This document shows positions 1 through 49,508 of a DNA stretch of 49,508 nt, one piece after another. Positions within the stretch are counted from its first letter, which is position 1. Each line of letters begins with the position of its first letter. The position numbers and the translations under genes are program-made. Under the pieces are notes generated by a model. The model saw only the letters and a program-made list of their open reading frames with translations, was not told where the DNA came from and searched no databases. The DNA comes from Pseudomonadota bacterium (GTDB lineage: Bacteria; Pseudomonadota; Gammaproteobacteria; Xanthomonadales; Rhodanobacteraceae): positions 1 through 49,508 of the forward strand of contig JAJXWU010000068.1 of NCBI GenBank assembly GCA_021781425.1. Reading direction: 5' to 3'.

Positions 1-620
1 AGAAAGGCGCCGACCGCCGTGGCAATCAGGGTGGCGAGCAGCGCGGAGATGGCCTCGAAACTCGCGCCCAGACGCGGCCGTCCTTCGCTGGCGAGCGCGA
101 TCGCGCCGATGAGGATGCCGATAATGCCGGCAACGGCGATATCCGCCCAGGTCGAATGCAGGATCGCCGCGACCGCCGCCGCCGCAATGCCGTAACTGGC
201 CGCGGTATAGATGCGGTTGCGCGTATTGCGACGCCGATGAATGGCGCGCAGCAGCCGCGAACCTTCGGCGATATCCAGCGTACCGGCGATCACGCGGTCG
301 GCGATCTCGTCCACTTCGCACATCCGGCGCAGGTTCACGTCGCCGGGCGACAGGCGGATGACCTGAGTGTGCTCGCTGAGCGCGTCCTCGTCCTGCCCGC
401 GGTTCGCAAACGAGAGGATCAGCGCAGTCGGCGTCGACAGGCTGTCGCAATGCAGGCCCAGGCGCGCGCTGACACTGTCGATGGCGGATTCCAGGCGCGG
501 CGCCGCGGCGCCGTATTGATGCAGGCGTCGCGCCAGTTCGACCACAAAGCGCATGCGCGCGATGGAATCGTCCTGTTTCATCGTCGGCATTCCTTGTTCG
601 GCGGAAGGCGGCGTATTCAT
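1..620 (-). CDS. Threonine/serine exporter family protein (ThrE-like), 3' end cut by window edge
   Basis: Reading the minus strand from the ATG at 620 gives an uninterrupted frame to base 1. It contains the N-terminal ThrE/YjjP-type domain: MRFVVELARRLHQYG near residue 23, then a cytoplasmic segment with TPTALILSF and a DVNLRRMCEVDEIADRV stretch. Hydrophobic helices follow (IYTAASYGIAAAAVAAIL, then IAVAGIIGILIGAIALASEG, then AISALLATLIATAVGAFL at the edge). ThrE proteins export threonine and serine across the inner membrane. The start codon overlaps the amidase stop (ATGA at 617-620), so the two genes are probably translated as a coupled pair. The C-terminal membrane half lies outside the window. 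Substrate is inferred from family only. Confidence 0.8.
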   Translation of the reverse strand, partial: MNTPPSAEQGMPTMKQDDSIARMRFVVELARRLHQYGAAAPRLESAIDSVSARLGLHCDSLSTPTALILSFANRGQDEDALSEHTQVIRLSPGDVNLRRMCEVDEIADRVIAGTLDIAEGSRLLRAIHRRRNTRNRIYTAASYGIAAAAVAAILHSTWADIAVAGIIGILIGAIALASEGRPRLGASFEAISALLATLIATAVGAF

Positions 621-1999
621 GCTCCGATCGGATAATCGGGCGTCGCGTCCAACGCCGCCGCGCAGACTTGCGCCAATTCCAGCAGGCGCAGGTCGGAACC
701 GGGCGGACCCGTGAGCTGCAATCCGGACGGCAGTCCGTCTGCGGTCAGGCCCATCGGCAGGCTCAGTGCCGGACAGCCGGAAAGATTCGCGAACGCGGTG
801 AAATCGGCCTGATCGATTGGCGCCGCTTCGGTGTGGACGAATGCTGTCTGCGGCGTGGTCGGCGTGATCAGGACGTCGATGCCGGCGAACAATCGCCGCG
901 CCTTGAGCACGGCCGCATCGGCGATGCGGTCGGCGGCGGCATAGTCGGCGGCGGATTTTTCACGCGCGTAGTCGAGCAGACGCGCAAGACGCGGCGAGAC
1001 GGCAGCGAGCACATCGGCGGGACAAGCGCCGAGCATTTCCGCCTCGACCAGGAACAAGCCGGCACGGCGCGCGGCGGAAATCGGAAAATCCGCGAAGTCG
1101 ATCGTACGCCGGTTTGGCAATTCGTGCGCCAGCGCATCGAGGGCGCGCGCGAACACGCTTGCGACGGCATCGGTCGTGCCCCAGGCACGCAAATCCGCGA
1201 GCAGGCCGACACGCAATTTTCCCGGCTCCCAATCCGGCAGATCCGGCTCCACGCGCCGCCGCCGCGAACGCGGATCATCGGCGTCGTAACCGGCGAGCAC
1301 ATGATAGAGCACGGCCAGATCGTCCACGCCGCGCGCGAGCAGGCCCACGCAATCCAGCCGCCGCGCCGCCGGCGCGACGCCGCGCAGCGAGACCTCGCCG
1401 GACGTCGGCTTGAGTCCATAGACTCCGCAATAGCTCGCCGGAATGCGCACCGAGCCGAGGGTGTCGGTGCCGATCGCCGCCGCGCACAAACCCGCCGCGA
1501 CAGCTGCCGCGCTGCCGGCGGACGAACCGCCCGGAGAAAATCCCTTGGCCCAGGGATTGTGCACATCGCCGAAATGCGGATTTTTTCCCTCCGCACCGGG
1601 GCCTTCGTCCATGCCGGTCTTGCCGAGGATCACCGCACCCGCACCGCGCAGACGTTCGACCACGGCGGCGTCGCTCGCGGCCGGACTGCGCGCGCCGGGC
1701 AGACCCGCATGCGTTGGGAGTCCGGCCACGTCGATGTTGTCCTTGACCGCGACGGGCACGCCGTCCAGTCGTCCGATCGCCTTGCCCCGAGCGCGACGGG
1801 AATCGGATGCGCGTGCCTGTCCGGGTGCGCCGTCCGCATCGGTGGCGACATACGCATTCAGCCACGCATTGCGCTGTGCCATGGCATCCAGATACGTCTG
1901 CGTCAATTGCGCCGCGTCGATTTTCCCCGCCGCAAGCCAGTGCAAGGTCTGGCACAGCGGCGCGCCGCGCAACTGTCGTTCTGCTATCGTTTGCGCCAT
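617..1999 (-). CDS. Amidase (amidase-signature family, GatA/AtzE-like)
   Basis: A 460-residue member of the amidase-signature superfamily, which hydrolyses amides with a Ser-Ser-Lys triad. Visible are VPVAVKDNIDVAGLPT with Lys86, the glycine/serine stretch PGGSSAGSAAAVAAG (Ser159/Ser160) and TDTLGSVRIPASYCG with the candidate nucleophile Ser183, so the triad is complete. Length is usual for single-domain amidases. GGGAGAGG lies just upstream of the ATG at 1999 and supports that start. It is divergent from a GntR regulator only 26 bp away and overlaps the ThrE-like exporter downstream. Substrate is not deducible. A stand-alone GatA subunit is unlikely because no gatB or gatC lies alongside. 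Confidence 0.88.
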   Translation of the reverse strand: MAQTIAERQLRGAPLCQTLHWLAAGKIDAAQLTQTYLDAMAQRNAWLNAYVATDADGAPGQARASDSRRARGKAIGRLDGVPVAVKDNIDVAGLPTHAGLPGARSPAASDAAVVERLRGAGAVILGKTGMDEGPGAEGKNPHFGDVHNPWAKGFSPGGSSAGSAAAVAAGLCAAAIGTDTLGSVRIPASYCGVYGLKPTSGEVSLRGVAPAARRLDCVGLLARGVDDLAVLYHVLAGYDADDPRSRRRRVEPDLPDWEPGKLRVGLLADLRAWGTTDAVASVFARALDALAHELPNRRTIDFADFPISAARRAGLFLVEAEMLGACPADVLAAVSPRLARLLDYAREKSAADYAAADRIADAAVLKARRLFAGIDVLITPTTPQTAFVHTEAAPIDQADFTAFANLSGCPALSLPMGLTADGLPSGLQLTGPPGSDLRLLELAQVCAAALDATPDYPIGA

Positions 2000-2025
2000 C
2001 GACCTCTCCCTATCGTCCGCCGATT

Positions 2026-2826
2026 ATGCCGCATGCGCACGCCGACGCCGCCGACAAGGCCGATACCACGGTCCGTGGCCTGCGCTCGTCGCGCCAGCCG
2101 CGCTACCTGCAGGTGTCCGAAATCCTGCGCGAGGAAATTCGCCGCGGCGACCACCCGGTCGGCAAGGCGTTTCCCACCGAAGCGGTGCTGTGCAAGCGCT
2201 TCAAGATCAGCCGCTTCACCGCACGTGCGGCCCTGCAGCTGCTTACCGACCAAGGCCTGATCCTGCGCCGGCGCGGCGCCGGCACCCTGGTGCGCAGCGC
2301 CGAAACCCGCGTGACCTACGAGCAGCACATTCGCAACATCGACGATCTGCTGCAATACACAAACGCGACCGGATTCCAGTTCCTGCACACCGACCGCGTT
2401 CCCGCCGACTCGGTGCTGGCCGGCTGGCTCAACGTGAGCGTCGGCACCGAGTGCATCCATCTGCACGGCATTCGCTACCATCGCCGCACGCAATTGCCCT
2501 ACTGCCTCGGCGAGGTCTATCGGCGCGCGAGCTGGCAGGGCCTGCCGCAGGGTTTCGAGCGCATGGAAGACGCCATGCGTCACCTGCTCGAGGAGAAATT
2601 CCAGGAACGCATCGGCCGGGTGGAACAGTCCCTGTCTGCGGTACCGCTCACCGAGGAACAGGCGCACGAGCTTAAGGTGCGTGCGGACACGCCCGGATTC
2701 CGCAGCGTGCGCCGCTATTTCGACCTCAAGGGCCGCTTGGTGCTGGTGGCGGTGACCTTGCATCCCGGCCATCAGTTCAGTTATTTCAGCAAGTACGAGC
2801 GCATCGACCCGTCGGTGCGCATCTGA
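2026..2826 (+). CDS. GntR family transcriptional regulator (HutC subfamily, UTRA domain)
   Basis: A 266-residue protein with an N-terminal winged helix (about residues 24-90). It contains RYLQVSEILREEIRRG, then FPTEAVLCKRFKISRFTARAAL and the wing GLILRRRGAGTLV. A UTRA effector-binding domain follows (about 110-260) with the family pattern of a conserved arginine plus YCLGEVYRR. HutC-type regulators are usually repressors released by a small ligand. The ATG at 2026 is chosen because upstream in-frame starts would run into the divergent amidase gene; the intergenic space is only 2000-2025. Proximity suggests control of the amidase/exporter pair, its own gene, or the downstream ETF-QO gene. The ligand is unknown. 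Confidence 0.85.
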   Translation: MPHAHADAADKADTTVRGLRSSRQPRYLQVSEILREEIRRGDHPVGKAFPTEAVLCKRFKISRFTARAALQLLTDQGLILRRRGAGTLVRSAETRVTYEQHIRNIDDLLQYTNATGFQFLHTDRVPADSVLAGWLNVSVGTECIHLHGIRYHRRTQLPYCLGEVYRRASWQGLPQGFERMEDAMRHLLEEKFQERIGRVEQSLSAVPLTEEQAHELKVRADTPGFRSVRRYFDLKGRLVLVAVTLHPGHQFSYFSKYERIDPSVRI

Positions 2827-2878
2827 GCGCCAGCGTGCGCGATGCCGGGCACGGCACATTTCAAGACACGGACTCCAC

Positions 2879-4495
2879 ATGAGCGAACGCGAATCGATGG
2901 AATACGATGTGGTGGTGGTCGGCGCCGGACCGGCCGGTCTCGCCTTCGCCATCCGCGCCAGGCAGTTGAAACCCGATCTGCGCGTGTGCGTGATCGAGAA
3001 GGCATCGAGCGTCGGCGCGCAAATCCTGTCCGGCGCGGTGATCGAACCCGAACCGTTGAACGAACTGCTGCCCGAATGGGGCAAGGCTCCGCCGCCGATC
3101 TGCGTACCCGCCACGCACGACGAGCTGTGGTGGCTGCGCGATGCGTCGCGCGCGTGGAAATTGCCAACGCCGCCGCAGATGCACAATCGCGGCAACTTCG
3201 TCGTCTCGCTCGGTGCCCTGTGCGCATGGCTGGCGCCGCAGGCCGAGGCGCTGGGCGTGGAAATCTATCCGGGCTTTGCCGCCGCGGAACCGCTTTTCAA
3301 TGCGGACGGCTCGGTCGGCGGCGTGCGCATCGGCGACATGGGCGTGGCCCGCGACGGATCGCACAAGTCCGGATACACGCAAGGCATCGACATCAAGGCG
3401 CCAGTCACGGTGCTGGCTGAAGGTTGCCGCGGCAGTCTGAGCAAGCAGCTCATCGCCAAGTTCGCGCTGGACAAGGATTCCGATCCGCAAACCTTCGGCA
3501 TCGGCATCAAGGAACTGTGGCAACTGCCGGCCGGACGCGTGGAGCCGGGCAAGATCGTGCACAGCGTGGGCTGGCCGCTGGACGACTGCACCTACGGCGG
3601 CAGTTTCCTGTATCACCTGGACAAGGATCGCGTCGCTATCGGCTTCGTCGCGGGCCTGGACTACGACGATCCCGAATTCAAGCCCTGGGAGGCATTTCAG
3701 CAACTCAAGCACCACGCGAAGATCAAACCGCTGCTGGAAGGCGGACAAATCCTGTCGGCCGGCGCGCGCGCGATCGTCGAAGGCGGTTATCAATCGCTGC
3801 CGAAATGCGCGATGCCCGGCGCCATCCTGATCGGCGACGCCGCCGGCCTGGTCAATGTGCCCAAGATCAAAGGCACGCACCAGGCCATCCGCTCGGGCAT
3901 GCTCGCCGCCGAGCATATCGTCGCCACAAACAAAACTGATGGCTGGGACGCGAAACTGCGCGCATCCGTCGTGATGAAGGAACTGCGCAAGGTACGCAAT
4001 ATCCGCCCCGGATTCCGCAAGGGCTTCGTCGTGGGCATGCTCAACGCCGGCTGGGAAACAGTCACCGCGGGCTTCTCGCCGTGGACACTGCGCAATCACG
4101 CCGATCATTCGGCGCTGCTCAAACTCGGCACGTTCGAAGAACCCAATCATGATGGGATCGGGCGCGGCTGGATCGAACGCACACTGCCGCCGCGCGACCG
4201 CCTGGCCGAGGTGTATTTCGCCTCGACCCAGCACGACGAGGACCAGCCCGTGCACCTGAAGGTGCCCGACTCCGCTATCTGCGTCGGCCGCTGTGTGACC
4301 GAGTACCAGAATCCGTGCACGCGCTTCTGTCCCGCCGGCGTCTACGAGATGGTCAAGGACGGCGACGGGCTGCGCTTGCAGATCAATGCCGCCAACTGCG
4401 TGCATTGCAAGACCTGCGACATCAAGGACCCGTACGAGAACATCACATGGACCACGCCCGAAGGCGGCAGCGGGCCGAATTACCAGAATCTCTGA
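2879..4495 (+). CDS. Electron transfer flavoprotein-ubiquinone oxidoreductase (ETF-QO)
   Basis: A 538-residue enzyme that passes electrons from reduced ETF to membrane ubiquinone, linking fatty-acid and amino-acid oxidation to respiration. The N-terminus has the FAD Rossmann motif YDVVVVGAGPAGLAFAIRA. The C-terminus carries the 4Fe-4S cluster domain: Cys484 in RFCPAGVYE, then Cys507, Cys510 and Cys513 in NCVHCKTCDIKDP, followed by ITWTTPEGGSGPNYQNL, typical of the family end. Length matches bacterial ETF-QO. EtfB and EtfA lie about 1.5 kb downstream on the same strand, separated by two other genes, so all may be co-transcribed. The redox centres appear intact. Confidence 0.95.
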   Translation: MSERESMEYDVVVVGAGPAGLAFAIRARQLKPDLRVCVIEKASSVGAQILSGAVIEPEPLNELLPEWGKAPPPICVPATHDELWWLRDASRAWKLPTPPQMHNRGNFVVSLGALCAWLAPQAEALGVEIYPGFAAAEPLFNADGSVGGVRIGDMGVARDGSHKSGYTQGIDIKAPVTVLAEGCRGSLSKQLIAKFALDKDSDPQTFGIGIKELWQLPAGRVEPGKIVHSVGWPLDDCTYGGSFLYHLDKDRVAIGFVAGLDYDDPEFKPWEAFQQLKHHAKIKPLLEGGQILSAGARAIVEGGYQSLPKCAMPGAILIGDAAGLVNVPKIKGTHQAIRSGMLAAEHIVATNKTDGWDAKLRASVVMKELRKVRNIRPGFRKGFVVGMLNAGWETVTAGFSPWTLRNHADHSALLKLGTFEEPNHDGIGRGWIERTLPPRDRLAEVYFASTQHDEDQPVHLKVPDSAICVGRCVTEYQNPCTRFCPAGVYEMVKDGDGLRLQINAANCVHCKTCDIKDPYENITWTTPEGGSGPNYQNL

Positions 4496-4514
4496 ACCCG
4501 TCCGGAGCGCACCG

Positions 4515-5078
4515 ATGATCTTGTTGCGGGATATTTCCCTTGTGGTGTTTTTCGTCTGGATCGTGCTCGACGGCGTGGTGGTCTTCCGTCGCGTGAGCGG
4601 CAAGGCCGAAAATCGCGACCGCTTTTCCTTGCGCGTGATCGCGGCCGGCCATCTGCTGACCTGGATCGTGGCGATCTGGCTGGCGTTCGCGCGCCCCGGC
4701 ACGCTGCATCCGACCGTACCGTTGCAGAGCGCCGGTCTCGTCCTGATGCTGCTCGGCATCCTGATCCGCTCCATCGCCATTGCCCAACTCGGCCGTTTCC
4801 ACACTCCGAATGTCGCGGTACTCGCCGACCACGTGGTCATGGATCGCGGCTTGTATCGTCATGTCCGGCATCCGAGTTATCTCGGCGCGCTCATCGCCTT
4901 CTACGGCTTCGGTCTGGCCTTGGGCAATTGGCTGGGTTTGCTCGTCATCGTGCTGCTGATGCCGATCGTGTACTTATTCCGCATACAGGAAGAGGAAGCC
5001 GCGCTGCATGCGGCACTGGGCGAACGCTACGGCGATTACTGCCGCCGTACCAGGCGTCTGATTCCGGGCGTGTACTGA
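4515..5078 (+). CDS. Isoprenylcysteine carboxyl methyltransferase (ICMT)-like membrane protein
   Basis: A 187-residue polytopic membrane protein with about five hydrophobic segments. Its C-terminal signature is that of the ICMT/PEMT methyltransferase superfamily: DRGLYRHVRHPSYLGALI, then FRIQEEEAAL and YGDYCRRTRRLIPGVY. In this fold the RHPxYxG and EE elements bind S-adenosylmethionine. Bacterial members have diverse, mostly unknown substrates, and nothing here fixes one. The ATG at 4515 is preceded by GGAG, 19 bases after the ETF-QO stop. Its stop overlaps the ATP-grasp start (TGATG at 5076-5080), so the two are probably coupled. Its place inside an ETF operon is unusual. Confidence 0.8.
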   Translation: MILLRDISLVVFFVWIVLDGVVVFRRVSGKAENRDRFSLRVIAAGHLLTWIVAIWLAFARPGTLHPTVPLQSAGLVLMLLGILIRSIAIAQLGRFHTPNVAVLADHVVMDRGLYRHVRHPSYLGALIAFYGFGLALGNWLGLLVIVLLMPIVYLFRIQEEEAALHAALGERYGDYCRRTRRLIPGVY

Positions 5079-5968
5079 TGCCAACGCCACGCCGCATCGC
5101 TCTCGTCACCGCTACTGCCGCGCGCGAACTGGATGAAGATCTCGCGCCACTCGAAGCCGCGCTGCGCGAAGCCGGTGCGGAAGCCGCCACGCCGAATTGG
5201 GACGATGCCGCCGTCGACTGGTCGCGCTTCGATCTGGCGCTGCTGCGCTCGACCTGGGACTATACCCAGCGCCTACCGGAATTCCTCGCCTGGATCGAAC
5301 GCGCGGCGGTACGCACGCGCCTGCTCAACCCGCCCGACGTGGTGCGTTGGAACACCGACAAGCATTACCTGCGCGATCTGGAAAAAGCCGGCGTGGCGAT
5401 CGTGCCGAGCGCCTTCATCGAGCCGGGTGAGAACGCGTCCGCGGCGCTGCCCGCATTCCTGCGCGCGCACGCGGATTTCGCCGAGTTCGTGGTCAAGCCC
5501 GCCATCGGCGCGGGTTCGCGCGATGCGCAGCGTTACGGGAGCGAGGAATCGGACACGGCAGGCGCGCACGCGCGGCGCCTGCTTGACGCAGGCCGCAGCG
5601 TATTGCTGCAGCCCTACCTCGATCGCGTGGATGCGCACGGTGAAACCGCGCTGATCTTTTTCGATGGGAAATTCTCGCACGCGATCCGCAAGGGCCCGCT
5701 CTTGCGCCGCGGCGAAGGTCCGACGCGCGCGCTGTTCGCCGCCGAGCACATCGCCGCGCGCGCGCCGAGCGCGGCCGAACGGGATTTGGCAGAGCGCACG
5801 CTGGCGGCGATTCCCTCCGGCGCGTTGCTGTATGCACGCGTCGACCTGATCCACGACGCCGACGGCGCCCCGCGCGTGCTGGAACTGGAATTGACCGAAC
5901 CGTCGCTGTTCTTCGCGCACGCACCGGGTTCGGCGGCGCGTTTCGCCAAGGCTGCGCTGGCACGGTAG
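5078..5968 (+). CDS. ATP-grasp domain protein (RimK/DcsG-like), substrate unknown
   Basis: A 296-residue protein of the ATP-grasp ligase superfamily. Visible elements are WNTDKHYLRDLEKAGV at the start of the central domain, EFVVKPAIGAGSRDAQRY for the phosphate-binding loop, then ALIFFDGKFSHAIRKGPLL. The metal-binding strand RVLELELTEPSLFF is near the C-terminus. These enzymes join a carboxylate to an amine or related nucleophile through an acyl-phosphate. The pattern most resembles RimK-type and cycloserine-pathway DcsG-like proteins. It starts inside the stop of the ICMT-like gene and ends 54 bases before etfB. No partner indicating a peptide or cofactor product is nearby, so its reaction is unknown. 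Confidence 0.78.
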   Translation: MPTPRRIALVTATAARELDEDLAPLEAALREAGAEAATPNWDDAAVDWSRFDLALLRSTWDYTQRLPEFLAWIERAAVRTRLLNPPDVVRWNTDKHYLRDLEKAGVAIVPSAFIEPGENASAALPAFLRAHADFAEFVVKPAIGAGSRDAQRYGSEESDTAGAHARRLLDAGRSVLLQPYLDRVDAHGETALIFFDGKFSHAIRKGPLLRRGEGPTRALFAAEHIAARAPSAAERDLAERTLAAIPSGALLYARVDLIHDADGAPRVLELELTEPSLFFAHAPGSAARFAKAALAR

Positions 5969-6022
5969 AATCCGCATTCCTTGCGCCCGCGCTGCGGGCC
6001 GTTGCGTCAGGAAAAGCGGAAA

Positions 6023-6769
6023 ATGAAGATATTGGTCGGCTACAAGCGCGTCGTCGATTACAACGTGCGCATCCAGGTCAAGCCGGACGGCACCGGCGTC
6101 GTCACCGACGGCGTGAAGCTGGCGGCCAATCCGTTCGACGACATCGCGCTGGAAGAAGCGCTGCGCTTGCGCGAGAAAGGCGTCGCCACGGAAGTGATCG
6201 TCGCCACGATCGGCCCGGCCGATTGTCAGGCGCATCTGCGCAATGGCCTGGCGATGGGCGCGAACCGCGCGATTCACGTCGTCACGGCGGATGCGATCCA
6301 GCCGCTGACCGCCGCGCGCACGCTGTTGAAACTGGTCGAGAAGGAACAGCCGCAGCTCGTCATCCTCGGCAAGCAGGCCATCGATGACGACTGCAACCAG
6401 ACCGGCCAGATGCTGGCCGCGCTGTGGAACCGTCCGCAGGCGACTTTCGCCTCGAAAGTGGAAGTCAACGGCAGCGTCGCGCGCGTCACCCGCGAGGTCG
6501 ATGCAGGACTCGAAACCATCGAGATCGATCTGCCCGCGGTGATCACCACCGACCTGCGCCTGAACGAGCCGCGCTTCATCAAGCTGCCGGACATCATGAA
6601 GGCCAAGTCCAAACCGCTGGAAACAGTCGACTTCGTGAGCCTGGGCGTCGCATCCGGCGATCATTTGAAAACCACGCACTACGCGCCGCCGCCCAAGCGC
6701 AGCCGTGGCGTGATGGTGAAGGATGCGGCTGAACTGGTCGCGGCGCTGAAGACCAAGGGGCTGCTGTGA
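6023..6769 (+). CDS. etfB: Electron transfer flavoprotein subunit beta
   Basis: A 248-residue ETF beta subunit. It begins MKILVGYKRVVDYNVRI and has NPFDDIALEEALRLREKG. It also contains the AMP-site segment LVILGKQAIDDDCNQTGQM and the recognition-loop region ITTDLRLNEPRFIKLPDIMK, the leucine-containing docking loop for acyl-CoA dehydrogenases. It pairs with EtfA in a soluble FAD/AMP heterodimer that takes electrons from acyl-CoA dehydrogenases and delivers them to ETF-QO (2879-4495). The ATG at 6023 follows an AGGAAAAG stretch and gives the family's usual N-terminus. Its stop overlaps the EtfA start. Confidence 0.96.
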   Translation: MKILVGYKRVVDYNVRIQVKPDGTGVVTDGVKLAANPFDDIALEEALRLREKGVATEVIVATIGPADCQAHLRNGLAMGANRAIHVVTADAIQPLTAARTLLKLVEKEQPQLVILGKQAIDDDCNQTGQMLAALWNRPQATFASKVEVNGSVARVTREVDAGLETIEIDLPAVITTDLRLNEPRFIKLPDIMKAKSKPLETVDFVSLGVASGDHLKTTHYAPPPKRSRGVMVKDAAELVAALKTKGLL

Positions 6770-7716
6770 TGAGCAAAATTCTTATCATCGCCGAACATCT
6801 GAACGGCAAGCTCAATTCCACCACCGCACGCTGCGTGACCTGCGCGCGCGAGTTGGAGCCGGACAGCATCGACGTCCTGGTGCTTGCCGACGCCGCGCAG
6901 ACCATCGCGGCAGAAACCGCGAAAATCGACGGCGTGTCGAAAGTGCTGTCGGTATCGAACACCGCCAATGCGCATGCGCTCGCCGCCGTCTACGCGCCGC
7001 AGATCGCCGCCGTGGCAAAAAATGGCTACACGCACGTGCTTGCGCCATCGACCACGTTCGGCAAGGACCTCGCCCCGCGCGTGGCGGCTCTGCTCGGAGT
7101 TGCCCAGGTCAGCGACATCATGAAAGTGGTCGATGCGCACACCTTGCAGCGTCCGATCTACGCTGGCAACGCCATCATCACCGTGCAGGCCCCGGCCGAC
7201 CAGACCCTGGTCGGCACTGTGCGCACGGCGTCGTATCCGGCCGCCGCGAACGGTACGAATGTCGCGCCGGTCGAAGCAGTGAACGTTAATGTCGAATTGC
7301 CCACCCACACGCGCTTTGTGGAACTCACCCAGGCCAAGAGCGATCGTCCCGACTTGCAGAGCGCGCGCCGCGTCGTGTCGGGTGGCCGCGGCGTGGGTTC
7401 GAAGGAGAATTTCGCCGTCATCTTCCAGTTCGCCGACAAGCTCGGCGCGGCGGTCGGCGCCTCGCGCGCGGCAGTCGATGCCGGTTATGTGCCGAGCGAT
7501 CTGCAGGTTGGCCAGACCGGCAAGATCATCGCACCGGAACTGTACGTGGCGATCGGTATTTCCGGCGCGATCCAGCACCTGACCGGCATCAAGGACGCCG
7601 GCACCATCGTCGCCATCAACAAGGACGGCGAGGCGCCGATCTTCGAGGTCGCAGACATCGGCCTCGTCGGTGATCTGTTCAAATTGATTCCGGAGCTGGA
7701 GCAGGCTTTGGGCTAA
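6769..7716 (+). CDS. etfA: Electron transfer flavoprotein subunit alpha
   Basis: A 315-residue ETF alpha subunit. The N-terminal half is the usual divergent domain ([13 protein letters not shown]). The C-terminal FAD domain is clear: [17 protein letters not shown], then [45 protein letters not shown], and [21 protein letters not shown]-contacting residues of the family are in place. The start is the ATG at 6769, overlapping the EtfB stop as TGATG; an in-frame GTG one codon upstream is less likely. Thirty bases after its stop begins the acetoacetyl-CoA synthetase, consistent with one operon for fatty acid and ketone metabolism. Confidence 0.96.
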
Positions 7717-7746
7717 GATCGATCCGAAGGCACAAGGACGCAGCGC

Positions 7747-9711
<1,965 letters not shown>

Positions 9712-9718
9712 ATCGAAT

Positions 9719-11149
9719 ATGGCAAAGGACGAAGCATCCAGCATCCCGCTTTGCATCGATCTGGACGGCACTCTGATCCGCTCGGATCTGCTAATCGAAT
9801 CGGCACTGGCACTGCTGAAAACAAATCCGTTGTTCCTTTTCCTGTTTCCGCTTTGGCTACTGCGCGGGCGTGCGAACCTCAAACGCGAGATCGCCCGACG
9901 CGTGCAACTGGATGCAGTCACACTGCCGTACGATGCGCGTGTGTTGACGCTGCTGCGTGCGCAAAACCTCCGCCCACGCGTGTTATGCACCGCTTCCGAT
10001 CATTTGTTGGCCGATGCTGTGGCCCAACATCTCGGCCTGTTTGATGAAGTGATCGCGAGCGATGGCACGCGGAACCTGTCGGGGGATATCAAGGCCGCAA
10101 TGCTGGTGCAACGATACGGCGAACGCGGTTTCGATTACGCCGGCAACGAGACAAAGGACCTCGCAATCTGGAAATGGGCGCGTCTCGCGTTCGTCGTCAA
10201 CGGCGACCGCAGATTGGACAGTCGCGTGAAAAAGCAGTGCGATGTGGCGCAGGTGATGCCTCGTGAACGCCCAGGCCTGCACGCGTGGTTGGGTGCATTG
10301 CGTCCGCACCAATGGTTGAAGAACACTTTGGTGTTTGTGCCACCTCTGGCCGCGCACCTCGTGATGCAGCCAGCAGTCGTTGCACGCAGTCTTGCCGCAT
10401 TCGCGATCTTCAGCATCTGCGCCTCAGGCGTTTACCTGCTCAATGACCTGTTCGATCTGGCTTCTGATCGTCGTCATCCGCGCAAGCGCAAACGACCATT
10501 CGCTTCCGGACAGTTGCCACTGACGACGGGAATGGTCACCACGTTGTTGTTTACTTTTGTCGCTTTTGCCGCTGCATTTGCGCTGGCGCCGCGTTTTGTC
10601 CTGGTCTTGCTCGGATATTTTCTGTTGACTCTCGCCTATTCGCTGTATCTGAAACAAATAGCGATGCTGGACGTGATCGTGCTGGCGGCGTTGTACACAA
10701 CCCGAATCATTGCGGGTGCCGTTGTCATCGGCATTGGCTTGTCATTCTGGCTGCTGGCGTTTTCCATGTTCCTATTCCTGAGTTTGGCAATCCTCAAGCG
10801 CTACACCGAACTGGGCGTGCAGCGTGCGGCCGGCAATGCCCATGCGCATGGCCGTGGATACGCAACGAGCGATTACGAGCTGCTGGCCGCACTTGGCGGG
10901 GCCAGCGGGTACCTCAGCGTGCTGGTGCTGGCGCTCTACATCAACAGCACGGCCAGCGAATTGCTCTACCGACATCCACAGGTGTTGTGGTTGTTGTGTC
11001 CGTTGTTGCTGTACTGGGTCAGCCGCGCGTGGATCGTTGCCCACCGTGGCACGATGCACGACGATCCGATCGTATTTGCGGTGACTGACCGCGTTAGCCT
11101 GACCGTCCTCGTGCTGGGCGCTGTAGTGGCGCTTGTGGCGATTCGGTGA
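9719..11149 (+). CDS. HAD phosphatase-UbiA prenyltransferase fusion (decaprenyl-phosphate phosphoribosyltransferase-like)
   Basis: A 476-residue two-domain protein. Residues 10-180 form a HAD domain: motif I CIDLDGTLIRSD (Asp14, Asp16), motif II CTASDH, and motif IV YAGNETKDLAIW, with Asn in place of the usual first Asp. Residues 190-476 form a polytopic UbiA domain: RPHQWLKNTLVFVPPLAA, the prenyl-diphosphate motif NDLFDLASDRRHPRKRKRP (Asn242, Asp246, Asp250) and YSLYLKQIAMLDVIVLAA. HPxK after the Asp-rich motif resembles Rv3806c-type enzymes, which put 5-phosphoribose on decaprenyl phosphate. A fused HAD could remove the 5-phosphate (inference). It is directly followed by overlapping DprE1- and DprE2-like genes, which supports this role over quinone biosynthesis. 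Confidence 0.82.
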   Translation: MAKDEASSIPLCIDLDGTLIRSDLLIESALALLKTNPLFLFLFPLWLLRGRANLKREIARRVQLDAVTLPYDARVLTLLRAQNLRPRVLCTASDHLLADAVAQHLGLFDEVIASDGTRNLSGDIKAAMLVQRYGERGFDYAGNETKDLAIWKWARLAFVVNGDRRLDSRVKKQCDVAQVMPRERPGLHAWLGALRPHQWLKNTLVFVPPLAAHLVMQPAVVARSLAAFAIFSICASGVYLLNDLFDLASDRRHPRKRKRPFASGQLPLTTGMVTTLLFTFVAFAAAFALAPRFVLVLLGYFLLTLAYSLYLKQIAMLDVIVLAALYTTRIIAGAVVIGIGLSFWLLAFSMFLFLSLAILKRYTELGVQRAAGNAHAHGRGYATSDYELLAALGGASGYLSVLVLALYINSTASELLYRHPQVLWLLCPLLLYWVSRAWIVAHRGTMHDDPIVFAVTDRVSLTVLVLGAVVALVAIR

Positions 11150-12441
11150 GCGACGGACTGCAATCCTGGGGGCGCTATCCGCGCGCGGAACAACGTGCGT
11201 TGCGCCTGCACAACCGCTTCGCATCGTTACCTGAATTTCAAGGATGTGCCCTGCCGCGCGGCAACGGCCGCAGCTATGGGGACGTATGTCTCAACGACGG
11301 CGGCACCCTGCTCGATGCACGCGGGTTGGATCGCTTCATTTCGTTCGAGGCAACGGCCGGCACACTGCGCGTGGAGGCCGGGGTACTGCTCGGCACGATT
11401 CTCGAGGTGTTCGTTCCACGTGGTTGGTTCCTGCCGGTAGCGCCCGGGACGCGTTTTGTCACCGTCGGCGGCGCCATCGCCAACGATGTGCACGGCAAGA
11501 ATCATCATGTCGTCGGCAGCTTCGGTTGTCATGTGCGCGCATTCGAATTGCTGCAGGGCGACGGTTCACGCCGAATCTGTTCACGCGAAAAAAATGTCGA
11601 ATGGTTTGCGGCGACAATCGGAGGATTGGGCCTCACCGGATTGATCACCTGGGTGGAGCTGCAACTCAAATCTGTGTCGAGCGCATGGTTCGAAAGCGAA
11701 ACCATCCGCTACAACCAGCTCGACGATTTCTTCGAACTTTCGGCGCAATCTGAACGCGCATTCAACTACACCGTTGCGTGGGTCGATTGCACTGCGCGCG
11801 GCCCGGCGCTAGGCCGCGGTGTTTTCACGCGTGGCAATCACGCCGCGGCAGAGACCCGAGTGCTGCACGAACGCCACTGGCGCATGCCGTTCACTCCACC
11901 GTTTTCGCTGGTGAATGCGCCGACGTTGCATGCATTCAACGCTCTGCATTTCTACCGAGCACCTGCAACGACGCGTCGAACACGTGAACATTATCGATCC
12001 TGGCTGTTCCCTCTGGACGCCATCCACAACTGGAATCGGATCTACGGACCGCGTGGCTTCCTGCAGTATCAGTGTGTGCTGCCGCCGCAGGCGGCACGCG
12101 AAGGCATGCGCGAGTTGCTTGAGCGTATCGCCGCAAGCGGTCAGGGCTCGTTCCTCATCGTCCTGAAACAGTTTGGCATGAACGTCTCACCGGGCCTACT
12201 ATCCTTCCCGCGTGCGGGAACCACACTGGCGGTGGATTTCGCCTATCGCGGGCAAGTTACCCTGGAATTGCTCGATCAGCTCGACGCTACCGTGACAGCC
12301 GCCGGCGGCGCGGTGTATCCGGCCAAGGATGCGCGCATGTCCGGGGAAAACTTTCGAAGATTCTTCCCAGCGTGGCAGCAGTTCTCGGCTTTCATCGACC
12401 CGGCATTCTCGTCGGGATTCTGGCGGCGAATGATGCAATGA
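11146..12441 (+). CDS. dprE1: DprE1-like FAD-binding polyprenylphosphoryl-beta-D-ribose 2'-oxidase
   Basis: A 431-residue VAO-type flavoprotein. The FAD domain has RGNGRSYGDVCLN (38-50) and the long match PVAPGTRFVTVGGAIANDVH continuing to GKNHHVVGSFG, including the histidine that carries or contacts FAD in mycobacterial DprE1. The substrate domain keeps FLIVLKQFG (Lys341) and VYPAKDARM (Lys394), aligning with the active-site lysines. Mycobacterial DprE1 has WNICVDF with the reactive Cys387; here the segment is TLAVDF, with Ala362 (codon 12229-12231). It oxidises the 2'-hydroxyl of polyprenyl-phospho-ribose, the first half of epimerisation to arabinose. Start is GTG, overlapping the HAD-UbiA stop (GTGA). 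Confidence 0.85.
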   Translation: MSDGLQSWGRYPRAEQRALRLHNRFASLPEFQGCALPRGNGRSYGDVCLNDGGTLLDARGLDRFISFEATAGTLRVEAGVLLGTILEVFVPRGWFLPVAPGTRFVTVGGAIANDVHGKNHHVVGSFGCHVRAFELLQGDGSRRICSREKNVEWFAATIGGLGLTGLITWVELQLKSVSSAWFESETIRYNQLDDFFELSAQSERAFNYTVAWVDCTARGPALGRGVFTRGNHAAAETRVLHERHWRMPFTPPFSLVNAPTLHAFNALHFYRAPATTRRTREHYRSWLFPLDAIHNWNRIYGPRGFLQYQCVLPPQAAREGMRELLERIAASGQGSFLIVLKQFGMNVSPGLLSFPRAGTTLAVDFAYRGQVTLELLDQLDATVTAAGGAVYPAKDARMSGENFRRFFPAWQQFSAFIDPAFSSGFWRRMMQ

Positions 12442-13181
12442 GCGGAACCAAGGTCCTGATTATCGGCGCTACATCGGCGATTGCGGAAGCAGTCGCACGC
12501 GTGTACGCACGCCGCGGTGATGCGTTATATCTGCTTGCGCGCGACGCACGACGTGCACAAGCTATTGCGGACGATCTGTGCGTGCGCGGCGCCAAGTCCG
12601 CATATGGAGCTGTGCTCGACGTCGTCGACTTTGCCGCGCACCTGGATGCAATCGACCACGCCTGCTCGGCCCTCGGGGGTATCGATATCGCCCTGATCGC
12701 GCACGGCACTCTGCCCGATCAAGCGCGCTGCGAACGCGACATCGAATATGCATTGCGTGAATTCACGATCAACGGCACCGCGACGATTGCGCTAGCCACG
12801 CTGGTCGCACAGAAGATCGAGGCGCAAGGCTCTGGAACGCTTGCCGTGATCTCGTCCGTCGCCGGCGACCGTGGCCGGGCCAGCAATTATCTTTACGGAT
12901 CAGCGAAGGCTGCCGTGAACGCGTACATAAGTGGCTTGCGCCAGCGCCTCAATGCCTGCGGTGTCAACGTGCTGATGATCAAACCCGGCTTCGTCGATAC
13001 GCCGATGACGGCATCGTTCAAGAAGGGTGTGCTCTGGGCGAAACCCAATACGGTCGCGTGCGGCATTGTGCGCGCCATCGACAAGCGCCGCAGTGTGGTC
13101 TACCTGCCGTGGTTCTGGCGGCCAATCATGTTAGTGATCCGCTGCATTCCCGAAAATCTGTTCCGGCGGATCAAGCTCTGA
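12438..13181 (+). CDS. dprE2: DprE2-like short-chain reductase (2'-keto polyprenylphosphoryl pentose reductase)
   Basis: A 247-residue short-chain dehydrogenase/reductase. It shows the NAD(P) motif IIGATSAIAEAVARVYARRG (Gly10 onward), FTINGTATIALA with the structural Asn, and VISSVAGDRGR. The catalytic pair is YLYGSAKAAVNAYISGL (Tyr153, Lys157), followed by MIKPGFVDTPMTASF. A hydrophobic C-terminal tail (YLPWFWRPIMLVIRCIPENLF) would favour membrane association, as in DprE2. Paired with the preceding oxidase, it would reduce the 2-keto intermediate to polyprenyl-phospho-arabinose. The ATG at 12438 overlaps the oxidase stop (ATGA). SDRs are promiscuous by sequence, so the specific role rests mainly on gene order. 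Confidence 0.8.
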   Translation: MSGTKVLIIGATSAIAEAVARVYARRGDALYLLARDARRAQAIADDLCVRGAKSAYGAVLDVVDFAAHLDAIDHACSALGGIDIALIAHGTLPDQARCERDIEYALREFTINGTATIALATLVAQKIEAQGSGTLAVISSVAGDRGRASNYLYGSAKAAVNAYISGLRQRLNACGVNVLMIKPGFVDTPMTASFKKGVLWAKPNTVACGIVRAIDKRRSVVYLPWFWRPIMLVIRCIPENLFRRIKL

Positions 13182-13186
13182 TCGCG

Positions 13187-14131
13187 ATGACCGACAAGAA
13201 CGCAAAAATCGTGCTTACCGGCGCCGCGGGTCTCGTCGGCCAGAACCTCATGATCGAACTGAAGGCGCAGGGCTACACGAATCTCTTCGCCATCGACAAG
13301 CACGAATACAATCTCCATGTCCTGCGCAAGTTGCATCCTGACGTCCATGTGGTCCCCGCGGACCTAGCCGAGCACGGCGCTTGGGAAGGCGAATTCATGA
13401 ATGCGGCCTGCGTGATCCAGTTGCACGCGCAGATCACGGGCAAGCATTCCAAGCTCTTTGAGCGCAACAACATCGATGCGACCCGCAACGTCCTCGACGC
13501 AATGCGCAAGTACACAGTGCCCTATCTTGTGCACATAAGTTCATCGGTGGTGAACTCAGTCGCCAACGACGATTACACAAACACCAAGAGGGTGCAGGAA
13601 AAGCTCGTTGTTGACAGCGGCATTCAGCATTGCATCTTGCGTCCGACACTGATGTTCGGCTGGTTTGATCCCAAGCACCTGGGTTGGTTGGCGCGCTTCA
13701 TGGAAAAAACACCGATATTTCCGATTCCCGGCAACGGCCGCTATATGCGCCAGCCGCTGTACGAGCGCGACTTCTGTCGCTGCATTGCGGCATGCCTTGT
13801 GCGTGAACCGAATGGCGAGGTGTACGACATCGTCGGCGATACACGCATCGACTACGTGGACATCATTCGCACCATCAAACGCGTGAAGAAGCTGCGCACC
13901 CGGATTGTGCAAATTCCGTACAGGCTGTTTCGGTTCCTGCTGCAATCCTACGCCGTGTTCAGTCACAAGCCGCCATTTACAGCGGATCAATTGCAGGCTC
14001 TAACGGCCGGCGATGACTTCCTAGGCGTGGACACTCAAGCTGTGTTCGGGGTGAAACAGACGGCATTCGAAGATGCGGTTCACGAAAGTTATTGCGATTC
14101 GCGCTATAGCCGTATCGTGCTGAAACGTTGA
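13187..14131 (+). CDS. NAD-dependent epimerase/dehydratase family protein
   Basis: A 314-residue extended-SDR protein. The N-terminus has IVLTGAAGLVGQNLMIELKA with the GxxGxxG nucleotide-binding motif. The catalytic pair is DDYTNTKRVQEKLVV (YxxxK) after the serine-rich HISSSVVNSV. Residues such as LRPTLMFGWFDPKHLGWLAR and QPLYERDFCRCIAACL resemble the substrate domain of nucleoside-diphosphate-sugar epimerases and the complex-I NDUFA9-like subgroup. It starts 5 bases after the DprE2-like stop and precedes an FAD oxidoreductase, so it belongs to the glycan operon. The substrate cannot be read from sequence; modification of the lipid-linked or nucleotide sugar is a guess. Confidence 0.75.
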   Translation: MTDKNAKIVLTGAAGLVGQNLMIELKAQGYTNLFAIDKHEYNLHVLRKLHPDVHVVPADLAEHGAWEGEFMNAACVIQLHAQITGKHSKLFERNNIDATRNVLDAMRKYTVPYLVHISSSVVNSVANDDYTNTKRVQEKLVVDSGIQHCILRPTLMFGWFDPKHLGWLARFMEKTPIFPIPGNGRYMRQPLYERDFCRCIAACLVREPNGEVYDIVGDTRIDYVDIIRTIKRVKKLRTRIVQIPYRLFRFLLQSYAVFSHKPPFTADQLQALTAGDDFLGVDTQAVFGVKQTAFEDAVHESYCDSRYSRIVLKR

Positions 14132-14138
14132 TTGCACC

Positions 14139-15452
14139 GTGCCTGTACGCAACCGTAAATTCGTGGTACTCGGCGCCGGCCCGATGGGTCTGATGGCGGC
14201 GATCGAGCTGCTCAAAGCTGGACATGCGGTCGATTTGTACGAGCGCGACGACCGCATCGGCGGCATGTCGGCGACATTCGATTTCGACGGGCTGGAAATC
14301 GAGCGCTACTACCATTTCATCTGCAAGACTGACTTCGCCCTGTTTCGCCTGCTTGATGCGTTGAATCTTTCGCATACTCTGCGATGGGTCGATACGAAAA
14401 TGGGCTTTTTCTACAACGGCCGGCTGTACCAATGGGGCACGCCGGCTGCGCTTCTTGCGTTTGATGGCCTTGGCCTGATCGGCAAGCTGCGCTACGGCAT
14501 TCACGCGATGTACGCCAAAAGCATCAAGGATTGGCGGCCTTATGACAAATTGCTGGCGACGCAATGGATCCGCAAGTGGGTCGGCAAGCGCACTTACGCA
14601 GTGTTGTGGAAGAGCCTGTTCGAGCTGAAGCTCTTCGAGTACTCTGATCAAATCTCTGCAGCATGGATCGGCACCCGCATTCAGCGCGTGGCCAAATCGC
14701 GGCGTAATCTGATGCAGGAAAGCCTTGGTTATCTCGCCGGCGGCTCGGCTACGTTACTGCACGCGATGGAGAAATTCATCGTCAGGCGTGGCGGCCACAT
14801 TCACCTCAAATGCGGTATCGACCGCGTCATCGTCCGTGACGGCCGCGTCGCCGGCATCGTGGTGGGCGGGGACGAAATGCCGTGCGATGCAGTGATATCG
14901 ACCGCACCAATCCAGTACGTGCCACGCCTCGTGCCCGATCTGCCGCGCGATTTCGCCGCGCGCATCGACGCGATCAAGAATATCCCGGTCGCCTGCGTGA
15001 TTCTGAAGCTCACCCAGCCGCTTAGCGGGAACTTCTGGACGAACATCAACGATCCGGCGATGGCGATCCCAGGCGTGATCGAGTACTCGAACCTCAACCC
15101 CGAAAGCGGAGAGCACATCCTCTACGCGCCGTTCTACATGCCGAAAACACATACGAAGTGGATGCTGCCGAACGAGAAACTTATCGACGAGGTGATCGGC
15201 TACCTGCCTAGGCTCAATCCCGCATTTCGCCCGGATTGGGTGCTGGCCCGGCATTGCCACCGCTACGATTTCGCACAGACCATTTGTCCGCCCGGCTTCT
15301 ATGACATGCTGCCGCCAATGAAGACGCCGATCCAAGGCTTGTGCATGGCCGACACCGCGTACTACTACCCCGAGGATCGCTCGATCAACGAGAGCGTGAA
15401 CGTCGCGCGCGAACTGGTTCGCGTCGCCCTGCAGGAACTCTCCCATGACTGA
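14139..15452 (+). CDS. FAD-dependent NAD(P)-binding oxidoreductase (protoporphyrinogen oxidase/amine oxidase-like)
   Basis: A 437-residue flavoprotein with an N-terminal dinucleotide fold (FVVLGAGPMGLMAAIELLKAG). The substrate-proximal motif YERDDRIGGMSATF is shared with amine oxidases, protoporphyrinogen oxidases and UDP-galactopyranose mutases. The C-terminal FAD site is IQGLCMADTAYYYPEDRSIN. Members of this type are often found in polysaccharide and lipid-linked sugar clusters, but most have no assigned reaction. It starts with GTG at 14139, seven bases after the epimerase stop, and overlaps the methyltransferase start by eight bases. A mutase-like role on a lipid-linked or nucleotide sugar is possible but unproven. 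Confidence 0.72.
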   Translation: MPVRNRKFVVLGAGPMGLMAAIELLKAGHAVDLYERDDRIGGMSATFDFDGLEIERYYHFICKTDFALFRLLDALNLSHTLRWVDTKMGFFYNGRLYQWGTPAALLAFDGLGLIGKLRYGIHAMYAKSIKDWRPYDKLLATQWIRKWVGKRTYAVLWKSLFELKLFEYSDQISAAWIGTRIQRVAKSRRNLMQESLGYLAGGSATLLHAMEKFIVRRGGHIHLKCGIDRVIVRDGRVAGIVVGGDEMPCDAVISTAPIQYVPRLVPDLPRDFAARIDAIKNIPVACVILKLTQPLSGNFWTNINDPAMAIPGVIEYSNLNPESGEHILYAPFYMPKTHTKWMLPNEKLIDEVIGYLPRLNPAFRPDWVLARHCHRYDFAQTICPPGFYDMLPPMKTPIQGLCMADTAYYYPEDRSINESVNVARELVRVALQELSHD

Positions 15453-16119
15453 AAGCCGCGATCAACTCAGAACTCTTTACCGCCACCGCTTCCCCGAACA
15501 TGAGCTCAAGCGCAAGCACGCGATCTGGAAGGCGTTATGCCGACGTTTTTTCAGTCGGTATGTCAACCCTACTGACACCGTTGTCGACATTGGTGCCGGC
15601 TACTGCGAATTCATCAACAACATCGCCGCGGGTCGCAAGATCGCGGTGGATCTCAATCCTGAGGTTAAGCGCTTCGCCGCGCCGGGCGTGCAGGTGATCA
15701 ACGAATCTTGCGCTGCGATCAGCGAGCTCTCGGCAGGCACGGCGAACGTGGTATTCATGAGCAACTTCCTCGAACACTTGCCGGACAAGCAGATGGTGCT
15801 CGATACCTTCCGCGAGGCCCATCGCATCCTCGCGACCGACGGCCGCATCATTGTGCTGCAACCGAATATCCGGTTTCTATACGACGAATACTGGGATTTT
15901 TTCGATCATCGCACACCGTTGAGCGACCGCAGTCTGGTCGAAGGCCTGCAGCTAGCAGGCTTTGTGCCGGAACTCGTGATTCCGCGCTTCCTGCCCTATA
16001 CGACAAAGAGCCGTTTGCCCCAGGCACCATGGCTTGTCGATCTGTACTTGCGCTTCCCGCCGGCATGGCGGCTGCTCGGCAAACAAGCATTGGTGGTGGC
16101 GCGCAAGAAGTCTTCCTGA
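15445..16119 (+). CDS. Class I SAM-dependent methyltransferase
   Basis: A 224-residue methyltransferase of the Methyltransf_11/23 type. It shows the SAM motif TDTVVDIGAGYCEFINNIAA, the acidic loop IAVDLNPEVKRF, and NVVFMSNFLEHLPDKQMVL typical of motif IV. Then comes RILATDGRIIVLQPNIRFLY. The histidine-rich segment FFDHRTPLSDRSLVEGLQLAGF is seen in methyltransferases from glycan gene clusters. Its ATG lies inside the end of the FAD oxidoreductase gene, so the two are translationally coupled. It probably methylates a sugar or lipid intermediate of this pathway; the target is unknown. Confidence 0.82.
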   Translation: MTESRDQLRTLYRHRFPEHELKRKHAIWKALCRRFFSRYVNPTDTVVDIGAGYCEFINNIAAGRKIAVDLNPEVKRFAAPGVQVINESCAAISELSAGTANVVFMSNFLEHLPDKQMVLDTFREAHRILATDGRIIVLQPNIRFLYDEYWDFFDHRTPLSDRSLVEGLQLAGFVPELVIPRFLPYTTKSRLPQAPWLVDLYLRFPPAWRLLGKQALVVARKKSS

Positions 16120-16134
16120 CCCGTTAGTCTTTGC

Positions 16135-16542
16135 GTGATCTCTTCGAACATATCAGAACGCTTCATTCGATTTCTGCTCGTCAGCGGCATAGCCGCGGCG
16201 GCAAATATCGGCTCGCGTATCGTGTTTTCGTTTTGGCTGCCGTACGTGCCGTCAATCGTGCTTGCATTCTGCGTGGGCCTCTGCAGTGCATTCGTGCTAA
16301 ACCGTCTGTTCGTATTTCGCGAGACCGTCAATCGCCTTTATCTTCAGGTGTTCTGGTTCACAATGGTCAACTTCGCTGCAGTGCTGCAAACTCTGGCCGT
16401 TAGTTTGCTGCTGGCACGGCTGGCATTTCCAGCGTTTGATTTCCGCTGGCACGCCGACACCGTTGCGCACGTTTTCGGCGTGACAGCACCGATATTGACC
16501 AGCTTCATTGGCCACAAACGTCTTTCGTTCCGGAGCGTCTGA
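16135..16542 (+). CDS. GtrA family membrane protein (putative polyprenyl-phospho-sugar flippase)
   Basis: A 135-residue protein with four predicted transmembrane segments. It opens with the GtrA pattern RFIRFLLVSGIAAAANIGSRI and contains AFCVGLCSAFVLNRLFVF, the conserved NRxFVF element. GtrA proteins are linked to membrane translocation of polyprenyl-phosphate sugars; mycobacterial Rv3789, next to dprE1, is in the family. Here it is followed without any gap by a GT-C-like membrane protein (stop 16540-16542, next ATG at 16543). The start is a GTG at 16135. Its position between the DprE1/DprE2 pair and a candidate transferase supports flipping of the lipid-linked pentose, by inference. Confidence 0.85.
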   Translation: MISSNISERFIRFLLVSGIAAAANIGSRIVFSFWLPYVPSIVLAFCVGLCSAFVLNRLFVFRETVNRLYLQVFWFTMVNFAAVLQTLAVSLLLARLAFPAFDFRWHADTVAHVFGVTAPILTSFIGHKRLSFRSV

Positions 16543-18471
16543 ATGCGAAGCATGCCTGCGTTTCGTCCATCGCAAACCGCATGCTCTCCGCCGCGTAGGC
16601 AATGGCCCTTGTTCGCGCTGATTTTCGTTCTCGTCATGCTGGTGCGCATGGTCTATGTGTCATTGTTCGCGGCGTCCATCCCGTTCTGGGATCAGTGGGA
16701 CGAACTGGATTTTCAAGTTCTGCCATGGCTGCAAGGATCATGGCACTACCTACAGTTGTTCCAAGCTCATTTGGAGCACCGCGTCGCAATGACTCGCCTT
16801 ATCACGATGCTGTTGCTCGCCATAAACGAAGGGGTATTTGACAACTTGGTCGAGGCATACGCGAATGCATTCATTTACGCAGGCCTCTGGGTAGCTGTGT
16901 TTGCGCTACTCACTTACGGCGAATACAGCCGATCACGCCGATGGCTACTCCTACTGGCACTCGTCGCTCTTAGCTCGCTGCCATTCGACTGGGAAAACGC
17001 TCTGATCGGATTCCAGAATTGCTTCTATCTGATGGAACTTGCAGCGGTTGCAATCATTGCCGTCGCAACGTATTGCAAACCCATACTTACGACCGTCATT
17101 GGATTGACTTTGTTGGCTGGTGCGGGCTTGTTCACCATGGCGCCTGGTTTACTAGCAGCTCCAGCGGTAATTCTCGTGATGGGTTTTCGCACACGGCGGG
17201 ACGCGCTGCCACAAAAATTCATCGTGCTGGCTTTCATCGCAATGTCGGCTACAACGCTAGCCGGATTGTTGCTTTTGCACTACGCAACTTCGCCTCCAGC
17301 GTACGGCGCAAACGGAGTCTTCGAATTCGCCCGTGCCATGCTTATCGCATTGATGTGGCCACTGCAGCCTTTCAATGCACGTTTCCACCTTTTCTATTTG
17401 CTGTTCGCAATAGTCGTTTGGGCTCCCATTACAATTTGGATGTGGCGCTTTGCTCGAATCGGACGGGCTGAGACTGGTGAGATCTTCGCAGCAGGACTTT
17501 GCGGCTGGGTCTTGCTGGAATTGATGGCTATAGCGTACGCGCGCGGCCATTATATGGTCGAGCTCTCATCTAGATATACGGAAATCCCCGCATTGGGCCT
17601 CACAGCCAATTTCTGGCTCGCGCTGAAACTGACTACACGCCTCGACTCGAGACGACTTTTTGCCGCATCAGTTTCGATTGTCTTTGGCATGGCCTTGGTA
17701 GGTTGGGCATTTTGGTCGCGATTTCCCGCAGATCGTGCAGCGTTGCTGCAACGCAGTCAATTCAGCGGAATCGAGACGGCCAACGTGCGGCTTTATCTGA
17801 CTGGCGCCCCGATGCCAACATTACCAGCCAATTCACTGGAGCTACCGTATCCAAGCGAAGATCGATTGCAACATCTGCTCGACATGCCGCAAATGCGCGC
17901 ATTGTTCCCCCCTGCCCTGCTATTGCCGCCCGAATCCAACAAGCGCGCCCCGCTTTCCGCGCTGGCCGCCGGGACACAGCGATTCTTGCAACATTGGCTT
18001 GCATGGCCCAATGCAAAAATCGCCCCCCCCACCTTGAATGCGCCAGCACGTGCAGTCTCCGGTACATCAAGCGCCTTCAGGGCCTATTCCGGTTCGATCC
18101 CTGATCACCCAGCGAACGCGCAGTGTGCACTTGATCTAATCAACGGCCAGCCAGCAAGAGCAGTGGGGGCGCTAGCTCACGGCGTCGTGGCCTTGTTTCA
18201 AGGCTGGGCGGGCAACGGTCATGGCGAAGCTCTGAAGCAACCGATCCTTGTTCTCAAGTCCCTTCGACAATCGTATGCAGCGCCGCTCACAACCGGTGGT
18301 GAGCGTCTGGATGTGGCGCAGGCGTTGAAAAGCGACGGTATGGCAGAGTCGGGATACAATCAGTCGGCTCTATTGGGTCCCGTCGCTTCGGGGACGTATT
18401 CCTTGCTCGTGATCGAAGCCGCCGATCCGACGACAACATGCAACCTTCACCAAACCTTGACCGTGAAATAG
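16543..18471 (+). CDS. Polytopic membrane protein, candidate GT-C glycosyltransferase
   Basis: A 642-residue protein not assignable to a named family by eye. Residues 20-390 hold about ten hydrophobic segments. Residues 400-642 are mostly soluble and would be periplasmic. The first loop after TM1 contains PFWDQWDELDFQVLPWL (Asp50, Asp53, Glu54), matching the position of the acidic metal- or lipid-phosphate-binding motif of GT-C transferases. EHRVAMTRL and SSRYTEIPALG also recall that class. It abuts the GtrA gene. Base composition looks less GC-rich than neighbouring genes, suggesting a variable or acquired segment. A role transferring the lipid-linked sugar in the periplasm is inferred from topology and context. 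Confidence 0.6.
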   Translation: MRSMPAFRPSQTACSPPRRQWPLFALIFVLVMLVRMVYVSLFAASIPFWDQWDELDFQVLPWLQGSWHYLQLFQAHLEHRVAMTRLITMLLLAINEGVFDNLVEAYANAFIYAGLWVAVFALLTYGEYSRSRRWLLLLALVALSSLPFDWENALIGFQNCFYLMELAAVAIIAVATYCKPILTTVIGLTLLAGAGLFTMAPGLLAAPAVILVMGFRTRRDALPQKFIVLAFIAMSATTLAGLLLLHYATSPPAYGANGVFEFARAMLIALMWPLQPFNARFHLFYLLFAIVVWAPITIWMWRFARIGRAETGEIFAAGLCGWVLLELMAIAYARGHYMVELSSRYTEIPALGLTANFWLALKLTTRLDSRRLFAASVSIVFGMALVGWAFWSRFPADRAALLQRSQFSGIETANVRLYLTGAPMPTLPANSLELPYPSEDRLQHLLDMPQMRALFPPALLLPPESNKRAPLSALAAGTQRFLQHWLAWPNAKIAPPTLNAPARAVSGTSSAFRAYSGSIPDHPANAQCALDLINGQPARAVGALAHGVVALFQGWAGNGHGEALKQPILVLKSLRQSYAAPLTTGGERLDVAQALKSDGMAESGYNQSALLGPVASGTYSLLVIEAADPTTTCNLHQTLTVK

Positions 18472-18693
18472 TCCGAACCGCGTTCCCGAAGAGCCACTCC
18501 GTATCTCCGCTTGCAGCGGGCAATGACTCGCCCTTGCCTCTCAAACTTGCTCATATGCCATTGGCCTGCTGATGATCGGTCGTTAGGACGGCAGCTTCCG
18601 CAACGGATTCGAGTCGGTGCCCGTGAGCTGTCCGTGCGACATTTCCAATCCGGTATCATTGCGTTCGATCTTCACTTCAGCGAAGAACAACCT
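18472..18693. other. Non-coding gap of 222 bp before the sulfotransferase/GT2 gene
   Basis: No convincing gene or strong promoter was seen. The frame of the downstream gene is open through it from TTG 18511, but the encoded residues do not look like a protein domain and the sulfotransferase homology begins only after 18780. A new promoter may lie here because it is the largest gap in the glycan cluster. TATCAT near 18655 is only a weak -10 candidate. Confidence 0.35.
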
Positions 18694-21600
18694 GTGATCG
18701 ACGACAAGCAAGCGACCAATCCATCGGAAGAATCGCACCCCGATTCGGACGCTACTGCCAATCCCAGCGACAGCGGCAAATTCGCTAACGGGATTTTGGT
18801 TCTTGGCATGCACCGCTCCGGCACATCGGCCGTCGCCGGTGTATTGCGGTTGCTGGGTGTCTATGTCGGCATCGCCGACGAATTGCTGTTGCCGCACGAA
18901 CTCGACAATCCGACCGGTTACTGGGAGCGTACCGAACTCGTGGTAGAACACGATCGGTTTCTGGGGTTAGTAGGACACTCGTGGAACCGCATCGCCGGCT
19001 ACGATGCAACAAGGCTCGATGCCAGCCTGTGTGCGTCTTTTCAGGATCGCCTGCGCGAAGTCATCCGAAAGATTCGGGTGCAGAACGGTCCGTGGCTGGT
19101 GAAAGATCCGCGGCTGAGCTTGTTGTTGCCGCAATGGCTGCCATTGCTGGATCACCCCACCTGCGTTGTGGTCGTGCGCGATCCTCGCGAAATCATCCGT
19201 TCCCTGCGCGACACCCATCGAGGAGTTTTGCCAAGTCCGTTCTTGCTCGCTCTCTGGGAAAAATACATGCGTACGCTGCTCGACAATCTGTCGGACCGGC
19301 GTGCGCTCTTCGTGGCGTACGCAGATCTGATGGACGATCCGCCGGCGCAATGCGATCGCCTGCTGCGCGGGCTGCGCGAACTCGGGATCGACGGCCTGCA
19401 CGCAGTCGATCCAGCCGACTTGTCGGATTTTCTCGACCCCGGATTGCGCCGCAGTGAACCTTTGCCGCATCTGCGCTTGGCGCCGGCGCAGCAGTCGTTG
19501 CACGACTGGCTGCGTGAACAAAGCCGCGCGCCGAGTGCCGTTGCGGTGTCCGGATTTCCGCAAGCCGTGGCGCCGGACGATTTGCTGACCGAGTTCGAGG
19601 CCGCGTTTGCGGGACGGATCGAGCAAGGCCGCATGGAGGCGGCCGAGACGCTCAGATCCCTGCAGGCCGAACTCGACTCGATGCGCCATGCGCGCAACGT
19701 AGCGGCAGCTCGGGTCGACCAGACAGAGGCACGCGTACAGGCGCTCGCGGACGAACTCTCCGCCGCCCGGACCGATCGCGATCGAACCGCATCCCTGCTC
19801 ACGCGCGCCGAAGATCAAATCGCAGTCGCTGTTGAACGTGTGCAAACGCTTGGTGTGGAACTTGACGAATCCCGCCGCTTGCACGACGTGGCGCAAAGGG
19901 AACTCGCCACGGTGCGCCACCAGCGCAACATCGCGGCCACGAGACAACGGCAAGCTGAGCTCCAATCAGCGGAATGGCGCGCTGGATTCTATGCGGTGCG
20001 CACATCATGGTCGTGGCGGCTTACAGCCCCATTGCGCTGGATCGGCGCCCATTGCGTTCCACGGATATCCGGTGCGTTCGAGCAGAAGCTGCACATGGCT
20101 TGGTACGCTGTTCCCGGACTGAGCATCGCCCGCAAGCGCGCAGTTATCCTGTGGCTGCACCGTCACGTCCCCTGCATCACCGGCAAGACCCTGTCCTATC
20201 GGTTGACTCGTCAGGCGCAGCGGCTGCAGACGCTGCGCGATGACCTGTGTGCCGGATTGGAACCGCGCATGGATGCGGGACGCGCCGCACAGCTCGTCGC
20301 CGCGATGGCGACAAGGCCACGCATCTCCCTCATCATGCCGGTGTATGACGTCAAGCCATGCTGGCTGGTCGCCGCGGTCGAATCGGTTCGAGACCAGTTC
20401 TACCCGGATTGGGAGCTTTGCATCGTCGACGACGGTAGTACGGATGTGGCCACTCGGCAGGCGCTGAGCGACTTGACGTGCGACAGTGACGTGCGCATAA
20501 AAATCCAGCGCCTGCCCCGGAACACAGGCATCGCCACCGCATCGAATGCGGCGATCGCGCTGGCAACCGGCGATTACATCGGCTTGCTCGATAACGACGA
20601 TGAACTGACGCGCGACGCGTTGTTGGAAACGGCGCTGGCAATCAACGCGAATAGTCCTGATATTGTTTATTCGGACGAAGACAAGCTCGAAACGGATGGC
20701 ACGCTAGTAGAACCGCACTTCAAACCCGATTTTTCGCCCGAGTACTTCTTCTCGGTCAACTATTTGTGTCACTTCACCGTGATCCGCGGAGAATTGCTGC
20801 GGAAGATTGGCGGATTCCGCAATGGTTTCGACGGTGCACAGGATTTCGACCTCCTGCTTCGCGCCACGGAAAACGGCGAGCGCGTCGTCCACATTCCGAA
20901 GGTGCTGTACCACTGGCGCAAGTCGGAAACGTCGACCGCAAGCAGCAGCGCGGCCAAACCTGCGGCCTCCGCAGCGGGGCTGCGGGCGCTCGCCGAATCG
21001 CTCAGCAGGCGCGGCATCGACGCCACGGCCGAACACGGGCCTTATCCGACCACATACCGCGTGCGCCGCGCGATCGCCGGGCAGCCACTGGTCAGCATCC
21101 TTCTCCCATTCCGCGACAAGCCGAATTTGCTGGCTACGTGCGTGAAGTCAATCCTGGACAAGACCGATTATCCGCGGTTCGAGATTCTGGGTATCGACAA
21201 TGGGAGCATCGAGCCAGCCACGCATGTCCTGATGCATGAATTGGCGGCGATGGACGCGCGCGTGAGATTCATCCGGCACGATGTACCGTTCAATTTTTCC
21301 GCAATCAACAATTTCGCCGCCCGCCAGGCGCAAGGTGAGCATCTGCTGTTTCTTAACAACGATACCGAAGTCATCAGCCCGTGCTGGATGCGAGCGATGC
21401 TTGAACATTCGCAGCGTCCGGAAGTTGGTGTGGTCGGTGCCAAGCTGCTGTATCCGGACGATCGCATCCAGCACGGCGGCGTCATCATCGGAATTGGCGG
21501 CGTGGCGGGTCATGCGCACTTGCTGCAACCGGGCGATCACCCGGGTTATTTTGCGCGCGCCCAACTGCCGCAGGAACTGAGCGCAGTAACCTTTGCCTGC

Positions 21601-21939
21601 GCGATGAGCCGACGTTCCACCTTCGCGATTCTCGGCGGGTTGAACGAAACCGACCTGACCATTGCATTCAACGACATCGATTATTGTCTGCGCGCGCGCG
21701 AGGTCGGACTGCTGATCCTCTATACACCGTACGCCGTGCTTTACCACCACGAATCGCGCACGCGTGGCTACGAAGACAATCCCGAAAAGCAGTCGCGGTT
21801 CGCGCGCGAAACGGCCTACATGCAACAACGTCATGCCGGGATCCTGCAACGCGGGGATCCCTACTACAATCCAAACCTGCGTCTGGATACGCACGATTTC
21901 AGTCCGTACCCCAGCCATAGCGACGCGCTATCGCGCTGA
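18694..21939 (+). CDS. Sulfotransferase-coiled-coil-tandem GT2 glycosyltransferase fusion
   Basis: A roughly 1081-residue multidomain protein. Residues 30-280 resemble a PAPS sulfotransferase, with the phosphosulfate-loop motif GILVLGMHRSGTSAVAGVL and VVVVRDPREIIRSLRDT. Residues about 300-430 are Glu/Arg/Ala-rich and likely coiled coil. Then SWSWRLTAPLRWIG precedes a first GT2 domain (RISLIMPVYDV at about 540, LLDNDDELT at about 630). A second GT2 domain follows (PLVSILLPFRDK at about 797, FLNNDTEVI at about 887, with QHGGVIIGIGGVAGH). It would both sulfate and extend a surface glycan. The start is uncertain: GTG 18694 is chosen because upstream residues are not domain-like; ATG 18523 and TTG 18511 are in frame. 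Confidence 0.8.
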   Translation: MIDDKQATNPSEESHPDSDATANPSDSGKFANGILVLGMHRSGTSAVAGVLRLLGVYVGIADELLLPHELDNPTGYWERTELVVEHDRFLGLVGHSWNRIAGYDATRLDASLCASFQDRLREVIRKIRVQNGPWLVKDPRLSLLLPQWLPLLDHPTCVVVVRDPREIIRSLRDTHRGVLPSPFLLALWEKYMRTLLDNLSDRRALFVAYADLMDDPPAQCDRLLRGLRELGIDGLHAVDPADLSDFLDPGLRRSEPLPHLRLAPAQQSLHDWLREQSRAPSAVAVSGFPQAVAPDDLLTEFEAAFAGRIEQGRMEAAETLRSLQAELDSMRHARNVAAARVDQTEARVQALADELSAARTDRDRTASLLTRAEDQIAVAVERVQTLGVELDESRRLHDVAQRELATVRHQRNIAATRQRQAELQSAEWRAGFYAVRTSWSWRLTAPLRWIGAHCVPRISGAFEQKLHMAWYAVPGLSIARKRAVILWLHRHVPCITGKTLSYRLTRQAQRLQTLRDDLCAGLEPRMDAGRAAQLVAAMATRPRISLIMPVYDVKPCWLVAAVESVRDQFYPDWELCIVDDGSTDVATRQALSDLTCDSDVRIKIQRLPRNTGIATASNAAIALATGDYIGLLDNDDELTRDALLETALAINANSPDIVYSDEDKLETDGTLVEPHFKPDFSPEYFFSVNYLCHFTVIRGELLRKIGGFRNGFDGAQDFDLLLRATENGERVVHIPKVLYHWRKSETSTASSSAAKPAASAAGLRALAESLSRRGIDATAEHGPYPTTYRVRRAIAGQPLVSILLPFRDKPNLLATCVKSILDKTDYPRFEILGIDNGSIEPATHVLMHELAAMDARVRFIRHDVPFNFSAINNFAARQAQGEHLLFLNNDTEVISPCWMRAMLEHSQRPEVGVVGAKLLYPDDRIQHGGVIIGIGGVAGHAHLLQPGDHPGYFARAQLPQELSAVTFACAMSRRSTFAILGGLNETDLTIAFNDIDYCLRAREVGLLILYTPYAVLYHHESRTRGYEDNPEKQSRFARETAYMQQRHAGILQRGDPYYNPNLRLDTHDFSPYPSHSDALSR

Positions 21940-21954
21940 TCCACCCCCGACACG

Positions 21955-22968
21955 ATGCTCGCCTTGCTGATTCTGAATCACGGTACGGCTACTGCCACCG
22001 TGCGCTGCCTTGCAGCCCTGTTGGAGGAAATTCCGACCGGCACCCGCATCTTCGCCATGGACAACGGCTCCCCCGGAGACGACGCGAAGCGGCTTGCGGA
22101 TTTTGCTGCGCAACATCCGGATCGAATCCGCTTCAGCGCCTGCCTGCAAAATCTTGGCTTCGCCGGCGGCATGAACCGACTGATCGGCGATGCACTGGCC
22201 GATCCGGCAGTCGATCAAATCCTGCTGCTCAACAGCGATACGCTGCCACAACCCGGTTTCATCGCGGCGATGCAGGCGAAGCTCGATCCGCAATCGCGCG
22301 CGGACATGGTCGCGGCACGCATGCTCGATGCAAGCAGCGGCGAAGTGGACAGCCTCGGTATCGCGCTTTACCGCGCTACGCTGGCTTCCAACCGCAAGCG
22401 CGAGGAGGAAATCCTGCTCGGACCCTCGGGCGGCTGCGCGTTGCTGACGCGGCGGCTGCTGGAGGATTTGCATGCCAGCCACGGCGAATGGTTCGACGAG
22501 GAATTCTTCTGCTATGCCGAGGACACCGATCTGGCTCTGCGCGCGCGCTGGCTGGGTTATCGCGCGGCGTATGCGCCCGACGCAGTAGTGCATCACGCCA
22601 GGTCGCTGTCTTCCGGCGGTCCGGAAAACGATTTTGTGCTGTATCACGGCATCCGCAATTCGCTGTGGTGGCTGGTCAAGGACGCGCCCGCGGGCTGGCT
22701 GCTGCGCTCATTGCCGCGTTTCATTGCGCTGCATGGCGGGATCGTGCTGCGCCATCTGCGTCGCGGCCGTGTGCGGGTACTGTGGCGTCTGTATCGCGAT
22801 GCGATCCGCGGCATTCCGGCGATGCGGCGCAAACGCGCGATCATCGGCCAGACTCGCCGCGTTGCTGCGGCGGAATTCGCAAGCTGGGTGGACCCGCACT
22901 TCTACGAACGCGGCTACGTGCGCCGTGCGTGGCGCGAATTGTGGCGACCGAAGTCGGAGAAAACCTGA
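21955..22968 (+). CDS. Family 2 glycosyltransferase
   Basis: A 337-residue GT-A fold glycosyltransferase, cytoplasmic with possible membrane contact. It begins LALLILNHGTATATVRCL. It has FAMDNGSPGDD, NLGFAGGMNRLIGDAL and the divalent-metal motif ILLLNSDTLPQPGF. The acceptor-side region is FFCYAEDTDLALRARWLGY followed by AVVHHARSLSS, the pattern of rhamnosyltransferase-like GT2 enzymes. It lies 15 bases after the sulfotransferase/GT2 gene and ends the cluster, just before a REP element. Sugar specificity is not predictable. Codon use looks like the surrounding core genome. Confidence 0.88.
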   Translation: MLALLILNHGTATATVRCLAALLEEIPTGTRIFAMDNGSPGDDAKRLADFAAQHPDRIRFSACLQNLGFAGGMNRLIGDALADPAVDQILLLNSDTLPQPGFIAAMQAKLDPQSRADMVAARMLDASSGEVDSLGIALYRATLASNRKREEEILLGPSGGCALLTRRLLEDLHASHGEWFDEEFFCYAEDTDLALRARWLGYRAAYAPDAVVHHARSLSSGGPENDFVLYHGIRNSLWWLVKDAPAGWLLRSLPRFIALHGGIVLRHLRRGRVRVLWRLYRDAIRGIPAMRRKRAIIGQTRRVAAAEFASWVDPHFYERGYVRRAWRELWRPKSEKT

Positions 22969-22969
22969 A

Positions 22970-23023
22970 CCACCCTCACCCGGCACGTTGCGCGCGCCGG
23001 GCTCTCCCGCCAGCGGGAGAGGC
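22970..23023. repeat. REP-type palindromic element (copy A)
   Basis: A CACCCTCACCC head is followed by an inner GC hairpin (GGCACGTTGCGCGCGCC) and the palindrome CTCTCCCGCCAGCGGGAGAG. It has the same architecture as the copy at 39135-39189 in opposite orientation. It lies between convergent genes, a usual place for REP elements, and can act as a transcription end or RNA stabiliser for either side. Confidence 0.85.
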
Positions 23024-23032
23024 GACAACCTT

Positions 23033-24196
23033 TCAGGCCAGCGCCAGAGCCAGTTCAGCGCGCAAGTCGGCGACATCCTCCACACCGACGGACAACCGAA
23101 TCAACCCATCGCTGATGCCCAAGCGCTTACGGTTGGCGGGCGGCACCGAGGCGTGGGTCATGATCGCGGGATGCTCGATCAGGCTTTCCACGCCGCCGAG
23201 CGATTCGGCGAGCGCGAACAGTTGGCAGCGTTCCAGGGTCTTGCGTGCGCGGCGCAAGCCGCCTTTCACTACGATCGTGATGATGCCGCCCGGGCCGTCC
23301 ATCTGACGCCGGGCAAGCGCGTGTTGTGGGTGCGACTTGAGGCCGGGGTAAATCACGCGCTCGATCGCCGGATGCTTTTCCAGCCACTGCGCCAAATCCT
23401 GCGCGTTCGCGCAATGCGCGCGCATGCGCAAGTGCAGCGTCTTCAGGCCGCGCATGGCAAGAAAAGCGTCGAACGGCCCGCCCACGGCGCCGACGGAGTT
23501 CTGCAGGAATCCGATCTTCTCGACAAGCTCCGCATCGTCGCCGGCGACGACCACGCCACCGACCATGTCGGAATGTCCATTCAGATACTTGGTCGCCGAG
23601 TGCAGCACCAGATGCGCGCCATGTTCCAGCGGACGCTGCAGCATCGGCGAGCAGAAGGTGTTGTCGACAACGAGGATCAGACCGTGCTTGCGCGCGAATG
23701 CACCGACCTTGGCAAGATCCACCAGCTTGAGCATCGGATTGGTCGGCGTCTCGGCCCAGATCATGCGCGTGTTGGGCTTGAGCGCGGCCTTCAGCGCTGC
23801 GGCGTCGTTAAGGTCGATGAAACTGAAATCCAGACCCGCGCTGCGCCGGCGCACACGCTCGAAAAGCCGATACGTGCCGCCGTACAAATCGTCCATGGCG
23901 ACGACGTGGCTACCGGAATCGAGCAGGTCAAGCACCGTTGCCGCCGCGGCCAAACCCGAGGCGAAGGCGTAGCCAGCGCGGCCACCTTCCAGATCCGCGA
24001 CGCAGCGCTCGTAGGCCATGCGCGTGGGATTCTGTGTGCGCGAGTATTCATAACCCTTGTGCACGCCGGGACTGGATTGCACGTAAGTCGACGTCGCGTA
24101 GATCGGCGTCATGATCGCGCCGGTGGACGGATCGGGACTTTGCCCGGCATGGATCGCGCGGGTTCCGAGACCCAAGGTTTTTTCGTTCTTTGCCAT
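23033..24196 (-). CDS. Cystathionine gamma-lyase/synthase family PLP enzyme
   Basis: A 387-residue Cys/Met-metabolism PLP enzyme. It shows [50 protein letters not shown], and [14 protein letters not shown]. The PLP lysine is Lys203 in [17 protein letters not shown]. The family covers cystathionine gamma-synthase, gamma-lyase and beta-lyase. Its gene abuts cystathionine beta-synthase (TAA then ATG with no gap). That favours gamma-lyase in reverse transsulfuration: cystathionine to cysteine, 2-oxobutyrate and ammonia. The gamma-synthase reaction remains possible because sequence alone separates these poorly. Confidence 0.88.
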
Positions 24197-25567
24197 TTAC
24201 TGCACTCGCCTGCGTAGATAATTCAGTAGGTCGATACGCGTGATCAGCCCGAGGAACTTTTCGCCGTCCATCACGATGGCGACACGGCCGGCCTCGAAGA
24301 TTTTCAGCAGCGATTTGATCGGCGATTTCACGTCGAGCATCTGCAGGCGACTGACCATCGCGGTCGACACCGGATCGCGGAACTTTGCCTCGTCGCCATA
24401 GACGTGCAGCAACACGTCGGACTCATCGACAATGCCGACAATCTTGTCTCCGTCCATGACGGGAAGTTGCGATACGTCGTACAGTTTCATGCGCTGATAG
24501 GCGGTAGTCAGCGGCTCGGCCGGCCCGACCACAACGGTGTCGCGTTGCGAATACGGGCGCAGAATCAGGTCGCGCAGATCGCCGTAATGCTCGCGCTCGA
24601 TGAAACCGTTGTCGAGCATCCAGTAATCGTTGTACATCTTCGACAGATACTTGTTGCCGGTGTCGCAGACCAGCACCAGCACGCGCTTGCGCGCTTTCTG
24701 CTCGCGGCAGTATTTCAGCGCCGCTGCGAGCAGGGTGCCGGTGGACGAGCCGCCGAGGATGCCTTCCTTCGCGAGCAACTCGCGGCCGGCGAGGAAACTT
24801 TCCTTGTCGCTGATCGCGTACGCTTTCTTCACACGCGTGAAATCGGAAATCGTCGGCAGGAAATCCTCGCCGATGCCCTCGACCATCCAGCTCGCGGACT
24901 TCGTCGACAGCGTGCCTTCGTTGATGTACTGGGCGAGGATCGAGCCGACCGGATCGGCGAGGATCAATTCCACGTTTGGCGCGGCCTTGGCGAAATGCCG
25001 CGACAGCCCGGTCATGGTGCCGGACGAGCCGCAACCGAAGACGATCGCGTCGAGCCTACCGTCCATTTGCGCCAGGATTTCCGGACCGGTGCCCTGCTCG
25101 TGCGCGCGCGGGTTGTCGGGATTGCCGAACTGGTTGATGAAATACGCGTCGGGCGTCTCGCGCGCCAAGCGTTCGGCCATGTCCTGATAATACTGCGGAT
25201 GGCCCTTGGCCACGTCCGAGCGCGTGAGCACGACTTCCGCGCCCATCGCCTTGAGATTGAAGATCTTCTCCCGGCTCATCTTGTCCGGCACGATCAGGAT
25301 GAGGCGATAACCCTTCTGTTGCGCAACCAGCGCCAGGCCTATGCCGGTATTGCCGGCCGTGCCTTCGACCAGCGTATCGCCGGGCTTAATCCTGCCGGCG
25401 CGCTCGGCCGATTCGATCATGGAAAGGCCGATGCGGTCCTTGATCGAGCCGCCGGGATTGGCGCTTTCCAGCTTGAGGAAGAGCTCGCAGACGCCCGCAT
25501 CGAGGCGCTGCGCCTTGACGATCGGCGTGGAGCCGATCAGTTCGAGCACGCTGTTGTGAATGGTCAT
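24197..25567 (-). CDS. cbs: Cystathionine beta-synthase with C-terminal CBS domains
   Basis: A 456-residue enzyme joining homocysteine and serine to cystathionine. The PLP fold is at residues 1-310: LELIGSTPIVKAQRL, the Schiff-base lysine Lys43 in ANPGGSIKDRIGLSM, EGTAGNTGIGLAL and the phosphate loop FGCGSSGTMTGLSRHF. Residues 335-456 hold two CBS motifs (LTTAYQRMKLYDVSQLPVMD and SLLKIFEAGRVAIVMDGEKF), a regulatory module. There is no N-terminal heme domain, as expected for bacteria. It is upstream of and abutting the gamma-lyase gene, forming a reverse transsulfuration operon. It could also be annotated as a cysteine synthase-like protein, but the CBS tail argues for beta-synthase. Confidence 0.92.
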   Translation of the reverse strand: MTIHNSVLELIGSTPIVKAQRLDAGVCELFLKLESANPGGSIKDRIGLSMIESAERAGRIKPGDTLVEGTAGNTGIGLALVAQQKGYRLILIVPDKMSREKIFNLKAMGAEVVLTRSDVAKGHPQYYQDMAERLARETPDAYFINQFGNPDNPRAHEQGTGPEILAQMDGRLDAIVFGCGSSGTMTGLSRHFAKAAPNVELILADPVGSILAQYINEGTLSTKSASWMVEGIGEDFLPTISDFTRVKKAYAISDKESFLAGRELLAKEGILGGSSTGTLLAAALKYCREQKARKRVLVLVCDTGNKYLSKMYNDYWMLDNGFIEREHYGDLRDLILRPYSQRDTVVVGPAEPLTTAYQRMKLYDVSQLPVMDGDKIVGIVDESDVLLHVYGDEAKFRDPVSTAMVSRLQMLDVKSPIKSLLKIFEAGRVAIVMDGEKFLGLITRIDLLNYLRRRVQ

Positions 25568-25708
25568 GGGTTTCCGGCGTTCGGGCCGGTCGACCCGATC
25601 AGGCAGTCACAGGAATATCGCGCCCGTGGCGCGGATCGGGGAATGATAACGCATGCGATGTGGCCGGCGGCGCCCGCGCGTTTACGTGGGCGTCAATCAG
25701 GATCCGTT

Positions 25709-25828
25709 GAACCATTGCGAGCGAAGGCGGATTGCGGGCCGCCGGAGCGCAGGAACCGGAGTTTACTTGGATGTAAATGAGGATTCCGAGCACCGCCGGA
25801 CCGCAAGCCCGCCGAGCGCAGCAGGTTC
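25709..25828. repeat. 120-bp imperfect palindromic element
   Basis: The two halves are long imperfect inverted repeats centred near 25769. The left arm starts GAACCATTGCGAGCGAAGG and the right arm ends CCGAGCGCAGCAGGTTC. The tip has TTTAC and GTAAA flanking TTGGAT. The element spans the gap between cbs (start 25567) and the DUF465 gene, and its right end touches that gene's stop codon (25827-25829). It would fold into one long hairpin in RNA. A short deletion derivative lies at 26370-26408. It looks like a MITE- or REP-like mobile palindrome; no transposase is present in the window. Confidence 0.7.
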
Positions 25829-26051
25829 AATGCGCGGAAGCGCGATGTCGCTCCCACATGTGGATCAGCTTGTCCTTGGCCCAGAGCTTTTCCTTCTTCA
25901 TGTTGTGCAGCGTGGTGTCGTCCATCGGCAGCACGCCCAATTCGGCGTCGCGTACCTTGCCGTCCAGCTCCTTGTGACGCTGATACAGGCTACGGAATTC
26001 CGAATCGCTCTTGATCAGATTTTCGACGTCTTTCTGCTGGTTCTCGAACAT
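25827..26051 (-). CDS. DUF465 (YdcH-like) small protein
   Basis: A 74-residue, highly charged helical protein. The pattern is that of DUF465: FRSLYQRHKELDGKVRDAE, then LHNMKKEKLWAKDKLIHMW near the end, which matches the LKKxKLxLKDxI core of the family. Function is unknown for the family. The ATG at 26051 is supported by a strong AGGAGG seven bases upstream; a longer frame upstream of it is not credible. A large palindromic repeat begins at its stop codon and could serve as a transcription end. Confidence 0.88.
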   Translation of the reverse strand: MFENQQKDVENLIKSDSEFRSLYQRHKELDGKVRDAELGVLPMDDTTLHNMKKEKLWAKDKLIHMWERHRASAH

Positions 26052-26418
26052 CAGCCAACCTCCTGTGCTTTCAGGAAAACGCGCGCGCCGCATGCGCCGG
26101 GCGGCGGACACGGTTTGCACAAAACGGACAATTACCGGGGATTGCACGCTCAGCGGAGCACGGCCCACCGGTTGCGGTGAGCCGCGCTGGGATATTGGCT
26201 CGGTGGCTGCAATCATGACTGGCGACTGCCGCGCGCGGCCGGGATTGGCCACCGCGGCAATTCGACCCTACTCCTTTGCGCCAGCTGAATCAACCGGATT
26301 TTTCAGCCCGCGCAAACCGTTCAACCGGCAGGAAAAAGTTCCAGCTCGCGGCTACGCGGAACCTCCGAAGAACCTTCGCGAGCGAAGGCGGGTTGCGCGC
26401 AGCAGGTTATTCACAGGT
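26052..26418. other. Intergenic stretch of 367 bp with a remnant palindrome
   Basis: No gene is supported on either strand. It holds the leader of the DUF465 gene (minus strand) and, next to the OmpA-like stop, a 39-bp remnant of the palindromic element. No clear sigma-70 promoter was identified. Confidence 0.4.
26370..26408. repeat. Internally deleted copy of the 120-bp palindromic element
   Basis: The sequence starts GAACCTTCGCGAGCGAAGG and ends CGCAGCAGGTT, i.e. the outer left arm joined directly to the outer right end of the 25709-25828 element. It contains a perfect 7-bp inverted repeat (CCTTCGC/GCGAAGG, 26373-26388). It sits 10 bases beyond the OmpA-like stop and could end that transcript, though no U-tract follows. 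Confidence 0.6.
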
Positions 26419-27378
26419 TCACTTGTCTTGCAGGATCACATCCACCCGGCGATTGCGCGCGCGGCCCGCTTCGGTGCCGTTGTCGGCGACCGGCTGGCTC
26501 TCGCCCATGCCGACCGCCGTGATGCGGTTGGCGGCCACGCCCGCGGCAACGAGCGCATCGCGCACGGCATCCGCGCGCCGCTGCGAGAGCGTCAGATTGG
26601 CATGCGTGTTGCCACTGCTGTCGGTGTGGCCTTCGATGCGGATCGGTTTGGACGGATCGCGGTTCACGAACGCAATGAGCTTGCCGAGGCTCGCCTTCGC
26701 CGCCGGTCGCAGGGTGGCCCGGCCTGGCGCGAAGGCGATGTCGTCAAGCGTCATCTGCATGCCTTCAGCGCCGCGCGTCGCGGTGAGATTATTCAGGCGC
26801 CGGCGCAGATCGGCGTTCGCGGCTTCGGCGAGCCGCGCTTCCTTGTGCGCGAGTTCCGTCGCCTTGGCTTGCGCGGCGATCAGTTTTTGCGCCTGATCGG
26901 CCTGTGCCTGCGCGGCCTGGGCCGCTTGCGCACTTTGCTCTCCTGCGGCGCGCAGGCGATCGACTTCCTCGGCGCGGATCATGCTCTGCAGACGCTGTTT
27001 TTCGGCTTCCGCGCGTGCCTGCTCGGCTTCGCGCTGCGCCGCCTGCAGCAAAATCTGGTCGTGTTCGCGGCCGAGTTCGTCGAGCTTGTTCTGCTGATTG
27101 GCCACCTGCGCCGCGGCATAGGCGATATCCACGCGGCGCTCGGCCATGTAGACGCGGAACGCGCGGGCATCCTTGCCGCCGGAACGATCGGTCGCCAGCG
27201 CCTGTACGGCTTGTTCGGCCAGTCCGCGCTCGCCGGGCGCGAGTTTGCCGAGCGCCGGATCGGCGCCGAGCGAGTCGAGGCTCGCGCGCAGACGCTCGTA
27301 ATCCAGATCCGGTTTGGCGGCGAGCGCAGCGAAAGCAGCCAACGTCAGAACGATTCCTGCGGCGATGCGGGCGTTCAT
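26419..27378 (-). CDS. OmpA family protein with periplasmic coiled coil
   Basis: A 319-residue exported protein. It has a signal peptide (IAAGIVLTLAAFAALA) and a long Ala/Glu/Gln-rich coiled coil (about residues 95-205). The C-terminal OmpA-like peptidoglycan-binding domain (about 210-317) has ATLRPAAKASLGKLIAFV, IRIEGHTDSSGNTHANLTLS and QRRADAVRDAL. The domain ends GRARNRRVDVIL, containing the conserved Asp and Arg that contact diaminopimelate. It is encoded downstream of, and overlapping (ATGA), a DUF4398-like lipoprotein. The pair probably tethers outer membrane and peptidoglycan. Precise role unknown. Confidence 0.88.
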   Translation of the reverse strand: MNARIAAGIVLTLAAFAALAAKPDLDYERLRASLDSLGADPALGKLAPGERGLAEQAVQALATDRSGGKDARAFRVYMAERRVDIAYAAAQVANQQNKLDELGREHDQILLQAAQREAEQARAEAEKQRLQSMIRAEEVDRLRAAGEQSAQAAQAAQAQADQAQKLIAAQAKATELAHKEARLAEAANADLRRRLNNLTATRGAEGMQMTLDDIAFAPGRATLRPAAKASLGKLIAFVNRDPSKPIRIEGHTDSSGNTHANLTLSQRRADAVRDALVAAGVAANRITAVGMGESQPVADNGTEAGRARNRRVDVILQDK

Positions 27379-27770
27379 TGACCGTCTCCAGTCGCACTAC
27401 CGGCGCCGGCGGCTTGCTGCAGGCGCGCATTCTCGCGCGTTGCCGCGTCGACCTGCTCGCGCAGCTTGCCGAGCCTGGCCTTGACCTGCGCCAGTTCGCT
27501 GTCGGCCCGGGACTCCGTGGCCAAGCGCGCGGCATCCTCGTAGTGGCGTTTATCGGCGAAGGCCCGCGCCTGGCTCAAGTGATCCTCGGCGCTGCGCAAT
27601 TCCAGCGGCGCGTAGGTCGGCGCACCGGCTGCGCGCGCCGCCGCCAGCGCCTGCGCGGCATCGTCCAGGCCCATGCTCGGCGGCCGGGTCGGACCGCAGC
27701 CGGTCAGAAGCAGAGCAGCAATGAGACCGGCGCAATGGATTTTTCGCCAATTTGGTGTCATAACATCCAT
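27375..27770 (-). CDS. DUF4398-like lipoprotein
   Basis: About 131 residues, with a lipoprotein signal: basic start, hydrophobic CAGLIAALLLTGCGPTRPP, with the lipobox LLTGC. The mature part has YAPLELRSAEDHLSQARAFAD and YEDAARLATESRADSELAQVK, as in DUF4398 proteins. A Gln/Ala-rich coiled-coil tail follows. It would sit in the outer membrane, acylated at the cysteine. Starts ATG 27770 and ATG 27761 are both possible, as is TTG 27779; none has a strong ribosome site, and the lipobox distance suits either ATG. It overlaps the OmpA-like gene and probably acts with it. Confidence 0.8.
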   Translation of the reverse strand: MDVMTPNWRKIHCAGLIAALLLTGCGPTRPPSMGLDDAAQALAAARAAGAPTYAPLELRSAEDHLSQARAFADKRHYEDAARLATESRADSELAQVKARLGKLREQVDAATRENARLQQAAGAGSATGDGQ

Positions 27771-27899
27771 ACTATTCAACAGGGGCGGGCGCGGGTGAGC
27801 CTAGTCTGAGATCGGTGGCGGCGCAAGCCGCGTGCCGGGCACTCATCCACTGCCGGTGAACGCGCCGCAGCGCGGCGCAGGTAGCGATGCGAGGCAATC

Positions 27900-29003
27900 A
27901 TGGATATCGGCTATTTTCTCAAACTGATGACCGAGAAAGGTGCGTCGGACATGTTCCTGACCACTGGCGCGCCGGTCAACATAAAGGTCGAAGGCAAGCT
28001 CTATCCGCTCGGCAACACCGGTCTGCCCGGCGGCATGGTCAAGAAAATCGCCTATTCGCTGATGGACGAGGGCCAAGTCCCGCAGTTCGAGCGCGATCTG
28101 GAATTGAACCTCGCCATCGCCGTCAAGGATGCCGGCCGCTTTCGCATCAACGTGTTCAAGCAGCGCGGCGAAGTCGGCATGGTGATCCGCGCGATCAAGA
28201 GCGAAATCCCCTCGATCGAGCAATTGCGCCTTCCCGTGCTGTTCAAGGAGCTGGTCATGGAACCGCGCGGGCTGGTGCTCCTGGTCGGCGCCACGGGTTC
28301 CGGCAAGTCGACCACGCTGGCATCGATGATCGATCATCGCAACACCAACGTGTCCGGCCACATCCTCACCATCGAGGATCCAATCGAATATCTGCACCGG
28401 CACAAGAAATCGGTGGTCAACCAACGCGAAGTGGGACTCGATACGCACAGCTACCACGAGGCGCTGAAGAACGCCATGCGCGAGGCGCCGGATGTCATCA
28501 TGATCGGCGAGATTCGCGACGTGGAAACCATGGAGGCGGCGATCGCGTTTTCCGAAACGGGTCACCTGTGCCTGGCCACGCTGCACTCGAACAATGCCGA
28601 CCAGACGCTCGAGCGCATCCTCAACTTCTTCCCCGAATCGGCGCACCGCAACATCCTGATGAACCTCGCCTTGAACCTGCGCGCGGTGATTTCGCAGCGC
28701 CTGGTCATCGGCAAGGACGGCCGCCGCCTGCCCGCGGCCGAAGTGCTGCTGAACACGCCGTTGATCCGCGACATGATCCGGCGCGGCCAGGTCCACGAGA
28801 TCAAGGAAGCGATGGATCGCAGCCTGCAGGAAGGCATGCAGACCTTCGATCAGGCGCTGATGACGATGTACAAGGATGGCAAGATCGAACTCGAAGAGGC
28901 CTTGGCCAAGGCCGACTCACGCGATGGCCTGGCGCTCAAGATCCGCCTTTCCGAAGGCGGCAATGCGGCGATGCCTGAGGCCTACGATGCGGCGGCGTTC
29001 TGA
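27900..29003 (+). CDS. pilU: Type IV pilus twitching motility ATPase PilU
   Basis: A 367-residue hexameric secretion ATPase of the PilT/PilU type. It shows the Walker A loop GATGSGKST (130-138), the Asp box TIEDPIEYLHRHKKSVVNQRE and Walker B APDVIMIGEIRDVETM. Then comes the His box GHLCLATLHSNNADQTLERI, all intact. MDIGYFLKLMTEKGASDMFL and NFFPESAHRNILMNLALNLR fit PilU rather than PilT. PilU assists PilT in pilus retraction at the inner membrane. It stands alone here (no pilT alongside) and ends directly against the maiA stop in a tail-to-tail arrangement (TGA 29001-29003, opposite stop 29004-29006). Confidence 0.93.
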   Translation: MDIGYFLKLMTEKGASDMFLTTGAPVNIKVEGKLYPLGNTGLPGGMVKKIAYSLMDEGQVPQFERDLELNLAIAVKDAGRFRINVFKQRGEVGMVIRAIKSEIPSIEQLRLPVLFKELVMEPRGLVLLVGATGSGKSTTLASMIDHRNTNVSGHILTIEDPIEYLHRHKKSVVNQREVGLDTHSYHEALKNAMREAPDVIMIGEIRDVETMEAAIAFSETGHLCLATLHSNNADQTLERILNFFPESAHRNILMNLALNLRAVISQRLVIGKDGRRLPAAEVLLNTPLIRDMIRRGQVHEIKEAMDRSLQEGMQTFDQALMTMYKDGKIELEEALAKADSRDGLALKIRLSEGGNAAMPEAYDAAAF

Positions 29004-29672
29004 CTAAGCCCTGGGCGCGTCCGGCTGGTTCTCCGGACGCGCATTCGCGAACGCCGGCAGCTTGGCGCATTCGGCGTCGATGCGCTGAAGGGTCGGGAAC
29101 GACTTCAGGTCCACCGACCAGCGCCGCGCGTTGTAGACCTGCGGCACCAGACAGATGTCGGCCATCGACGGTTCGTCGCCTTCACAGTAGAGGCCGGTCG
29201 ACGGATTTTCAGCCAACAGGCGCTCGAACGCGGTGAAGCCTTCGCGGATCCAGTGCTGCGCCCAGCGTTCGCGTTCGACCTGCGGCGTGTTGAATTCGCG
29301 TTCGAGATATTGCAGCACGCGCAGATTGCCGAGCGGGTGGATGTCGCAGGCGACGATCTGGGCGAGTCCGCGCACGCGCGCGCGTTCGCGCACGGTAGTC
29401 GGCAGCAGCTTGGCCGTACCTTCGTAGGTTTCTTCCAGATATTCGATGATCGCCAGCGACTGGCGGATGATGCGCTCGCCGTCGACCAGGACCGGAATCA
29501 GTTCCTGCGGATTGAGTTTGCGGAAAGCATCGGCGTGCTGCGCACCGCCGTTGTCGGTCAGGTGCACCGGCACGACTTCGTAGGGCAGGCCCTTCAAATT
29601 CAGCGCGATGCGCACCCGGTAGGCGGCGCTGGAGCGCCAGTAACCGTACAGTTTCAGACGTTCGGCGGCCAT
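29004..29672 (-). CDS. maiA: Maleylacetoacetate isomerase (GST zeta-like)
   Basis: A 222-residue glutathione transferase-fold isomerase converting maleylacetoacetate to fumarylacetoacetate. The zeta-class signature is LYGYWRSSAAYRVRIALNLK, with the SSxxxRVRIAL active-site loop. Then come NPQELIPVLVDGERIIRQSL and the C-terminal SMADICLVPQVYNARRW. It is the last gene of the homogentisate block, 73 bases after fahA. A GGGGAGATCGGAG site precedes the ATG. Its stop abuts the pilU stop on the other strand. Context excludes a generic GST. Confidence 0.93.
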   Translation of the reverse strand: MAAERLKLYGYWRSSAAYRVRIALNLKGLPYEVVPVHLTDNGGAQHADAFRKLNPQELIPVLVDGERIIRQSLAIIEYLEETYEGTAKLLPTTVRERARVRGLAQIVACDIHPLGNLRVLQYLEREFNTPQVERERWAQHWIREGFTAFERLLAENPSTGLYCEGDEPSMADICLVPQVYNARRWSVDLKSFPTLQRIDAECAKLPAFANARPENQPDAPRA

Positions 29673-29745
29673 CTCCGATCTCCCCGTCCACCGGTTTGGT
29701 ATGCGCAGACTAGCCGCAGATGCAGGTAAAAATCAAAAGGCGGTA

Positions 29746-30756
29746 TCAACCGGGGCGTTTCGCCTGCTCGATGGTCTGTTCGATCGCCCCGAAAATGCTG
29801 CACCCGGCAGCGTCGGTGATCTCGATGCGCAGGCTGTCGCCGAACTTCAGGAACGGCGTGGTCGGCTTGCCGTCGCGCAGGGTTTCCACCGTGCGCTGCT
29901 CGGCCAGACAGGAGGCGCCCCTGGCCGTGTCCTGGTTGGCGATGGTGCCCGACCCGACGATGGTTCCAGCGGACAGCGGGCGTGTTCTGGCCGCATGCGC
30001 GATAAGTTGCGCGAAATCGAATTGCATGTCCACGCCGCAATCGGCCTCGCCGAACCATTTTCCGTTGATCCACGTGCGCATCGGCAGATGCACCTTGCAG
30101 TCTCGCCATGCCGCGCCGAGTTCGTCCGGCGTGACGAACACCGGCGACAACGCCGAACGCGGCTTGGATTGCAGAAAACCGAAGCCCTTGGCCAATTCCG
30201 CCGGAATCAGGTTGCGCAGGGAGACATCGTTGACCAGGCCGATCAACTGGATGTGCGCCGCGGCTTGCTGTGGCGTTGCGGCCATCGGTACGTCGTCGGT
30301 GACGACCACGACTTCGGCTTCCATGTCGATGCCGTAGTCCTCGCTCGTCGCCAGCACCGGATCGCACGGCCCGAGGAATCCTGCGCTGGTGGCCTGGTAC
30401 ATCAAGGGGTCGGTATAGAAACTGGCCGGCACTTCGGCGCCGCGCGCGCGGCGCACTCGCTCGACATGCGGCAGATAGGCCGATCCGTCCACGAATTCGT
30501 AGGCCCGAGGCAGCGGCGCCGCCAGCGCCATCGGATCAAGCGCAAAAACTTCCTCGCCGTTGATCGTTTGCGCCTTGCCGGCGGCGTGGAGCAATTCGTA
30601 CACGCGGTTCAGGCGCGGCGCGGCGTTGCCCCAATCCTCCAGCGCGGCCTGCAAGCTGCGCGCGATGTCGGTCGCGCGCACCGCGCGTTTGAGTCCGCGG
30701 TCGACGACGACGAGCGTGCCGTCTCTGCCGCCTTCCTTCAGGCTTGCCAGTTTCAT
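29746..30756 (-). CDS. fahA: Fumarylacetoacetate hydrolase family protein
   Basis: A 336-residue FAH-fold enzyme that would split fumarylacetoacetate into fumarate and acetoacetate, the last step of tyrosine breakdown. Metal-site elements visible are DMEAEVVVVTDDVP and the downstream LIGLVNDVSLRNLIPAEL with FGFLQSKPRSALSPVFVTP. Then come GTIVGSGTIANQDTARGASC and FLKFGDSLRIEITDAAG. It is the short bacterial form. The ATG is preceded by GAGGA, lying just downstream of the vapC stop 10 bases away. The VapBC pair therefore separates it from hmgA, with which it would normally be adjacent. Confidence 0.9.
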   Translation of the reverse strand: MKLASLKEGGRDGTLVVVDRGLKRAVRATDIARSLQAALEDWGNAAPRLNRVYELLHAAGKAQTINGEEVFALDPMALAAPLPRAYEFVDGSAYLPHVERVRRARGAEVPASFYTDPLMYQATSAGFLGPCDPVLATSEDYGIDMEAEVVVVTDDVPMAATPQQAAAHIQLIGLVNDVSLRNLIPAELAKGFGFLQSKPRSALSPVFVTPDELGAAWRDCKVHLPMRTWINGKWFGEADCGVDMQFDFAQLIAHAARTRPLSAGTIVGSGTIANQDTARGASCLAEQRTVETLRDGKPTTPFLKFGDSLRIEITDAAGCSIFGAIEQTIEQAKRPG

Positions 30757-30766
30757 GCTCTTGTCC

Positions 30767-31168
30767 TCAAACCGGAATCAGTTCGGCCACGTCCTGATGC
30801 AAGGCGGCCAAGCCGCGATCGAGCGTGGCGAGTTTGCCCTCGTGCTTGCGCGCCAATGCGGCGAGGTAGGCATCGGTGACCTGGCGATGGCCGATCACGC
30901 CGTGCATGCGCACTGCATCGTAACCGAGATCATTTGGCCAAAAACGGTGCCGTGGATGCTTCAGGAAACCGTCCAGAATACGGGCTGCTTCGGAAATATT
31001 CTCCACGACGCGCCCAAGCAAAAGCATGCGCAACAGCGTGCCCTGGGTGATCGGGCAGGTCGCAAACGCGCGATTACGCCTGGCGAACCAGCGCTCCGTG
31101 ACGTCATGATGAACATGACTGCCGTCCCCGAGCGCTACCAGTACGTTGCCATCGAGCAGATCGATCAC
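30767..31168 (-). CDS. vapC: VapC-type PIN-domain toxin
   Basis: A 133-residue PIN-domain ribonuclease. The N-terminal MIDLLDGNVLVALGDGSH gives the first acidic residue (Asp6). CPITQGTLLRMLL has the TQ-containing variant of motif 2, usual in one VapC subgroup. QVTDAYLAALARKH and LATLDRGLAAL give further acidic residues of the metal site, so it is probably active. Start is GTG overlapping the antitoxin stop (GTGA at 31165-31168). VapC toxins usually cut tRNA or rRNA; the target here is unknown. The pair is inserted between hmgA and fahA. Confidence 0.85.
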   Translation of the reverse strand: MIDLLDGNVLVALGDGSHVHHDVTERWFARRNRAFATCPITQGTLLRMLLLGRVVENISEAARILDGFLKHPRHRFWPNDLGYDAVRMHGVIGHRQVTDAYLAALARKHEGKLATLDRGLAALHQDVAELIPV

Positions 31169-31407
31169 AATTCGTCTTCGAGCGCTTTGACGTCGTCGCT
31201 TGTGATCGGCCGGCCCGAACGGAACAGGGGCAATCCGGTAACCGGGCTGATGGTGTACTTCGCCGCGGTCTCCGCAACGCGCGCAGGTGCCTTCAGCCCG
31301 CGCAGCGCCAACTCGACCACGAGCTTGCTCAAGCTGGTGCGTTGCGAGTGCGCGAGGCTTACGAACAGATCGTGCTCGCGTTCGGGAATGTCGATCGTGG
31401 TGCGCAT
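31165..31407 (-). CDS. vapB: VapB-type ribbon-helix-helix antitoxin
   Basis: About 80 residues. The N-terminal MRTTIDIPEREHDLFVSLAH is a ribbon-helix-helix strand and first helix, followed by TSLSKLVVELALRGL. The C-terminal GLPLFRSGRPITSDDVKALE is the usual toxin-wrapping tail. The start at 31407 is preferred to the in-frame ATG at 31425, because twin operator palindromes and a plausible promoter lie immediately upstream and the longer form would overlap them. It overlaps vapC by four bases. It should neutralise VapC and, with it, repress this promoter. Confidence 0.82.
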   Translation of the reverse strand: MRTTIDIPEREHDLFVSLAHSQRTSLSKLVVELALRGLKAPARVAETAAKYTISPVTGLPLFRSGRPITSDDVKALEDEL

Positions 31408-31443
31408 CTCATCATGATGCACCATGTTGCATCATGATGTCAA
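31408..31443 (-). promoter_or_regulatory. Promoter and twin-palindrome operator of vapBC
   Basis: Two identical 10-bp palindromes, CATCATGATG, lie at 31410-31419 and 31430-31439, centred exactly 20 bp (two helical turns) apart, suiting cooperative binding of ribbon-helix-helix dimers. On the minus strand TTGACA (31443-31438) and CATCAT (31419-31414), 18 bp apart, form a possible promoter. Transcription would then begin about at the vapB ATG (31407), suggesting a leaderless mRNA. The hmgA stop codon (31440-31442) lies inside the -35 box. Confidence 0.6.
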
Positions 31444-32735
31444 ACAGGTGCCTTGAACTGCTTGCGCAGCCCCTGCCAGCATTTCCAGTAATCGGCCTGC
31501 AACTGCGGCGATTCCAGCGCCTGCCGCGTCGGCCGGATCACGGCGCGCGTCTCGAACATGAACGCCATGGTGTCAACGATGTGGTCGGGTTTGTGCGTAT
31601 CGGCCGCACTGGCCTTGTCGAACGTGGCCGCATCCGGACCGTGGCCAGTCATGCAGTTGTGCAAGGAAGCGCCGCCCGGCACGAAGCCGCCGGCCTTGGC
31701 GTCGTATTCGCCGTGGATCAGACCCATGAATTCGCTCGCGATATTCCGATGGAACCAGGGCGGTCGGAACGTATCCTCCGCTACCAGCCAGCGTGGCGGA
31801 AAGATCACGAAATCCAGGTTGCTGGTGCCGGGCGTGTCGCTGGGCGAATGCAGCACCAGGAAGATCGATGGATCGGGGTGATCGTAAGAGATCGAGCCGA
31901 TCGTGTTGTGTCGGCGCAGATCGTACTTGTACGGTGCGTAATTGCCGTGCCAGGCGACGACATCGAGCGGACTGTGGCCGATAGCCGCGCGCCACAGATG
32001 GCCCTGGAACTTGGCGATCAGTTCGAACTCGCCTTCCGCATCCTCGTACGCCGCGACGGGCGTGAGGAAATCGCGCGGATTGGCCAGGCCATTGCTGCCG
32101 ATGGGACCAAGATCGGGCAGGCGCAACAGCGCGCCGAAGTTCTCGCACACATAGCCGCGCGCCACGCCATCAGGCAATTCCACGCGGAAGCGCACACCGC
32201 GCGGAATCACCGCGATTTCCTGCGGTTCGATTTCGAGAATGCCCAACTCCGTGGCGAGGCGCAGCCGTCCCTGCTGCGGCACGATCAGCAGTTCGCCGTC
32301 GGCGTCATAGAAAAATCGGCCCTGCATCGAACGATTGGCCGCGTAAACGTGAATACCTGCACCCGTTTGCGCAGCGGCGCCACCGTTGCCGGCCAGCGTG
32401 AACAAACCCTCGACGAAATCGGCCGGCGCTTTCGGCAACGGCTGCGGATCCCAGCGCAAACGCTCGGGCGTGACCGGCCCCGATCCGAAATCGTTGTGGA
32501 ACGCGGCCTGTTCGAACGGCTCGAAGCCACCGTGCACGGCCGCCGGACGGATGCGGTACAACCAACTGCGCCGGTTCGCGTGACGCGGCGCCGTGAACGC
32601 CGTGCCGGACAATTGCTCGGCGTACAGTCCGTGCGCGACGCGCTGCGGCGAATTGCGACCGACCGGCAACGCACCGGGAATCGCTTCGGTGGCAAATTCG
32701 TTACCGAAACCGGACTGGTATTTCAGCCCGATCAC
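31440..32735 (-). CDS. hmgA: Homogentisate 1,2-dioxygenase
   Basis: A 431-residue iron dioxygenase opening the ring of homogentisate to maleylacetoacetate. The start is typical ([20 protein letters not shown]). Iron ligands align with the known enzyme: His329 and Glu335 in [17 protein letters not shown], and His365 in [15 protein letters not shown], with the family's spacing. The GTG start overlaps the hppD stop (GTGA at 32732-32735). Its stop codon lies within the vapBC promoter. It follows hppD and tryptophan dioxygenase in one minus-strand run. Function is secure. Confidence 0.97.
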
Positions 32736-33820
32736 AGCACGCCGCGCCGCATCTGTTCGCGCTCGATGGATTCGAACAGCGCCTGGAAATTGCCCTCGCC
32801 GAATCCCTCATTACCCTTGCGCTGGATGATCTCGAAGAAAATCGGACCGATCGCGTTCTGGGTGAAGATCTGCAGCAGCAGACGTTTCTTCGTTTCCGCA
32901 TCGGCGTCGATCAGGATCTTGTTCGCGCGCATGCGCGCGACGTCCTCGCCGTGATTGGGAATGCGCGTGTCGATGACATCGTAATAGGCGTTCGGCGTAT
33001 CCAGAAATTCAACGCCGGCGCGACGCATCGCCTCGACGGTCTCGTGGATGCTGTCGGTGAAACAGGCGATGTGCTGGATGCCCTCGCCCTTGTATTCGTC
33101 CAGATATTCGTTGATTTGCGATTTCGGATCGGACGATTCGTTGAGCGGAATGCGCACCATGCCGTCGGGTGCGGTCATCGCCTTGGAGACGAGGCCGGTC
33201 CTGGCGCCCTTGATGTCGAAATAGCGGATTTCGCGGAAATTAAACAGGCGCTCGTAGTAGCCCGCCCACTTGGCCATGTTGCCGAAATGCAGGTTGTGGG
33301 TGAGGTGATCGATGAAGGTCAGGCCGAACCCCTTCGGATGGCGCTCGCTGCCGGGCGCGAAGGTGAAGTCGGATTCATAGATGCTGCCCTTGGCGCCGTA
33401 GCGATCGACCAGGTAGAGCATGCAATCGCCGATGCCCTTGATGACCGGCGCCGGCACGGCCTTGCTCGCTTCCTTGGCGCCAACCGCTTCGGCGCCGTTC
33501 TCGAGCGCCTGCTCGCGCACCCACTGCGCCGGCTTGTTCACGCGGATCGCGAAACCGCAGGCGCTGGGACCATGCCTGGCCGCGAAGTCGGCGGCGAAGG
33601 AATCGCGCTCGGCGTTGACCAGGAAATTGCACCCGCCCTGGCGGTACAGCGTGATGTCGCGGGATTTGTGTCTGGCCACCGCGGCGAATCCCAGACGCGG
33701 GAACAGGTCGTGCAGACGCTGCGGATCCGGCGCGGCGAATTCGACGAATTCGAAACCATCCACACCCATCGGGTTTTCGAAATGCGGCGGCTGAATGCCG
33801 ACCTTGGGTTGTGCGCTCAT
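32732..33820 (-). CDS. hppD: 4-hydroxyphenylpyruvate dioxygenase
   Basis: A 362-residue iron enzyme turning 4-hydroxyphenylpyruvate into homogentisate. It has two vicinal-oxygen-chelate domains. Iron ligands are His172 ([12 protein letters not shown]), His250 ([12 protein letters not shown]) and Glu330 ([19 protein letters not shown]), with spacing close to known HPPDs. The C-terminal [19 protein letters not shown] is the family tail. Start ATG 33820 is chosen because GGAGAAAACC lies just before it; an upstream in-frame start at 33844 lacks one. It is coupled to hmgA by overlap. Confidence 0.96.
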
Positions 33821-33880
33821 GGTTTTCTCCGCATCGCTGTGCAAACGCTCATTTTAGGACGAAAGCGCCGCTCACGCCGC

Positions 33881-34735
33881 TCACGCCGCGCCGATCGCGG
33901 TACGCACGTCGATCAGCTCCGGGAAGAAGGTCAGCTCCAGCGCTTTTTTCAGGAACTCCACGCCCGACGAGCCGCCGGTGCCGCGCTTGTAGCCGATGAT
34001 GCGCTCGACCGTTTTCATGTGCCGGAAGCGCCAGAGCTGGAAGCTTTCCTCCACATCCACCAGTTGCTCGCACAGGTGGTATTCGGCCCAGAAGCGGTCG
34101 GGCTGCTCGTAAATGCGCTTGAGCGGCGGGATCAGCTCCGCATTGTGCTGGTGCGGCTTCGGCCAGTCGCGCTTGAGGCACACGGCTGGAATGGCGTGGC
34201 CCTGACGCGCCAGGTACATCAGGAATTCGTCGTACAGGCTCGGCGCGTTCAGCACCTCGCGCAGCCGCGCCTGATCCTGCGGCGCGTGCGCGAACACGGC
34301 AACCATCTTCGCGTTCTTGTTGCCGAGCAGAAATTCCACAAGCCGGTATTGCAGCGATTGGAAGCCGGATGCCGGTCCGAGCACGTCGCGGAACTGCGCG
34401 TATTCGCTGGGCGTGAGCGTTTCCAGCACCGCCCATTGCTCGAACAACTGGCGCTGGATCTGCTTCACCCGCGCCAGGATCTTCAGGCAGGGATTCACGT
34501 CGTCACCGCGCAGATGTTCGAGTGCGGCACCGAGCTCGTGCACGATGAGCTTCAGCCACAGTTCCGAGGTCTGGTGCTGGATGATGAACAGCATCTCGTC
34601 GTGGTGCGGCGGCTTCGACAGCGGCTTCTGCGCCGCCAGCAGCGTATCCAGTTGCAAGTAGCCGCCGTAGGTCAGCCGGTCGCGCAGGTCGGTCTGGATG
34701 CCGGCTTCGAGTTCGCGCTGGTTGGACGTGGACAT
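33881..34735 (-). CDS. kynA: Tryptophan 2,3-dioxygenase
   Basis: A 284-residue heme dioxygenase that opens tryptophan to N-formylkynurenine. Family motifs are [36 protein letters not shown] with the active-site His, and [20 protein letters not shown]. The proximal heme histidine lies in [19 protein letters not shown], and [15 protein letters not shown] matches the substrate loop. Length is standard. It is the first gene of the minus-strand aromatic catabolism run, divergent from the 2-oxoacid dehydrogenase operon across 192 bp. Kynurenine-pathway partners are not in the window. Confidence 0.96.
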
Positions 34736-34797
34736 CGGGATTCCGACGGCGTGGCTGCGGAAGGGTCAATGGTACGTGCTCGCGCGCGGCATCGCCA

Positions 34798-34838
34798 TTG
34801 ACACGCGTCAAATCGCATCCGATCAAACGCCGGTTTGA
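34798..34838. promoter_or_regulatory. Two inverted repeats in the tdo/E1-alpha divergent promoter region
   Basis: TTGAC-ACGC-GTCAA (34798-34811) and TCAAAC-GCCG-GTTTGA (34823-34838) are perfect-armed inverted repeats with 4-base spacers, centred 26 bp apart. They lie in the 192-bp region between the divergent tryptophan dioxygenase and 2-oxoacid dehydrogenase genes. They are candidate regulator sites for either or both; the regulator is not identified. No clear -10/-35 pair was seen. Confidence 0.4.
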
Positions 34839-34927
34839 ATCCGCACCGGCATGGCTGCTTTTGCGCCCGTCCTTGCCTTGAACGGCGCGGCACGCTTTAC
34901 TAATGCGCTGCCCTGAGGAATTCCGCC

Positions 34928-36013
34928 GTGCCCATCGCCGCGACTTTTGAAATCGAATACCTGCAATACCTGGACGCCGAAGGCAAGCTCGTGCGCAAGG
35001 ACCTGCCCGACTTCGCGCAGGACACCGGGCACATGGTCGAGCTGTACAAACTGATGGCATCGACGCGGGTGTTCGACACCAAGTCGATCGCGCTGCAGCG
35101 CACCGGCAAGCTCGGCACTTATGCCTCCTGCCTCGGCCACGAGGCGACTCACGTCGGTATCGGCAGCGCGATGAGGCCCGAAGACGTGCTGGCGCCGAGC
35201 TACCGCGAATACGGCGCGCAGCTCTACCGCGGTGTGCGCCCGCGCGACGTGTACATGTACTGGGGCGGTGACGAGCGCGGCAACGATTACCAGAACGAGC
35301 CGGCAAAACACGATTTCGCGTGGTCGGTGCCGATTGGTACGCAATGCCTGCACGCCGCCGGCTCGGCGTTGGCGTTCAAGATCCGCAACGAAAAACGCGT
35401 CGCCGTGTGCACCATCGGCGATGGCGGTTCCTCGAAGTCCGATTTCTACGGCGCGATCAACGTCGCCGGCGCGCGCGATCTGCCGCTGGTCGCGGCCATC
35501 GTCAACAACCAATGGGCGATCTCGGTGCCGCGCAAGATCCAGTCGGGCGCCAAGACCCTGGCGCAAAAGGGCATCGCGGCGGGACTGGCGTGCATCCAGG
35601 TCGACGGCAACGACATCATCGCCGTGCGCCAGGCAATGAGCAGCGCCATCGAGCGCGCGCGTAGGGGCGACGGCGGCAGTGTGGTCGAGTGCGTGACCTA
35701 TCGCCTGGGCGATCACACCACCGCCGACGACGCACGCCGCTATCGCGGCAAGGAAGAAGTCGAGGAGGCGTGGAAGAAGGATCCGCTCAAACGCCTGCGC
35801 GTCTGGCTCGAAACGCAAAAAGCGTGGAATCAGAAAATGGAAGATGCGTGGCAGGCCGAATGCGGCGAATGGATGGACAACGAGGTCAACGCCTACCTCG
35901 AAACCAAACCGCAACCGGTCACCGCAATGTTCGACTACACATTCGCCGAATTGCCGGCAGATCTGGCAAGGCAACGCGACGAAGCGCTTGCACTCGAGAA
36001 GGGAGCGCACTGA
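34928..36013 (+). CDS. 2-oxoacid dehydrogenase E1 component, alpha subunit (branched-chain type likely)
   Basis: A 361-residue thiamine-diphosphate decarboxylase subunit. The TPP-binding motif is VCTIGDGGSSKSDFYGAINV followed by the closing IVNNQWA. Substrate-side elements include YASCLGHEATHVGIGSAM, SYREYGAQLYRGV and YRLGDHTTADDARRY, the phosphorylation-loop region. The pattern favours branched-chain 2-oxoacid (or acetoin/pyruvate-like) heterotetrameric E1. GTG start at 34928 follows a GAGGAA site. It overlaps the E1-beta start (TGATG). Closeness to tyrosine and tryptophan catabolism supports a branched-chain amino acid role. Confidence 0.88.
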   Translation: MPIAATFEIEYLQYLDAEGKLVRKDLPDFAQDTGHMVELYKLMASTRVFDTKSIALQRTGKLGTYASCLGHEATHVGIGSAMRPEDVLAPSYREYGAQLYRGVRPRDVYMYWGGDERGNDYQNEPAKHDFAWSVPIGTQCLHAAGSALAFKIRNEKRVAVCTIGDGGSSKSDFYGAINVAGARDLPLVAAIVNNQWAISVPRKIQSGAKTLAQKGIAAGLACIQVDGNDIIAVRQAMSSAIERARRGDGGSVVECVTYRLGDHTTADDARRYRGKEEVEEAWKKDPLKRLRVWLETQKAWNQKMEDAWQAECGEWMDNEVNAYLETKPQPVTAMFDYTFAELPADLARQRDEALALEKGAH

Positions 36014-36993
36014 TGGCCGCAATCACCCTGATCGAAGCGGTCACCCAGGCGCTCGCCCACGAGATGAAGCGCGACCCGTCGGTGGTCGTGCTCGGCGAGG
36101 ACGTCGGCGTCAACGGCGGCGTGTTCCGCGCCACGCAAGGCCTTTCGGAAAAGTTCGGCGAGTGGCGCGTGTTCGACACACCGCTCGACGAAACCACCAT
36201 CGCCGGCGTCACCGTGGGCCTCGCCGCACAGGGCATGAAGCCGGTAGCCGAGGCACAGTTCGAGGGCTTCATCTATCCGATGATGGAACAGATCTGCTGC
36301 CACGCCGCACGCCTGCGCAACCGCACGCGCGGACGCATCACGTGTCCGGCGGTGTTCCGTGCGCCGTGGGGCGGCGGCATCCATGCGCCGGAGCACCACT
36401 CGGAAGCCAACGAACACCTGTTCACGAACGTGCCGGGACTGCGTGTGGTGCTGCCGTCGTCGCCGGCGCGCGCTTACGGCCTCTTGCTCGCCGCGATCCG
36501 CGACCCGGATCCGGTGATCTTCTTCGAGCCCAAGCGCATCTACCGCCAATACAAGGAAGAAGTGCCGGACGACGGCGAGGCGCTGCCGCTGGACGTATGC
36601 TTCGTGCTGCGCGACGGCACCGACATCACGCTCGTCACCTGGGGCGCGCAAGTCAAGGAATCCCTCGAAGCCGCCGATGCGCTGGCGAAGGAAGGCATCA
36701 GCGCCGAGGTGATCGACCTCGCCACGCTGACTCCGCTGGATTTCGACACGATCGCCGAGTCGATCAAGAAAACCGGCCGCTGTGTGATCGTGCATGAAGC
36801 GCCGAAGACCGCCGGCTTCGGCGCCGAGATCGCGGCGCGCATCGCCGAGGAATGCCTGTACGATCTGCTCGCGCCGGTCGCGCGCGTCACCGGCTGGGAT
36901 GTGCACACGCCGCTGTACCGGCTCGAAAACAAGCAATTGCCAAGCACGGCGCGGATCGTTGCCGCGGCGAAACTCACGCTGGCGGCGGGTTGA
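36013..36993 (+). CDS. 2-oxoacid dehydrogenase E1 component, beta subunit
   Basis: A 326-residue transketolase-like partner of E1-alpha. Visible are VVVLGEDVGVNGGVFRATQG, FDTPLDETTIAGVTVGLA, EGFIYPMMEQICCHAARLRN, and APWGGGIHAPEHHSEANEH. The C-terminal domain contains LTPLDFDTIAESIKKTGRCV and HEAPKTAGFGAEIAARI. It contributes the catalytic glutamate and the aminopyrimidine pocket of TPP. The ATG overlaps the alpha-subunit stop, ensuring balanced synthesis. It is followed after two bases by a DUF1304 gene rather than by E2 directly. Confidence 0.92.
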   Translation: MAAITLIEAVTQALAHEMKRDPSVVVLGEDVGVNGGVFRATQGLSEKFGEWRVFDTPLDETTIAGVTVGLAAQGMKPVAEAQFEGFIYPMMEQICCHAARLRNRTRGRITCPAVFRAPWGGGIHAPEHHSEANEHLFTNVPGLRVVLPSSPARAYGLLLAAIRDPDPVIFFEPKRIYRQYKEEVPDDGEALPLDVCFVLRDGTDITLVTWGAQVKESLEAADALAKEGISAEVIDLATLTPLDFDTIAESIKKTGRCVIVHEAPKTAGFGAEIAARIAEECLYDLLAPVARVTGWDVHTPLYRLENKQLPSTARIVAAAKLTLAAG

Positions 36994-36995
36994 AC

Positions 36996-37346
36996 ATGGC
37001 TTTGTTCACCAACATCCTGATCGGCATCGTCGCGGCATTGCACGCCTGGTTCCTGGTGCTGGAAATGTTTCTCTGGGACAAGCCGGCGGGACGCCGCGTG
37101 TTCCGACTCACGCCGGAATTTTCCGCCGCCTCGAAAACGCTGGCAGCCAATCAGGGCCTGTACAACGGCTTTCTTGTCGCCGGTTTGGTCTGGGGACTCG
37201 CCAGCGACGATTTCCACGTCAAGATTTTCTTTCTCGCATGCGTGATCGCGGCCGGCGTCTTCGGCGCCTGGACGATCCATCGCAAGGTTTTCTTCGTGCA
37301 GGCACTGCCGGCCATCGTCGCCCTGATCCTGCTGCATCTGCCCTGA
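36996..37346 (+). CDS. DUF1304 family integral membrane protein
   Basis: A 116-residue protein with four hydrophobic segments. It matches the DUF1304 pattern: ALHAWFLVLEMFLWDKPAG, FSAASKTLAANQGLYNGFL, GLVWGLAS and WTIHRKVFFVQALPAIVALI. Function of the family is unknown. It starts two bases after the E1-beta stop and ends seven bases before the E2 start, so it must be on the same transcript. A link to the dehydrogenase complex or to its substrate is possible, but this could equally be an insertion into the operon. No ribosome site stronger than GGCGGG is visible. Confidence 0.88.
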   Translation: MALFTNILIGIVAALHAWFLVLEMFLWDKPAGRRVFRLTPEFSAASKTLAANQGLYNGFLVAGLVWGLASDDFHVKIFFLACVIAAGVFGAWTIHRKVFFVQALPAIVALILLHLP

Positions 37347-37353
37347 GGTTGCC

Positions 37354-38748
37354 ATGTTGAACATCAAGACTTTTCACCTGCCTGATCTCGGCGAAGGCCT
37401 TCCCGACGCCACCATCGTCGAATGGCTGGTCAAGGAAGGCGACAGCATCAAGCTCGATGCGCCGCTGGTATCGATGGAAACCGCCAAGGCAGTGGTCGAG
37501 GTGCCCTCGCCCTATACCGGCAAGGTTCTCAAGATGCACGGCAAGGCCGGGGACGTGATCGACACCGGTGCGGCACTGGCCGAGTTCGAGCTCGATCCGA
37601 ACGCAAAGCAGCGCGCCGAGAATGCGGCGGGCGGACATCATCACGCTTCAGCGCCCAAGGCGGTGCCGCCACCCTCACCCCAGCCCTCTCTCGCCAGCGG
37701 GACAGGGAGCGAAAACACGACGCGCACGGAAACCTTGCGCGAGGACGAAGGCACCGTGGTCGGGGCTATGGTGTCCGGCAATCAGGTCATCGTCGAGCAA
37801 GCCGCCAGCGTCGGCGGTGTGAAGGCGGTGCCCGCCGTGCGCGCAACGGCGCGCAAGCTCGGCGTGGATTTGTCGCGCGTCACGGCCACCGGCGCGGATG
37901 GCGCGGTCACCATGCAGGATGTGAAGAATGCCGCCGCGGCGGGTACGGCAAGACCGACACCCTCACCCCAACCCTCTCCCGCCAGCGGGAGAGGGGGAAC
38001 AGCGCCACGCACTTCGCCTCTCCCGCTGGCGGGTGAGGGCGGTGCAAGAACCGCATTATCGGCTTCCGGCAAACCGATGCGCACCGCGCCGCCCGCCGCG
38101 AACCTCGTCTACGGCCAGCCCGACCAGCTCAAGGGCGTGCGCCGCAACATGGCGCGGGTCATGGCCGACGCGCATGCGAATGTCGTACCGACGACGATTG
38201 TGGACGACGCCGACCTGCACGCCTGGATCGGCAAGCAGGACATCACCGCACGCCTGATCCGCGCTATCGTCGCCGCGTGCAAGGCGGTACCCGCATTGAA
38301 CGCGTGGTTCGACGGCAAGAACCTCACCCGCACCCTGCATCCGCACGTGGACATCGGTATCGCCGTGGATACCGAGGACGGCCTGTTCGTACCGGCATTG
38401 CGCAACGCCGACGTGCTCGACGGCGCCGGCATCCGCGCGGCGGTCAAGCGTCTGCGCGCGCAGGTAGAGGATCGCTCGATTCCGGCATCGGAACTTTCCG
38501 GCTACACCATCAGCCTGTCCAATTTCGGCATGTTTGCCGGCCGCTACGCTTCCCCCGTGGTGGTGCCGCCGTGTGTGGCCATTGTCGGCGCAGGCAAGCT
38601 CAGCCACGATGTCGTCGCCGTGATCGGCGGCATCGAAGTGCACCGGCGCATGCCGATCTCGCTCACCTTCGATCATCGCGCCAGCACCGGCGGCGAGGCG
38701 GCGCGATTCCTGAAGGCATTGCTGGACGATCTCGCTCTTCCGCATTGA
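37354..38748 (+). CDS. 2-oxoacid dehydrogenase E2 component (dihydrolipoamide acyltransferase)
   Basis: A 464-residue acyltransferase. Lipoyl domain at residues 1-85 with the lipoylated Lys45 in SMETAKAVVEV. E1/E3-binding domain at about 157-193 (VPAVRATARKLGVDL, TATGADGAVTMQDV). Catalytic domain at about 250-464. The active-site His441 is present, but the usual HRxxDG reads HRASTGG, so Thr445 replaces Asp. Both interdomain linkers contain REP-derived residues (PSPQPSLASGTG at about 107-118; PSPQPSPASGRGG and SPLPLAGEGGA at about 203-231). An E3 is not in the window. Branched-chain substrate is likely but not certain. Confidence 0.9.
   Translation: MLNIKTFHLPDLGEGLPDATIVEWLVKEGDSIKLDAPLVSMETAKAVVEVPSPYTGKVLKMHGKAGDVIDTGAALAEFELDPNAKQRAENAAGGHHHASAPKAVPPPSPQPSLASGTGSENTTRTETLREDEGTVVGAMVSGNQVIVEQAASVGGVKAVPAVRATARKLGVDLSRVTATGADGAVTMQDVKNAAAAGTARPTPSPQPSPASGRGGTAPRTSPLPLAGEGGARTALSASGKPMRTAPPAANLVYGQPDQLKGVRRNMARVMADAHANVVPTTIVDDADLHAWIGKQDITARLIRAIVAACKAVPALNAWFDGKNLTRTLHPHVDIGIAVDTEDGLFVPALRNADVLDGAGIRAAVKRLRAQVEDRSIPASELSGYTISLSNFGMFAGRYASPVVVPPCVAIVGAGKLSHDVVAVIGGIEVHRRMPISLTFDHRASTGGEAARFLKALLDDLALPH
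37671..37709. repeat. REP-type element inside the E2 gene (copy B, degenerate)
   Basis: ACCCTCACCCCAGCCCTCTC continues into TCGCCAGCGGGACAGGGA, a REP head and a partly decayed palindrome. It lies in the linker between lipoyl and E1/E3-binding domains and is read in frame as PSPQPSLASGTGS. Base changes in the stem compared with other copies suggest an older insertion. Confidence 0.7.
37959..38043. repeat. Inverted pair of REP-type elements inside the E2 gene (copies C and D)
   Basis: Copy C (37959-37997) is ACCCTCACCCCAACCCTCTC followed by CCGCCAGCGGGAGAGGGGG. Copy D (38017-38043) is the reverse-oriented CCTCTCCCGCTGGCGGGTG with AGGGCGGT. The 19-bp spacing makes a REP doublet able to form a large hairpin. 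The pair is read through in frame in the linker between the E1/E3-binding and catalytic domains. Confidence 0.8.
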
Positions 38749-39128
38749 TGCACAAGAGCCGCATCAGCGCCTTCGTCATCGACTGCAAAGTCGACGACTT
38801 GGACACGGCGACGAAATTCTGGAGCCGCGCGCTCGGCCGCGCCGTCGCCAATCCGGACCAGGACGGCGACGGCCGATACGCGGAACTCGCCACCGACGCG
38901 GATGAGCCCTTTCTGCTGCTGCAAAAGGTCGATCACGATGCGCGCATCCATCTGGACATCGAGACTGACGATCTCGACGGCGAAGTCGCGCGCCTGGAAG
39001 CGCTTGGCGCGAAACGCATCCAATTCGTCAAGCGCTGGTGGGTGATGCAGGCGCCGACCGGGCACCGGTTTTGTGTGGTGCGGAAGCCGCCAGCGAAATC
39101 GGCAGCCCGTTTCACCGCCTGGGACTGA
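38748..39128 (+). CDS. VOC (glyoxalase-like) superfamily protein
   Basis: A 126-residue single vicinal-oxygen-chelate protein. It begins ISAFVIDCKVDDLDTATKFW, a typical first beta-alpha unit. Then come FLLLQKVDHDARIHLDIETD and VARLEALGAKRIQFVKRWWV, ending in TGHRFCVVRKP. The metal-site His in IHLDIE is present, but a full ligand set cannot be confirmed. Its ATG overlaps the E2 stop (TGATG at 38746-38750), so it is the last gene of the dehydrogenase operon. Role unknown. Similar proteins are annotated as glyoxalase/bleomycin-resistance-like, which says little about function. Confidence 0.82.
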   Translation: MHKSRISAFVIDCKVDDLDTATKFWSRALGRAVANPDQDGDGRYAELATDADEPFLLLQKVDHDARIHLDIETDDLDGEVARLEALGAKRIQFVKRWWVMQAPTGHRFCVVRKPPAKSAARFTAWD

Positions 39129-39134
39129 AATCCG

Positions 39135-39256
39135 CCTCTCCCGCTGGCGGGAGAGGCCGGCGCGCGCAGCGCGCCGGGTGAGGGTGGTATTCATACTGAC
39201 CCTGCAAGACCACCCTCATCCGCCTTCGGCACCTTCTCCCGCCAGCGGGAGAAGGG
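39135..39256. repeat. Head-to-head pair of REP-type elements between convergent genes
   Basis: The first unit (39135-39189) is CCTCTCCCGCTGGCGGGAGA, then the GC hairpin GGCGCGCGCAGCGCGCC, then GGGTGAGGGTGGT. The second (39210-39256) is the opposite orientation: CCACCCTCATCC, the inner hairpin GCCTTCGGC, then TTCTCCCGCCAGCGGGAGAA. They occupy nearly all the space between the VOC gene and trpS, which end toward each other. A bidirectional transcription end is likely. Confidence 0.85.
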
Positions 39257-39261
39257 AAAAC

Positions 39262-40482
39262 TCAAGCGTTCACCAATCCCGCCATCGCCTCGCGCGCTGC
39301 TGCCATCGCGGCTTTCGGATCGGCAAATCCGCCTTTTTCGGCCAGCACGGTTTTTTTCGCATCCACAACCTTGAACGCAAAAGCACCCGCATCGCGGAAT
39401 ACAACGGGTTGCAGCGCGGGCTTGCCGACTTTGGCAGTATCGAAGCCGATCGGCGCGATTGATTGCGGTTTTATGCGCAGATCGCGCAGCCCCACCGCTT
39501 CCCGAAGGCGCGCAACGAACGGCCGCGCCAGTTCGCGCGCCTTCTTCGCGCCGGCCTGCAAGGCTTCCTCGATGTGCCCCGGCTTGGCGATCAGCGCGTC
39601 GTATTTTTCGCGCATGGGCGCGAGTTCCGCATTCACGCGCTCGAACACCTTCTGTTTCGCATCGCCCCAGCCGATGCCGTCGGCGAACGCTTTGCGCATC
39701 GCCGCGGTTTCATTCACATTTGCGAACGCCTGATAGATCGCGAAAATGTTGGATTCGTCCGGATTCTTCGGCTCGCCCGGCGCCTGCGAATTGGTGACGA
39801 TGCCGAGAATCGCCTTGCGCAACTCTTTTTCCGGCAGCCACAGCGGAATCGCGTTGTCGTAACTCTTGCTCATCTTGCGGCCATCAGTGCCGGGCAGCGT
39901 CGCGACGCTTTCCTCGATCGCCGCCGCGGGCAGCGCGAAATATTCGCAACCGTAGATATGGTTGAAGCGCTGACCGATATCCCGCGCCATCTCGATGTGC
40001 TGCACCTGGTCGCGGCCGACCGGCACCTTGTTCGCGTTGAAGATGAGGATGTCCGCCGCCATCAGCACCGGATACATGTACAGGCCGGCGGTCACGCCGG
40101 CGTCGGCATCTTCGCCGACGGCGCGATTGGCGTCGGTCGCAGCCTTGTAGGCGTGCGCGCGATTGAGCAGACCCTTGGCGGTGACGCAGGTCAGCAGCCA
40201 CGTCAGCTCCGGGATTTCGGGAATGTCGGACTGCCGGTAGAAATATACTTTTTCCGGATCCAAGCCTGCGGCCAGCCAGCTCGCGGCAATTTCCAGCGTG
40301 GAGCGCTGCACTCGCGCCGGATCGTCGCACTTGACCAGGGCGTGGTAATCGGCGAGGAAGTAGAACGATTCCACGTTCGCATCGCGGCTGGCCGCGATCG
40401 CCGGACGAATCGCACCGACGTAGTTGCCCAGATGCGGCGTGCCGGTGGTGGTGATGCCGGTGAGGATGCGGGTTTTCGACAC
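39262..40482 (-). CDS. trpS: Tryptophan-tRNA ligase with C-terminal extension
   Basis: A 406-residue class Ic tRNA synthetase. The nucleotide motif appears as GTTTGTPHLGNYVGAI (HIGH equivalent PHLGN) and KMSKS is at 203-207 in TDGRKMSKSYDN. AGLYMYPVLMAADILIF and VPVGRDQVQHIEMARDI are standard. Bacterial TrpRS is about 330-350 residues; here about 70 extra residues follow AREL, including FRDAGAFAFKVVDAKKTVLA and GGFADPKAAMAAAREAM, which resembles a small DUF1508-like fold. Start is GTG at 40482, one base after the ccdB stop, with AAGG eight bases upstream. It may therefore depend on transcription through ccdAB. Confidence 0.94.
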   Translation of the reverse strand: MSKTRILTGITTTGTPHLGNYVGAIRPAIAASRDANVESFYFLADYHALVKCDDPARVQRSTLEIAASWLAAGLDPEKVYFYRQSDIPEIPELTWLLTCVTAKGLLNRAHAYKAATDANRAVGEDADAGVTAGLYMYPVLMAADILIFNANKVPVGRDQVQHIEMARDIGQRFNHIYGCEYFALPAAAIEESVATLPGTDGRKMSKSYDNAIPLWLPEKELRKAILGIVTNSQAPGEPKNPDESNIFAIYQAFANVNETAAMRKAFADGIGWGDAKQKVFERVNAELAPMREKYDALIAKPGHIEEALQAGAKKARELARPFVARLREAVGLRDLRIKPQSIAPIGFDTAKVGKPALQPVVFRDAGAFAFKVVDAKKTVLAEKGGFADPKAAMAAAREAMAGLVNA

Positions 40483-40483
40483 G

Positions 40484-40804
40484 TCAAATACCTTCGAACA
40501 GAAAATTCATTGCTCGCACGATGGTGTTGCGCTGAGCTTCGATATTGGTTTCACGTTTGCGCAAAACCGCGGCCGGAACCGCACCCAGCTCCGGCGTATA
40601 CATGACGTACGACTCCGCGCCGACTTCCAGAACCGGGATCAGCGTTTGCGCAAGCTTGTTCTTGACGACGGACGGTTTGCCCAATGGAACGACGACGCAG
40701 GTATGCAGGCCACTCAACAAATCCGATTGCACGACCAGAAAAAACGGGAACCGCCGCGCTGTATGTGAACTCTCGTTGCGGAATACGTCGAACCGTCGAA
40801 TCAC
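40484..40804 (-). CDS. ccdB: CcdB-family toxin
   Basis: A 106-residue protein of the CcdB/MazF fold. It shows RFDVFRNESSHTARRFPFFL, VVQSDLLSGLHTCVVVPL and QTLIPVLEVGAESYVMYTPE. It also has LRKRETNIEAQRNTIVRAMN and ends FLFEGI. CcdB poisons DNA gyrase. In the E. coli F-plasmid protein the tail Trp-Gly-Ile matters for activity; here the Trp position is Glu while Gly-Ile is kept. Start GTG 40804 overlaps the ccdA stop (GTGA). Longer in-frame starts at 40807 and 40828 are less likely. It runs directly into trpS. Confidence 0.88.
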   Translation of the reverse strand: MIRRFDVFRNESSHTARRFPFFLVVQSDLLSGLHTCVVVPLGKPSVVKNKLAQTLIPVLEVGAESYVMYTPELGAVPAAVLRKRETNIEAQRNTIVRAMNFLFEGI

Positions 40805-41037
40805 CACGTTCGGAACTCCTCGTTCCACATTCCGTGTTCTTCAATGTGCCGGTTGTACGCCTCGATCGCGTCGCGATTGTCGCGCAACCACTGCTCGGCG
40901 CGTCGTTGGCGCACGACTTCGGTCAGGCGCTGCTCGAGCTCGGCCGACAAGTTGATTCCGAACTCGCGGGCATCCGCCAGAAGATCGCTGTTGATGCTCA
41001 CGTTAGTGGGTTTCTTGAGTGCGGTCGAACGGCTCAT
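40801..41037 (-). CDS. ccdA: CcdA-family antitoxin
   Basis: A 78-residue antitoxin. The N-terminal ribbon-helix-helix is TALKKPTNVSINSDLLADAREFG. The C-terminal toxin-binding helix contains AEQWLRDNRDAIEAYNRHIE and ends MWNEEFRTW, like the W-ending tail of CcdA. ATG 41037 is preceded by GAGGTG and gives the usual length. The upstream region 41047-41071 has two palindromes that could be its operator. It overlaps ccdB by four bases. It neutralises CcdB and with it should repress the promoter. Confidence 0.87.
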   Translation of the reverse strand: MSRSTALKKPTNVSINSDLLADAREFGINLSAELEQRLTEVVRQRRAEQWLRDNRDAIEAYNRHIEEHGMWNEEFRTW

Positions 41038-41046
41038 GGCACACCT

Positions 41047-41071
41047 CGCATGCGCAGCATTTATGCGCATA
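41047..41071 (-). promoter_or_regulatory. Candidate ccdAB operator
   Basis: Two perfect palindromes, CGCATGCG (41047-41054) and TATGCGCATA (41062-41071), share a direct repeat ATGCGCA (41050-41056 and 41063-41069). They lie 10-35 bases before the ccdA ATG, the expected place for autoregulation by a ribbon-helix-helix antitoxin. No convincing -10/-35 pair was assigned. Confidence 0.4.
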
Positions 41072-41168
41072 GGCTATACCGCATCGATCTGCACCGCAAG
41101 CGTAACCCCGCCCGGAACTCCGCCGCGTTGCATACCCCATCGTTCTTCCCGTCACGATGGAGCTTTCC

Positions 41169-42005
41169 ATGAAAACCCTGCTTGCGCTTGCCGTTGTCGC
41201 TTCGTTGTCCGTTTCCGCCACTGCCCATGCCGGCATGCTGGTCGATGTCAGCGTGATCGACCGCGATACCGGCACCACCCTGCCCGCCTATCAGCACGAC
41301 GGAAAACTCTACATCGCCGGCATGCCAGGTCATCGCTATGGCGTGCGCCTGACGAATCGCAGCGGCCAGCGCGTGCTGGCCGTGCTGTCAGTGGATGGAG
41401 TGAATGCAATTTCTGGCGAAACCGCGAGCCCGGATCAATCTGGTTATGTTCTTGGCGCATTCGATTCCACCGAAGTTGATGGCTGGCGCAAGAGCCTGGC
41501 GCAGATCGCGCAATTCAACTTCACCGCGCTGTCGAATAGCTACGCTGCGCGCACCGGGCGGCCCGCCAATGTCGGCGTGATCGGCGTGGCCGTGTTCCGC
41601 GAAAAGCCACCGGTCTGGCGCCAGGGCAACGTACCTAACAAGATCAGCGCCGAAGCGCCGCTCGCCGATCGTTATTCCCCTGCGCACTCGACTGCGACTC
41701 CCGCAGCGCCTTCTTCGGACATGGCACGCGCCAAGGCGGAAGGCGCCGCGCCGGCGATGGCGCAGGCCATGCGCCCGATTCCGGCGCCGCAGGAACCGCT
41801 GGGCACCGGCCACGGCGCGCGCGAACGCTCCGAGGTGCGCTACACGCAATTCGTGCGCGCCAGCACGCAGCCGGACGAGATCGATTCGATCTGGTACGAC
41901 AGTTGGCGCAACCTCGTCGCGCGCGGCGTGATTCCGGCGCCACGTCCGCTTGCGCGCGAACCGCAACCGTTTCCGAACCGCTTCGTGCCGGATCCGGCCG
42001 ACTAG
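41169..42005 (+). CDS. Exported hypothetical protein
   Basis: A 278-residue protein with a Sec signal peptide (MKTLLALAVVASLSVSATAHA). The mature part begins GMLVDVSVIDRDTGTTLPAY and has GHRYGVRLTNRSGQRVLAVL with VDGVNAISGETA, an immunoglobulin-like beta pattern seen in several uncharacterised periplasmic proteins. The middle (about 165-210) is Ala/Pro-rich and low complexity. The end contains RASTQPDEIDSIWYDSWRNL. ATG 41169 is preferred to ATG 41157 because GGAGC precedes it. No known enzyme motif. It stands alone upstream of a secreted metalloprotease on the same strand. Confidence 0.75.
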   Translation: MKTLLALAVVASLSVSATAHAGMLVDVSVIDRDTGTTLPAYQHDGKLYIAGMPGHRYGVRLTNRSGQRVLAVLSVDGVNAISGETASPDQSGYVLGAFDSTEVDGWRKSLAQIAQFNFTALSNSYAARTGRPANVGVIGVAVFREKPPVWRQGNVPNKISAEAPLADRYSPAHSTATPAAPSSDMARAKAEGAAPAMAQAMRPIPAPQEPLGTGHGARERSEVRYTQFVRASTQPDEIDSIWYDSWRNLVARGVIPAPRPLAREPQPFPNRFVPDPAD

Positions 42006-42089
42006 TGCCGGACTGCCAAATCCTTCACATGCGTTTATCGCACCGCAGGAATAGACTGGCGGCACCTTGCCCTACGACGGGTGTCAGCC

Positions 42090-43514
42090 ATGAAGCCTCG
42101 AATCGGTTTTTGGGTTGCGGTCTTCTTGCTTTCGTTCAGTGCGACCGCCGCTGCCGGCGGCACGTTCAGCCGCGCCACAATCGCGCGGCTGGCCGCGCTT
42201 CCTCCCGCACACGCGCTGATCGTGACGGGATTCCCGGCTGGCCCGAACCATAGTGCGACAGTCCGCTTTGAGCGCGCGGAAATCTACGCACCCGGCGCGC
42301 ACCTGTATGTCATCGGTGCCAACGGCAAGCAGGAAGTGCCGCGCAGCAATCTGATCTTCCTGCGTGGCTATACCGACGACGGCAGCGCACGTGTGGCGCT
42401 GGCCTTCAATCCGGATGGTTCCTTCGTATCGGGCAGCGGCGACGGGCCGGAAGGCTCGTTTGTACTGCGCTCCCGCGCCGGTTCCGAGAGCATCGAATTC
42501 TCCGCACTCTCACGGGAATCTGCGCTTCCAAAAGGCGTAAAGCTCGATTTCCAATGCGGTAACGACAAAGCGGATCTGCACGCGACGTCGGTCAATGACC
42601 CCGCCCGGCAGCTCAAGATCGCCAGCAGCCGCAGCGCCGTGGCCGCTGCAGCAACTTCGCATGCGCTGCGCTTCGCCACCATCGCGGTGGATACCGACAG
42701 CGCGTTCATGTCGAACCTGTTCAGCAACAACACGACCAGCGCAGGCAACTGGATCGCGAACATGATCAACGTGATGAATCTGATGTACGAGCGCGATGTG
42801 CTCGTGCAACTGCAACTTGGCACGACGATCTACAGGACCACGGCAACCGATCCTTATGCGAGCGGTACCTATGCAGCCACCAACGTGCCGGCAGACGGCA
42901 ACGACTTGAACAACTTTGGAAGTTATTGGCAGGCCAACTACAGCACCCCAGGCCCAAACTACATCACGCGCTCGTTTGCCGTGCTTCTGTCGGGACTCGG
43001 CCCATGCTCCGGCAACAGCTGCAGCGCGTCAGGCATCGCTTGGATAAATTCGTATTGTCAAAACGCGAGTTTAGGCGGCAGCTATGCCGTGGTGCAGGTA
43101 TTTTCCAACATTACATTCGATCCGGATGGCAGCGGCGCGGCAGGACTCTATGACCACGAACTCGGCCACAATTTCGGCGCGGATCACACGCATTGCACCG
43201 ACGCTACGACCGGGCAGTATGCCGTGGCAACCAACACGATTGATATCTGCTACAACGGCGAAAGCACTCCTCCTCCAAACGGGCCAGGCTGCTATGGCGG
43301 CGCCACGACCAGTTGCCCCGCCAGTGGCGCCGGATCCATCATGAGTTACTGCAACATCGCCGGTTGCGGGCAGAACACGCGGGCCTTCAGTCCGATCCAG
43401 ATCAGCGCCGTCGCGCCCTACGGCGTAGTCGCCGACAGCAATGCGGCACCGGTGGGCTGCCTGAACACGACCGACGACATCTTTTACGACGGTTTCGAGC
43501 AGCCCGGCGGCTGA
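42090..43514 (+). CDS. Secreted zinc metalloprotease (metzincin, reprolysin-like)
   Basis: A 474-residue exported protease. A signal peptide (FWVAVFLLSFSATAAAG) is followed by a propeptide-like region (to about 190), then a metzincin domain. The extended zinc motif HELGHNFGADH (His356, Glu357, His360, His366) is complete, and the Met-turn is GSIMSYCNIAGC. A glycine/cysteine-rich segment lies between them. The C-terminus reads CLNTTDDIFYDGFEQPGG, with an IFxDGFE-type tail recurring in secreted proteins of this bacterial group. Start ATG 42090 is chosen over GTG 42081. Substrates unknown. Confidence 0.88.
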   Translation: MKPRIGFWVAVFLLSFSATAAAGGTFSRATIARLAALPPAHALIVTGFPAGPNHSATVRFERAEIYAPGAHLYVIGANGKQEVPRSNLIFLRGYTDDGSARVALAFNPDGSFVSGSGDGPEGSFVLRSRAGSESIEFSALSRESALPKGVKLDFQCGNDKADLHATSVNDPARQLKIASSRSAVAAAATSHALRFATIAVDTDSAFMSNLFSNNTTSAGNWIANMINVMNLMYERDVLVQLQLGTTIYRTTATDPYASGTYAATNVPADGNDLNNFGSYWQANYSTPGPNYITRSFAVLLSGLGPCSGNSCSASGIAWINSYCQNASLGGSYAVVQVFSNITFDPDGSGAAGLYDHELGHNFGADHTHCTDATTGQYAVATNTIDICYNGESTPPPNGPGCYGGATTSCPASGAGSIMSYCNIAGCGQNTRAFSPIQISAVAPYGVVADSNAAPVGCLNTTDDIFYDGFEQPGG

Positions 43515-43518
43515 CGCG

Positions 43519-44439
43519 TCATTCCCGCATCAAGGTCGACTTGCCGAACAGGCTCTCGACCAGATCGACCGCGAGTTTGCCGGTCTGGTTGCGCTCGTCC
43601 AGCGCGGGGTTGAGTTCGACGATGTCGAGCGAACCCAGGCGTCCGGTGTCGGCGATCATCTCCATCACGAGCTGCGCCTCGCGGTAGTTCGGCCCGCCCG
43701 GCACGGTGGTGCCCACGCCCGGAGCGATGTCCGGATCGAGAAAATCCACGTCGAAGCTCACGTGCAAATGCGTGTCCGCATCCATGTCGGCGAGCGCGGC
43801 TTCCATCGTGCGGCGCATGCCGACTTCGTCGATGTAACGCATGTCGTACACGGTCAGGCCCTGGTCGTGCACGAGGCGCTTTTCGCCGGCGTCGACCGAA
43901 CGAATGCCGAGCTGACGGATGCAGCCGGGCTCGATCGCCGGTGCGCCGCCGCCGAGTTCCGTCAATTCGCGCGGTCCCAGTCCGCACAGGCAGGCCACGG
44001 GCATGCCGTGGATGTTGCCCGACGGGGTGATTTGCGAAGTATTGAAATCGGCATGCGCATCCAGCCACAGCACGCGCAGCGTCTTGCCTTCAGCGCGGCA
44101 ATGATTGGCCACGGCGGTGATCGAACCGATGCCGAGGCTGTGGTCGCCGCCGAGCAGGATCGGCAGACGCTTGCGCGAGAGTTCCGCAGCGACCGCGCGC
44201 ATGACTTCGCGGTTCCATTCCACGACCTGGGTCAGATGCCGGTAACCGGCGCTGGGCGGCAGCCAGGGATTGAGCGGGCCGAACAGATTGCCGCGGTCGG
44301 CAACGTCGAGGCCGCGCGCGATCAGCGCTTCGGCGATGCCGGCCACGCGCAGCGCCTCCGGACCCATCGCGGCGCCGCGGTCGCCGGCGCCGATGTCGGT
44401 GGGTGCGCCGATCAGGGAAACGGGTGGAAAATGTCGCAT
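43519..44439 (-). CDS. rocF: Arginase
   Basis: A 306-residue ureohydrolase splitting arginine to ornithine and urea. Manganese ligands are visible: His100 in LLGGDHSLGIGS, then Asp127, His129 and Asp131 in VLWLDAHADFN, and the pair in VSFDVDFLDPDIAPG. Substrate contacts TSQITPSGNIHGMP and GTTVPGGPNYREA are arginase-type rather than agmatinase-type. The N-terminus SLIGAPTDIGAGDRGAAMGP is standard. Start ATG 44439 is preceded by GGAAAAA; the longer upstream frame is not family-like. It is a single gene, tail-to-tail with the metalloprotease (4-base gap). Confidence 0.94.
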   Translation of the reverse strand: MRHFPPVSLIGAPTDIGAGDRGAAMGPEALRVAGIAEALIARGLDVADRGNLFGPLNPWLPPSAGYRHLTQVVEWNREVMRAVAAELSRKRLPILLGGDHSLGIGSITAVANHCRAEGKTLRVLWLDAHADFNTSQITPSGNIHGMPVACLCGLGPRELTELGGGAPAIEPGCIRQLGIRSVDAGEKRLVHDQGLTVYDMRYIDEVGMRRTMEAALADMDADTHLHVSFDVDFLDPDIAPGVGTTVPGGPNYREAQLVMEMIADTGRLGSLDIVELNPALDERNQTGKLAVDLVESLFGKSTLMRE

Positions 44440-44633
44440 AGTATATTTTTCCGAAAATCGCAATGAGCCGATGCCGATAGCATAACGGCTGCGACCGCAC
44501 CACGCACCTGCAACGGCGCGTGGGCGCGCTACGCTGTGCCGGCACGCCACGGCTTGCCACGGTGCATTCGCGCGGCGTTGAAACCTTGAGCAAAATCACA
44601 GCGCCGCGATCGGCAATCCGCTAGGATTTTTCA

Positions 44634-45119
44634 ATGCGGGGAATCCTTTCAGGTGCGGTGCGACTGCTGGCCAGCATTGTGTTTTGCCAGGCCGTGCACG
44701 CCAACGTCTTCGTCGTGAATGTCGGCGGCTCGGCCGGCCTCGCCTTCATGCCGAAATTCCTCAGCATTGCGCCCGGAGACACGGTCGTTTTCGTCAACAA
44801 GGGCGGCTTTCACAATGTCAAAGCGGATGACAACTCGTTCCGCTGCGCGCGCGGCTGCGATGGCCAGCCGGGCGGCAGCGGCGCGCCGAGTTCATCCATC
44901 TGGGTAGCCAGCGTGACCTTCCCGTCCGCCGCAAACATCGGCTATTACTGCGAAATTCACGGTCAACCGGGCAAAGGCATGTATGGAACGATCAACGTGC
45001 TGGCGCCACAACCGCCGCCATCGCTGTCCGGCACGCCCGCCATCGGCACGGCGTTTGCCACGTTGCTTGCACTTGCGTTGACCGCCTTCGCCGGCTGGCG
45101 TTTGCGCCGACGCGTATGA
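44634..45119 (+). CDS. Plastocyanin-like cupredoxin with C-terminal membrane anchor
   Basis: A 161-residue exported protein. After a signal peptide (to about Ala23), a cupredoxin domain carries the four type-1 copper ligands: His60 in NKGGFHNVKAD, Cys106 and His109 in IGYYCEIHGQPGKGM, and Met116. The C-terminus is a Pro-rich PQPPPSLSGTP, a transmembrane stretch (FATLLALALTAFAGW) and RLRRRV. It resembles CTERM-type sorting tails (IPTL-like), though the exact signature is not matched. ATG 44634 follows AGGA at proper distance. Probably a periplasmic or surface electron carrier; partner unknown. Confidence 0.83.
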   Translation: MRGILSGAVRLLASIVFCQAVHANVFVVNVGGSAGLAFMPKFLSIAPGDTVVFVNKGGFHNVKADDNSFRCARGCDGQPGGSGAPSSSIWVASVTFPSAANIGYYCEIHGQPGKGMYGTINVLAPQPPPSLSGTPAIGTAFATLLALALTAFAGWRLRRRV

Positions 45120-45122
45120 ACC

Positions 45123-46622
45123 TCAGCCCAGGAATCCGAGGAAGTTCGACGGATTCGAGAAATTCGCGAGACTCGGGAAAATCAGCGAAATGTCGCTCGC
45201 GTTCAACCCGAACCACTGCGCCAGCGTCGCCGCATACTGATCCACCGAGGTTGTGGGAATGATGCGGCCGATACCGTCGCCCGAATCGTTGAGGTTGGGC
45301 GAAGATCCGTATACGTTCGGCGGCGGCGTCGGATTGGTCAGGCTCGGCATCACCACGCCGAAATTCGATTCCGCCGTGAAACCGCAGCCGTTGCCGTAGA
45401 ACTTTCCGCCCTGCACCGCGCCGCCGACGACGAACTGGTGAGAGCCCCAGCCGTGATCGGTGCCGCCGTTGTTGCTGGTCATGGTGCGGCCGAAATCCGA
45501 ACAGGTGAACGCGGTCGCCTTGCTCGCCAACCCTACGCTGTTCAAGGCGTTATAGAAGCCGGCCAGCGATTTGGACAGCAGATCCAGAATCCCGGGGTTG
45601 CCCGCGGTACCGTGTGCGGCCAGCTCATTGCTATGCGTGTCATAACCGCCTGTGGTAACGAAAAACACCTGCCGTGTCATCCCGGTAAACCCGGCGATCC
45701 CATTGTTCGCGGCCCAGATTAACTGCGCGACCGTTTGCAATTGCGTGTCGATGTCATAGCCGGTCGGATTGGTGAAATACGAAGCAAACGTCGGAGCGCC
45801 GGCGATTCCGGAATTGATGATGCCGGCCGTCGCGAGCGAATGATTCATGGTCGCGGCAAACGTGCGCTCCAGCGCATTGGCCTGCGTACCTGCACCGAAC
45901 AGGGCACTGAATCCCGTCTGCAGTCCGGTGCCCGGATCATAGGGCAAGTTGAGCGTCGCGGCGCTGTTGGCATTCATGATGTAGCCGTTGACGCTCTGCC
46001 CGCGCATGAAGGCGTCGGCGCCGCTCAGGCCAGTGAGAATCGGCGCCGCGCCCGTGTTCGAGCTGGCGACCAGATCGGCAATGCGTCCGCCCCAGCCGGT
46101 GATCGGCTGGTTGGAAGGTGGCGAGGCTTGCCAGTAGGCCTCCTGGTCCGAGTGCGAATACAACTGCGGCGGCAGCATCGGGTTGCCGTTCTGGTATTGG
46201 CTTTGCGTCACCGGCGCGACCAGAGTGCCGACGTTCGCAATGATCGCTGCATGCCCGCCGTTGAACAGCGCGGCAAGATCCGGCATAGACGGGTGGAGAG
46301 CATACTGGACGCCGTCTTTGGACGTGCTGCCCGGGTCGCTGAGCGCATGCAGCTGCGATTGCGTCAACTGCAACGCGGGGCGCACACCGTTGGCGCCGTA
46401 GAACCCGTTGAATGCAGACGTGCTATACGGCACGACCGTATTGAAACTGTCATTGCCACCGTACAGGAATACGCAGACCAGCGCCTTGTAGTCGTTGAAG
46501 GAATAATTGGCGCGCGTGGCCGCCTGTAATAGCTGCAGACTGCCGAGCGCGGAGTACACGCTGGCTCCGCCGAGCGCAGCGCACAAGGTCTGTTTGATGA
46601 AGTTGCGGCGATCGGTTTGCAT
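45123..46622 (-). CDS. DUF1501 family exported protein
   Basis: A 499-residue protein with a twin-arginine-like start ([17 protein letters not shown]). DUF1501 motifs are visible: [63 protein letters not shown], and [20 protein letters not shown] with [12 protein letters not shown]. The family belongs to the sulfatase/alkaline phosphatase-like fold and its function is not established. It lies 12 bases downstream of a DUF1800 gene. This pairing is frequent and suggests joint action outside the cytoplasm. Complete and apparently intact. Confidence 0.92.
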
Positions 46623-46634
46623 GGCTCGTTCTCC

Positions 46635-48647
46635 TCACTTCTGGATCATGTATTCAGGCGAAATCGAAATGAGATAGAGCGCGCGATCAATGCGTTGGGT
46701 TTTCCAGTCCGGGCCGTAGGTGGAATCGATCACGTCAACGGCATTGTGCAACTGCTGCTGCATGAAAGGAGACATCTGCCCGGACATGAAGCGCGTGTTG
46801 TATTCGGCGATCAGTGCGGTTGCCGGGTCGGACAGCCCGCCGTTGGCGCTCCCGGCAAGGGCCGCGTCCTGGGCGTGATTGATCTTCACGTCGCCGAACG
46901 TATCGCCAGAAGAGCAGGTATCGCTGATATCCAGGTTGTAGGCCCGGTTCTCGGTCGTGTTGCTCGAATTGGCAATGATGCTGTCCGTACTGATCTGGAA
47001 CTCGGGCCCGACCAGACCGAGCGACGTCATTTCGCCGGGCGGCATGAAGCTGGGTTTAAAGAAATTGAACACGGTCGGTGCATCCAGCGATGCCTGATCC
47101 ACGCCAACGCCATACTGATTGTCGTTCGTCGCCCACGCGCTGCTGTAGCCGGCGTAACGATAGGGCTGGTTGGCGTAGTTCGTTGCAGCACTGTTGCCAC
47201 TGGCGGATACGTTCTGCCCGCATTCGTGCGTGGCGCCCATCGCGCGCCAGAAATGCGTCACGACCAGCAGCGGCTCGCGCAGCTTGCCGAACGCCGTCGG
47301 GTTCCAGAATTCGCCATAGCGCGCTTCCGGATCGAGCAGGATCGCCTGCACCACGGCCTGCAGTTGCGTCGCGCTCGAACGATTGGCGTTAAACACCGCG
47401 GCCACGCGCGCCACATACGCCGGACTCGGATTGCTCGTCACCAGACGCATGATCAACTGCTTGCTGACGAAGGGCGCGACATTCGGATGATTGAAGATGT
47501 TGTCCAGCGCGAAGGCAAGATCGCTGGCGGCTGTGCCGCCGGGGCCGAGCATGCCGGGCGAAGTCTCGCCGCTGCTCATCGCCGCACCGGGGTAGCTCAG
47601 CAGCTGCTTGTTCTGGATGTCGTCCGGCAGGTTGGTGCCGTTATCGTGATAGCTTGGAGAACCATTGACCGGATCGGTCTGGTCGTAGGCCACCATCGAC
47701 GTGAGGTAATTGGCCCCATAAGGCGGATTTCCCGCGCCGCCCTGGTCGGCCCCGCAGTACTGGAAGTTATCATTTCCATTCGCATCGCAATCCGACCAGT
47801 TCCAGCCCGTGAACACGTGCGCGAAATTGGTGATCGTGCCTTGGGTATAAGTCGGAATCGGCTTGCCGCCGGATATCTGCGGCGTACCGTCGGGATTGAG
47901 CATCACCAGGCCGATGCTGAAAAGCTGATTGATCTCGCGCGCGTAGTTCTCGTCGGGATGGATATTCATCGCGGAATTGGCACGCTGATTGCCCATCATG
48001 TTCAGATACACGCCCATCGCGGGCGAGAGCGTGACATCCTGCAGCAGTTGCCGGTAATTGCCGAACGCGTCCTTGACCAGCAAGTCGTACATCCACGCCA
48101 TGCCTTGCGGATAGCCGCTCAGCGTGGCGTTCTGGTCTGAGATGACAAAGATTTCGCTGAGCGCAAAGGCCACACGCTGGCGCAATTGATCTGTGTGGAT
48201 AATGGAATTGTTCTGTGGATCCGGACCGCCTAATGCGCCGAGAAACCAGGCTTCCTGTCGGTTGTTCTGGCCGATCTGCTCGTGCAGGACGTTCGAGATC
48301 CAGTTCAAATAGGCTGAATTCGGTTTGCCCGGAAGATCGGTGGTTTCGTAAGTCGGTGTTGCTGCGAATTGCTGATTGAGCCAGCCTTGGTAGCCGAGAG
48401 TGCGCAGACTCGCGATGTCGGCGTCGGTCGGCCCGAACGTGGCCTGGGCGAGAAAGCGCGAAGCGTCCGACGCGCCGATGTTCGCCGCACCGGCGGCGCT
48501 CAAGCCGTTATAGCCATCGTGGAAGATCGGATCGGGAAAATGACTCAATTGCGTCTGCGCGACCGCTTGAACCGCGAGGCCCAGCGCCCAGATCGCCACA
48601 AACAGGCGGATCCCGCCGAACCGGATTGCGGCAACGCACGATCGCAT
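46635..48647 (-). CDS. DUF1800 family exported protein
   Basis: About 670 residues. A signal peptide (IRLFVAIWALGLAVQAVA) is followed by DPIFHDGYNGLSAAGA and then the DUF1800 domain. Its features are ASRFLAQATFGPTDADIASL, LGYQGWLNQQF, LRQRVAFALSEIFVIS, NIHPDENYAREINQLFSIGL, the distinctive FTGWNWSDCDANGN, and LREPLLVVTHFWRAMG. Function of the family is unknown. Start: GGAG lies seven bases before ATG 48647; the in-frame ATG at 48653 is too close to it. It is transcribed with DUF1501 and divergent from a TonB-dependent receptor gene. Confidence 0.9.
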   Translation of the reverse strand: MRSCVAAIRFGGIRLFVAIWALGLAVQAVAQTQLSHFPDPIFHDGYNGLSAAGAANIGASDASRFLAQATFGPTDADIASLRTLGYQGWLNQQFAATPTYETTDLPGKPNSAYLNWISNVLHEQIGQNNRQEAWFLGALGGPDPQNNSIIHTDQLRQRVAFALSEIFVISDQNATLSGYPQGMAWMYDLLVKDAFGNYRQLLQDVTLSPAMGVYLNMMGNQRANSAMNIHPDENYAREINQLFSIGLVMLNPDGTPQISGGKPIPTYTQGTITNFAHVFTGWNWSDCDANGNDNFQYCGADQGGAGNPPYGANYLTSMVAYDQTDPVNGSPSYHDNGTNLPDDIQNKQLLSYPGAAMSSGETSPGMLGPGGTAASDLAFALDNIFNHPNVAPFVSKQLIMRLVTSNPSPAYVARVAAVFNANRSSATQLQAVVQAILLDPEARYGEFWNPTAFGKLREPLLVVTHFWRAMGATHECGQNVSASGNSAATNYANQPYRYAGYSSAWATNDNQYGVGVDQASLDAPTVFNFFKPSFMPPGEMTSLGLVGPEFQISTDSIIANSSNTTENRAYNLDISDTCSSGDTFGDVKINHAQDAALAGSANGGLSDPATALIAEYNTRFMSGQMSPFMQQQLHNAVDVIDSTYGPDWKTQRIDRALYLISISPEYMIQK

Positions 48648-49097
48648 CGGCATGCTCCGCCTGTGTGGTTCGGGCACACTAGCGATTACGCGCAGGAAAA
48701 TCGTTGACCGCCAACACAGTCGATTTGTGCGCGCATCGACATTCGGAACGGGCGTTCGATCGCGAGCGGAAGCGCACGTCAAGGGCTTCACATAACCGGC
48801 TGAATCGCTGCAACATCGCGACCTCGTTGCTGGCGGATGCCCCCCCGTATATGCTCCCACGTGGGAGGCGATGGCATGCGGGTCGGCGAGCCGCCGCGTA
48901 GGCTGTTGGAAGCACGCGAAAATCGCACCCCCGGTCGGGAGGAAAGGTCCGGGCATTGACTCGAAGGTTCACTTGCCGCGAATCGGCATCGTCCAAATTC
49001 AACGTCACCAAAACGTCATCCACCGCTCATAAATTACGTACGTATCGGATGTTCGGCGCCGTAGTTTCATATTCCCTTTGGCATCAAGGAGACTCAC
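48648..49097. other. Divergent intergenic region of 450 bp with palindromes
   Basis: No gene is supported. It separates the DUF1800 gene (minus) from the TonB-receptor gene (plus), so it should carry both promoters. Noted are a perfect 14-bp palindrome CTCCCACGTGGGAG at 48854-48867 and TACGTACGTA at 49035-49044 in an AT-richer stretch upstream of the receptor. Both are candidate operator sites. AAGGAG at 49086-49091 is the ribosome site of the receptor gene. Confidence 0.45.
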
Positions 49098-49508
49098 GTG
49101 GACGTCTTTCGAATTGCGTTTTTTTGTCTGGCATTTGGGGGGGCTGGCGTCATGGCGGTAGCCGTGCCGTCGGCGCATGCGCAGGGCAAGCCCGCACAGT
49201 CAAGCCAGAAGAAATCAGAAAAGCAGGCCTCAAAGAAAGATCAGGCGCAAACGCTCTCGACGGTCCAGGTGATCGCGAAGGAGCTGTCGTTGACGCGGAT
49301 ACCCATGGGCGCGGCCTACAGCGAGTCCGTCATCGGCCCATCGGCGATACGCTTTGCCTCACCCATGCTGAGCGTCCAGAACCTGCTGGAGCGAACCCCC
49401 TCGATCAACGTGCGCTCGCCGGCGGCCAATAGCGTTCGTACCAATATCACGTTTCGTGCGTTCAGCAGCGGCCAATTCTCCGAAACGTTTGATGGCGTTC
49501 CGATCAAC
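49098..49508 (+). CDS. TonB-dependent receptor, N-terminal part (cut by window edge)
   Basis: A 137-codon open frame runs from GTG 49098 to the edge. AAGGAG six bases upstream supports the start. A signal peptide (VAVPSAHAQ) is followed by a Lys/Gln/Ser-rich linker and then the plug domain: LSTVQVIAKEL, SVQNLLERTPSINVRSPAA, RTNITFRAFSSGQFSETFDG and VPIN at the edge, typical of TonB-dependent outer-membrane receptors. The barrel lies outside the window, so the ligand cannot be inferred. It is divergent from the DUF1800/DUF1501 pair. Confidence 0.88.
   Translation, partial: MDVFRIAFFCLAFGGAGVMAVAVPSAHAQGKPAQSSQKKSEKQASKKDQAQTLSTVQVIAKELSLTRIPMGAAYSESVIGPSAIRFASPMLSVQNLLERTPSINVRSPAANSVRTNITFRAFSSGQFSETFDGVPIN

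What the first reader, a model, noticed from the sequence alone, without database searches (positions are those of the whole stretch)
9719..18471. Mycobacterial-style lipid-linked pentose (decaprenyl-phospho-arabinose-like) pathway in a Gram-negative cluster
One co-directional run encodes a UbiA phosphoribosyltransferase-like protein, a DprE1-like oxidase, a DprE2-like reductase, a GtrA protein and a GT-C-like membrane protein. In mycobacteria the corresponding parts are Rv3806c and Rv3789 (GtrA)-Rv3790 (DprE1)-Rv3791 (DprE2)-Rv3792 (GT-C arabinosyltransferase). The first three genes overlap by four bases each. The inference is a polyprenyl-phospho-arabinofuranose donor used on a surface glycan; a related arabinosylation gene set is known in Azorhizobium nodulation (noe genes). 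The added epimerase, FAD oxidoreductase and methyltransferase suggest the pentose is modified further.
Basis: partly seen in the sequence, partly recalled or inferred. Interest (0 to 1): 0.85.

Follow-up and report, generated by a model that had tools for sequence, protein, structure and literature searches.

The report
Lipid-linked arabinose cassette in LPS locus
A soil bacterium carries, in the place where its relatives keep their outer-surface sugar genes, the same kind of genes that tuberculosis bacteria use to make a lipid-carried arabinose, plus two extra enzymes that travel with them across proteobacteria and may remodel that sugar further in a way that is not yet worked out.

Summary
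Window 9719-18471 encodes a HAD phosphatase-UbiA fusion, DprE1-like oxidase, DprE2-like reductase, SDR "epi", FAD enzyme, methyltransferase, GtrA and a GT-C-fold protein. UbiA, oxidase and reductase match the tuberculosis enzymes first among solved structures (5e-31, 2e-72, 8e-36) and keep the catalytic residues checked. The core very probably makes polyprenyl-phosphate-arabinofuranose. This is not new for Gram-negatives: Kelly et al. 2024 proved the fused enzyme in Citrobacter and name DprE1/E2 versions and Xanthomonas examples. The less expected part is the epi-FAD pair. Of 369 gammaproteobacterial genomes 13 have epi, and all 13 have FAD and DprE1; 55 of the other 356 have DprE1. UbiA-DprE1-DprE2-epi-FAD-GtrA keeps its order in alpha-, beta- and gammaproteobacteria. 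I read this as a second, uncharacterised conversion of the lipid-linked pentose. Flippase, acceptor and every reaction in this organism are inferred; the final sugar is unknown. New variant of a known kind.

The parts
9719..11149 (+). Bifunctional HAD phosphatase (about residues 1-185) fused to UbiA polyprenyl-phosphate phosphoribosyltransferase (PRP-PPPRS type)
   Evidence: NF006088 654 bits; PDB 8j8j DPPR synthase 5e-31; D14, D16, N242, D243, D246, D250, R361, E364 invariant in the 14 rows of A2, D14/D16 in the 21 rows of A6; HAD model pLDDT 95, fold matches phosphoserine-phosphatase-type HADs
11146..12441 (+). DprE1-like FAD oxidase (C2 oxidation of lipid-linked ribofuranose)
   Evidence: PDB DprE1 2e-72; NF053785 362 bits, under its 500 cut-off; Tyr60, His132, Lys418 of DprE1 kept (Y44, H116, K394), Cys387 is Ala362 (counted by hand on the alignment)
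12438..13181 (+). DprE2-like SDR reductase
   Evidence: PDB DprE2 8e-36; PRK07102 322 bits (cut-off 267), DprE2 model 192 (cut-off 250)
13187..14131 (+). 'epi': extended SDR epimerase/dehydratase family protein
   Evidence: PF01370; TGAAGLVG and Y130xxxK134; 64-81% identity over the 80 loci kept
14139..15452 (+). FAD-dependent oxidoreductase, PRK07233 family, partner of epi
   Evidence: NF005560 517 bits (cut-off 252); in 13 of 13 epi genomes of the class set
15445..16119 (+). Class I SAM methyltransferase, optional member
   Evidence: PF13489/PF08241; found in 28 of 80 epi loci
16135..16542 (+). GtrA-family small membrane protein, presumed flippase for the lipid-linked sugar
   Evidence: PF04138 53 bits; found in 70 of 80 epi loci
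16543..18471 (+). GT-C-fold membrane glycosyltransferase with C-terminal beta-sandwich, variable slot of the locus
   Evidence: AlphaFold pLDDT 83.4, pTM 0.84; top structural row AftB 9dlh Z 15.8, rmsd 5.1, 378 aligned, tied with other GT-C enzymes; invariant D50, W52, H76, H79, R344, Y345 in 26 sequences
18511..21939 (+). Sulfotransferase-like domain plus two GT2 domains; probably also part of the surface-polysaccharide locus
   Evidence: PF13469, PF00535 x2; some homologous stretch in 21 of 80 epi loci, 11 of 80 if at least 30% of the protein is asked
21955..22968 (+). GT2 glycosyltransferase, last gene before metB
   Evidence: PF00535/PF13641

Best explanation
This is the donor-making and transfer module of a surface-glycan locus. 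[quoted passage not shown] its fused HAD domain removes the 5-phosphate; DprE1 oxidises and DprE2 re-reduces C2, giving polyprenyl-phosphate-D-arabinofuranose; epi and the FAD enzyme act as a second pair that converts this lipid-linked pentose further, and the methyltransferase, where present, methylates it; GtrA flips the lipid-sugar; the GT-C protein transfers it in the periplasm to an acceptor, most likely LPS O-antigen or core, because the module sits in the metB-etfA LPS locus. Shown here: homology, catalytic residues, predicted GT-C and HAD folds, gene order, co-occurrence. Inferred: every reaction in this organism, the lipid, the flipping, the acceptor. My separate estimates: UbiA-to-arabinose core 0.85; epi/FAD acting on the same lipid-sugar 0.6; LPS as acceptor 0.6.
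For: Best solved matches of UbiA, DprE1 and DprE2 are the mycobacterial DPA enzymes. The residues mutated in C. youngae ORF15 (D18; N247, D248, D251, D255; R366, E369) correspond to D14; N242, D243, D246, D250; R361, E364 here, all invariant in the 14-row alignment. HAD fold, GT-C fold. Coupling: 13 of 13 epi genomes have FAD and DprE1, 11 of 13 have UbiA at 1e-100, in 369 genomes (Fisher 1e-10 for epi-DprE1); 21 of 21 epi genomes among 148 relatives have the UbiA over cut-off. In the window's own genus (16 genomes) UbiA and DprE1 are present together in 7 and absent together in 9, with epi in 6 of the 7; the contig of the seventh (G005) ends inside DprE2. Order UbiA-DprE1-DprE2-epi-FAD-GtrA in 4 of 4 epi-bearing plasmid loci opened, out of 7 plasmid records with epi. 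LPS locus: etfBA upstream and metB/CBS downstream in the window; etfA or etfB in 43 of 80 epi loci; same gene set in the published Xoo BXO8/Xac 306 LPS locus. A published screen of biofilm-defective Xac mutants has insertions in nine genes of that locus, among them XAC3591, XAC3593, XAC3595 and XAC3596, by accession order the DprE2, epi, GtrA and neighbouring membrane-protein counterparts (my matching of tags to Patil's table).
Against: NCBIfam equivalog cut-offs for DprE1, DprE2 and decaprenyl-phosphate phosphoribosyltransferase are not reached. G057 (L048) has UbiA-epi-FAD-GtrA-GT-C with no DprE1/E2 in the locus and only a weaker DprE1 relative elsewhere (7.5e-50). Two of 13 class-set epi genomes (G217, G335) lack a UbiA at 1e-100; in both the contig ends where UbiA would lie, and G217 keeps a fragment. 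G150 has epi but no UbiA match. L079 has GtrA followed directly by metB with no GT-C in the locus; with a simple TM count 59 of 80 loci show a large multi-TM protein, so a linked transferase is not universal. Genomes are related, so the Fisher values overstate independence. A review reports the O-antigen of an Xac strain as a rhamnose polymer and lists no pentose in its LOS (PMC8042644 passage). The XAC3591 mutant is not among the seven mutants with altered LPS gels, although the authors elsewhere group it with EPS/LPS-impaired mutants. No wzm/wzt in the window's locus, unlike Xanthomonas. GT-C rests on a model; mostly helical models can reach Z near 14 without kinship (tool note). No chemistry of this organism is on record here.
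Confidence: 0.7

Rival explanations
1. The cassette stops at plain arabinofuranose; epi, FAD and the methyltransferase make a different sugar or a nucleotide sugar for the same glycan and are neighbours only because the glycan needs both.
For: Xanthomonad LPS loci mix genes for many sugars. Beggiatoa/Thiotrichaceae loci carry epi-FAD(-MT) apart from UbiA/DprE. The four class-set genomes with FAD but no epi have it beside a GT2, a nucleotidyltransferase, or (two of four) a different PF01370 epimerase; one of these two also has aminotransferase and acetyltransferase genes, as in nucleotide-sugar making.
Against: Separated loci still belong to genomes with the HAD-UbiA: 11 of 12 searched (10 of 11 of Beggiatoa/Thiotrichaceae type). 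All 13 epi genomes in the class set have DprE1. The order DprE2-epi-FAD-GtrA recurs in three proteobacterial classes.
Confidence: 0.25
2. The FAD enzyme acts on the polyprenyl chain (like desaturases of its superfamily) rather than on the sugar, tailoring the carrier lipid.
For: Weak family hits include isoprenoid-acting flavoenzymes (HpnE 74 bits, carotenoid desaturases 41-49 bits); Patil et al. list the Xac counterpart as 'phytoene desaturase'.
Against: These hits are far below cut-offs and superfamily-level; its constant partner is a sugar-type SDR (13 of 13).
Confidence: 0.1
3. The acceptor is not LPS but a protein (type IV pilin, as in P. paraeruginosa) or an exopolysaccharide.
For: D-Araf on pilin is documented in P. 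paraeruginosa (passages); the large membrane proteins of the loci vary; the Burkholderia plasmid copy lies beside an isonitrile synthase gene, not in an LPS locus.
Against: Location in the metB-etfA LPS locus; a C-terminal beta-sandwich on the GT-C, similar in layout to the carbohydrate-binding domain of C. youngae ORF12.
Confidence: 0.3

Closest known systems
Citrobacter youngae O1/O2 three-component pentofuranose system (ORF15/14/12, plus ORF13; Kelly et al. 2024, PMC11127046)
   Same: HAD phosphatase fused N-terminally to UbiA PRTase, same catalytic residues; GT-C with C-terminal beta domain; lipid-linked ribofuranose diversified by epimerases; DprE1/E2 named there for Araf systems.
   Different: MATE flippase there, GtrA here; single SDR epimerase there, DprE1/E2 plus epi/FAD (plus MT) here; GT136 membership could not be tested.
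Xanthomonad metB-etfA LPS locus, Xoo BXO8 / Xac 306 type (Patil et al. 2007, PMC2238763)
   Same: Same flanks and same set: prenyltransferase 481 aa, oxidoreductase 433, SDR 242, methyltransferase 223, epimerase 312, 'protoporphyrinogen oxidase' 430, GtrA 136, membrane proteins.
   Different: No wzm/wzt in the window; the window has acetoacetyl-CoA ligase next to the cluster and a sulfotransferase-GT2 gene; that paper assigned no arabinose pathway.
Mycobacterial DPA pathway Rv3806c-Rv3789-Rv3790-Rv3791 with GT-C arabinosyltransferases
   Same: PRTase, DprE1, DprE2, GtrA, GT-C fold.
   Different: Fused HAD instead of a separate Rv3807c phosphatase; extra epi, FAD, MT; NCBIfam equivalog cut-offs not reached; carrier presumed undecaprenyl, not decaprenyl.
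Azorhizobium noeCHO and P. paraeruginosa PSPA7_6245-6251
   Same: Arabinose-donor genes in Proteobacteria (passages only).
   Different: Acceptors are Nod factor and pilin; not compared by sequence here.

Membership tests
Three-component pentofuranose system (Kelly 2024) | Polyprenyl phosphoribose synthase with catalytic N/D motif | tested here: met
   N242 D243 D246 D250 invariant in A2; 8j8j match 5e-31
Three-component pentofuranose system (Kelly 2024) | Fused HAD phosphoribosyl-phosphatase domain with loop-I Asp | tested here: met
   D14/D16 invariant in 21 sequences, HAD fold Z up to 16.2; activity not tested
Three-component pentofuranose system (Kelly 2024) | MATE-family flippase in the cluster | tested here: not met
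   None of the 10 proteins scanned hits a MATE family; GtrA is present instead. Rest of the genome not searched for one
Three-component pentofuranose system (Kelly 2024) | GT-C transferase of family GT136 | not testable with these tools
   GT-C fold supported by a model; no ORF12 sequence at hand
Mycobacterial DPA pathway | DprE1 equivalog (NF053785 cut-off 500) | tested here: not met
   361.6 bits; closest solved relative is still DprE1, 2e-72
Mycobacterial DPA pathway | DprE2 equivalog (NF053786 cut-off 250) | tested here: not met
   191.7 bits; best PDB hit DprE2 8e-36
Mycobacterial DPA pathway | GtrA-family counterpart of Rv3789 | tested here: met
   PF04138 53 bits over cut-off 26; not compared with Rv3789 itself
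Mycobacterial DPA pathway | Final lipid-linked D-arabinofuranose | not testable with these tools
   needs lipid chemistry
Xanthomonad metB-etfA LPS locus | Position between etfA and metB | tested here: met
   etfB/etfA 6023-7716, metB-like 23033-24196 (498.6 bits, just under the cut-off 513 of its best model), CBS-like 24197-25567
Xanthomonad metB-etfA LPS locus | wzm/wzt O-antigen ABC exporter at the metB end | tested here: not met
   65 bases between 22968 and 23033; none among the 10 proteins scanned
Azorhizobium noe arabinosylation genes | Sequence relation to noeC/H/O | not tested
   literature passages only

The most novel reading that the evidence does not exclude
The six-gene cassette UbiA-DprE1-DprE2-epi-FAD-GtrA makes a lipid-linked pentofuranose that is not arabinose and is not yet known in any bacterial glycan, through two successive oxidoreductase pairs on one lipid-linked sugar (DprE1/DprE2, then FAD/epi). 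One candidate is D-lyxofuranose, which needs inversion at both C2 and C3 and which Kelly et al. [quoted passage not shown] a keto-, deoxy- or otherwise altered pentose is equally open. Epi scores no higher against the SDRs beside DprE-less UbiA genes than against dTDP-glucose dehydratases, so sequence does not pick the product.
Probability: 0.3. Interest if true: 0.75.

Novelty: new variant of a known kind. Interest (0 to 1): 0.5.

Why it matters
It links two published facts that the texts I could read do not link: the xanthomonad LPS-locus genes (2007) and the lipid-linked pentofuranose pathway (2024; its supplement, which may draw this locus, was not readable here). It proposes a function for a locus present in Xanthomonas, Stenotrophomonas, Lysobacter, Dyella, Rudaea and others, and singles out a conserved enzyme pair (epi, FAD) of unknown chemistry that follows DprE1 in three proteobacterial classes. 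If the pair makes a new pentofuranose it would open a new kind of surface sugar, testable in a type strain. It also shows a natural DprE1 relative without the cysteine that benzothiazinone drugs hit (recalled knowledge).

Tried and rejected
Epi as the ORF13-type Ribf-to-Xylf epimerase: SDRs next to DprE-less UbiA genes (L209, L231) score 31 and 34 bits against the epi profile and those of NGR234 22-24% identity, no better than dTDP-glucose dehydratase in the PDB (47 bits); not adopted, not excluded, since no true ORF13 sequence was at hand. GT136 membership of the GT-C: only likeness of conserved residues (an Asp after the first helix, an R-Y pair), no reference sequence; left open. Solved relatives of the GT-C profile by sequence: one chance-level hit, 0.35. 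Foldseek alone gave one GT-C chain at 0.001 or better (2.7e-4, human OST-B). Epi in the PDB at 1e-15: none. Rfam in the window: 0 matches at gathering scores. Promoter/terminator scan: promoter-like 2 against a shuffled mean of 4.3, terminator-like 18 against 13.6; uninformative. Literature search with the word lyxofuranose: 0 occurrences in the 15 papers listed. Search on six XAC locus tags: 4 papers, passages of all four seen; one gives insertion mutants of XAC3591, XAC3593, XAC3595 and XAC3596, none gives an enzyme activity for epi or FAD. My other searches asked for the pathway, the species or the LPS, not for the pair by name. Phage records: 1 partial UbiA match of 50,697. The independent-pairs test of epi against UbiA on the DprE1 tree was uninformative.

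Errors of mine and limits: two of 69 DprE1 rows (G294, G380) were read in a wrong frame; one search repeats the tree with both corrected and is the one cited; it holds only DprE1-bearing genomes, so it cannot itself test the coupling. The simple gene caller takes the longest starts and misses overlapped genes; homology tables are used for counts. In one search I looked at 40 of the 51 UbiA places; three of those left out (G193, G396, G491) have epi with DprE1.
Full report
WHAT IS THERE. Eight co-directional genes fill 9719-18471; two 4-base overlaps link UbiA, DprE1 and DprE2. The window belongs to a 2.65-Mb, 265-contig assembly. Its genus holds G007, whose contig of 2,253,357 bases has the length of NZ_KB899241.1, Rudaea cellulosilytica DSM 22992; so the organism is taken as a Rudaea-like Lysobacterales member, by that match of lengths.

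CORE PATHWAY. The first protein is a HAD-UbiA fusion: NF006088 654 bits; its UbiA half matches the M. tuberculosis decaprenyl-phosphate phosphoribosyltransferase 8j8j (5e-31; the next other enzyme is at 0.015). The N-terminal 185 residues, just under Pfam's HAD cut-off (26.8 against 27), fold confidently (pLDDT 95.4) as a HAD (Z 16.2 to 3fvv, of unknown function; 13-14 to phosphoserine phosphatases). In Citrobacter youngae ORF15 the same fusion was shown to make farnesyl-P-ribose from PRPP, and D18, N247, D248, D251, D255, R366 and E369 were tested (section read). With offsets of 4 and 5 these are D14, N242, D243, D246, D250, R361 and E364 here, all invariant in the 14-row alignment. The second protein matches DprE1 (2e-72; next family 4e-12), keeping Tyr60, His132 and Lys418 but with Ala for Cys387 (my count on the printed alignment). 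The third matches DprE2 (8e-36; next 3e-16). All three fall below NCBIfam's cut-offs for the mycobacterial equivalogs, so I call them relatives, not equivalogs.

TRANSFER. GtrA is over its Pfam cut-off. The 642-aa protein hits no family in Pfam or NCBIfam. Its 26-member alignment has invariant D50, W52, H76, H79, R344 and Y345; the model (pLDDT 83.4, pTM 0.84) has a multi-helix membrane part and a C-terminal beta-sandwich. Foldseek alone finds one chain at 0.001 or better (human OST-B, 2.7e-4). In the VIA-align second look the top rows are GT-C enzymes: AftB 9dlh Z 15.8 (rmsd 5.1, 378 aligned, 12% identity), PglB 15.7, AglB 15.6, Pmt4 15.3, EmbB 13.5, ArnT 12.2, AftA 11.6. Rows within 1 Z are tied and helical models can reach about 14 by arrangement alone (tool note), so this supports a GT-C fold, not arabinosyltransferase membership. 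A profile of this family hits proteins in 31 of 80 epi loci; by a simple TM count 59 of 80 loci hold some large multi-TM protein, in 18 sequence clusters. So the donor core is constant and the transferase slot varies or lies elsewhere.

EPI AND FAD. In the 19 epi loci epi is 71-81% identical to the window's, against 56-66% for UbiA and 57-74% for DprE1; the methyltransferase, where present, is about as conserved (69-84%). In the 80 loci FAD is found in 77, GtrA 70, DprE2 67, DprE1 66, UbiA 62, MT 28 (asking for 30% of each protein: 77, 70, 66, 65, 62, 28). In 148 relatives epi occurs in 21, every one of which has the UbiA over cut-off (32 of 148 do) and 20 of which have a DprE1 at better than 1e-90 (24 of 148 do; 32 at 1e-30); the exception, G057, has only a weaker DprE1 elsewhere. 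In 369 gammaproteobacterial genomes epi occurs in 13, FAD in 17, DprE1 (1e-60) in 68, UbiA (1e-100) in 48; all 13 epi genomes have FAD and DprE1 and 11 have UbiA (Fisher 8e-21, 1e-10, 4e-9; genomes are related, so these are not independent trials). The two without UbiA (G217, G335) have contigs that end where it would lie; G217 keeps a fragment. Among 14 control genomes the DprE1 model rings in Corynebacterium glutamicum alone, the UbiA model passes its cut-off in none, and the FAD model in two archaea. On the DprE1 tree of 69 rows (14 epi-positive) epi needs 8 changes, at least 4 forced by supported branches: it has come or gone several times among DprE1 lineages. Of 40 UbiA stretches opened (of 51 places), 22 show DprE1, 18 UbiA alone, and 3 epi-FAD, all 3 with DprE1. 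In plasmids 7 of 72,556 records carry epi at 1e-30; I opened four, in Burkholderia, Agrobacterium, Rhizobium and a Rhodobacteraceae strain, and all four have UbiA-DprE1-DprE2-epi-FAD-GtrA in that order (identities). The pair therefore looks like a fixed add-on to the DprE1/E2 pathway. What it does is not shown. Two enzyme pairs, each a flavoenzyme plus an SDR, acting one after the other on one lipid-linked sugar is my reading.

LOCUS. Upstream lie etfB/etfA and acetoacetyl-CoA ligase, downstream a metB-type gene and a cystathionine beta-synthase-type gene. Patil et al. 2007 (one section and passages read) place the xanthomonad LPS locus between metB and etfA and list, for Xoo BXO8 with Xac 306 counterparts, prenyltransferase 481 aa, oxidoreductase 433, SDR 242, methyltransferase 223 (no Xac counterpart), epimerase 312, 'protoporphyrinogen oxidase' 430, GtrA 136 and membrane proteins. 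The words arabinose, pentose, ribose and polyprenyl do not occur in that text. etfA or etfB lies in the stretch held for 43 of 80 epi loci. In a screen for biofilm-defective Xac mutants nine genes of this cluster were hit, XAC3591, XAC3593, XAC3595 and XAC3596 among them (PMC3130047, passages). By accession order these are the DprE2, epi, GtrA and neighbouring membrane-protein counterparts; Patil's running text once pairs XAC3591 with the oxidoreductase instead. Polar effects are possible. The XAC3591 mutant swam less, and its LPS gel was not listed as altered. Kelly et al. saw no gel change when the side-chain pentose changed from Xylf to Ribf, so the gel does not decide.

WHAT IS KNOWN. Kelly et al. 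2024 (abstract, three sections and passages read) already describe the fused enzyme, name DprE1/E2 homologues for Araf systems, and mention Xanthomonas examples with multiple candidate epimerases or GT-Cs whose significance 'warrants investigation'. Their supplementary figures were not readable here, so this very locus may be drawn there. None of the listings I saw showed an activity for the epi-FAD pair, within an open-access library and with queries on the pathway, the species and locus tags.

VERDICT.

Noticed in passing
L283 (pNGR234a) 7944-16009; L231 5170-10479: Another variant: HAD-UbiA beside SDRs, a GMC-family oxidoreductase and, in NGR234, an SMR transporter, with no DprE1/E2 seen in the stretch; a GMC flavoenzyme may take DprE1's place.
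   Followed up: partly
window 11146-12441, residue 362: The position of M. tuberculosis DprE1 Cys387, the covalent benzothiazinone site, is alanine (counted by hand).
   Followed up: no
L153 (JAHREJ010000003.1): A record titled Bacillus subtilis SK7B5 carries etfBA and the cassette at Lysobacterales-like identity; probably a mislabelled or contaminated assembly.
   Followed up: no
L081 and L082 (CP007444.1): The Dyella jiangningensis SBZ 3-12 record holds the cassette twice, near its two ends: a duplication, or redundant ends of the record.
   Followed up: no
L036 7977-15902: About 8 kb inserted between DprE1 and DprE2: DegT aminotransferase, GT2, FdtA/hexapeptide protein and large membrane proteins, as for a Fuc3NAc-type sugar.
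   Followed up: partly
L079 4230-5819: GtrA is followed directly by metB on the other strand; no GT-C gene in this Rudaea-like locus.
   Followed up: no
L282 (Burkholderia stagnalis plasmid): The whole cassette with methyltransferase lies beside an isonitrile synthase gene, suggesting use outside LPS.
   Followed up: no
window 30767-31425 (-): PIN-domain gene with an overlapping small upstream gene: a VapBC-like toxin-antitoxin pair (PIN confirmed; the partner has no Pfam hit).
   Followed up: partly
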